Virus record (IMG/VR): IMGVR_UViG_3300017971_003851
Coordinates: 1-30,888 of that record
Source: a virus
DNA: 30,888 nucleotides
Direction: 5' to 3' (one strand)
Positions 1 to 30,888 of this stretch are shown piece after piece (positions within the stretch are counted from its first letter, which is position 1; each line of letters opens with the position of its first letter). Position numbers and translations under genes: made by a program. The notes under the pieces were generated by a model. That model worked only from the letters and a program-made list of their open reading frames with translations, made no database searches and was not told the DNA's origin.

Positions 1-143
1 CATTTTTTTTACAATTTCAAAACTTATTTATTCAAATCCAGTTGGGTCCACCACTTATTTCAATTTCACGTTCTGTTTTTGTGCTATCAAATTTTTATAG
101 TGAAATAAGCATGTGCTTTTTTAATTATTGAAAAAAATGCCAC

Positions 144-509
144 TCACTTTTTTATTTTAAAATCACAAATTGGGCAATTGGTTGCATGTTCCAAATATTC
201 TTCCAGGTGATGTAAGTGGAAAATAGCTTTACATTGTGGACATTTCAATTTGACCATTTTACTACCACGTTTTGCATGATATTGATTATGGACTTTAGCC
301 AAACAAAGTTCAATATTGTCAATACCGTTATTTTTCTTATCTTCATTAATGTGGTGTGCTATCTCATCATCTTCAAGCATCCTGCCAAGATAGTTTTCAA
401 GTACAATCCTATGTAAAAGAACATAATTGTTTTTGGTTCTTTTTGGATGATCAGGGACTAATGCATATACATAATCCCCTTTACTGACTGTTTTTCTTAT
501 GATCCACAT
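144..509 (-). CDS. HNH endonuclease with C-terminal zinc ribbon
   Basis: This 121-residue protein has the HNH homing-type core: HRIVLE and LGR (residues 33-43), then E-I-A-HHINEDK (about 49-58), the N-N pair near 60-61, and a distal H-x3-H (74-78). This order is typical of phage HNH_3-type nucleases, which nick or cut DNA with one metal ion. The C-terminal 30 residues hold two CPxC knuckles (C90/C93 and C112/C115), likely a structural zinc ribbon. The ATG overlaps the stop of the upstream gene in a TAATG arrangement, so both are read from the promoter at 861-889. Free-standing HNH genes in phages often act as selfish intergenic elements; whether this one is mobile cannot be told here. The fold assignment is firm, the target unknown. 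Confidence 0.88.
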   Translation of the reverse strand: MWIIRKTVSKGDYVYALVPDHPKRTKNNYVLLHRIVLENYLGRMLEDDEIAHHINEDKKNNGIDNIELCLAKVHNQYHAKRGSKMVKLKCPQCKAIFHLHHLEEYLEHATNCPICDFKIKK

Positions 510-826
510 TATATTTTTTTTACATCATTAATATCACATCTATTCCAATAACCACCTGATCCTGCCCAAGAAACTTCAGGGTTTTGAACAATCATTTCCC
601 CTCTTTCCATGTATTCAGCACCACAAAGGATATGATCAATCTTGACCTTATATGATTTTCCTGCTATATGATATTCTCCATCCTTCATGGAATGGTATTT
701 AGTTCCTTTGGGAATGATAACAGTATCACCTTTCTTGAAAGGCAATATGGACAAATCAGAAAAATATCCAATACATTTACCGTCTTGTGTTATTTTATTC
801 ATTCTGCTAATAAATCCCTGAACCAT
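509..826 (-). CDS. Hypothetical phage protein
   Basis: Not recognised; 105 residues. It starts at an ATG preceded by TGGAG and an A-run, and its stop overlaps the ATG of the HNH gene. The middle has a beta-rich stretch (KKGDTVIIPKGTKYHS, about residues 31-46) like a small SH3-like or KOW-like barrel, and the C-terminus is rich in Gly and Trp (SWAGSGGYW). There is no signal peptide or membrane segment. It is the promoter-proximal gene of the two-gene leftward unit, expressed divergently from the sigma54-like operon. No function is assigned. Confidence 0.7.
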   Translation of the reverse strand: MVQGFISRMNKITQDGKCIGYFSDLSILPFKKGDTVIIPKGTKYHSMKDGEYHIAGKSYKVKIDHILCGAEYMERGEMIVQNPEVSWAGSGGYWNRCDINDVKKI

Positions 827-860
827 TTTTTTTCTCCATGTAGTTTTAATGATACTTGCC

Positions 861-889
861 TATATACCAATGTTTGATTAGTTTGTCAA
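861..889 (-). promoter_or_regulatory. Sigma70-type promoter for the leftward genes
   Basis: On the minus strand a perfect -35 hexamer TTGACA (889-884) is followed after exactly 17 bases by TATATA (866-861), a 5-of-6 match to the -10 consensus. It lies 35 bases upstream of the ATG at 826 and points at the two leftward genes. The -35 overlaps a TTTGTCA heptamer of the repeat cluster at 882-926, so a protein bound there could switch this promoter off. Confidence 0.72.
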
Positions 890-926
890 GTCATTTCTTT
901 TTGACAAAATTTGACAGACTTTGACA
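882..926. repeat. Phased TTTGWCA heptamer cluster (candidate operator/UAS)
   Basis: TTTGACA occurs three times in direct repeat at 900-906, 910-916 and 920-926, exactly one helical turn apart. An inverted copy, TTTGTCA, lies at 882-888. The cluster sits about 100-150 bp upstream of the -24/-12 promoter at 1028. That is the usual place for the upstream activating sites of sigma54 enhancer-binding proteins. The copies also contain TTGACA, the sigma70 -35 hexamer, but no -10 follows any of them at 16-18 bp on the plus strand. The same 10-bp-phased triplet recurs at 12045-12071. Confidence 0.6.
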
Positions 927-1027
927 AAATATGGCATCAAATCATGGCAATGGTATTTATAAAAAAATAGTGTCTTTGTAAGTCCTTATAATCACTCAAT
1001 AAAAAAAATATTGATTTTTGTTTATTA

Positions 1028-1044
1028 TTGGCATACCTATTGCT
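1028..1044 (+). promoter_or_regulatory. Sigma54-like (-24/-12) promoter
   Basis: The sequence TTGGCATACCTATTGCT matches the sigma54 consensus YTGGCAcg-N4-TTGCW, with the invariant GG (1030-1031) and GC (1042-1043) separated by the required 10 bases. The predicted transcript starts near 1055, about 38 bases before the ATG at 1093. A second copy at 12154-12170 shares TTGGCATA-N4-TTGCTCTATA and the upstream repeat layout. A TATAAT at 987-992 lacks a suitable -35 and is a weaker alternative. A phage-specific factor with a similar site cannot be excluded. Confidence 0.65.
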
Positions 1045-1092
1045 CTATACTAATAGCAGATAACAAAACAAACCCAAACAAAGGAGAATCAA

Positions 1093-1230
1093 ATGAGCTT
1101 CGACTTCAACAAAGAAAATGACATGGTAGCAATGGCTCAATTTACTGCTCAATTGGTTCGTGAAGGTGTTACATTCATCACCGTTTCCAATAACAATTAT
1201 TTCACCGTAACTCTTACAGGTGGGTTTTAA
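1093..1230 (+). CDS. Small hypothetical protein (45 aa), first gene of operon
   Basis: This 45-residue protein starts MSFDFNKEND and ends VTLTGGF. The ATG has a strong ribosome binding site (AAAGGAGAATCAA) and sits about 38 bases downstream of the predicted start of the -24/-12 promoter. It has no cysteine and no membrane segment; the second half is beta-prone (VTFITVSNNNYFTVTLTG). Its position directly behind the promoter and its strong Shine-Dalgarno sequence suggest high expression. The function is unknown. The hairpin element at 1235 follows its stop by four bases. Confidence 0.7.
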   Translation: MSFDFNKENDMVAMAQFTAQLVREGVTFITVSNNNYFTVTLTGGF

Positions 1231-1234
1231 AAAC

Positions 1235-1262
1235 GGGGGGGAAACCCCCTAGGCGAAATTAA
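1235..1262 (+). repeat. G-run/C-run hairpin with GGCGAAATTAA tail, copy 1
   Basis: Seven G, AAA, five C (1235-1249) form a compact hairpin, followed by TAGGCGAAATTAA and then the AAGGAG binding site of the next gene. Two more copies lie at 1818-1844 and 13501-13530. There is no U-tract, so it is not a standard intrinsic terminator. A role in mRNA processing, 3'-end protection or translation of the next gene is more likely. Confidence 0.75.
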
Positions 1263-1283
1263 CTTTATAATAAGGAGATCAAA

Positions 1284-1811
1284 ATGAAACAACTTACTGC
1301 TAATGATCATGCCCTTCTTGCCAAACGTGGAAAGATTGTAAACGGTTTCACCACTACCGTTAATACTGAAGTCCGTACTGCTGCTGACCGTTTCAAGGAT
1401 TTCAATTTTTCCCCTGCTCCTAAAAAGGTCAAGAAGGTAAAAAAGGCCAAGAAGGTTGCAAATCCTAATGTAAATCATCCCTTGGTTGGTTGTATGTTGC
1501 ATACCTCATGGGGATATGATATGACCATCAATGAATTCTGCAAAATTCTTGAAGTTTCCCCTACTGGCAAAACGGTTGTTTGTCAGATGCTTTATAAAGA
1601 AGGTTTCAATGGATTTCAAGGACCAGTAAAAGCAGGGAAAAAAACCTATGGACCTAAATTCCGTTTACGGGTCAAGGATTATGGTACTTGGAAATCCTTC
1701 AATGGTTCTTATCCTTTCATCGTAAGGGAAAACAAGGAAAAATCTTCAATGCGTATGGGTTATTTCGGTCTTCATAATGGTGGTGAAGTCTATGAAAACC
1801 ACATGGACTAA
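1284..1811 (+). CDS. Hypothetical phage protein with Lys-rich linker
   Basis: This 175-residue protein is not assigned to a named family. Residues 1-45 are polar. Residues 47-59 are a basic tract (KKVKKVKKAKKV), a possible nucleic-acid contact or flexible linker. The rest is a compact domain beginning around HTSWGYDMTINEFCKILEV (about 73-91), a WGYD.TxxxF pattern that I associate with uncharacterised phage proteins. The ribosome binding site AAGGAG lies within the hairpin leader described at 1235, and a second hairpin follows the stop. It probably acts early or at high level, given its promoter-proximal place. Confidence 0.75.
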   Translation: MKQLTANDHALLAKRGKIVNGFTTTVNTEVRTAADRFKDFNFSPAPKKVKKVKKAKKVANPNVNHPLVGCMLHTSWGYDMTINEFCKILEVSPTGKTVVCQMLYKEGFNGFQGPVKAGKKTYGPKFRLRVKDYGTWKSFNGSYPFIVRENKEKSSMRMGYFGLHNGGEVYENHMD

Positions 1812-1817
1812 CCACAA

Positions 1818-1844
1818 GGGGGGAAACCCCCTAGGCGAAATTAA
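1818..1844 (+). repeat. G-run/C-run hairpin with GGCGAAATTAA tail, copy 2
   Basis: Six G, AAA, five C (1818-1831) are followed by TAGGCGAAATTAA, then TCTTAATCAAGGAG and the ATG at 1866. The tail is identical to copy 1 through GGCGAAATTAA, and TTAATCAAGGAGT is shared with copy 3. Because both hairpin and tail are conserved while the neighbouring genes are unrelated, the element itself seems to be the selected unit. Confidence 0.75.
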
Positions 1845-1865
1845 ATCTTAATCAAGGAGTCTAAA

Positions 1866-2171
1866 ATGCCTGAACTTTTTATCAATGATGTTTATTCAAG
1901 CCAAACTGATCTTTATGAACTCATGGGTGAAGATGAAATGTTGGTTCTTTATGATGTTTATATTTTCGCCATTGCTGATGGGGAAATTTATCGCCATAGT
2001 CATGTTTTCAAAGGTCATGTACAGGATGAAGATGGGTTTGAACATCCTAACCGTAATGCTCAATATGATGCTGATCGTTTAGTGGATCAAATTCGTTCCA
2101 AGGGTAAAATCAATACTGATTATTGGGTTTGCATTGGTAACATTTCTGAAATTGAAATGAATGCTGCTTAA
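1866..2171 (+). CDS. Hypothetical acidic protein
   Basis: Not recognised; 101 residues and strongly acidic. The ATG follows AAGGAGTCTAAA. The N-terminal half contains a YELMGEDEMLVLYDVYIF core and a DGEIYRHSHVF hairpin; the end is NISEIEMNAA. There is no signal peptide, cysteine motif or membrane segment. It is cotranscribed with the SprT-like gene 15 bases downstream. Confidence 0.7.
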   Translation: MPELFINDVYSSQTDLYELMGEDEMLVLYDVYIFAIADGEIYRHSHVFKGHVQDEDGFEHPNRNAQYDADRLVDQIRSKGKINTDYWVCIGNISEIEMNAA

Positions 2172-2185
2172 GAAAGGATATTAAA

Positions 2186-2791
2186 ATGAAACTTGCTGAC
2201 TATCTTAAAAAAATCAATCTTTATGATCAAGTTGTTAATGGAGTTAAAAAATACTTTGGAACCAATACAGACATATTCTGTATGGTAGTTGCACGTATAG
2301 AAGATTGTGAATTTAAAATCATGAACAGGTCTAAACATATTGCAGGAACGTGTTTAGGGACTTCCCTTATTCGATTGCATGAAAAAGTAGCTGAACGTCC
2401 TGTTGACCGTAATAAAACAATGCTACATGAAATCGGTCATTTAATCCGTAATTGTGAAAGAAATTTTTATGGGGAAAGTGATTCAGGTGTTACTTTTCGT
2501 TATGTTAAAAAAGGTCCATTTACAGGATTGAAACAGGTACGAAAAAGAAGGTCTCCACATGGCAAGGAATGGAAATCCATAGTAACAGCTATTGGTGGAA
2601 CTCCTAAAACTTGTCATGATTATGATTACCTTCAGGGAAACCCAAGTCAATACAAACACAAATATACTTGCAAAGATTGTGGGTATGTTCACTATACCCA
2701 ACGTCTATTGAAAAATATGGATAGACGGTATCATAGTGGATGTAAACGTAAACCTCATGGTGGTCATTTTATTCATACTCAATTACGATAA
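2186..2791 (+). CDS. SprT-like zinc metalloprotease
   Basis: This 201-residue protein has the zincin signature HEIGH (residues 81-85) with a third candidate ligand in HGKEW (125-129). It also has a SprT-type zinc ribbon: C162-xx-C165 in TCKDCGY, with C186 and H183 nearby. SprT/Spartan family enzymes cleave DNA-bound or cross-linked proteins; phage members are uncharacterised, and a role in removing host DNA-binding proteins or repairing crosslinks is an inference. The start is an ATG with an AAAGGA site. It lies in the sigma54-like operon between unrelated small genes. Length and motif order fit the family. Confidence 0.85.
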   Translation: MKLADYLKKINLYDQVVNGVKKYFGTNTDIFCMVVARIEDCEFKIMNRSKHIAGTCLGTSLIRLHEKVAERPVDRNKTMLHEIGHLIRNCERNFYGESDSGVTFRYVKKGPFTGLKQVRKRRSPHGKEWKSIVTAIGGTPKTCHDYDYLQGNPSQYKHKYTCKDCGYVHYTQRLLKNMDRRYHSGCKRKPHGGHFIHTQLR

Positions 2792-2802
2792 AAGGAATAA
2801 AA

Positions 2803-2946
2803 ATGGTAAAAAGCTTGACAAACAGAAAGGAATCTGTTATGTGTACTGATATTATTGATATGGTAATCAAAGAAGTTGTCAATGATCTGTGTTATGATGC
2901 TATGATGTATTTTGTGGTTTTCTGCTCTTTCATCATTTTCATGTAA
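2803..2946 (+). CDS. Small putative membrane protein (47 aa)
   Basis: This 47-residue protein starts MVKSLTNRKE after AAAGGAATAAAA. The polar N-terminal part is followed by a hydrophobic C-terminal segment (MMYFVVFCSFIIFM) that would make a tail-anchored single membrane span. Its fit in the gap between two genes, with a proper binding site, supports a real gene. No homologue is recognised; small phage membrane peptides of this kind can be holin-like, superinfection-related or regulatory, and none of these is shown here. Confidence 0.6.
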   Translation: MVKSLTNRKESVMCTDIIDMVIKEVVNDLCYDAMMYFVVFCSFIIFM

Positions 2947-2955
2947 GGGGGAATC

Positions 2956-3258
2956 ATGATTAGAGACTATAAAGAGGGTGCTAAAGTTCAAGTTACCATT
3001 TATACTTTTCATCATATTCTGAATTCTTATAAGGCTACAGGATATCCAAATTTGAAATTCTGTAATCTTGTCAAGTCTTTGATTGACAAAGAGGGAACTG
3101 TTACCAAACGGTTCAAGCCGGGATATGAATTCAACGTGGAATGGCCTGTTCCATATAAACGTGAAGATGGAACCATGCAGGATATTACAATTCTACAAAT
3201 GAAAGATCATTGGGTTAAGCCTTGTGATTCCAACTATGAAATTATTAAAGGAGATTAA
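2956..3258 (+). CDS. Hypothetical protein
   Basis: Not recognised; 100 residues, starting MIRDYKEGAKVQVTIYTFHH after an AAGGGGGAATC site. Mixed alpha/beta character, with a basic middle (KRFKPGYEFNVEWPVPYKRE). No cysteine motif, signal or membrane segment. It ends three bases before the CreA-like gene and is probably cotranslated with it. Confidence 0.7.
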   Translation: MIRDYKEGAKVQVTIYTFHHILNSYKATGYPNLKFCNLVKSLIDKEGTVTKRFKPGYEFNVEWPVPYKREDGTMQDITILQMKDHWVKPCDSNYEIIKGD

Positions 3259-3261
3259 AAA

Positions 3262-3765
3262 ATGAAAAAGCAAATGTATTTTGTTGCAGGTATGTTGGTT
3301 GGGGTACTTATGATGATTGTCCTGTCAGTCAACAATTCCTATGCAGGACCAACTGTAGCAACTAAAATCGGTGAAGTGGAATGTGTCAAGCGTATGATGA
3401 GTGGCAATGATAAGATTCAGGTGATTCGAATTGTGGACCCTGATAATCCTTTTGTTGCTATCTTCTTTACAAGGATTGATAGTGGTAAAATCTTTGCTTT
3501 GGCAAATCCATCCAATACCGCTATTGCTGCAAGGTTGATCAAGCCTGTACCTGTAAAGGATGGTAAACAAATTGTGGATAAACGTGATGTGACCAATATA
3601 GCTAGCATCAGTCAATCCATTGGATCAAAGACAATGAAAATTGCAAGGTTCTATGATCCTGATATGAACACTCTTTGCTATTTGGTCTACACTACAAAGC
3701 TCATTGATGGATCATTGAAGCATTCTCTTTCTGTTGTGCCTTTGGGAATGCCTTTAACCCCTTAA
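3262..3765 (+). CDS. CreA-family exported protein
   Basis: This 167-residue protein has a clear Sec signal peptide (residues 1-28, KK then a hydrophobic core, ending NNSYA). The mature part aligns by eye with E. coli CreA throughout: IGEVECVKRMM against IGSVDTVFKMI, the SNTAIAA segment against SDAAISC, and above all the C-terminal block FYDPDMNTLCYLVY-KLIDGSLKHSLSVVPL against [30 protein letters not shown]. CreA is a small periplasmic protein of unknown biochemical function found in Gram-negative bacteria, next to creBCD in E. coli. The phage copy lies in a phage operon with no Cre regulators. It was presumably acquired from a host and would act in the periplasm of the infected cell. Confidence 0.85.
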   Translation: MKKQMYFVAGMLVGVLMMIVLSVNNSYAGPTVATKIGEVECVKRMMSGNDKIQVIRIVDPDNPFVAIFFTRIDSGKIFALANPSNTAIAARLIKPVPVKDGKQIVDKRDVTNIASISQSIGSKTMKIARFYDPDMNTLCYLVYTTKLIDGSLKHSLSVVPLGMPLTP

Positions 3766-3779
3766 TAAGGAATATTATT

Positions 3780-3977
3780 ATGTATGCTAAATGGATTGCA
3801 GAAGATTATTATGCCGGTCCTAATCACTCCAAAGAAATTTTAATAAAACATGGTGAGATTCGGAAAATCCATGCCAAAAAAGAGGATGATTATATCCTTG
3901 AAGGAAAAGACGGTAAGGGTTATTTCGGTTGGGTGAATGCCAAAAACATTGAAGTTTTGGAGTCAAAAAATGCCTAG
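3780..3977 (+). CDS. Hypothetical small protein
   Basis: Not recognised; 65 residues, with an ATG after AATAAGGAATATT. The composition suggests a small beta-barrel (GEIRKIHAKKEDDYILEGKDGKGYFGWVNAKNIEVL), rather like an SH3-type fold. Its last eight bases overlap the start of the DUF262 gene, so the two are translationally coupled. Confidence 0.68.
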   Translation: MYAKWIAEDYYAGPNHSKEILIKHGEIRKIHAKKEDDYILEGKDGKGYFGWVNAKNIEVLESKNA

Positions 3978-4848
3978 ACGTAAACTGACTGAAAAAGAAA
4001 AAGCTGATCGTAAAGAAAAAATGAGAATCAAAGCAGCAATCCATCAAAAAGATTATGCTTTGAACACAAGCCTTGAAGACTGTAAGAATACCATTAAAAG
4101 AGGAAGCATTGGTAAACCTACCTATTTTTTCAAGACAGGGGATAGGGTTACATGGGGTGCATGGGATAAAAATATTGTCATTAAATCTTTTGATAATGGC
4201 ATGTATTATCTATGTGTAAGAGTTGGATGGCATGAAAGATATGGCAAGAGAGTAGGTGTTAAATGTAATATGGATTATTGCCTTTGGGCTGAAATAAGAC
4301 CCTATAAAACCAAAGAAGAAATGGAAGAAAATCCAAGGGTTGAAGAAGATGATGATATATTTTTTAATTATGGACAACGTGATATTCAATCAATTCTTTT
4401 TCAAATGTATGGTGGTGCTGGAATTGATTTAAGTCCTGACTATCAAAGGGAATTGATATGGACTGAAGAACAGAAAGTCTCCCTAATTGATTCCATTTTT
4501 AAAAACATTGATATTGGTAAATTCACCATTATCAGAAGAAAATATCAAGAAGGACAATTAAATCATTATGAAGTATTAGATGGTAAACAAAGAATTCAGG
4601 CATTGCTTGATTTCTATGAATGCCGTTTTAAATATAAAGGATTGACCTATAATGATATGAATTGGAGGGATAGAGTCCATTTCAAAGGATATTCAATCAA
4701 TTGGGCTGAAACTGAACCCTTGACAGATGAACAGAAATACCGTTATTTCCTTAAGTTGAATGTAAGTGGTGTTCCTATTCCTAAAGAACATCTTGACAAA
4801 GTGCGTAAAATGTGGTTAGATGTACAAACAAAAAAACTGAAAGGATAA
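3970..4848 (+). CDS. DUF262 domain protein (ParB/Srx-like nuclease fold)
   Basis: The ATG at 3970 is preferred over an in-frame ATG at 3937 because TTGGAG lies eight bases upstream; it gives 292 residues. Residues 1-130 are a basic N-terminal region not recognised. The DUF262 core follows: PDYQR (157-161), a W-T-x-EQ-x-x-LIDSI segment (164-176), and VLDGKQR (202-208), the signature of this ParB-like family. DUF262 is the N-terminal domain of GmrSD, a restriction system against modified DNA, but also occurs alone in many phages. Here the GmrD-type HNH domain is absent, so a restriction role is not supported. Possible roles include DNA binding or nucleotide-dependent regulation. Confidence 0.8.
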   Translation: MPRRKLTEKEKADRKEKMRIKAAIHQKDYALNTSLEDCKNTIKRGSIGKPTYFFKTGDRVTWGAWDKNIVIKSFDNGMYYLCVRVGWHERYGKRVGVKCNMDYCLWAEIRPYKTKEEMEENPRVEEDDDIFFNYGQRDIQSILFQMYGGAGIDLSPDYQRELIWTEEQKVSLIDSIFKNIDIGKFTIIRRKYQEGQLNHYEVLDGKQRIQALLDFYECRFKYKGLTYNDMNWRDRVHFKGYSINWAETEPLTDEQKYRYFLKLNVSGVPIPKEHLDKVRKMWLDVQTKKLKG

Positions 4849-4851
4849 ACA

Positions 4852-5346
4852 ATGGATACCATATTTCTTTTTCTAGCTTGGGTTGCAGGTGTTATTGCTT
4901 TCTTGTGGTTTTGTCTTGGTTTTGTGTATTTTCTCTATAAACGCAAATTTAATAAAACCTTAAATAGAGTGAAATCTGAAATCAAGCATTCTATTTTAGA
5001 ATCATTGGAAGAAACAGAACGTCTAAGAAGTAATGAAATTCCTTCTGATGAAGATATACTTCTTTACTATAAGATGTATTGTAAGAAGTTTGAATTAGAC
5101 ACAAGGGATACATGGACAACCTTGAAACCCATGACTCTTGATGAATGGGAATCAACAGTTAAAGATGTAGATGGTCTTGTATTTGGTTGGAGATTCATGA
5201 TCTCAAGAACTTCTGATGTAATGGTAGGATTTCCACCTAATTGCACCTTCCATCGTTACCGTGATTATAAGGCAATGGTAGAAGCAGAAGACAATGCATT
5301 TTTTGATCGTATTACTCAAGAAAGTGAAACAGAAAATGAAACATAG
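4852..5346 (+). CDS. Hypothetical single-span membrane protein
   Basis: This 164-residue protein starts MDTIFLFLAW after GAAAGGATAAACA. Residues 3-29 are a strongly hydrophobic transmembrane segment followed by basic residues (YKRKFNKTLNR), so the soluble part is predicted to be cytoplasmic. A helical stretch (30-65) leads to a globular domain with WTTLKPMTLDEWEST and FGWRFMIS. Not recognised. Its 3' end overlaps the next gene by eight bases. Confidence 0.72.
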   Translation: MDTIFLFLAWVAGVIAFLWFCLGFVYFLYKRKFNKTLNRVKSEIKHSILESLEETERLRSNEIPSDEDILLYYKMYCKKFELDTRDTWTTLKPMTLDEWESTVKDVDGLVFGWRFMISRTSDVMVGFPPNCTFHRYRDYKAMVEAEDNAFFDRITQESETENET

Positions 5347-5533
5347 TAAAGAAGATAAAAGAACAGATGAACATATCGAATATCAAAAACGATGGGGGAA
5401 TTATAAATCCGATAAATGGAAAAAAAGGACTATTTTACGTGCTGAAATACAAGATATGCTTCATATATTCCATTTATCAAAAAAAGAATTAAGTGAAGTA
5501 AAAAATAAAATATTGGAGATATCATTAAGATGA
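5339..5533 (+). CDS. Small basic hypothetical protein
   Basis: The start at 5339 (MKHSKEDKRTDE) is chosen over an upstream in-frame ATG at 5294, which would overlap the preceding gene by more than 50 bases; ATGAAACATAG is a coupled stop/start. The result is 64 residues, rich in Lys/Arg/Glu and helical (WGNYKSDKWKKRTILRAEIQDMLHIFHLSKKELSEVK). No known domain. The stop overlaps the following ATG (ATGA). Confidence 0.6.
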   Translation, partial: KHSKEDKRTDEHIEYQKRWGNYKSDKWKKRTILRAEIQDMLHIFHLSKKELSEVKNKILEISLR

Positions 5534-5775
5534 ATTTCATACAAGATAAAGTACATAACATGCCACTTCAAGACATGGTTCAATTGACAAAGGATTATGA
5601 ACTATTTGAAAAGCAAGGTGCCATTGGTGATTGTCTGTTACGTGAAACAGCAGAAAAATTAGCATCTAAAAATGGTCTTACAGAAGGGTCAATGGTTCTT
5701 TGGATGGATAGAATAGCTTTTGAGGCATACCGATACCTTGCACAAGTTTTTATAATGGAATCAGGATTAATTTAA
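5530..5775 (+). CDS. Hypothetical helical protein
   Basis: Not recognised; 81 residues, predicted mostly helical (MNFIQDKVHNMPLQDMVQLTKDYELFEKQGAIGD). It starts by ATGA overlap, with TTGGAGATATCATTAAG upstream. The spacing and coupling argue that it is genuine. Confidence 0.65.
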   Translation: MNFIQDKVHNMPLQDMVQLTKDYELFEKQGAIGDCLLRETAEKLASKNGLTEGSMVLWMDRIAFEAYRYLAQVFIMESGLI

Positions 5776-5777
5776 AA

Positions 5778-5960
5778 ATGGCATTGATTTTACATACAGA
5801 CTATGATATAGAATGGAATAAATGGAATGATGCCATTATAACTTATCATCCTAAAGGATGGAAATTCATTGGATGTGGAACCAATAACAAATATCATAAT
5901 CTTAAAGTAGCAATAGAGACTATGGTAAAAGTGATACAGGTGAAAGACAATGGACATTGA
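5778..5960 (+). CDS. Hypothetical small protein
   Basis: Not recognised; 60 residues containing DYDIEWNKWNDAIITYHPKGWKFIG, a small beta-rich unit. The Shine-Dalgarno is weak (CAGGATTAATTTAAAA), so translation probably depends on the preceding gene, which ends two bases before the ATG. It overlaps the next gene by 11 bases. Confidence 0.58.
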   Translation: MALILHTDYDIEWNKWNDAIITYHPKGWKFIGCGTNNKYHNLKVAIETMVKVIQVKDNGH

Positions 5961-6144
5961 CACAATAGAAGCACTATATAATGCAGGAGCATTTGAAGGA
6001 TTAGTTACTGAATGTCCTGATTGTAGTGGTATTGGTGATGAACAATATACCTGTACTACCTGTTGGGGTCAAGGTGGAAACATTCAAATTGATGTTAATG
6101 AAGTAATAGAAAACCTAATTGAAGGAATAAGAGATGAAATTTAA
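5950..6144 (+). CDS. Small DnaJ-type zinc-finger protein
   Basis: This 64-residue protein holds two CxxCxGxG-like knuckles (CPDCSGIG and CTTCWGQGG, residues 22-43), the pattern of the DnaJ cysteine-rich domain, but only two of the usual four repeats. It would bind one zinc ion. Such mini-proteins occur in phages and plasmids; the partner is unknown. The flanks are acidic and helical. It overlaps the RNA ligase gene by 11 bases, so the two are coupled. Confidence 0.72.
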   Translation: MDIDTIEALYNAGAFEGLVTECPDCSGIGDEQYTCTTCWGQGGNIQIDVNEVIENLIEGIRDEI

Positions 6145-7435
6145 GAAACCTATAAATGAAAACTATTGTGCTACTGTTGTCAAAATAAAGAATGTTGTCC
6201 AATTGGACAACTGTGACAACATTCAGGGTACTATTATCTTTGGTAACAACATCATCATCAGCAAAGATGTAAATGTTGGTGATATAGGTGTTTACTTCCC
6301 TGCTGAAACACAATTGAGTCATGAATACACTAACTATAACAACCTTTATCGTCATTCAGAACTAAATTATGATGATACGAAAAAGGGATATCTAGAAGAC
6401 AATAGACGTATCAGAACCATGAAGTTAAGAGGCAATAAATCAATGGGTCTCTTTATGCCTTTGACTTCTCTTGAATTTGTTATTGATGCAGATGAACTAT
6501 CAGAAGGAGATATCTTTGATGAAATCAAAAATATTCCTATCTGTAATAAATATATCGTACCTGTAAAGAATTCAGGTGGTGCTAATAAACAGAAAAAGAA
6601 GTTAAAGAAGATATCTAAACTGATTGATGGTCAGTTTAGATTCCATGATGATACTGCTCAATTTGGTAAGAATGCTCATCGTTTTAAACCTGATGACATT
6701 ATGAGCATTACCTATAAGCTTCATGGAACATCTGTTATCATTTCAAATATCCTATGCAAGAAGAAATTGAACCTGTTCAATAAATTTCTTAAGCTTATTG
6801 GAGTTAAGGTTATTGATACTGAATATGATAACATTTATTCTTCAAGAAAAGTAATCAAGAATGATGATCTCAATACTTCAAAAAACAGTTATTATGAGAT
6901 TGATATTTGGGGTCTTGCAAATGACAAGATTAAAGAATTCCTGCTTGATGGAATGACTGTCTATGCAGAAATTGTTGGTCATCTTCCTAATGGAGCATAT
7001 ATCCAAAAATCATATGATTATGGATGTGGCAAAACAGATTATGAAGTCTATATTTATCGTATCACATATACTAATCCATCAGGAAATGTATTTGAATTCT
7101 CTGCAAAGCAAGTTCAGGATTGGTGTAAAGAACGTGGTCTGAAAGCTGTTCCTGAACTATATTATGGAAAGGTAAGAGATATCTTTCAGGTATACACTTA
7201 TGATGATGGTCTTGATCTTGCCGATAATTTAATCAATTATCTAAAACAAGTATATCTTGAGCAAGACTGTTATATGTGTAAAAATAAACTTCCTGCTGAA
7301 GGTATTGTTGTCAGAAAAGAAGCAAATGACAATCAATCTTATAAACTGAAAAGCTTCAGATTCCTTAAAAGAGAAACTGATTTACTTGATAAGGGTGAAG
7401 AAGATATTGAAGAATCTCAAAAAGGAGATGAATAA
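6134..7435 (+). CDS. RNA ligase, Rnl5/DraRnl-like
   Basis: This 433-residue protein is an ATP-dependent nucleotidyltransferase ligase. The N-terminal 65 residues (ATVVKIKN...GDIGVYFPAETQLSHEY) resemble the OB-like domain that precedes the catalytic domain in the Deinococcus Rnl5 (DRB0094) family. Motif I is KLHGTS with the predicted adenylated Lys195. A motif III region (GMTVYAEIVGHLPNGAYI), motif IV (EGIVVRKE) and motif V (YKLKSFRFL) follow in order. Rnl5 seals 3'-OH/5'-phosphate nicks in RNA duplexes. The gene stands four genes upstream of RtcB and two genes upstream of an RlaP-like gene, so an RNA repair role is likely. It has AAGGA seven bases before the ATG and overlaps the next gene by one base. 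Confidence 0.85.
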   Translation: MKFKKPINENYCATVVKIKNVVQLDNCDNIQGTIIFGNNIIISKDVNVGDIGVYFPAETQLSHEYTNYNNLYRHSELNYDDTKKGYLEDNRRIRTMKLRGNKSMGLFMPLTSLEFVIDADELSEGDIFDEIKNIPICNKYIVPVKNSGGANKQKKKLKKISKLIDGQFRFHDDTAQFGKNAHRFKPDDIMSITYKLHGTSVIISNILCKKKLNLFNKFLKLIGVKVIDTEYDNIYSSRKVIKNDDLNTSKNSYYEIDIWGLANDKIKEFLLDGMTVYAEIVGHLPNGAYIQKSYDYGCGKTDYEVYIYRITYTNPSGNVFEFSAKQVQDWCKERGLKAVPELYYGKVRDIFQVYTYDDGLDLADNLINYLKQVYLEQDCYMCKNKLPAEGIVVRKEANDNQSYKLKSFRFLKRETDLLDKGEEDIEESQKGDE

Positions 7436-7623
7436 TGGCACATGGATTTAAGGTTCTTTTGGTCTATGAACATGAATATGAAGATTGTGGGGAACCTACT
7501 GAACAGGATATCATTGCCGAATATCCTATTGATGAAGTAAAAGGTGGAAAGGTGAAATTCCTTCCCCCAACTAACTTACTCAAACGTGATCTTTTAGCAT
7601 ATGTCAATAAAGGAGATGCATGA
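7435..7623 (+). CDS. Hypothetical small protein between RNA repair genes
   Basis: Not recognised; 62 residues, acidic N-terminal half (HEYEDCGEPTEQDIIAEY) and a basic C-terminal half. It is joined to its neighbours by TAATG and ATGA overlaps and carries its own AAGGAG site, so it is translated with the RNA ligase and the RlaP-like gene. It may be an accessory of the repair enzymes, by position only. Confidence 0.65.
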   Translation: MAHGFKVLLVYEHEYEDCGEPTEQDIIAEYPIDEVKGGKVKFLPPTNLLKRDLLAYVNKGDA

Positions 7624-8603
7624 GTAAATTACATATACATGTAAGAAACCTAGAACATTCCATTGATTTTGAATCCTTGGGATTGCATGAAACACAAGTA
7701 ATTGTTCTATCTGATGCAGGATCAAACTTGTATGGTACTGCTACACCTGAATCTGATGTTGATTATTTGGGTGTATTTGTGCCTACCAAAAGGCAATTGC
7801 TTTTGAATAATTTCCCTAAGCAGGTTCATTTGCCTAAAAGTAGTGGATTAGATGCTCAACTATGGTCTATCCACTACTTTCTAAAATTGGCCTGTCAAGG
7901 TGAAACAATGGCTATGGATTTGTTACATGCTCCATTTTCCTGTTGGAAAATATTCAATAATGACATATGGCCTGAATTGTATCATAATAGCCATTTATTT
8001 TATACTAAAGAAATGAAATCTTTTGTATCATATGCAAGGAAACAGGCAGCTAAATATGGTATCAAAGGAACAAGGATTGAAGCTTATGAGGATGTAATTA
8101 AGTTTCTTTCAAACTATGCCCCATATAATGCTAAATTAAAGGATGTATGGGACAAATTACCTGCTGAAAGTGAACATATTCATTTTCTTAATACTGAACC
8201 TTTCAAGATGTATCAGGTATGTGGTAAAAAATACCAAGAAACTGTCAAGGTTAGTTATGCTCTTGAACACTTAAAAAAGGACTTGACAGGATATGGTAGT
8301 CGTGCTATGCTTGCTAGGAAGAATGAAGGAGTTGATTGGAAAGCTATTTCTCATGCACTTAGATCAGCATATCAGGTATGGGATATCTTAACAATTGGAA
8401 CATATACCTTCCCATGTCCTAATGCAGATTACCTTAGAGACATAAAACAAGGCAAGATTGATTTTACAGAAGTGCAAAATTGGCTTGAACTTTTAATGAA
8501 AAATATTGAGGAAATGATTCCTAAATCCAATTTACCTGATGAAGTTGATAAAGAATATTGGGATGATTGGCTCATAGAAACTCTTAATAGAAACCTTTTC
8601 TGA
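7620..8603 (+). CDS. RlaP-like nucleotidyltransferase (pol beta superfamily)
   Basis: This 327-residue protein has the nucleotidyltransferase core GSNLYGTATPESDVDYLG (residues 34-51), with the G-S helix start and the D46/D48 metal-binding pair of the polymerase beta superfamily. The long helical C-terminal part and the arrangement fit the RlaP (RNA repair pathway polymerase beta) family, known from genomic association with RNA ligases and RtcB; its exact reaction is not established. Here it lies between an Rnl5-like ligase and RtcB, the expected context. It may prepare damaged RNA ends by adding or processing nucleotides (inference). The start overlaps the previous stop (ATGA) with AAAGGAG upstream. 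Confidence 0.82.
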   Translation: MSKLHIHVRNLEHSIDFESLGLHETQVIVLSDAGSNLYGTATPESDVDYLGVFVPTKRQLLLNNFPKQVHLPKSSGLDAQLWSIHYFLKLACQGETMAMDLLHAPFSCWKIFNNDIWPELYHNSHLFYTKEMKSFVSYARKQAAKYGIKGTRIEAYEDVIKFLSNYAPYNAKLKDVWDKLPAESEHIHFLNTEPFKMYQVCGKKYQETVKVSYALEHLKKDLTGYGSRAMLARKNEGVDWKAISHALRSAYQVWDILTIGTYTFPCPNADYLRDIKQGKIDFTEVQNWLELLMKNIEEMIPKSNLPDEVDKEYWDDWLIETLNRNLF

Positions 8604-8613
8604 AAGGATAAAC

Positions 8614-9360
8614 ATGTCTGATGTAAAATTAAAAACTAAAAATCTTATGACGTTTGTTTTTTGTGTTATTATCTTTGGTGGTGGTATGATATTTGGTTTA
8701 TTTTTATATCAGGAAAAGATACTACCTAAAAAGATACCTGCTCCTGAAATTGTTGAAAAGGTAGTTGAAAAAGAAATAATCCACTATGTTGAAAGAAGCA
8801 AGACTAAAACAAGTGATTTCTTGCTTCATCTCAATCCTGATATTGATCCTGCATTAGCAGAAATCATTGCTAATAGTGTTGATGAAATGAGCAAAAAATA
8901 TCAGCTACCAAGAAAGCTTGTATGCTCTATTATTAGAAAAGAAAGCAACATGAATCCCTTTGCTAAAAGCAGGGTTGGTGCTGTAGGTCTTATGCAAGTA
9001 ATGCCTAAAATCCATGCTGAAAGGTATAAAGGTCAAAATTTATGGCATATAAAAACCAATATTGATGTTGGGTGTTCTATTTTTCGGGAATACCTTGACA
9101 AAGAAAATGGAAACATGTATAATACCTTTCATAGATACCTTTCTAAGAATGCCACAAAGGATCAACTTAATGATTATGCAGGTGATATTTATGAAAATTG
9201 GTCGAAACTTGAAATGTTCGATTATCTGTCTATTGCAGAACGTCAAGCAAATGCAAATGGTAAAGACAAAATAGAAGAAGTCCCTATTGAAGAAGAATTA
9301 CCTGAAACCATAATAGAAATAGAAGGGAAAGAAAATGAAAAAGGGATTCACATTAATTGA
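8614..9360 (+). CDS. Membrane-anchored lytic transglycosylase (SLT domain)
   Basis: This 248-residue protein has an N-terminal transmembrane segment (residues 12-32, basic residues before it), a coiled linker with EKVVEKE, and an SLT/lysozyme-like domain with the catalytic Glu in RKESNMNPFAKS (Glu110), followed by GAVGLMQVMP (122-131). These are the motifs of family 1 lytic transglycosylases, which cleave peptidoglycan with 1,6-anhydro product formation. The C-terminus is an acidic tail. In a phage it may open the wall at entry or lysis; no holin or spanin is recognised beside it. It overlaps the prepilin-like gene by 26 bases. Confidence 0.87.
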   Translation: MSDVKLKTKNLMTFVFCVIIFGGGMIFGLFLYQEKILPKKIPAPEIVEKVVEKEIIHYVERSKTKTSDFLLHLNPDIDPALAEIIANSVDEMSKKYQLPRKLVCSIIRKESNMNPFAKSRVGAVGLMQVMPKIHAERYKGQNLWHIKTNIDVGCSIFREYLDKENGNMYNTFHRYLSKNATKDQLNDYAGDIYENWSKLEMFDYLSIAERQANANGKDKIEEVPIEEELPETIIEIEGKENEKGIHIN

Positions 9361-9577
9361 AGTATTAGTTGTAATTACTATGATATTTATATTCATATCC
9401 ATTGTTGTGACAAATTGGTATGCATTTAAAGGTCATGATGAATCTAATGATGTTGTTATTGTCGAAAAGAAAACAGCAGAATCATTTCCTGAAAAGAAAA
9501 GTGTTGAAAAGGAAGTTGTTGAAAAGGCCAAAGAAGCATATGATTATAACCAATGGGAACAGGAAAGCAAATACTAA
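9335..9577 (+). CDS. Prepilin-like peptide with type IV pilin N-terminus
   Basis: This 80-residue protein starts MKKGFTLIEVLVVITMIFIF, an excellent class III signal: basic leader, Gly4, Phe5 at mature +1 and Glu9 at mature +5, then a hydrophobic helix to about residue 30. Prepilin peptidase of the host could cut after Gly4 and methylate Phe. The remaining 50 residues are charged and Lys/Glu-rich, with no pilin globular domain. It may be a minor pseudopilin mimic, or a simple membrane peptide whose N-terminus converges on the motif. It overlaps the transglycosylase gene and its stop overlaps the rtcB start (TAATG). Confidence 0.7.
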   Translation: MKKGFTLIEVLVVITMIFIFISIVVTNWYAFKGHDESNDVVIVEKKTAESFPEKKSVEKEVVEKAKEAYDYNQWEQESKY

Positions 9578-10785
9578 TGATAGACATAAAATTCTCTAAA
9601 AAATTCAATGTCAATACTCATGCATTTAATGGTGAAGGTGGTAAACTGAATGTTCCTATGATGCTATGGTTGTCAGAAGTTGAATGGGATGCATTACAGC
9701 AGTTGGAACATGCTGCATCATTGCCTTTCGTTCATCATCATGTAGCAGGAATGCCTGATATGCATTATGGGTTTGGTGTTCCCATTGGTAGTGTTATTCC
9801 TACCAAGGGATATATTATTCCTAATGCTGTAGGTGTGGATATTGGATGTGGTATGTGTTGTGTTAAAACTGATCTTACTCATATAGATAAGCCTGTTTTG
9901 AAGTCTATTATGGGTGATATAAGAAAAGCTGTTCCTGTTGGGTATAAACACAATAAAAAATCTGAAGGTATGCCACCTATTATTTCCATGCCTGATCTAT
10001 CTAAATCTGTTGTTGCAAAAGAATGGGATTCTGCTTCTAAACAGCTAGGAACTTTAGGTGGTGGTAATCACTTCATTGAAATCCAAAAAGGGGATGATGG
10101 ATTTATCTATGTCATGATTCATTCAGGAAGTAGAAACCTTGGAAAGAAAATTGCTGATCATTATAACAATATTGCTAAAGAAATGAATGAAAAATGGAAA
10201 TCTATTGTTCCTAAAAATTGGGATTTAGCATTTCTTCCCTTTCATGATGATATTGGTCAAATGTATTATCATGAAATGGTTTATGCTTGTGATTTTGCAT
10301 ATTGGAATAGAAAAGTTATGATGAAAAGAATCAAGACTTGTATTACAAATCATGTTGATGCCAAATTCAGTAACTTCATTAATATTCATCATAATTTTGC
10401 TGATATGGAAAATCATTTTGGAGAAAACGTATTAGTTCATCGAAAAGGAGCAACTAGAGCAAAAGAAGGTGAATTAGGTTTGATTCCTGGAAGTCAAGGT
10501 ACTGCAAGCTATATTGTTAAGGGTAAAGGTAATGCAAATAGCTTTCATTCCTGTTCTCATGGAGCAGGAAGATTGATGAGCAGAAGAAAAGCAAAAGAAA
10601 CCCTTGATCTTAAAATGGAAAAGAAGATATTGGATGATCAAGGTATTATTCATTCAGTACGAAACTTGAGTGATCTTGATGAGGCAAGTAGTGCCTATAA
10701 AGACATTGGAACTGTTATGGATCATCAAGAAGACCTTGTAGAAATCGTAACTGAATTAAAGCCATTGGCAGTTATAAAGGGGTAA
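9577..10785 (+). CDS. rtcB: RtcB RNA-splicing/repair ligase
   Basis: The start at 9577 is chosen because it overlaps the previous stop and has AGGAAAG ten bases upstream; the ATG at 9553 has no binding site. The 402-residue length matches E. coli RtcB (408). The catalytic pattern is complete: GVDIGCGM (86-93, Mn ligands Asp88 and Cys91), LGGGNHFIEI (160-169), HSGSRNLG (182-189), SCSHGAGRLMSR (325-336) with the guanylylated His328, and the terminal DEASSAYKDI motif. RtcB joins 2',3'-cyclic phosphate (or 3'-phosphate) and 5'-OH ends with GTP. This complements the Rnl5-like enzyme, so the operon covers both kinds of RNA breaks. In Enterobacteria rtcB is sigma54/RtcR controlled. Confidence 0.95.
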   Translation: MIDIKFSKKFNVNTHAFNGEGGKLNVPMMLWLSEVEWDALQQLEHAASLPFVHHHVAGMPDMHYGFGVPIGSVIPTKGYIIPNAVGVDIGCGMCCVKTDLTHIDKPVLKSIMGDIRKAVPVGYKHNKKSEGMPPIISMPDLSKSVVAKEWDSASKQLGTLGGGNHFIEIQKGDDGFIYVMIHSGSRNLGKKIADHYNNIAKEMNEKWKSIVPKNWDLAFLPFHDDIGQMYYHEMVYACDFAYWNRKVMMKRIKTCITNHVDAKFSNFINIHHNFADMENHFGENVLVHRKGATRAKEGELGLIPGSQGTASYIVKGKGNANSFHSCSHGAGRLMSRRKAKETLDLKMEKKILDDQGIIHSVRNLSDLDEASSAYKDIGTVMDHQEDLVEIVTELKPLAVIKG

Positions 10786-10787
10786 TT

Positions 10788-10979
10788 ATGAGTGCAAGGT
10801 ATTTAATTTCAAATGAACAATTAGAAAGTTTAGTCAAAATGATTCAACTAGGTCACAAATATAAAGCAATTGACCTACTTGAAAAAGAAGTAAAGCAACA
10901 ATATGTTGGATATTCTGATGGTGATGTAGAAAGTGATGCTATAAGAATTCAAATGGATCGAAATCATTGTAACTGTTAA
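10788..10979 (+). CDS. Hypothetical small protein
   Basis: Not recognised; 63 residues, helical (MSARYLISNEQLESLVKMIQLGHKYKAIDLLEKEV). It starts two bases after rtcB stops, with AAAGGGG upstream, and ends MDRNHCNC. Transcription with rtcB is clear; a functional link is not shown. Confidence 0.65.
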   Translation: MSARYLISNEQLESLVKMIQLGHKYKAIDLLEKEVKQQYVGYSDGDVESDAIRIQMDRNHCNC

Positions 10980-10990
10980 AGGAGATTATT

Positions 10991-11548
10991 ATGGGCTGTT
11001 TTAGCTATATGTGTCAAGTATGTGGTAATCCTATTGTATCTGATTCTGAACGTGGTCAGAAATGTATTCTCTATCTTTTAAAAGATGGTAAAGTCATTGA
11101 AAAAATGGAAGGGGAATATGATTCCTATGGCAGGGTTTTTGATGAGAATGGAGAATCCATTGAATGGGATACACCTTGGGGTGAGATTGTAGAACTTCAT
11201 TTTAATCATAAAAACAATGATGGTATTGCTGCATTTCATTATAATTGTTATAAAAAATTTGATCATATTGATCCTCAAACAATATCAGATGATGACCCTG
11301 AACAAGGTTGGGGTAGTTTTTATAAACAGAAAACACCATACAAAGGTGGAAGGAAGATAGAAATTCATGGTACTGGAAACATTCTATCTTTTTTGATAGA
11401 TACAGAAGAAAAGAGAAAAGTCAAAGAAGTCCTTGATGTGATGACACAAAAATTCACAAGTGGAAATGAGATTCCTGTACCTCAAAATACAATCACAAGG
11501 AAGGAATGGAATATAATACGTCCCATTCTTGAAAAGGAGTTGAAATGA
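10991..11548 (+). CDS. Hypothetical phage protein with N-terminal zinc motif
   Basis: This 185-residue protein starts MGCFSYMCQVCGNPI after AAAGGAGATTATT. The start resembles a conserved family of uncharacterised phage and bacterial proteins that begin with MGCFS-x-x-C-x-x-CG and contain a later FHYNCY. These Cys/His residues (C8, C11, and H and C near 76-79) could hold one zinc ion. The middle is beta-rich with WDTPWGEI. No enzymatic motif is seen. Its stop overlaps the ATG of the next gene (ATGA). Confidence 0.7.
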   Translation: MGCFSYMCQVCGNPIVSDSERGQKCILYLLKDGKVIEKMEGEYDSYGRVFDENGESIEWDTPWGEIVELHFNHKNNDGIAAFHYNCYKKFDHIDPQTISDDDPEQGWGSFYKQKTPYKGGRKIEIHGTGNILSFLIDTEEKRKVKEVLDVMTQKFTSGNEIPVPQNTITRKEWNIIRPILEKELK

Positions 11549-11712
11549 GGGGAATGAAATGCATAGACAGGATATATGATCCTGATTTAGATATGTGGTG
11601 GGGTCTATTTCAAATTGAGGATGAAGTAGGAAAAATACGATTTAGAATACCTATTAATGAAGAAGACTTTGAAATAGGTAAAATATATTTTGCTAAGTTT
11701 TATGAGGCATAA
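11545..11712 (+). CDS. Small hypothetical protein (55 aa)
   Basis: This 55-residue protein (MRGMKCIDRIYDPDLDMWWG...) starts at an ATGA overlap with AAAAGGAGTTGAA upstream and ends directly against the ATG at 11713. Both junctions and the strong binding site support it. It looks like a single beta-sheet domain (WWGLFQIEDEVGKIRFRIPI); the function is unknown. Confidence 0.65.
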   Translation: MRGMKCIDRIYDPDLDMWWGLFQIEDEVGKIRFRIPINEEDFEIGKIYFAKFYEA

Positions 11713-12039
11713 ATGGCTAAAATAGAAACACATTGTAAAGATTGTTTACAGGTCTTTGGAAAAGAATATAGAGAAATTCATGAATGGTTGGATGAATATG
11801 CTAAACAGTATAATCCTATGCTCTATTTTGAGCTTCATAGAAAATTCAGGCATCATGATGATGGTGTTAAACAAGTTGAAGTGGAATTTGGATACTATGC
11901 TGCTCAAGCAGCAAAATTGCATATTATAAGAGATAATGAACTATACGTGAATTTCGATATCAATACGTTAAGGGAAGATGATATAGAAGACCTATACCAA
12001 AGAGCATTAGAATTTTGTCATGATAACATCTATAATTGA
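11713..12039 (+). CDS. Hypothetical protein, last gene of first operon
   Basis: This 108-residue protein contains IHEWLDEYAKQY (22-33) and HRKFRHHDDGV (41-51), followed by a segment rich in Ala (YYAAQAAKLHII). This pattern resembles a small uncharacterised family found in phages and bacteria (DUF6915-like, tentative). It has two Cys at the N-terminus (CKDC). It begins immediately after the previous stop. Its end contains one of the TTTGTCA heptamers (12014-12020), so the control region of the next operon may reach into it. Confidence 0.68.
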   Translation: MAKIETHCKDCLQVFGKEYREIHEWLDEYAKQYNPMLYFELHRKFRHHDDGVKQVEVEFGYYAAQAAKLHIIRDNELYVNFDINTLREDDIEDLYQRALEFCHDNIYN

Positions 12040-12044
12040 CTTAT

Positions 12045-12071
12045 TTTGTCAAACTTTGACATAATTTGTCA
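12045..12071. repeat. Phased TTTGWCA heptamers, second cluster
   Basis: TTTGTCA (12045-12051), TTTGACA (12055-12061) and TTTGTCA (12065-12071) are spaced exactly 10 bases apart. The first two form the near-perfect palindrome TGTCAAACTTTGACA (12047-12061). An additional half-site TTGAC lies at 12035-12039. The cluster is about 85-110 bp upstream of the -24/-12 promoter at 12154, the same relation as at 900-926 and 1028. It is a candidate binding site for an activator or repressor common to both operons. Confidence 0.6.
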
Positions 12072-12074
12072 CAA

Positions 12075-12102
12075 CATAACCTAAAATCCACATAACCTAA
12101 AA
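12075..12102. repeat. Tandem CATAACCTAAAA direct repeat
   Basis: The 12-mer CATAACCTAAAA occurs at 12075-12086 and 12091-12102 (period 16), followed by a partial ACCTAAA at 12103-12109. It lies between the TTTGWCA cluster and the promoter. It could be an additional regulator site; it is absent from the control region at 882-1044. Confidence 0.55.
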
Positions 12103-12153
12103 ACCTAAATTCTGTAAGTGCTTGATTTTATTAGATGCAGATTTTTTTCATTG

Positions 12154-12170
12154 TTGGCATAGGAATTGCT
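12154..12170 (+). promoter_or_regulatory. Sigma54-like (-24/-12) promoter, second copy
   Basis: TTGGCATAGGAATTGCT matches YTGGCAcg-N4-TTGCW with the GG (12156-12157) to GC (12168-12169) spacing of 10. It shares TTGGCATA-N4-TTGCTCTATA with the site at 1028. TGTAAGTSCTT is also shared, 43 bases upstream of the GG here (12113) and 53 there (977), a shift of one helical turn. The start of transcription is predicted near 12181, leaving a leader of about 36 bases before the ATG at 12217. Confidence 0.65.
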
Positions 12171-12216
12171 CTATATATATGTCATGGAATCGAACTCTAA
12201 TAAAAAGGAAATTAAA

Positions 12217-13494
12217 ATGACTGAAAAAATCGTAGAGTCCATTGACATTCCTGCTTACAAAGTTTCCTATCTGACCAAGAAGATTGAAAAGATGAACCGC
12301 AAAGCCTTGAAAATGGGTTGTGATCCCTTGGTTCTGACTTTTGACAATGAGCATGTTCTTGAGTATTGGGAACATCCCCAAACTGGTCATAAACTGACTT
12401 CCCCCATCATTATTGAAATGGTTACTGCCACTTTGACCTACAACATTCCCATCATTGAAGGGTATGAGCTTGTTGCCAAATTGGACATTTTTCATGGGGA
12501 AGATGGAAATCAGGTTTTGATTTCTGCTGTTCCTGATGCTGTTGTTCCTGAAAAATGGCAAAATGCCACTTCCATTCAATGTGATCATTGTGGATGGAAC
12601 CGCAATCGCCATCACTCTGTTCTGCTTCGGGAAATTGAGACCAATGAGTATAAGGAAGTTGGTAGCACCTGTGTTAAAGATTTTTTCGGTCTTGATCCTT
12701 CCGGTTTTATGTTCATGGCATCCATCAAGTTTCATGGTATCGTTGGTGGAATCAAAGATGAAGATTGCATGAAGGGTGGACGTAGGATTTATTCCTATCC
12801 TTTGAATTATGTCCTTGGTTATGCTTCTGCTGTTATCAATCAATTTGGTTGGGCAAGCAAAAAATACGCTTATGATTTTGGTGGAAATTCTACTTGCAAT
12901 CGTGTTTGGGATAACCTTGAACCTTACCGTGGAATGCCCCGTAGTGAATTTGTTCAGATTTCTGATGAGGATCATGCACTTGCTGACAAGATCATTGAAT
13001 ACTACAAAAACCTTGATCCTGAAGGAAATGATTACCTGCTGAACTTGGTTAAGCTTGCCAAGCTGAATTATGTTCCTTCTAAGTTCATGGGATTTGCCGT
13101 TTCCATGATTAATTCCTATAAAAATGCAATGGAAAAAATCGAATACAAGAAAAAACAAGATGAAGAACGTGCCAATGAACCTGAATCCAATTATGTTGGT
13201 GTAATTGGGGAACGTCTGAAGGATGTACGGGTTGAAGTTACCTTTGCCAAGGAAATTGAAACCATGTATGGCATGAGCACTCTTTATGCCTTTAAAGATG
13301 CTCTTGGAAACATCTTCAAGACCTTCTATTCAGGAACTTCGATTGAGCTTAAAAATGGGGATGTGGTCCTTTTAACGGGTACGATTAAAAAGCATAATGA
13401 GTATCAGGGACGTAAAGAGACCATGCTTAATCGCATCATCGTGAAAGATGCCCCTGAAGAACTGATTGCTGTTGAAGAATTTGCAGTAGCCTAA
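12217..13494 (+). CDS. Conserved phage/plasmid-type zinc and OB-like protein
   Basis: The ATG at 12217 is chosen for its AAAAGGAAATT site and because earlier in-frame starts (12166, 12184) overlap the promoter or the predicted start of transcription. The 425-residue protein has an N-terminal domain starting with IPAYKVSYLTKKIEKMNRKA, a zinc-type segment CDHCGWNRNR (122-131) paired with VGSTCVKDF (148-156), a helical middle, and a C-terminal beta-domain (about 345-412) with VVLLTGTIKKHNEYQGRKETMLNR, OB-like. I recognise this architecture from unnamed phage and plasmid proteins but know no function; nucleic-acid binding is plausible. Codons are richer in C and G at third positions than in neighbours, suggesting strong expression. 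Confidence 0.8.
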   Translation: MTEKIVESIDIPAYKVSYLTKKIEKMNRKALKMGCDPLVLTFDNEHVLEYWEHPQTGHKLTSPIIIEMVTATLTYNIPIIEGYELVAKLDIFHGEDGNQVLISAVPDAVVPEKWQNATSIQCDHCGWNRNRHHSVLLREIETNEYKEVGSTCVKDFFGLDPSGFMFMASIKFHGIVGGIKDEDCMKGGRRIYSYPLNYVLGYASAVINQFGWASKKYAYDFGGNSTCNRVWDNLEPYRGMPRSEFVQISDEDHALADKIIEYYKNLDPEGNDYLLNLVKLAKLNYVPSKFMGFAVSMINSYKNAMEKIEYKKKQDEERANEPESNYVGVIGERLKDVRVEVTFAKEIETMYGMSTLYAFKDALGNIFKTFYSGTSIELKNGDVVLLTGTIKKHNEYQGRKETMLNRIIVKDAPEELIAVEEFAVA

Positions 13495-13500
13495 ACCAAA

Positions 13501-13530
13501 GGGGGGTAACTCCCCCCAAGGCGAAATTAA
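13501..13530 (+). repeat. G-run/C-run hairpin with GGCGAAATTAA tail, copy 3
   Basis: Six G, TAACT, six C (13501-13517) are followed by AAGGCGAAATTAA and CTTAATCAAGGAG before the ATG at 13551. The loop differs from copies 1 and 2 while base pairing and the tail are kept, which is compensating variation in favour of an RNA function. As at 1235, it follows the first gene after a -24/-12 promoter. Confidence 0.75.
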
Positions 13531-13550
13531 CCTTAATCAAGGAGTTTAAA

Positions 13551-13739
13551 ATGAATGAATGTATTATTACCCAAACCCTTATTTGCCCTCATTCTGAAAT
13601 AAGTGGTAAAATATGCTCTGCATGTAAGCTACCTGATTCCAATTGTAAATTCTGTGGGGGAACTGATTATAAACATTATCTAAATTGCCCTTCATGGAAA
13701 TATCTTATTGAAAGAGAAAAAAGATTGCTTGACTCCTGA
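13551..13739 (+). CDS. Cysteine-rich mini-protein
   Basis: This 62-residue protein has seven Cys in the first 50 residues (LICPHS, ICSACKLPDSNCKFCGG, LNCPSW), enough for two zinc knuckles. The ATG follows AAGGAGTTTAAA. No named family; probably a zinc-stabilised binding module. Confidence 0.68.
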   Translation: MNECIITQTLICPHSEISGKICSACKLPDSNCKFCGGTDYKHYLNCPSWKYLIEREKRLLDS

Positions 13740-13797
13740 TAAATTTAATGATATAAAAAAAGTCTAATTAGAAATTATTATTATAAAGGATAGATCA

Positions 13798-14004
13798 ATG
13801 AGTAAAAAGCCAAGTGGTAAAAAAAACAAGCAACCTTATTTGAGAGAAAAAATCATTACCGTTCATTGTCAAAAATGTCCTGCTTTCATTGATGAAAAGT
13901 ATGTGGAATTCATTAACATTGAGGAAGATTTTCAGGGATTTGATATACTGACATTCAGATGCCCTAAATGTGGAACCCAACAAAAATCAAAAAGGTTTGG
14001 ATAA
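13798..14004 (+). CDS. Zinc-ribbon mini-protein
   Basis: This 68-residue protein has a basic N-terminus (MSKKPSGKKNKQPY) and a two-knuckle zinc ribbon: HCQKC (23-27) and CPKCG (54-58). AAAGGATAGATCA precedes the ATG. Probably nucleic-acid or protein binding; not further assignable. Confidence 0.68.
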   Translation: MSKKPSGKKNKQPYLREKIITVHCQKCPAFIDEKYVEFINIEEDFQGFDILTFRCPKCGTQQKSKRFG

Positions 14005-14005
14005 A

Positions 14006-14230
14006 ATGATTGATATCAATAAGTCTGTTCAAACAAAAAGTGGTAAACGTGTTATAAACCTTCAATATGTGCCATTAAATGGCATTGGAAATGAAGTCAC
14101 TTTTCCAATTAAAGGAACCATCGTTTTACGTGAAAAACCATTTAAAACAACTTATAATGTTTGGACTAAAGATGGTTTGAATGATCCTGTTTGGAATAGT
14201 GAACCTGAAAATGATATCGTAAACATATAA
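14006..14230 (+). CDS. Hypothetical small protein
   Basis: The ATG at 14006 is preferred over one at 13970, which lies inside the preceding gene and lacks a site of its own; TTTGGATAAA precedes 14006. It has 74 residues and is beta-rich (KRVINLQYVPLNGIGNEVTFPIKGTIV...TYNVWTKDGLND). Not recognised. Confidence 0.65.
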   Translation: MIDINKSVQTKSGKRVINLQYVPLNGIGNEVTFPIKGTIVLREKPFKTTYNVWTKDGLNDPVWNSEPENDIVNI

Positions 14231-14244
14231 ATAAGGATAATAAC

Positions 14245-14523
14245 ATGAATGATTCTAAATATGTTGTAGTATCTAATAAACCCATGAATAAAGGTGGAAT
14301 TGAAAAATTGGTTGTATTTGATGCTTCCTTGAATCACATTGATATGGCTAAGGCAATGGGTAGACTTGGATATTCTTTCATCATATCAGCAGGATTCATT
14401 GATGAATTCATGAATTGTTTTGGATCATCTATGACATGCAGGTGTTCAACAAGGGGGGATATTGATACTATCATGCTCCATGAAATGCTAAATATAGATG
14501 ATAAGGAATTAAAATTTAAATAG
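14245..14523 (+). CDS. Hypothetical protein upstream of tRNA
   Basis: Not recognised; 92 residues starting MNDSKYVVVSNKPMNKGG after AAGGATAATAAC. It has a hydrophobic centre (YSFIISAGFIDEFMNCF) and the segment MTCRCSTRGDID. The G of its stop codon is the first base of the tRNA-like gene, so RNA processing at the tRNA 5' end would trim the message there. Confidence 0.68.
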   Translation: MNDSKYVVVSNKPMNKGGIEKLVVFDASLNHIDMAKAMGRLGYSFIISAGFIDEFMNCFGSSMTCRCSTRGDIDTIMLHEMLNIDDKELKFK

Positions 14524-14612
14524 GGGGATGTTCCTAGTAGCGGTCTGTAAAACCGTGGACGTTAAATAATCTAGGAGGGTGTCGGGTAGTTCAATTCTTC
14601 CATCCCCCACCA
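14523..14612 (+). tRNA. tRNA-Tyr-like gene (anticodon GTA) with minimal D-arm
   Basis: Acceptor GGGGGAT (14523-14529) pairs fully with ATCCCCC (14602-14608), followed by discriminator A and an encoded CCA (14610-14612). The anticodon stem GCGGT/ACCGT closes the loop CTGTAAA, identical to bacterial tRNA-Tyr, with anticodon GTA at 14547-14549. The T-arm is GGTAG/CTTCC with loop TTCAATT and one central T-T mismatch. A 28-base variable region fits a class II tRNA. Only ten bases (14530-14539) separate the acceptor and anticodon stems, too few for a normal D-arm. TCCTAG (14532-14537, read with its T) can instead pair with CTAGGA (14571-14576) in the variable region. It could be a degraded or a functional, unusual tRNA. 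Confidence 0.7.
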
Positions 14613-14632
14613 CTTTAAAAGGAAGGTGAATC

Positions 14633-14884
14633 ATGGAATTAATTTTTATAGGTCTTTTTACAGCATTGATTATCGTGATCTTTTGGCCTAACATCAAAAT
14701 GTGGTGGAATCTTTATATTCAAGCTAATTTTGATGATGAAAAATACAAAGCACCTTTCTGTTTTGATTGTAATGAACCTTCTTGTGAAGGATGTAAAGCA
14801 TATAAGGCATATACAGAAGAAGGTGATGATGCAGGTTGGGCTGAATTTTTAAATATGAAATACAAAAAACCCATTGACAATTAA
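14633..14884 (+). CDS. Small membrane-anchored cysteine protein
   Basis: This 83-residue protein begins MELIFIGLFTALIIVIFWPN, an N-terminal membrane anchor, followed by a soluble tail with four Cys (FCFDCNEPSCEGCK, residues 43-56) and an acidic end. AAAGGAAGGTGAATC precedes the ATG. It is not recognised. The Cys cluster may bind metal on one face of the membrane. Confidence 0.7.
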   Translation: MELIFIGLFTALIIVIFWPNIKMWWNLYIQANFDDEKYKAPFCFDCNEPSCEGCKAYKAYTEEGDDAGWAEFLNMKYKKPIDN

Positions 14885-14909
14885 AAAGATATCTGATATA
14901 CACTTTTTA

Positions 14910-14965
14910 AGGTTGATTACAGCAATACAAAAATTTGACTCTTAATCAAACATAAACATCAACCT
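14910..14965 (+). promoter_or_regulatory. Nested inverted repeats in the leader of the gene at 14985
   Basis: AGGTTGAT (14910-14917) is perfectly complementary to ATCAACCT (14958-14965), enclosing a second stem TTTGA/TCAAA (14934-14938 and 14946-14950). The ribosome binding site TAGGAG (14973-14978) follows eight bases later. Such a folded leader could regulate translation of the 206-residue protein. No known riboswitch class is recognised. Confidence 0.4.
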
Positions 14966-14984
14966 GTAACTTTAGGAGAAACCA

Positions 14985-15605
14985 ATGATTAAACTATACA
15001 AAATAGATGCTGTTCATCCCATAGCTAAAAGGGTTGTCAAGAGCAATCTTACAAAAGATCAAATGCTAAGGCTTTACCAAGAACTTCAAACAGCAGGTTA
15101 TAAGGATGAAAATATTCATCGTGTAGTATCTCAAGTCATCTATGAAGATGGTGATGAAATTGAAATTGATCCTTCCATCTTTGATGTTCTACCTGATTCT
15201 GTTCAAGAATTAGAAACATATACTCAAAAAGATGTTGAATTGGTTAATGCCAAAGCAGCATTAAAATATATTTTTGGTAATGCCCCTAAAGTTATAAAGG
15301 GTAAAGTTGTAGCTCAAAGAATGAACCGTTCATTTGGTCATCTTATCATTGAATGGAAAAATGCAAATGAAGGTTGGGAAAAGACCAATACTAGCATAGC
15401 TGAAGCATTGGGATTTAAGTTCAATGAACCCGATTTTCCTGAAATTCCTATTGACAAAGCCCCTGATAATATGCTAAATGAAGATGAATGTGTTATAAAG
15501 TATCTCATGATTCAAAACAGTTTTAATGAGGTAGAAGCAAGAAATTATCTTAAACCTATTTTTATGGCAATGCGTAGTGCAAATGCCGTATTTTATCAAC
15601 CTTAA
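14985..15605 (+). CDS. Hypothetical protein
   Basis: Not recognised; 206 residues starting MIKLYKIDAVHPIAKRVVKS with TAGGAGAAACCA upstream. The first 45 residues are helical; the middle contains a DGDEIEIDPSIFDVLPDS segment; the C-terminal third is helical. No signal, membrane segment or catalytic motif. The structured leader at 14910-14965 suggests its own regulation. Confidence 0.72.
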   Translation: MIKLYKIDAVHPIAKRVVKSNLTKDQMLRLYQELQTAGYKDENIHRVVSQVIYEDGDEIEIDPSIFDVLPDSVQELETYTQKDVELVNAKAALKYIFGNAPKVIKGKVVAQRMNRSFGHLIIEWKNANEGWEKTNTSIAEALGFKFNEPDFPEIPIDKAPDNMLNEDECVIKYLMIQNSFNEVEARNYLKPIFMAMRSANAVFYQP

Positions 15606-15623
15606 TCTTGAAAGGAAGTACAA

Positions 15624-15869
15624 ATGGAAGAACGCTTTGTTCGGTATGGTGTTGTTAATGTTGTGGAACGTGCCAAGTATGAACGCTTGTATCAAGTTCC
15701 ATATGGTTATCACTTCACTACTTTCAATGAGGCTGAAGCTATTACAGCCTGTCGAAAGAAGAAAAATCCGAATTGGATTGTGGAAAAGATTTTCCACACC
15801 AATGATGATGTAAACAAAACACATGAAATTTTCCGTAGTGGAAAATTTGAGGAAAAGAAAGGAAAATGA
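15624..15869 (+). CDS. Hypothetical small protein
   Basis: Not recognised; 81 residues starting MEERFVRYGVVNVVERAKYE after GAAAGGAAGTACAA. It is basic, with RKKKNPNWIVEKIFHTND near the middle and a charged tail. Its stop overlaps the start of the ribbon-helix-helix gene (ATGA), so it may be cotranslated with that regulator. Confidence 0.65.
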   Translation: MEERFVRYGVVNVVERAKYERLYQVPYGYHFTTFNEAEAITACRKKKNPNWIVEKIFHTNDDVNKTHEIFRSGKFEEKKGK

Positions 15870-16021
15870 AAAAGACAGTAGATTTATCAGAAGAAGAAAT
15901 AATGTTGGTTGAACAGTTCCAAGAAAGAACAGGAGCAAAAAACTTTAGTGAGGCTGTTAGGGGTCTCATAAAGTTGAGCAATTACATTGCTCCTAAATCA
16001 GCAGGAGAAGTTAAAAAATAG
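15866..16021 (+). CDS. Ribbon-helix-helix DNA-binding protein (51 aa)
   Basis: The 51-residue sequence MKKTVDLSEEEIMLVEQFQE, followed by a Gly turn and NFSEAVRGLIKL, is a full ribbon-helix-helix pattern: an N-terminal beta-strand, helix A, a Gly turn, then helix B with the S-E-A-x-R motif. Such proteins dimerise and insert the strand in the major groove (CopG/Arc class). It starts by ATGA overlap with AAAGGAAA upstream. Its TAG stop shares a G with the GTG start of the zincin gene, so the two are tightly coupled, as in many regulator/effector pairs. Confidence 0.75.
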   Translation: MKKTVDLSEEEIMLVEQFQERTGAKNFSEAVRGLIKLSNYIAPKSAGEVKK

Positions 16022-16413
16022 TGGAATGGAAGAAAAACATCAACATAGTAGATGCAAGAAAGTTATCAAAAATCTTTTGTGATTACTTTGAGTTATCTCC
16101 ATGTATGATCTACTATGTTGATGTATTCCATGATAAAGATGATTATGGAATATATTTCGATATTGAACCTACTATCCTGATTTTAAAAAAATGTCCAAAT
16201 AGAATAGGTGTTTTGGTACATGAATTGACCCATCATCTACAATATCAAAAATATGATATGAAAAAAGATAGTAGAATTCATGGTTATCCTTATCAGCTTG
16301 CTAGAAATAGGGTAGATAGATGGTGTAACAAATACATAAGTTCAAAACCAAATTGGGCGAAACCACTAGGCGCATTCCAAGATTTCAACGATATGAAGGA
16401 GTTTGAACTTTAA
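16021..16413 (+). CDS. Zincin-like metalloprotease (HELTHH)
   Basis: This 130-residue protein uses a GTG start that overlaps the TAG of the preceding gene, with CAGGAGAAG about 12 bases upstream. The core VLVHELTHHLQ (64-74) is the HExxH zinc site on a helix, with a possible third ligand at His87 (IHGYPYQ). It resembles SprT/IrrE-type small zincins but has no ribbon. The coupled ribbon-helix-helix gene could be its regulator. Whether it is a protease that clears a repressor, a toxin, or a structural variant is open. Confidence 0.72.
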   Translation: MEWKKNINIVDARKLSKIFCDYFELSPCMIYYVDVFHDKDDYGIYFDIEPTILILKKCPNRIGVLVHELTHHLQYQKYDMKKDSRIHGYPYQLARNRVDRWCNKYISSKPNWAKPLGAFQDFNDMKEFEL

Positions 16414-16429
16414 TATATAAATAATAATG

Positions 16430-16540
16430 AAAGCCTGAATTTGAACACTTCAAGATATAAAAAAGGTTGGGAACGTAAAACCATCGGCATTCGACCATTT
16501 ACCAAGTAATCAAATTCAGGCTTTTCTATATAGAAAGGCC
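16430..16540 (+). ncRNA. Structured leader RNA with alternative RBS-sequestering helix
   Basis: A perfect 15-bp helix joins 16430-16444 (AAAGCCTGAATTTGA) and 16510-16524, enclosing 65 bases. Small inner helices are possible: ACTT/AAGT (16447-16450, 16504-16507), GGTT/AACC (16465-16468, 16479-16482) and TCG/CGA (16484-16486, 16492-16494). The 3' arm ends in GGCTTT (16519-16524). With the next bases, GGCTTTTC (16519-16526) can instead pair with GAAAGGCC (16533-16540), which covers the AAAGG site of the gene at 16546. The two helices exclude each other, as in a riboswitch expression platform. It could alternatively be a stem that ends or protects the upstream transcript. No known class is recognised. 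Confidence 0.55.
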
Positions 16541-16545
16541 AAAAT

Positions 16546-17055
16546 GTGGAAGACTTTGATGTAGATAATACTGAATTCTTTATTAATCTGACTACAGGAC
16601 TTGAATATCTAAAAAAGCTTTATCACCTACAAAGAAACCCTCAATTTATTCGCATTCAATCAACCTATCTTGAACATGGACTTTTTGAGCTTACATTAAA
16701 AGAATTAGATAACAATCTTCTTATGAAATTAGCCATAGGAAAGGATTGTGTCATCTTAGATTGCACTTCAAGAAAATTGAAAAACAATACATCAAGAGCA
16801 TGTTGGCAAGGTGTAGAGTGGATTAAATACTGTTTAGAACGTATATGGTTTTATAGAAATATAAAATGTCCTAGCGGTATGCATGACCATTTTAATAAAA
16901 AATTCAATAAATTATCTAGATGTACCCTGAAAAAACTAAAGTATTACAGAAAATTTCTCTTGACAGATAAGGTAAAGTTGTGGTATCTGTGTGATCCAAC
17001 AGATAATGATAGTAATGTGGAATACTATAAAAAAATTGTAAAGAATTATTTATAA
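16546..17055 (+). CDS. Hypothetical protein with GTG start
   Basis: Not recognised; 169 residues. The frame has no ATG near its beginning; GTG at 16546 is used, with AAAGG at 16534-16538. The nearby ATG at 16544 is in another frame and stops at once. The protein is rich in Lys, Leu and Tyr, helical, with Cys scattered (CTSRK, CWQGVEWIKYC). A weak GTG start combined with a foldable leader suggests tight translational control. Confidence 0.66.
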   Translation: MEDFDVDNTEFFINLTTGLEYLKKLYHLQRNPQFIRIQSTYLEHGLFELTLKELDNNLLMKLAIGKDCVILDCTSRKLKNNTSRACWQGVEWIKYCLERIWFYRNIKCPSGMHDHFNKKFNKLSRCTLKKLKYYRKFLLTDKVKLWYLCDPTDNDSNVEYYKKIVKNYL

Positions 17056-17067
17056 GGAGAAAGTGTG

Positions 17068-17655
17068 ATGAGAGAATTACCTATTATTAATGCGGTTGAA
17101 TTGGAAATGATTCAAACAAAAGAGAAGTATATAAAAATGGGAGTATTACCTTTAACTATAACTATAAGAGCAACAAAAAGGACTGTAAGTACAGTTATTA
17201 AAAAGAGAAAAATACCTGAACACCTTGGAAAGGTAACAGGAGATTCTTTCATTAGAGATAGACGTAAATCACAAATAGATAATCATGCAAAAAAGTTCTT
17301 TCTAGATTTAAAACATCCAACATGTTTAGAAGAATATATAGAATGGTTTAATGAACAATATCCTGAGAAAGATGGATGGATAAAGAAAGTACAACAATTT
17401 GAAGTAGAAATCATAGATAATGACAGTCCATATAAAGGATATAAATTACAATTCAATAAAAATGAATCATTAAAAGGTGAAAAATTTGTTTATTCTCTAC
17501 TTTTAACTAATGTTAAGATTCCAAAAAGTAAAAGATGGTTTGATGAAGGATATTTTAGTGATAATGATTTGTTTAAGTTTTCAGAAAGTATAAATGAAGA
17601 TATATGTATTGTTGATTATAGTGAGAAAGAGAAAAGAAAACCTTTATGTAGATAG
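17068..17655 (+). CDS. Hypothetical protein, last gene of plus-strand operon
   Basis: Not recognised; 195 residues. ATG at 17068 is preferred over GTG at 17065 because AAGGAG then lies eight bases away. The N-terminal third is basic (RATKRTVSTVIKKRKIP), the middle has a helical region with HPTCLEEYIEWFNEQYPEKDGW. It ends inside the 3' end of the opposite-strand radical SAM gene (12-base overlap). Confidence 0.7.
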   Translation: MRELPIINAVELEMIQTKEKYIKMGVLPLTITIRATKRTVSTVIKKRKIPEHLGKVTGDSFIRDRRKSQIDNHAKKFFLDLKHPTCLEEYIEWFNEQYPEKDGWIKKVQQFEVEIIDNDSPYKGYKLQFNKNESLKGEKFVYSLLLTNVKIPKSKRWFDEGYFSDNDLFKFSESINEDICIVDYSEKEKRKPLCR

Positions 17656-18540
17656 ATAATATGTTTTCCATATCCTTAAGTCACAAGCTGAACACTTATG
17701 AAATAGGCAAATACTTGGTTTATAAATTTCAAAGTATTTGCCTATTTCATCTTTATTTAGATTCATAAACGGTTTTCCTATACTCAATTGATGAGCTACA
17801 CAATAATACATATCACCATTAACATCTATAACAATATTCTTTTTCCCATATTCACATTTCCATCCATAAAAATTATTACGTCCCTCTAGTTCAATCTGAT
17901 TCAAGCTGAATATTTTATCATCAAAACAAAACTGTCTTGTAGTATCGTGATCATAAAAGAACCGTCTTTGCTGATTTGTGTATTCAAGCTCACTAATACC
18001 ATCAAAAATGGGTTTAGGAACCACATTCCATTCAGGATTCAAAGAATCAAAAATAGCCTTACATTCATCAAATGTGGAGCTTTCAACCATAATATTGAAC
18101 TGTTTAGTACATTGTAATTCATCAAATTTCTGAATAAAGGAATTTAGGTCATTTTGACCCATATGAAGGGTGCAATTCACTTTGGTCTTATCAGGATCAA
18201 CCAACTCACAAAATTCCCCCCAAAATGAAGCTGTTTGGCTAAAATTGGTATCAAAATATAGGAAGTGGTCCTTACCCTTCAATACCTGTTCAAGCTCATA
18301 TATGAAGAATAAGAAGCTTGGATGGATAGTTGGTTCACCACCATGCAGATAGATATAAAAATAGGGATATTTATCCTTCAATGTCCAAAGGAATTCAATA
18401 ACCCTATTTAAGTCTGCAAATTCAGATGAATTGTCCCTATAAAAGCAATAATGGCATTTAAAATTGCATCTATTCGTAAGTCTTATTTTTAGAGACAATC
18501 CATCATTTCTTTGTGGATCATTATATCTATTGAAAATCAT
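17644..18540 (-). CDS. Radical SAM protein with SPASM-like C-terminus
   Basis: This 298-residue protein has the radical SAM cluster CNFKCHYC (C25, C29, C32) within LTNRCNFKCHYCFYRD, and HGGEPT (66-71) for S-adenosylmethionine binding. The C-terminal region has further Cys (WKCEYGKKN, MYYCVAHQ, SICLFHKCSACDL) in SPASM-like order, expected to hold an auxiliary iron-sulfur cluster. Such enzymes modify peptides or small metabolites by radical chemistry. It is the last gene of the minus-strand operon, directly behind two asparagine-synthetase-like genes. The 14-base overlap with the preceding gene and GGAGTTGC upstream set the start. Substrate unknown. Confidence 0.87.
   Translation of the reverse strand: MIFNRYNDPQRNDGLSLKIRLTNRCNFKCHYCFYRDNSSEFADLNRVIEFLWTLKDKYPYFYIYLHGGEPTIHPSFLFFIYELEQVLKGKDHFLYFDTNFSQTASFWGEFCELVDPDKTKVNCTLHMGQNDLNSFIQKFDELQCTKQFNIMVESSTFDECKAIFDSLNPEWNVVPKPIFDGISELEYTNQQRRFFYDHDTTRQFCFDDKIFSLNQIELEGRNNFYGWKCEYGKKNIVIDVNGDMYYCVAHQLSIGKPFMNLNKDEIGKYFEIYKPSICLFHKCSACDLRIWKTYYLST
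17698..17750. terminator. 19-bp perfect inverted repeat, likely bidirectional terminator
   Basis: ATGAAATAGGCAAATACTT (17698-17716) and its exact complement (17732-17750) flank a 15-base loop. It lies 43 bases past the end of the plus-strand operon and inside the coding sequence of the minus-strand radical SAM gene, where it encodes the GKYFEIYKPSICLF region. On the plus strand CTTTATTTAG follows. A hairpin this perfect at a convergent gene junction fits a transcription stop for the rightward operon, or an RNA barrier against antisense read-through. Confidence 0.5.
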
Positions 18541-19711
18541 GCAACTCCAACCACATTGATAAATTGATTAATGACCATTTCTGATTAAACGTAAAGAAAC
18601 CATTGTGCATATGCTTTACATCCACATAGCTATTAAGCTTATCATTATCCCATACCCACTTATTGAGAAGGTAATTAATAACTCCCTTATATCGCTTTGC
18701 CCAAGGGTCTGAAGGATTGAATCCTGTTCTTGTCTTTTGTATAATATACAATGGCAAATAATCACCATAAAGATCAACCATAAGATGTTTAGTGCTATGC
18801 AAACAATATCTATAATGAACAGGTAATGACATAATAAAGTCATTCATCATCATATAAGGTGAGACCTGTTTAAAATCAAATTCAACTAACATCTCATTAG
18901 TAGGTTTTCTTGTTCTAATAAGAAACTGTACCCATTCAGCCCAAATTCTATGTTCAATGGTATTCTCTTTTAATTCCCATTTAGGAACATCACCTTTAAT
19001 CTCATCTTCTGACCATGTATTATAGAAATATGTTGTGTTGTATTTTGAGTCAATTTTAAATTTTTTAAGTGCATTCCATAAAAGTCTTGAGTGTTCCATG
19101 ACACAAGGTTCTGAATAACTACTTTGCTCAATAGTCTCATTGGCTTTATTAAGATCATATTGACCTAATCGAATTGCATTTTCAATAATGTCTTGATGAA
19201 GTGCATGAGTACCCAACATAGATACATCAGGACCATCCCCCATTACAAGAGTATCATATCCTTTTTCTTGTGTGTATTTAAACAAGTAATAAGAAAAGAA
19301 CAAATATGTATGAGCAACAGGTGAAGAAAGCATATGATTAATGTCTAAAAGATAAGGTTCTATTTTATTAGGATCAACATGAACAATATCAAGATGAGTA
19401 AATCCCCATTCATCTGCTAATCTTTCACTCATCTCTGCATCTCCCCTACCGTTATCAAGACAAACAACATTAGGATCAGTATTATATTCCATAACATGAG
19501 ATAAAATAGAAGATGTATCCAATCCACTACTCATTGTAAACAGAACATTATCACTATTAGCTATTGGCTCAATAATGTCATCCATTTTCATCCAAAATTC
19601 TCTTTTAGCATCTTCATAATCCATTTCTTCAATTCGTGGAACATTAGGATGAGTCTCCCAATATTTTCCATTCCAAATAAACCCTTTATTCAAATACTGA
19701 TTAATATCCAT
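18527..19711 (-). CDS. Asparagine-synthetase-like PP-loop ATPase (copy 1)
   Basis: This 394-residue protein has the adenylate-forming PP-loop SSGLDTSS (61-68) in place of SGGLDSS, then VCLDNGRGDAEMSERLA and VMGDGPDVSM, equivalent to the GDGADE motif of asparagine synthetases. The N-terminal glutaminase domain is absent, so it cannot use glutamine by itself and would need ammonia or another amine. The same fold serves AsnB, beta-lactam synthetase and lasso-peptide cyclases, all activating a carboxylate with ATP. It overlaps the second, divergent copy by 11 bases. AGGAGAG lies before the ATG. Confidence 0.83.
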   Translation of the reverse strand: MDINQYLNKGFIWNGKYWETHPNVPRIEEMDYEDAKREFWMKMDDIIEPIANSDNVLFTMSSGLDTSSILSHVMEYNTDPNVVCLDNGRGDAEMSERLADEWGFTHLDIVHVDPNKIEPYLLDINHMLSSPVAHTYLFFSYYLFKYTQEKGYDTLVMGDGPDVSMLGTHALHQDIIENAIRLGQYDLNKANETIEQSSYSEPCVMEHSRLLWNALKKFKIDSKYNTTYFYNTWSEDEIKGDVPKWELKENTIEHRIWAEWVQFLIRTRKPTNEMLVEFDFKQVSPYMMMNDFIMSLPVHYRYCLHSTKHLMVDLYGDYLPLYIIQKTRTGFNPSDPWAKRYKGVINYLLNKWVWDNDKLNSYVDVKHMHNGFFTFNQKWSLINLSMWLELHDFQ

Positions 19712-20906
19712 ATTTCTCTCCTATCCATATTGACAGATTCAATAAAGTCCATCTTTTATATGGTTCATTTTTATCCATAACAAATTTTTGAACAGCATCA
19801 TAATTTAGCCATTCAAATATACTTCTTCCCCTATCCATTAAATATTTTTCCATCAAATAATCTATTAATTTTGCATTTTCAAACCACCAATCAATTCTTG
19901 GTTGAAATGGTTCTTTTGGTCTGTTGACAATATAATCAGGTAGCTTATTATCAATAAACTGTCTCATTACATGCCTTTCACTACCCATACAAAATCTATA
20001 TTCATATGGCATCTGAAAACACCACTCTCTTAGCTTATCATCTGAATAAGGAGTGACAAATGTAACACCTATGTTTTCCTTTAACATTGGATATCGTTTA
20101 CCTATCATATTTGGATTATACCAATCATAAGTAGCCTGTAATGCATGAGATAGACTTTCTTCTTTTAATTTTATTTCAGGTGGTTCTATTCCCATAAGAT
20201 GTATTTCTTGTGAAGTAAACACACCAAAGCTGTTTATAATATCAGAATATGTAAGATGCCTATTTTTTATTGCTCTATTTACATCGAATTGATCCATAGC
20301 CATAGGATCAAAATATTTACTGCTTTCATATATATTCTTAGCGTGAGTTATGTCATATTCCCCTCTTATAAACGCTAGCTCAATCATAGGTGAATACATC
20401 CAACCAATACCTAATGACATAGGTTCTGATCCCACACCTGATAGAAGTAATTTAGAATATTCTCTTGTCTTTATATATGCGTCATATGTATGTAAATCAC
20501 CCGTTACACACCTTGGCTTATCCCATATTTTGTTCATCTCAATAAGAAGTGTTTCTAAATTATTAACATCAACACCTTCAATCAAAAAGAATCTTTCTAA
20601 ATTCCATTCCTTAGCAAGTTTCTCTGCATAAATATGATCCAAATTACCTTCTATGATATAAGAATAAACAAGAGGATTAGTGTTTTTCAGATAGAAGATG
20701 TTTAAAGAGGAATCCAATCCACCACTTAAAGCGCAAATAGCACCATACAAATCAATATTGCTCATTGCTTTTTCATAGTATACCTTATATCCTTCAACAT
20801 AATCTTCAAATCCATATGTTTTATCTATCTCATATGGTTCATTATACCACATGTCTTCAGTAAATCCAAATTTAAGGTAATTTGCTATTTCTTCTTTTTT
20901 TATCAT
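19701..20906 (-). CDS. Asparagine-synthetase-like PP-loop ATPase (copy 2)
   Basis: The start at 20906 (MIKKEEIANY) is chosen over an in-frame ATG at 20930 because it makes an ATGA overlap with the GNAT gene and has AAAGG upstream. The 401-residue protein has ALSGGLDSSLN (59-69), a canonical PP-loop, then LLLSGVGSEPM as the second ATP motif. It has no glutaminase domain. The two copies have equal length and the same layout, with the PP-loop at residues 61-67 in both, so they are likely old paralogues with different substrates or subunits of a heterodimer. Confidence 0.83.
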   Translation of the reverse strand: MIKKEEIANYLKFGFTEDMWYNEPYEIDKTYGFEDYVEGYKVYYEKAMSNIDLYGAICALSGGLDSSLNIFYLKNTNPLVYSYIIEGNLDHIYAEKLAKEWNLERFFLIEGVDVNNLETLLIEMNKIWDKPRCVTGDLHTYDAYIKTREYSKLLLSGVGSEPMSLGIGWMYSPMIELAFIRGEYDITHAKNIYESSKYFDPMAMDQFDVNRAIKNRHLTYSDIINSFGVFTSQEIHLMGIEPPEIKLKEESLSHALQATYDWYNPNMIGKRYPMLKENIGVTFVTPYSDDKLREWCFQMPYEYRFCMGSERHVMRQFIDNKLPDYIVNRPKEPFQPRIDWWFENAKLIDYLMEKYLMDRGRSIFEWLNYDAVQKFVMDKNEPYKRWTLLNLSIWIGEKYGY

Positions 20907-21358
20907 ATTATTGCCTTTATTACATAACAATTATATCCATAAGCATGTTTAACAAAATCTGATACCACTTTAAACCCAAAATTCAAATAAACAGATAATG
21001 CAGGTTTTCTTGGCATACTCCATAGAACTAATCTTCTTTCCTTTTTACCCTGTTCATAAACAGCATTAAACAACATTTGAGCTATACCCCTTCTCCTATA
21101 TTCAGGAAGTACGTATAGACCTCTACTTCTATATTGAATATCATTTACAGCATTACAACTATTAACACCTACTATTTTTCCATCTATTTCAACTCCAAAA
21201 TATAATGGAACGATATTAGAATTTGTTTTGATAGTAGAATCATATCCACCAAATAAAAGACTACATGCTTTTCTTTCAAGATGCATGTTAGGCCAAAGAA
21301 TATTCCAAAAAGGAGTTATTTCATTAAATGTTATTCTTTTTACATTCAAAAAATGCAC
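20903..21358 (-). CDS. GNAT-family N-acetyltransferase
   Basis: This 151-residue protein has the GNAT fold: VEIDGKIVGVNSC (strands before motif A), LYVLPEYRRRGIAQMLF (81-97) with the acetyl-CoA pyrophosphate loop RRRGIA (88-93), and a C-terminal YLNFGFKVVS typical of motif B. Target amine unknown. It overlaps the methyltransferase-like gene by 35 bases; no later ATG gives a sensible protein. In this cluster it might acylate a sugar amine or a modified base. Confidence 0.85.
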   Translation of the reverse strand: MHFLNVKRITFNEITPFWNILWPNMHLERKACSLLFGGYDSTIKTNSNIVPLYFGVEIDGKIVGVNSCNAVNDIQYRSRGLYVLPEYRRRGIAQMLFNAVYEQGKKERRLVLWSMPRKPALSVYLNFGFKVVSDFVKHAYGYNCYVIKAII

Positions 21359-21863
21359 CTATTTGTTCATTTGTTAATCCATCATTTCTTCTTTCTATAA
21401 CAGCTATTGTATCATGAATAGCACCACCATGACTTAATAAGAGAATATGCTCTTGTTTATAATTTCTTGTCTTGCCCATTACATTACTATGATAACCAAA
21501 ACTAATTATAATGCCATGAGGATAAAGAATTCTTCCTATCTCATTTTTGATTTGATTAAATGGGGATGAAATTGCTCCATCATACATTTCCATTGATTTT
21601 CTATATGCATAAGGTGGATCAAGAACAACAGTATTGAATTTTTCACCTTGCCATGATTTAACAAATTCAAGTGCATCCATATGATAATCACAAGGCATAT
21701 CTGTTCTTATATCATTTCTAATTTCATCGCATATGAGTTTATACTTACCTGCAAACAAATTCAAAACTCTACCTTCTGCATTTTCTTCTACCCATTTACG
21801 AACCTTCTTATTCTTAAATGTGTATCTATAAAGGGGAGTTTTCATATATGTAAATCTTAACAT
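21324..21863 (-). CDS. DPPY-type DNA methyltransferase-like protein
   Basis: This 179-residue protein has GRVLNLFAGK (31-40), a motif I-like S-adenosylmethionine loop, and TVVLDPPYAYRKS (78-90) with the DPPY catalytic motif of N6-adenine and N4-cytosine methyltransferases. It is shorter than usual DNA methyltransferases and lacks an evident target-recognition domain, so specificity may be low, or the substrate may be RNA or another amine. AAGGAAATAAT precedes the ATG; it overlaps the gene before it by seven bases. Confidence 0.8.
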   Translation of the reverse strand: MLRFTYMKTPLYRYTFKNKKVRKWVEENAEGRVLNLFAGKYKLICDEIRNDIRTDMPCDYHMDALEFVKSWQGEKFNTVVLDPPYAYRKSMEMYDGAISSPFNQIKNEIGRILYPHGIIISFGYHSNVMGKTRNYKQEHILLLSHGGAIHDTIAVIERRNDGLTNEQIGAFFECKKNNI

Positions 21864-22834
21864 ATTATTTCCTTGATTTTTTTAAGTGTTTCTTCCTTTT
21901 CTTGTCTTGCCATTTCTTTTTCTTCACTTAAATCATAATCATAATCATCAAGCATTTTTATTTTATCCCATAATCCTTCTTTACTATTAACAATAAAAAA
22001 ATGATCTATTGGATAACCTGACTTCCTTATGGTATTCATACATGATAGATCAAAAAAAGATGGAATATTATAAGACAATGCTTCATAGTATCTATTAGCA
22101 AGACAACTATACCATTCATGAGTAGCTTCATCTTCTATATACAAGGATGATTTATAATTATGTAATGTATTAATAGAACCATACCAATTCAACCTTTTAT
22201 TCCAAAGACCATGTATTCCATTCTCATTATATTTCTGATAGTTCTTTTTAGAAGTGGAAAGTGGAAAATTATTATCTATGTATTTCTTAAAGTATTTCAC
22301 CCTTCCTTTTCTAAATGCACCAAAATAAATAATATCTGTCTTTTTGAAATCAGTATCAAAAAAGGATGAAATAGAATTATTATGTTCTTTTATATTATGA
22401 TCATAAATCAAAGAGTTTAGATTTACTATATCCCAATTTTCAATTCTTTCTTTGAGATTGATACCCCTTAACTTTTTATTTTCCTCTCCTTTATGATTAG
22501 CTATTACATTATATTTTATTCCATTTTTACTTGATAATATCCATAATAAAACAGGTTCTCCAACATTATAATCATTACAGATATAATAATAACGCACATT
22601 ATCATTGTGATTATTTAATATCCAATCAACAAAATAAGATGCCTCTGTATATCCTGAAGAAGATACAAAAAGAATTCTATCATACGATTTAGTCAAGCTA
22701 TCAATATATTTTGGTTCGGACCCTATTAAATCTGCACCAAGATAATTCTTCAAAATATAGCTATTCCTAACATGAAGACTTGAATTCTTTTCGTTCATCC
22801 CCTTTGTGGAATCTATTATTAATATATTACTCAT
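21857..22834 (-). CDS. Phage glycosyltransferase-like protein (GT-B, base-type)
   Basis: This 325-residue protein has a layout I associate with phage glucosyltransferases that act on modified DNA bases: a Rossmann-like N-terminal half, then IIYFGAFRKGRVKYFKKY (168-185), LSTSKKN (192-198) and SLYIEDEATHEWYS-ANRYYEAL (230-253), which is the sugar-nucleotide binding half with the ANR-x-YEA signature. The C-terminus is a charged helix. Together with the thymidylate-synthase homologue upstream in the operon, DNA base glucosylation is a good guess; glycan decoration is the alternative. Confidence 0.68.
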   Translation of the reverse strand: MSNILIIDSTKGMNEKNSSLHVRNSYILKNYLGADLIGSEPKYIDSLTKSYDRILFVSSSGYTEASYFVDWILNNHNDNVRYYYICNDYNVGEPVLLWILSSKNGIKYNVIANHKGEENKKLRGINLKERIENWDIVNLNSLIYDHNIKEHNNSISSFFDTDFKKTDIIYFGAFRKGRVKYFKKYIDNNFPLSTSKKNYQKYNENGIHGLWNKRLNWYGSINTLHNYKSSLYIEDEATHEWYSCLANRYYEALSYNIPSFFDLSCMNTIRKSGYPIDHFFIVNSKEGLWDKIKMLDDYDYDLSEEKEMARQEKEETLKKIKEIIC

Positions 22835-23024
22835 CTACATCCACATCTATTAGTAGTATATCATAAATTCTATGATATGGAATAATGGTAGTTTCTCCAA
22901 TATCATCTCTTGTAAATCTTGCTACCATATCATCCCATTTAACATCATCAAACAAATTTTCCAATATTACTTCTTGCCCTACTGAAGTATTTGCGGATTT
23001 CCACTTCACATTATATTTTCTCAT
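22827..23024 (-). CDS. Hypothetical small protein
   Basis: Not recognised; 65 residues. The ATG at 23024 has GGAGAAATCAC upstream and is preferred over 23057, which lacks one. It reads MRKYNVKWKSANTSVGQEVI and ends in an acidic stretch (LLIDVDVDE). Overlaps its neighbours by 14 and 8 bases, so coupled. Confidence 0.62.
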   Translation of the reverse strand: MRKYNVKWKSANTSVGQEVILENLFDDVKWDDMVARFTRDDIGETTIIPYHRIYDILLIDVDVDE

Positions 23025-23253
23025 TTTGTGATTTCTCCAACATTTCAAAAAATGCATCCATTTGATACATTAATTCTTCACCATTATCTCCATCACCACC
23101 TACTTTCCAACCAAAATAATCACCATAATCATTATAATCATGTTCTTCTAAAAATGACATTAACCTTTTTGACATTGGATGATGTTCTATATCATCTTCC
23201 CATCTATTCAAATCAGTTAATCCCATTTTTTTTGCTTTTTCGTAATCGCTCAT
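23011..23253 (-). CDS. Hypothetical acidic small protein
   Basis: Not recognised; 80 residues, highly acidic (DDIEHHPMSKRLMSFLEEHDYNDYGDYFGWKVGGDGDNGEE). The ATG follows AAAGGATTCTA and shares a base with the stop of the upstream thymidylate-synthase-like gene. A DNA-mimic role is conceivable from the charge, but nothing else supports it. Confidence 0.64.
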   Translation of the reverse strand: MSDYEKAKKMGLTDLNRWEDDIEHHPMSKRLMSFLEEHDYNDYGDYFGWKVGGDGDNGEELMYQMDAFFEMLEKSQNEKI

Positions 23254-24065
23254 TAGAATCCTTTACAATTATCACCCTCAACCATACATCTAGCCAATGC
23301 AAAGTCAACTGAATAGTCATATAGATGAAGACCTTTAGATGCACAAATCATTTCTCCCTGTTCAATGCCTATTTCATTTGCCATATGTTCTTGCAACATT
23401 GAAATACCTGCAAGATTAGCAGGATATCCACTCCATAAGTCCCATGAACGAAAATATGGATAGAAATGAAGTTTACCATCTTGAACTCTTGTATCAATAT
23501 GTCTTAAGCAAGGTGGATCAATAAGAAGCATATCAGAAGGTTTCGCCACTTGCAAACACATTTGATTAGTTCTTGGATGTTCTCTATAAACTTCAATAGC
23601 AAGTTCTACTTGAGATAAAAACTTATCAGCATCATAAATTATATTCTCAAGAGCTTTGACACCACAATGATTCCTATAGATGCTTCCACTTAGACGTAAC
23701 ATTTCATCTGCCATTGTCTTTGAAATAGGTTCTTTATTCAATCTCTGACCATATGTATATGATTCACCTTCAGCTACTTCACCACTTAATAAATAGGGTG
23801 CATAATCAATAAGGTAATCATCTGTTACAGGAGCAGGGATATTCATATGTTCAGGAATTCTTGGAATCAATGGCATTCCATGAACAGAATCTCTTTCCCA
23901 AGGTCTTTTAATATGTGCAACAACAAAATCAAACTCTTTTCTAACACTACCTGCAAATGATCCTTGGTCAATTTTAAAGTCTCTACCATGTTCAATGATA
24001 TTCCAAACCAATTGAAACCAAGAATCATCTAAGGTAACAGCTTCAATAGATATAATTTTCTGCAT
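23253..24065 (-). CDS. Thymidylate synthase homologue (dUMP-type)
   Basis: This 270-residue protein has the thymidylate-synthase active site: nucleophile Cys186 in IDPPCLRH, then FRSWDLWSGYPANLAG (205-220), whose R206-S-x-D209 and N217 align exactly with R166, D169 and N177 of E. coli thymidylate synthase, and HLY at 247-249 for the nucleotide sugar. In this superfamily Asn at that position marks uracil specificity; dCMP enzymes have Asp. It therefore probably makes dTMP or 5-hydroxymethyl-dUMP. The N-terminal 180 residues are divergent from cellular enzymes. AAGGAG precedes the ATG. Neighbouring transferase genes favour the hypermodification role. Confidence 0.83.
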   Translation of the reverse strand: MQKIISIEAVTLDDSWFQLVWNIIEHGRDFKIDQGSFAGSVRKEFDFVVAHIKRPWERDSVHGMPLIPRIPEHMNIPAPVTDDYLIDYAPYLLSGEVAEGESYTYGQRLNKEPISKTMADEMLRLSGSIYRNHCGVKALENIIYDADKFLSQVELAIEVYREHPRTNQMCLQVAKPSDMLLIDPPCLRHIDTRVQDGKLHFYPYFRSWDLWSGYPANLAGISMLQEHMANEIGIEQGEMICASKGLHLYDYSVDFALARCMVEGDNCKGF

Positions 24066-24074
24066 ATTTTCTCC

Positions 24075-24449
24075 TTATATGTTTAAATCACCAAATCCCC
24101 TTGCTTGTCCTTCTTTTGGAAGATTAGAATTTTGAGTCAATACAATACCTGATGATTGTGCTCTCATATGCGTAACCCATTGTTCATAAGCATTAATAAT
24201 ATTAGTATCTGATTCAGATTCAGAAACAATATGTTCAGGATTCAAAACAATCTCTTTTGAGTAATCAGAAAAAGGCATAAACTTACCAAAACCAATTTGA
24301 TTCTGCATACCACCTGCTTGCTGTGGGGGAATAGGAACGATCATAGCAGGATAATCTAAAACAATCTTTCCTTCCGTTGTTGTTTCTACAATTTTCGTAA
24401 CCATCATTTCACCCGTAACCAATTTAAAAATCTTAAATTCACTTTTCAT
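24075..24449 (-). CDS. LSm-like phage protein
   Basis: This 124-residue protein starts FKIFKLVTGEMMVTKIVE, a beta-strand pair resembling the Sm1 part of LSm-fold proteins that occur in T4-like and marine phages, followed by VLDYPAMIVPI and a Gln/Gly-rich linker. A second region (KEIVLNPEHIVSESESDTNIINAYE) closes the fold. AGGAGAGTATAAA precedes the ATG. RNA binding is the natural guess but is unproven for the phage family. It overlaps the epimerase gene by four bases. Confidence 0.6.
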   Translation of the reverse strand: MKSEFKIFKLVTGEMMVTKIVETTTEGKIVLDYPAMIVPIPPQQAGGMQNQIGFGKFMPFSDYSKEIVLNPEHIVSESESDTNIINAYEQWVTHMRAQSSGIVLTQNSNLPKEGQARGFGDLNI

Positions 24450-25249
24450 TTTATACTCTCCTTTATGTAATCTTCTACTTTTCTTTTTGCTTCAAAACCT
24501 AATATCTCTTTAGCCAATCCTGTATCAGCTATTGAAGATAACGTACCAATATTTTGACATTCAACAAATTCATAATGATTGTTTTGTTTTCTTGGAAACA
24601 TCTCTGCAACTTCTAAAATTGTATGTCCTATACCTGTTCCAATTTCAATTGGTTTCATATAATATGGATTGAAATCTAAAATAGTCATTATAGCTTCACA
24701 TACATCATAGACATGAATGAAATCCCTGACTTGAGTACCATCACCATGAACCTGCATAGGTTCATTGTTATTATATCTCTCTAAAAATTCTCTTATACAT
24801 GTTCCTTTTTTCTTCTTAGTATAATACTCTCCACCATATACATTAGATAATCTAACAACGTGAATATTACCACCTTCACTATTGTAATACTCTGCCATTT
24901 CTTCAATCATCCATTTCATTGATGCATAAATACTTGCTTTAGGGTCTTTTGCTGCACCTGATGAAGTAAATACAACAGGAACTCTATATTGAGTTGCAAG
25001 TTCAAAAATCTTATTAGCACTTATAATATTATCTCTAATAGCTTTTTGAGTATTGTTCTCACATGCGATAACACCACTTAAAGCAGCTAGATGAATTACA
25101 CCATCAAAATTGTTTAGATTTTGATATTCATGAGCAGGTGTAAAAAATTCACCATAATCACTTACATGAAATCTGTATTTATCACTATATTTGCCTCTAA
25201 TATTAGTTCCAATATAACCTAAACCACCTGTAATTAAAATTCTTTTCAT
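24446..25249 (-). CDS. NAD-dependent sugar-nucleotide epimerase/dehydratase
   Basis: The ATG at 25249 (MKRILITGG) is chosen over 25267 because GGAG lies seven bases upstream and the protein then begins with the first Rossmann strand. The 267-residue enzyme has GGLGYIG (8-14) for NAD, the Ser region FTSSGA (94-99), and the YASMK (108-112) catalytic Tyr/Lys pair, followed by RLSNVYG. It is an extended SDR of the GalE/WcaG type that epimerises or dehydrates nucleotide sugars. It would supply an activated sugar to the glycosyltransferases of this cluster. Confidence 0.88.
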   Translation of the reverse strand: MKRILITGGLGYIGTNIRGKYSDKYRFHVSDYGEFFTPAHEYQNLNNFDGVIHLAALSGVIACENNTQKAIRDNIISANKIFELATQYRVPVVFTSSGAAKDPKASIYASMKWMIEEMAEYYNSEGGNIHVVRLSNVYGGEYYTKKKKGTCIREFLERYNNNEPMQVHGDGTQVRDFIHVYDVCEAIMTILDFNPYYMKPIEIGTGIGHTILEVAEMFPRKQNNHYEFVECQNIGTLSSIADTGLAKEILGFEAKRKVEDYIKESIK

Positions 25250-25257
25250 TTTATCTC

Positions 25258-25563
25258 CTATTTCCAAATATGTATATGATTCCTATCTGTTTTTTTATCT
25301 TCTAATTCATCTTGTATTTGATCCCAATCTACAGCATCAATATCACCATCTACTCCATCAGGATCATGAATAAAGATATATGCTTTATTATGGTTTATAA
25401 GAGGATATTGATAGTTGCTAACATATATTCCAATCAATCCTCTTTTCATTGTTTGTGGAGCACCTATAAAAACAGGTATAAGTTTATTATGTTTACTTAT
25501 CACATAGCAAGGAAAATAAAGAGAATCATATTCTGTATTATCATTCATCAATAATTTAGACAT
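25258..25563 (-). CDS. Hypothetical protein
   Basis: Not recognised; 101 residues. ATG at 25563 (MSKLLMNDNTEYDS) is preferred to 25572, whose AAGG would lie too close, while here AAAGGATGGAAATA is well spaced. Beta-rich with YFPCYVISKHNKLIPVFIGAPQ. A TAATG junction couples it to the 36-residue peptide upstream. Confidence 0.65.
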   Translation of the reverse strand: MSKLLMNDNTEYDSLYFPCYVISKHNKLIPVFIGAPQTMKRGLIGIYVSNYQYPLINHNKAYIFIHDPDGVDGDIDAVDWDQIQDELEDKKTDRNHIHIWK

Positions 25564-25673
25564 TATTTCCATCCTTTTACTACTAAAGATTCTGCATATT
25601 CATATGCAAATTTCCAATCATCACCCTGAAACCAATATTTTATTGCAAGAAAATATACTCTAATTTTTTTCAT
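25563..25673 (-). CDS. Small peptide (36 aa)
   Basis: This 36-residue protein reads MKKIRVYFLAIKYWFQGDDW and ends VVKGWK. It starts by ATGA overlap with the stop of the sulfotransferase gene and ends by TAATG overlap with the next one, filling an otherwise empty gap of 106 bases. Aromatic-rich and basic; no assigned function. Confidence 0.58.
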   Translation of the reverse strand: MKKIRVYFLAIKYWFQGDDWKFAYEYAESLVVKGWK

Positions 25674-26413
25674 TTTCTACATCCCCCACAACCACCATAT
25701 ACATAACCATTCAACCAAGGATATTGTCTAATTATTTTTTCAACTGTTTTCTTTTGCTCATTTGTCCATTTAACTTTATTTCTTGTTATTCTTGGTCTTT
25801 TCCAAACTGTACTTCTTACATTATCTCTCCAAATAGGATCAAATGATATTTCTAAAAAATTAGCCATTCTTTCAAGTGTGTCATGCATCCTTGTAATGAC
25901 ATATTCATGATTGATTGTCAATACATCTTCTGACTTTCTAAGCTTATCTATAGTTTGATTTAATAAACTATATTTTTGTATTACTTCATTTAACTCTTGT
26001 TTTATAGATATCTTTTGACCATTTTTTGATTTATTCTTATAATTCAATATTACCCATGTTGCTAAGTTATCATATGGATTTCTGACAACATGAATCCATT
26101 TTATAGGAACCTTAACTTGAGATTTTATAATACCAAGTCTTTTAGGATTGTCTTCTAAAAGTGTAACTGTTCTATGTCCTGTTTTATCACCAATTACCGT
26201 AATTTCCTGCTTAGGAACATGAACTATTTGTGTGGTATCCTTCCAAGTAGAAGGATTAGTACTATAGGACATAATGTAGTTCAAATCAACCTTATCAGAA
26301 GAAAATATGTTTAATTGATTACTGCATATTACATTAGGATTCGCATTTAATATAGCAGCAACTAATGTATGACCACTACGGGGATATCCCATGAACGATA
26401 AAAAATATTTCAT
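25670..26413 (-). CDS. PAPS-dependent sulfotransferase
   Basis: This 247-residue protein has the 5'-phosphosulfate loop GYPRSGHTL (9-17) and the 3'-phosphate motif HVVRNPYDNLAT (108-119), the two conserved PAPS-binding elements, and a helical C-terminal half. The C-terminus YGGCGGCRK is unusual. It transfers sulfate from PAPS to a hydroxyl or amine, commonly a sugar. The host must supply PAPS, since no synthesis genes are seen. The start shares a base with the previous stop and has AAAGGAAATG upstream. Substrate unknown; the epimerase and glycosyltransferases suggest a glycan. Confidence 0.85.
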   Translation of the reverse strand: MKYFLSFMGYPRSGHTLVAAILNANPNVICSNQLNIFSSDKVDLNYIMSYSTNPSTWKDTTQIVHVPKQEITVIGDKTGHRTVTLLEDNPKRLGIIKSQVKVPIKWIHVVRNPYDNLATWVILNYKNKSKNGQKISIKQELNEVIQKYSLLNQTIDKLRKSEDVLTINHEYVITRMHDTLERMANFLEISFDPIWRDNVRSTVWKRPRITRNKVKWTNEQKKTVEKIIRQYPWLNGYVYGGCGGCRK

Positions 26414-26862
26414 TACATTTCCTTTGTTAAATTAGTTCTTGTTCTTGTTTCTTCAATAGATAACACTTTATAATTATCCAAATTACTAAAAGGAATAAAC
26501 ATTTTTGTTTTGTTATTAACAAAAATAATATACACTTCTTTATTATTGTTCTTTGCCTCTACAAGTTCCTCTGCAACACCTGCACCCAATGAACCATCAA
26601 GAAAAGTAACACCAACAACAATATCTGCTGCTCTTGCAATTTCTCTAAAAAGTTCGAATGGATCAGGATCACCTGCATCTTTTCTTGCTTTATACATTTT
26701 ACTTAAAATAGCTTGATTTGGATTGAAAATCTCAATACCACTATTCATTATATCAACTCCTACAGGTGTAAGCATCTCAATAATAACACTAATACAATCC
26801 ATTTCAAATTCAGTATCATAGTGTAATTTCGGATGAGCAAAATAAACAGTTTTTGTTACCAT
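26413..26862 (-). CDS. Nucleoside 2-deoxyribosyltransferase-like protein
   Basis: This 149-residue protein starts KTVYFAHPKLHYD, continues with IARAADIVVGVTFLDGSLGAGVAEELVEA (76-103), the typical order of the nucleoside 2-deoxyribosyltransferase/DUF4406 fold: an N-terminal Tyr strand, Asp for substrate binding, and the GxGVAxELVEA helix with the catalytic-type Glu. These enzymes cleave or exchange the base of deoxynucleosides. In a phage with a thymidylate-synthase homologue it could act in nucleotide scavenging or in removing unmodified bases. AAGGAGATTAAA precedes the ATG. Confidence 0.75.
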   Translation of the reverse strand: MVTKTVYFAHPKLHYDTEFEMDCISVIIEMLTPVGVDIMNSGIEIFNPNQAILSKMYKARKDAGDPDPFELFREIARAADIVVGVTFLDGSLGAGVAEELVEAKNNNKEVYIIFVNNKTKMFIPFSNLDNYKVLSIEETRTRTNLTKEM

Positions 26863-26863
26863 T

Positions 26864-27031
26864 TTAATCTCCTTTGTATTTTTCTTTTATAGCGTTTTCA
26901 TAATCTTCTATACATTCTTGACAATCAGGTTCTATGGGATTACATACTCTATGTGTACAACGTCTAAATCCCCCACATGAACCATCAGTTATAGCTTTAT
27001 CATCAATAATATCTTTTAATCTATCATCCAT
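26864..27031 (-). CDS. Small cysteine-rich protein (55 aa)
   Basis: This 55-residue protein (MDDRLKDIIDDKAITDGSCG, then FRRCTHRVC and DCQEC) has five Cys and a His spaced for one zinc site. AAGGAGACTGAATTTGA precedes the ATG, an excellent binding site located inside the end of the upstream sulfotransferase gene (16-base overlap). It fills a 153-base space with no other open frame. Function unknown. Confidence 0.66.
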   Translation of the reverse strand: MDDRLKDIIDDKAITDGSCGGFRRCTHRVCNPIEPDCQECIEDYENAIKEKYKGD

Positions 27032-27714
27032 TCAAATTCAGTCTCCTTAAATACCTTTCTAATTTCATCTATATTTGGCAAATAAACACTTAAATTATCC
27101 TTATTCTTCTTTTTTGTTCTTGCAAATAATCTAATATTTGGTACTCCAAAAAATTGACAAACAGAAGCATTTACTTCATTATTAACAAATGTTACATCAT
27201 CTATAGTTTCACCAAAAAGACCCTCATAATATAATGTCAATTTGATATGATTATGAAGCATATTAGACCAATGTATATTCAATCTTTGTGCTTCATCTAC
27301 TGCTCTTAATAAATCTTTTGGATTGATAACTACAGGATTATGTTCTGTACTTGCTGCTGTCATTCCTGAAATAACCTGTTTCACTAAATTAAGTCTTATT
27401 ACATGAATAACAGGAATGTTATTCTGTTTAATATAGTTCATTAAACCTTTATGATAATCAATCTGATTGTACATCAATTTAAATATCGTATGTTTATCAG
27501 GATATTTTTTATAAATTTCCTTCTCAATATATGATTGAGGTTTGGTATGTGAACTTCTTAAATATGGTGTAATTCCTGATTTTTTCATCCCAGGTTTTCT
27601 TGCCATATTCACAAAGACTTCATCAATTCCTGCAATATCAGGATGACTATCAATTGCTTTCTGTAAAAATGTGCTGCCAACTCTCTTATTTTGAAACTGT
27701 ATTGCTCTAATCAT
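27016..27714 (-). CDS. Stf0-type sulfotransferase-like protein
   Basis: The ATG at 27714 forms an ATGA overlap with the preceding stop and is preferred over an upstream TTG at 27741. The 232-residue protein has FQNKRVGSTFLQKAIDSHP (7-25), the 5'-phosphosulfate loop in the R-x-G-S-x-x-L form, an aspartate/glutamate patch, and VIHVIRLNLVKQVISGM (102-118) as 3'-phosphate site. It is divergent from the other sulfotransferase at 25670, so the cluster likely sulfates two positions or substrates. Confidence 0.78.
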   Translation of the reverse strand: MIRAIQFQNKRVGSTFLQKAIDSHPDIAGIDEVFVNMARKPGMKKSGITPYLRSSHTKPQSYIEKEIYKKYPDKHTIFKLMYNQIDYHKGLMNYIKQNNIPVIHVIRLNLVKQVISGMTAASTEHNPVVINPKDLLRAVDEAQRLNIHWSNMLHNHIKLTLYYEGLFGETIDDVTFVNNEVNASVCQFFGVPNIRLFARTKKKNKDNLSVYLPNIDEIRKVFKETEFEWMID

Positions 27715-28277
27715 AAAAATAACGGTCTCCCTTTTAACCAATTTTGTTTATCTAATTTTATATCTTTGAAACTATGTAATTTTGATATAGGTAAAACTGT
27801 AGCATTAGCTTTTTCAAACTTACCTACTGAAGGATTAGAACATATATTCTCTCCTTTTGATTTAAATTCACCTTTTTTAAAAAAATCATCACATGAAATA
27901 TAACCAAGTATCCATCCTATAGTTTTATCATATAATATACGGTTAAATATATAATAATCTGATTTTTGTTTATGAACACCTTTCAAATCATGTGAATTTA
28001 CAGTAGCTAAAAAATCTAATGGTGGTTTATATTTACATGATATTGATTTTATCTCCCATTTTTTATTATTAAATATAACATCATAATCAAATGTTTCTAC
28101 ATCATATAATGGAATACCTATATAAGATAATATCATTGCTTGACCAATATATCCAAAAAAAGTTCTTGTTTTTTCTGAACCAAATTTATTCAACTCTTTT
28201 TTATTAAATTTTATAGTAGATATTTTATCTTTGGCAAAATTTAACATATCTTTAGTTATATTAATCTCAATATACAT
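27711..28277 (-). CDS. PD-(D/E)xK nuclease-like protein
   Basis: The ATG at 28277 (MYIEINITKD) has GAAGGATG upstream; an earlier in-frame ATG would overlap the methyltransferase gene by over 100 bases. In 188 residues it contains FDYDVIFNNKKWEIKSI (63-79): Asp66, a short gap and E75-I-K77, the D...(D/E)xK core of this nuclease superfamily, with FGYIGQAM before it as the helix. Likely a Mg-dependent endonuclease or a structural relative; in a modification cluster it could be a restriction-type partner. Confidence 0.62.
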   Translation of the reverse strand: MYIEINITKDMLNFAKDKISTIKFNKKELNKFGSEKTRTFFGYIGQAMILSYIGIPLYDVETFDYDVIFNNKKWEIKSISCKYKPPLDFLATVNSHDLKGVHKQKSDYYIFNRILYDKTIGWILGYISCDDFFKKGEFKSKGENICSNPSVGKFEKANATVLPISKLHSFKDIKLDKQNWLKGRPLFL

Positions 28278-28281
28278 TTTT

Positions 28282-29064
28282 TCATCCTTCAAATGGATTA
28301 TATTTTTTTCTTTTGAATGAAACTTCATCATATTCAGCATTTGGTGATAATTCATCCATGTAGTCTTTTTCAAATATCCTTCTATCCCCATCATTTTCAT
28401 CTATCTTCATAATAAAAATAACCCATTCATTATTAAATCCTGTATCCAAATAGTCATTATATAAAATATCAAATTCAGCATCAACAGAATCAATGAATTC
28501 AGTAAAGATTTTTGATGAATCAACGTAACTATAGTGTTTTCTTGGATTTCCAGGGACTTGATTTAAAGCCAACATGTACTTACTGCTGACTCTAAACATT
28601 TCTTGAAGACCTAAAAGATAATCAGGTAGGAGACCATGAAGATGATGAGAAAATACGAAATCAAAAACACCATCATCCCAAGGCATAGCACAAGCATTTC
28701 CATAATGAGATGGTCTGCCTTTTTCAATAGCATATCTTACATAAGGTTCAGAATACTCCAAACCCATTGACATGACACCTTGTTCTCTTAACCATTCAGG
28801 AAATTGAGCATCCTTTGTACCTACATCAAGAACACCCCATTTAGTAGTATCATACTCTACGCCATTATATTCAAGATGACCTAATGCCCATTCCCATAAC
28901 CACTTACATCTATCAATTGATTCCCAATCCCTTAGAGGATCAGAATCAAGAAACTCTTTTCTATATACAGTATCATATTCAAGTTTCTTATTTACCTGTA
29001 CGCCATTTCTTTCTGTTGGTGCATTATATAATTTTGGGTCTGTCTTCCATTTTTGATTCGCCAT
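28282..29064 (-). CDS. Class I SAM-dependent methyltransferase
   Basis: This 260-residue protein has WGVLDVGTKDAQFPEW (about 81-96) as motif I, GLEYSEPYVRYA as the acidic strand that binds the ribose, GNACAMPWDDGVFDFVFSHHLHGL as motif II, and MFRVSSKYMLAL as motif III: a complete class I fold related to type 11 methyltransferases. TAAGGAGATAAT precedes the ATG. The small-molecule or sugar target is unknown. Confidence 0.82.
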   Translation of the reverse strand: MANQKWKTDPKLYNAPTERNGVQVNKKLEYDTVYRKEFLDSDPLRDWESIDRCKWLWEWALGHLEYNGVEYDTTKWGVLDVGTKDAQFPEWLREQGVMSMGLEYSEPYVRYAIEKGRPSHYGNACAMPWDDGVFDFVFSHHLHGLLPDYLLGLQEMFRVSSKYMLALNQVPGNPRKHYSYVDSSKIFTEFIDSVDAEFDILYNDYLDTGFNNEWVIFIMKIDENDGDRRIFEKDYMDELSPNAEYDEVSFKRKKYNPFEG

Positions 29065-29073
29065 ATTATCTCC

Positions 29074-29388
29074 TTAAAATGGTATATCATTGTCTACATG
29101 GATAAGCTTCTGTAATACTTGCTCAAATTGTTCATCCATTTTCTCTCTATCAAGATTCTTAAAGTATTCACTAAACCCCATAGATTTTATTGATGCCATT
29201 GTTTGAGCATCATCTTCTATCTGATCATGTAATAACAAATCAGCAATAGTAGATAGGTATCTATGAGCATCAGATACATTTTCAGCATCAACACCATCAA
29301 CAACATCTAATGTGATAGCAGGTGAAATTGAGCTATAATTTTGGGTATTTAAAGTGAATTTTTTCTGTAAGGATATTCTAATTTTCAT
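29074..29388 (-). CDS. Hypothetical protein
   Basis: Not recognised; 104 residues. The ATG at 29388 (MKIRISLQKKFTLN) has AAAAGGAAAATGTT upstream, better placed than 29412. A mixed protein: beta start, DVVDGVDAENVSDAHRYLST (28-47) and a helical acidic C-terminal half. No membrane segment. Confidence 0.66.
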   Translation of the reverse strand: MKIRISLQKKFTLNTQNYSSISPAITLDVVDGVDAENVSDAHRYLSTIADLLLHDQIEDDAQTMASIKSMGFSEYFKNLDREKMDEQFEQVLQKLIHVDNDIPF

Positions 29389-29440
29389 AACATTTTCCTT
29401 TTTGAAAGGCATTATATCACATATTCACTCATTTGTTAAG

Positions 29441-30346
29441 CTAAAAAATTAACTTAGGGCTAATATAATTTTCTTTAAGAAACTGTCTTTTAATTCTTTT
29501 TAATTCAGGAATGAAAACCTGATTTCTAAATACTTCTCTTGTGGGTATCTGAACTAATTTCTTAGTACCATCTTCATTCTGTACTGTAACATTACCTTTT
29601 TTATGACCACACCATATAGGACGTTTATAATGACAATATGCTGTTAGCCATTTTTCAGGAATTTGACCAAATGAATAATAGTCCTTAAATTTTTCATAAG
29701 CATAATAAAGAGCAGTTTGACCCCAAGGTTCTCCCCTTCCTTGAATACCATTCCCCATTTTTGTAAATATTTGATCTCTCCATTCTTTTACAAATTCACG
29801 TCCAAGTATTCCTTTTACACCAACCATGCCCCCTGCAATTCTCATTGATTCGGGAACTATTTTACCATTCTTTTTTTCGAATTTTTTATCAGGTCTGAAT
29901 CTACAAGTCACATCATTCTTTCCTATGATAGAAAGGAGTGGATTTATGGATTCTCTAAACATCATATCAATATCTAAATGTAACCAATGTTTTTCTCTAG
30001 GATTATCTTTTATAGTTTGATATAGTTGACTTATTCTTTCTTCAACTACCATAAAATCCATCCACCATCTACAATCTTTTTTAAATCCTAGAGCAACAGC
30101 ATTTCTACATCTTCTAAAATCTTCTTCAGTAACACCAAATCTTTTAATAATAACATCTGTTTTATATACATGATTTTTTATTGTAAGTTTGGGATACAAT
30201 GACATTAATTCTTCAATATGCTTATCTTGAAGGTAAACACCATTAATGTGTATTTTAGCATCTATTCCGTTGGTCAGTCTAAAGGATTCAAGAAATATCT
30301 TACCCCAAGGAAAATAGGTATCACTACATTGGGTTATTATCATCAT
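29441..30346 (-). CDS. GT-A-type glycosyltransferase-like protein
   Basis: ATG at 30346 is preferred (ATGA overlap with the previous stop) over GTG at 30361. The 301-residue protein starts MMIITQCSDTYFPWGKIFLE, a Rossmann-like strand, and carries HWLHLDIDMMFRE (120-132), a DxD motif (D125, D127) that binds Mn and the nucleotide sugar, then MRIAGGMVGVKGILG and GRGEPWGQTALYYA, as in GT-A glycosyltransferases acting on nucleotide sugars. Acceptor unknown. Confidence 0.7.
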   Translation of the reverse strand: MMIITQCSDTYFPWGKIFLESFRLTNGIDAKIHINGVYLQDKHIEELMSLYPKLTIKNHVYKTDVIIKRFGVTEEDFRRCRNAVALGFKKDCRWWMDFMVVEERISQLYQTIKDNPREKHWLHLDIDMMFRESINPLLSIIGKNDVTCRFRPDKKFEKKNGKIVPESMRIAGGMVGVKGILGREFVKEWRDQIFTKMGNGIQGRGEPWGQTALYYAYEKFKDYYSFGQIPEKWLTAYCHYKRPIWCGHKKGNVTVQNEDGTKKLVQIPTREVFRNQVFIPELKRIKRQFLKENYISPKLIF

Positions 30347-30888
30347 TTCTCTATCATCCACATTTCATGATACTTCATAGGAGATTTATTATCCTTTACT
30401 TGATCTTTATATAATATATTTAAATTATGTTTTTGAAAAAATGTATTTATTTTTTCTATAGAATATATATTTCTATAGAATCCACTTTGAGTTTTTTTAA
30501 TTATTTCCTTTTTTTGTGGTATTAAAAACCAAATTATAGAAATGTATTTTTTAGACACTCTTTTCATTTCCTGAATAGTCTCATATGGGTCTTTTAAATG
30601 CTCTAATACCCCTCTACAAGTAACAAGATCAATAGATTTTTTATCAAATGGAATATCATATGATTTTGCCCATTTCCAATCAGTTTCAGGAAAATTCTTT
30701 TTATTTTCTTCTATAAATCCTTTACATACATCAATTCCATGATATTCTATATCAATACTGTTATCTTTATAAAGCTGATAATCCAATCCTAAGCCACAAC
30801 CAACATCTAAAATACTTTTAGGTTCAAATTTATTAATTACATCTAGATATAATGCTCTTGATCCATTTCTATCAAGAACTTTTCTAAA
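30343..30888 (-). CDS. SAM-dependent methyltransferase, 5' end outside window
   Basis: The reading frame stays open to the right edge, so the gene starts beyond it; at least 181 residues are seen. The frame upstream of the first in-window TTG at 30786 encodes LDVGCGLGLDY, an intact motif I (ILDVGCGLG), which shows that a start at 30786 would cut the fold. Motif II (WAKSYDIPFDKKSIDLVTCRGVLEHL) and KRVSKKYISII follow. A type 11-like methyltransferase; substrate unknown. It is the most upstream gene of the leftward operon visible here. Confidence 0.85.
   Translation of the reverse strand, partial: FRKVLDRNGSRALYLDVINKFEPKSILDVGCGLGLDYQLYKDNSIDIEYHGIDVCKGFIEENKKNFPETDWKWAKSYDIPFDKKSIDLVTCRGVLEHLKDPYETIQEMKRVSKKYISIIWFLIPQKKEIIKKTQSGFYRNIYSIEKINTFFQKHNLNILYKDQVKDNKSPMKYHEMWMIEK

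Follow-up and report, generated by a model that had tools for sequence, protein, structure and literature searches.

Two phage operons in the analyzed DNA are each preceded by a -24/-12 promoter of the sigma54 type and, further upstream, by a paired-dyad array like those of bacterial pilA promoters next to pilR. The whole stretch analyzed, here called the window, is a virus record of 30,888 bases with a GC content of 31.8%. Judging from this architecture, host PilR and sigma54 probably transcribe both operons through pilA-like enhancer-promoters.

Promoters and upstream arrays of the two operons

The 22-mer TTGGCATA-N4-TTGCTCTATA, matched in full as TTGGCATANNNNTTGCTCTATA, has exactly two copies in the record, both on the plus strand and each heading a run of plus-strand genes (Table 1). 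It did not occur in any of 500 dinucleotide-preserving shuffles of the window, and none of 100 shuffles held two copies of the full pattern, even with three mismatches tolerated. Both cores show the canonical GG-N10-GC spacing and fit the TGGCAC-N5-TTGCW type of -24/-12 element used by sigma54 (RpoN). Strict sites (TGGCA-N6-TTGCW) number two against 0.15 expected from such shuffles, of which 3 in 500 had at least two. If transcription starts about 12 nt after the GC of the -12 element, the predicted leaders measure 38 nt before the ATG at 1093 (promoter 1) and 36 nt before the ATG at 12217 (promoter 2). A preliminary description had reported the motif twice with exact spacing and with predicted starts about 36 to 38 bases ahead of the first genes; the exact matches, the shuffle controls and the leader lengths bear this out.

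Upstream of each promoter, at a distance of 83 to 92 bp, lies a four-box array, TGACW-N5-TGWCA-N5-TGACA-N5-TGKCA, composed of two adjacent 15-bp dyads; shuffling the window 500 times never produced it. Paired dyads are the usual form of the binding site of NtrC-type sigma54 activators, and the enhancers of such activators normally lie 80 to 200 bp from the start. The sigma54 reading proposed in the preliminary description is supported computationally, because an independent NtrC-type enhancer precedes both promoters at the normal distance and is absent from the 500 shuffles. Array 1 falls inside the interval (900-1055) to which that description had assigned the first promoter, but the enhancer itself had gone undescribed.

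The arrays were initially apparent as three TTTGWCA boxes at exact 10-bp steps (900/910/920 and 12045/12055/12065). This stricter pattern matched nothing in virus contigs, because the true unit is an alternating TGACA/TGTCA dyad; comparison with virus loci sharing the 22-mer gave its general form, TGACW-N5-TGWCA-N5/6-TGACA-N5-TGKCA. Array 1 is imperfect, its second and fourth boxes each being one base off the alternating form, and it falls within the D2 repeat family. A comparable layout is known from Myxococcus xanthus, where the NtrC-type regulator NmpR binds GCGCA-N5-TGCGC ahead of sigma54 promoters, one of which has a pair of sites spaced by 5 nt (PMC11841059). That regulon differs from the phage arrangement in its box sequence and in serving host genes, with no phage involved.

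Between enhancer and promoter, both units contain an IHF-like sequence (Table 1). Virus locus L009 has a perfect IHF element at the place matching that of promoter 2. Across the set of loci, perfect sites occur in 2 of 13 against 0.31 expected, a suggestive but overall weak indication of IHF involvement.

Table 1. Features of the window discussed in the text
Feature	Position	Strand	Remarks
Enhancer array 1	902-936	.	TGACA AAATT TGACA GACTT TGACA AAATA TGGCA; candidate PilR-type upstream activating sequence
IHF-like site, weak	1004-1016	-	AATCAATATTTTT; 1 mismatch; between enhancer 1 and promoter 1; alone not above chance
Sigma54-type -24/-12 promoter 1	1028-1049	+	Core TGGCATACCTATTGCT at 1029-1044; predicted start about 1055
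Operon 1	1093-12039	+	Same-strand gene run; predicted single transcript
First gene of operon 1	1093-1230	+	45 aa
SprT-like protein	2186-2791	+	Operon 1
GmrSD N-terminal domain protein	3937-4848	+	Operon 1
RNA ligase	6134-7435	+	Operon 1
RlaP nucleotidyltransferase	7620-8603	+	Operon 1
SLT transglycosylase	8614-9360	+	Operon 1
RtcB ligase	9553-10785	+	Operon 1
Enhancer array 2	12037-12071	.	TGACT TATTT TGTCA AACTT TGACA TAATT TGTCA; candidate PilR-type upstream activating sequence
IHF consensus, perfect	12115-12127	-	AATCAAGCACTTA; between enhancer 2 and promoter 2
Sigma54-type -24/-12 promoter 2	12154-12175	+	Core TGGCATAGGAATTGCT at 12155-12170; predicted start about 12181
Operon 2	12217-17655	+	425-aa protein first, then small genes and tRNA-like RNA; predicted single transcript
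425-aa phage protein	12217-13494	+	PHROG 2319; relatives in Aeromonas, Vibrio, Ruegeria and Streptomyces phages
tRNA-like RNA	14522-14609	+	Operon 2
Intercistronic element, three copies	1236-1300, 1818-1882, 13503-13567	+	Both operons
Minus-strand gene block	17644-30786	-	

Recurrence of the unit in virus contigs and bacterial pilA promoters

When 2.9 million virus contigs were scanned for just the paired dyad, with no promoter required and hence as a fair test, 62 loci emerged, against 2 for the reversed pattern used as a control. Strict sigma54 sites (TGGC-N7-TTGC, both directions) numbered 25 within 225 bp downstream of these arrays, whereas the following 1,275 bp had 4, which corresponds to a roughly 35-fold higher density near the arrays. 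A second scan, for one dyad 80 to 110 bp ahead of TTGGCAY-N5-TTGC, gave 38 virus contigs (some of the contigs are near-identical copies). The preliminary description had called sigma54 control rare in phages; control of the type seen here is no isolated case, being common to dozens of virus contigs.

At both window promoters, as in L009 and in L004 with its near copies, 83 to 107 bp separate the array from the -24 element downstream of it; a second L009 promoter has a distance of 63 bp. A single array stands between two divergent sigma54 promoters in L009, L013 and L167, and elsewhere the L009 phage carries one more promoter of this kind, its third. An alignment of the window and L009 promoters is possible, although the L009 record contains no detectable relative of the window proteins. 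The related loci L004 and L044 differ little in either the array or the -24/-12 element; read as footprinting, this conservation would be weak, because the spacer is largely unchanged too. At four further loci (L165, L171, L176 and L179), the unit precedes genes resembling the small terminase subunit, followed in L179 by a peptidase-like protein. In some phages, the unit may control packaging instead of early genes.

A search of about 85,000 prokaryote species, with one genome per species, for the combined array and promoter pattern gave seven loci, from Desulfobacterota, Aminicenantes and Acidobacteriota. Type IV pilin genes (pilA) of Desulfobacterota account for two of these first bacterial matches, L019 and L020. 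One dyad, followed at the same distance by a sigma54 site, is present in 36 of 142 Aminicenantia genomes, the reversed control giving 0, and a pilin motif follows within 600 bp in 28 of the 29 Aminicenantia loci fetched (L088 to L116); in the exception, L089, the first gene seems by its sequence to encode a PilZ-type protein. Four of six Aminicenantia genomes examined have a sigma54 activator gene immediately upstream on the same strand. At one locus, L158, the translations read in the order pilB-pilT-pilC-pilS-pilR-enhancer-promoter-pilA-second pilin. The PilR name of the adjacent activator rests on this gene order, because the NCBIfam matches listed for it include no PilR model, the best being AtoC, below cutoff.

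We consider the window enhancer best called PilR-type, that is, a candidate site of the form seen in pilA promoters adjoining pilR, because dyad and promoter precede pilins in Aminicenantia with pilS-pilR adjoining; both arrays have this form, array 1 with its two deviating boxes. The match is to pilA promoters of other bacteria, and PilR sites in the phage's own host may differ. The site appears to be clade-dependent rather than universal, because the dyad-promoter pattern was found in 1 of 193 genomes of one Desulfobacterota class. Some bacterial matches precede genes other than pilins; in Aminicenantia, L077 and L089 carry the unit ahead of apparent HD-GYP and PilZ proteins, respectively, which suggests that the PilR regulon may include c-di-GMP-related genes.

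In Geobacter, pilR adjoins pilA, which is RpoN dependent (PMC2725144), and in Pseudomonas, PilS-PilR controls pilA, PilR sites being described there as TGT-N11-type sequences with GTCT elements nearby (PMC6058289). Phage units and pilA promoters (Pseudomonas, Geobacter and Aminicenantia) have in common 15-bp dyads about 70 to 110 bp before a canonical -24/-12 element and, in some, a candidate IHF site in between; with Aminicenantia and some Desulfobacterota, the TGACA-N5-TGTCA boxes are identical. In contrast to pilA promoters, the viral units head phage operons and never a pilin (0 of 47 with readable downstream DNA, a 48th being cut off by the contig end; no pilin motif anywhere in the 48 loci checked), and a viral array sometimes serves two divergent promoters, as in the three loci above. 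For the suggestion made earlier that the phage may respond to a host signal, this computational match to pilA promoters provides a candidate, PilR.

Candidate activator and alternatives

If PilR is the activator, the host response regulator, phosphorylated by PilS, would bind at about 90 bp upstream, where the two TGACA-N5-TGTCA dyads lie side by side. The DNA would bend or loop, with IHF assisting at promoter 2, and the AAA+ domain of PilR would remodel the sigma54 polymerase waiting at -24/-12. Transcription of the operons would begin at the predicted starts, and about 16.5 kb of phage genes would join the host pilus regulon, to be expressed when PilS-PilR is active. Beyond the window, we lean toward the view that a widespread and so far unrecognized class of phages on piliated bacteria has captured the PilR-sigma54 enhancer-promoter module and so brought its operons into the host regulon for pili and surface sensing, with infection timing following host piliation.

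Phage gene expression in uncultured hosts would in that case be wired to PilS-PilR, the controller of the type IV pilus, which is itself a frequent phage receptor. It would also offer a host clue for metagenomic phages, whose host should have rpoN, pilS and pilR. The rule behind it, a pair of TGACA-N5-TGTCA dyads some 90 bp ahead of -24/-12, lends itself to testing in laboratory phage-host pairs. Sigma54 promoters and PilR enhancers are already known; within the open literature searched, which mostly excludes subscription papers, phage operons were not found to be reported as controlled by sigma54 or PilR, nor was the use of these elements by many phages.

An activator other than PilR, acting at the same site of genuine sigma54 promoters, is unlikely. 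It could be an NtrC-type protein encoded by the phage outside a partial record, and the window record is possibly a fragment, or it could be another host regulator. The dyad form is common to NtrC-type regulators such as NmpR (PMC11841059), and some bacterial copies of the unit stand ahead of HD-GYP-like, PilZ-like or other genes. However, a sigma54 activator gene (PF00158) is present in none of eight virus records with the unit (the window and seven others, all possibly fragments), and the great majority of Aminicenantia units are promoters of pilin genes, with pilS-pilR adjoining.

RtcB, RlaP and an RNA ligase are among the products of operon 1, and the rtcBA operons of cells depend on sigma54 and RtcR (PMC9650030, PMC7790460). 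Were host RtcR the activator, the phage would respond to RNA damage. We hold this to be very improbable and dropped it: the TGWCA boxes are absent from the rtcB-rtcR intergenic region of E. coli, the one such region compared, and the arrays match pilA promoters instead. The resemblance to rtcBA operons extends to the sigma54 promoter and to its control of an RtcB ligase gene, but the window lacks a sigma54 activator gene, and RtcB lies 8.5 kb into the phage operon. Moreover, operon 2 has the same promoter with no recognized RNA repair genes, and eight other viral RNA-ligase loci have neither array nor sigma54 site, their whole records being free of the dyad.

Even less probable is that the arrays act mainly as decoys, titrating host PilR so that pilA expression falls and pilus-dependent superinfecting phages are excluded, with transcription secondary. 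The arrays do carry several sites, and phages commonly use type IV pili as receptors (e.g., PMC6024842). A pure decoy, however, needs neither the correctly spaced -24/-12 element nor the gene start that follow each window array, and viral sigma54 sites cluster just downstream of arrays; a decoy role in addition to transcription is possible. Least credible of all is a chance resemblance of phage-specific late or middle promoters, or of overlapping sigma70 promoters and repressor operators, to sigma54 promoters: a -35 reading of TTGACA boxes is possible, but a scan of the whole record for further motif copies gave two only, not the dozens of a late-promoter pattern, sigma70-like sites are no commoner than in shuffles, and the pairing of TGWCA array and -24/-12 element recurs in virus contigs of 28 to 62% GC.

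Gene content of the operons and the remaining window

The nearest isolate phages share just 27 to 44% protein identity with the window, and no DNA similarity to isolate phages was found. Many products of the two operons are unknown proteins. With the 425-aa protein of operon 2 as the query for relatives, one distant locus was obtained. In operon 1, the RNA ligase, RlaP and RtcB genes lie close together (6134-10785, plus strand) and form an RNA repair set; sets of this kind occur in large phages.

The minus-strand block encodes a radical SAM protein, two asparagine-synthase-like proteins, a GNAT protein, a thymidylate-synthase-like protein, an epimerase, a sulfotransferase and methyltransferases, and looks like a biosynthetic or DNA-modification cluster. 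Within the window, no strict sigma54 site lies ahead of it.

The tRNA-like RNA of operon 2 has an acceptor stem (GGGGGAT/ATCCCCC) followed by ACCA, the T-arm GTTCAATTC and the anticodon loop CTGTAAA. It was missed by ARAGORN and scored 28.4 bits with the Rfam tRNA-Sec model (cutoff, 47); it is possibly a degenerate or unusual phage tRNA. The repeated intercistronic element consists of a G-run/C-run hairpin and then AGGCGAAATTAA, about 10 to 15 nt ahead of a Shine-Dalgarno sequence. Its first copy has a terminator score on the minus strand, and the element may serve RNA processing or stability.
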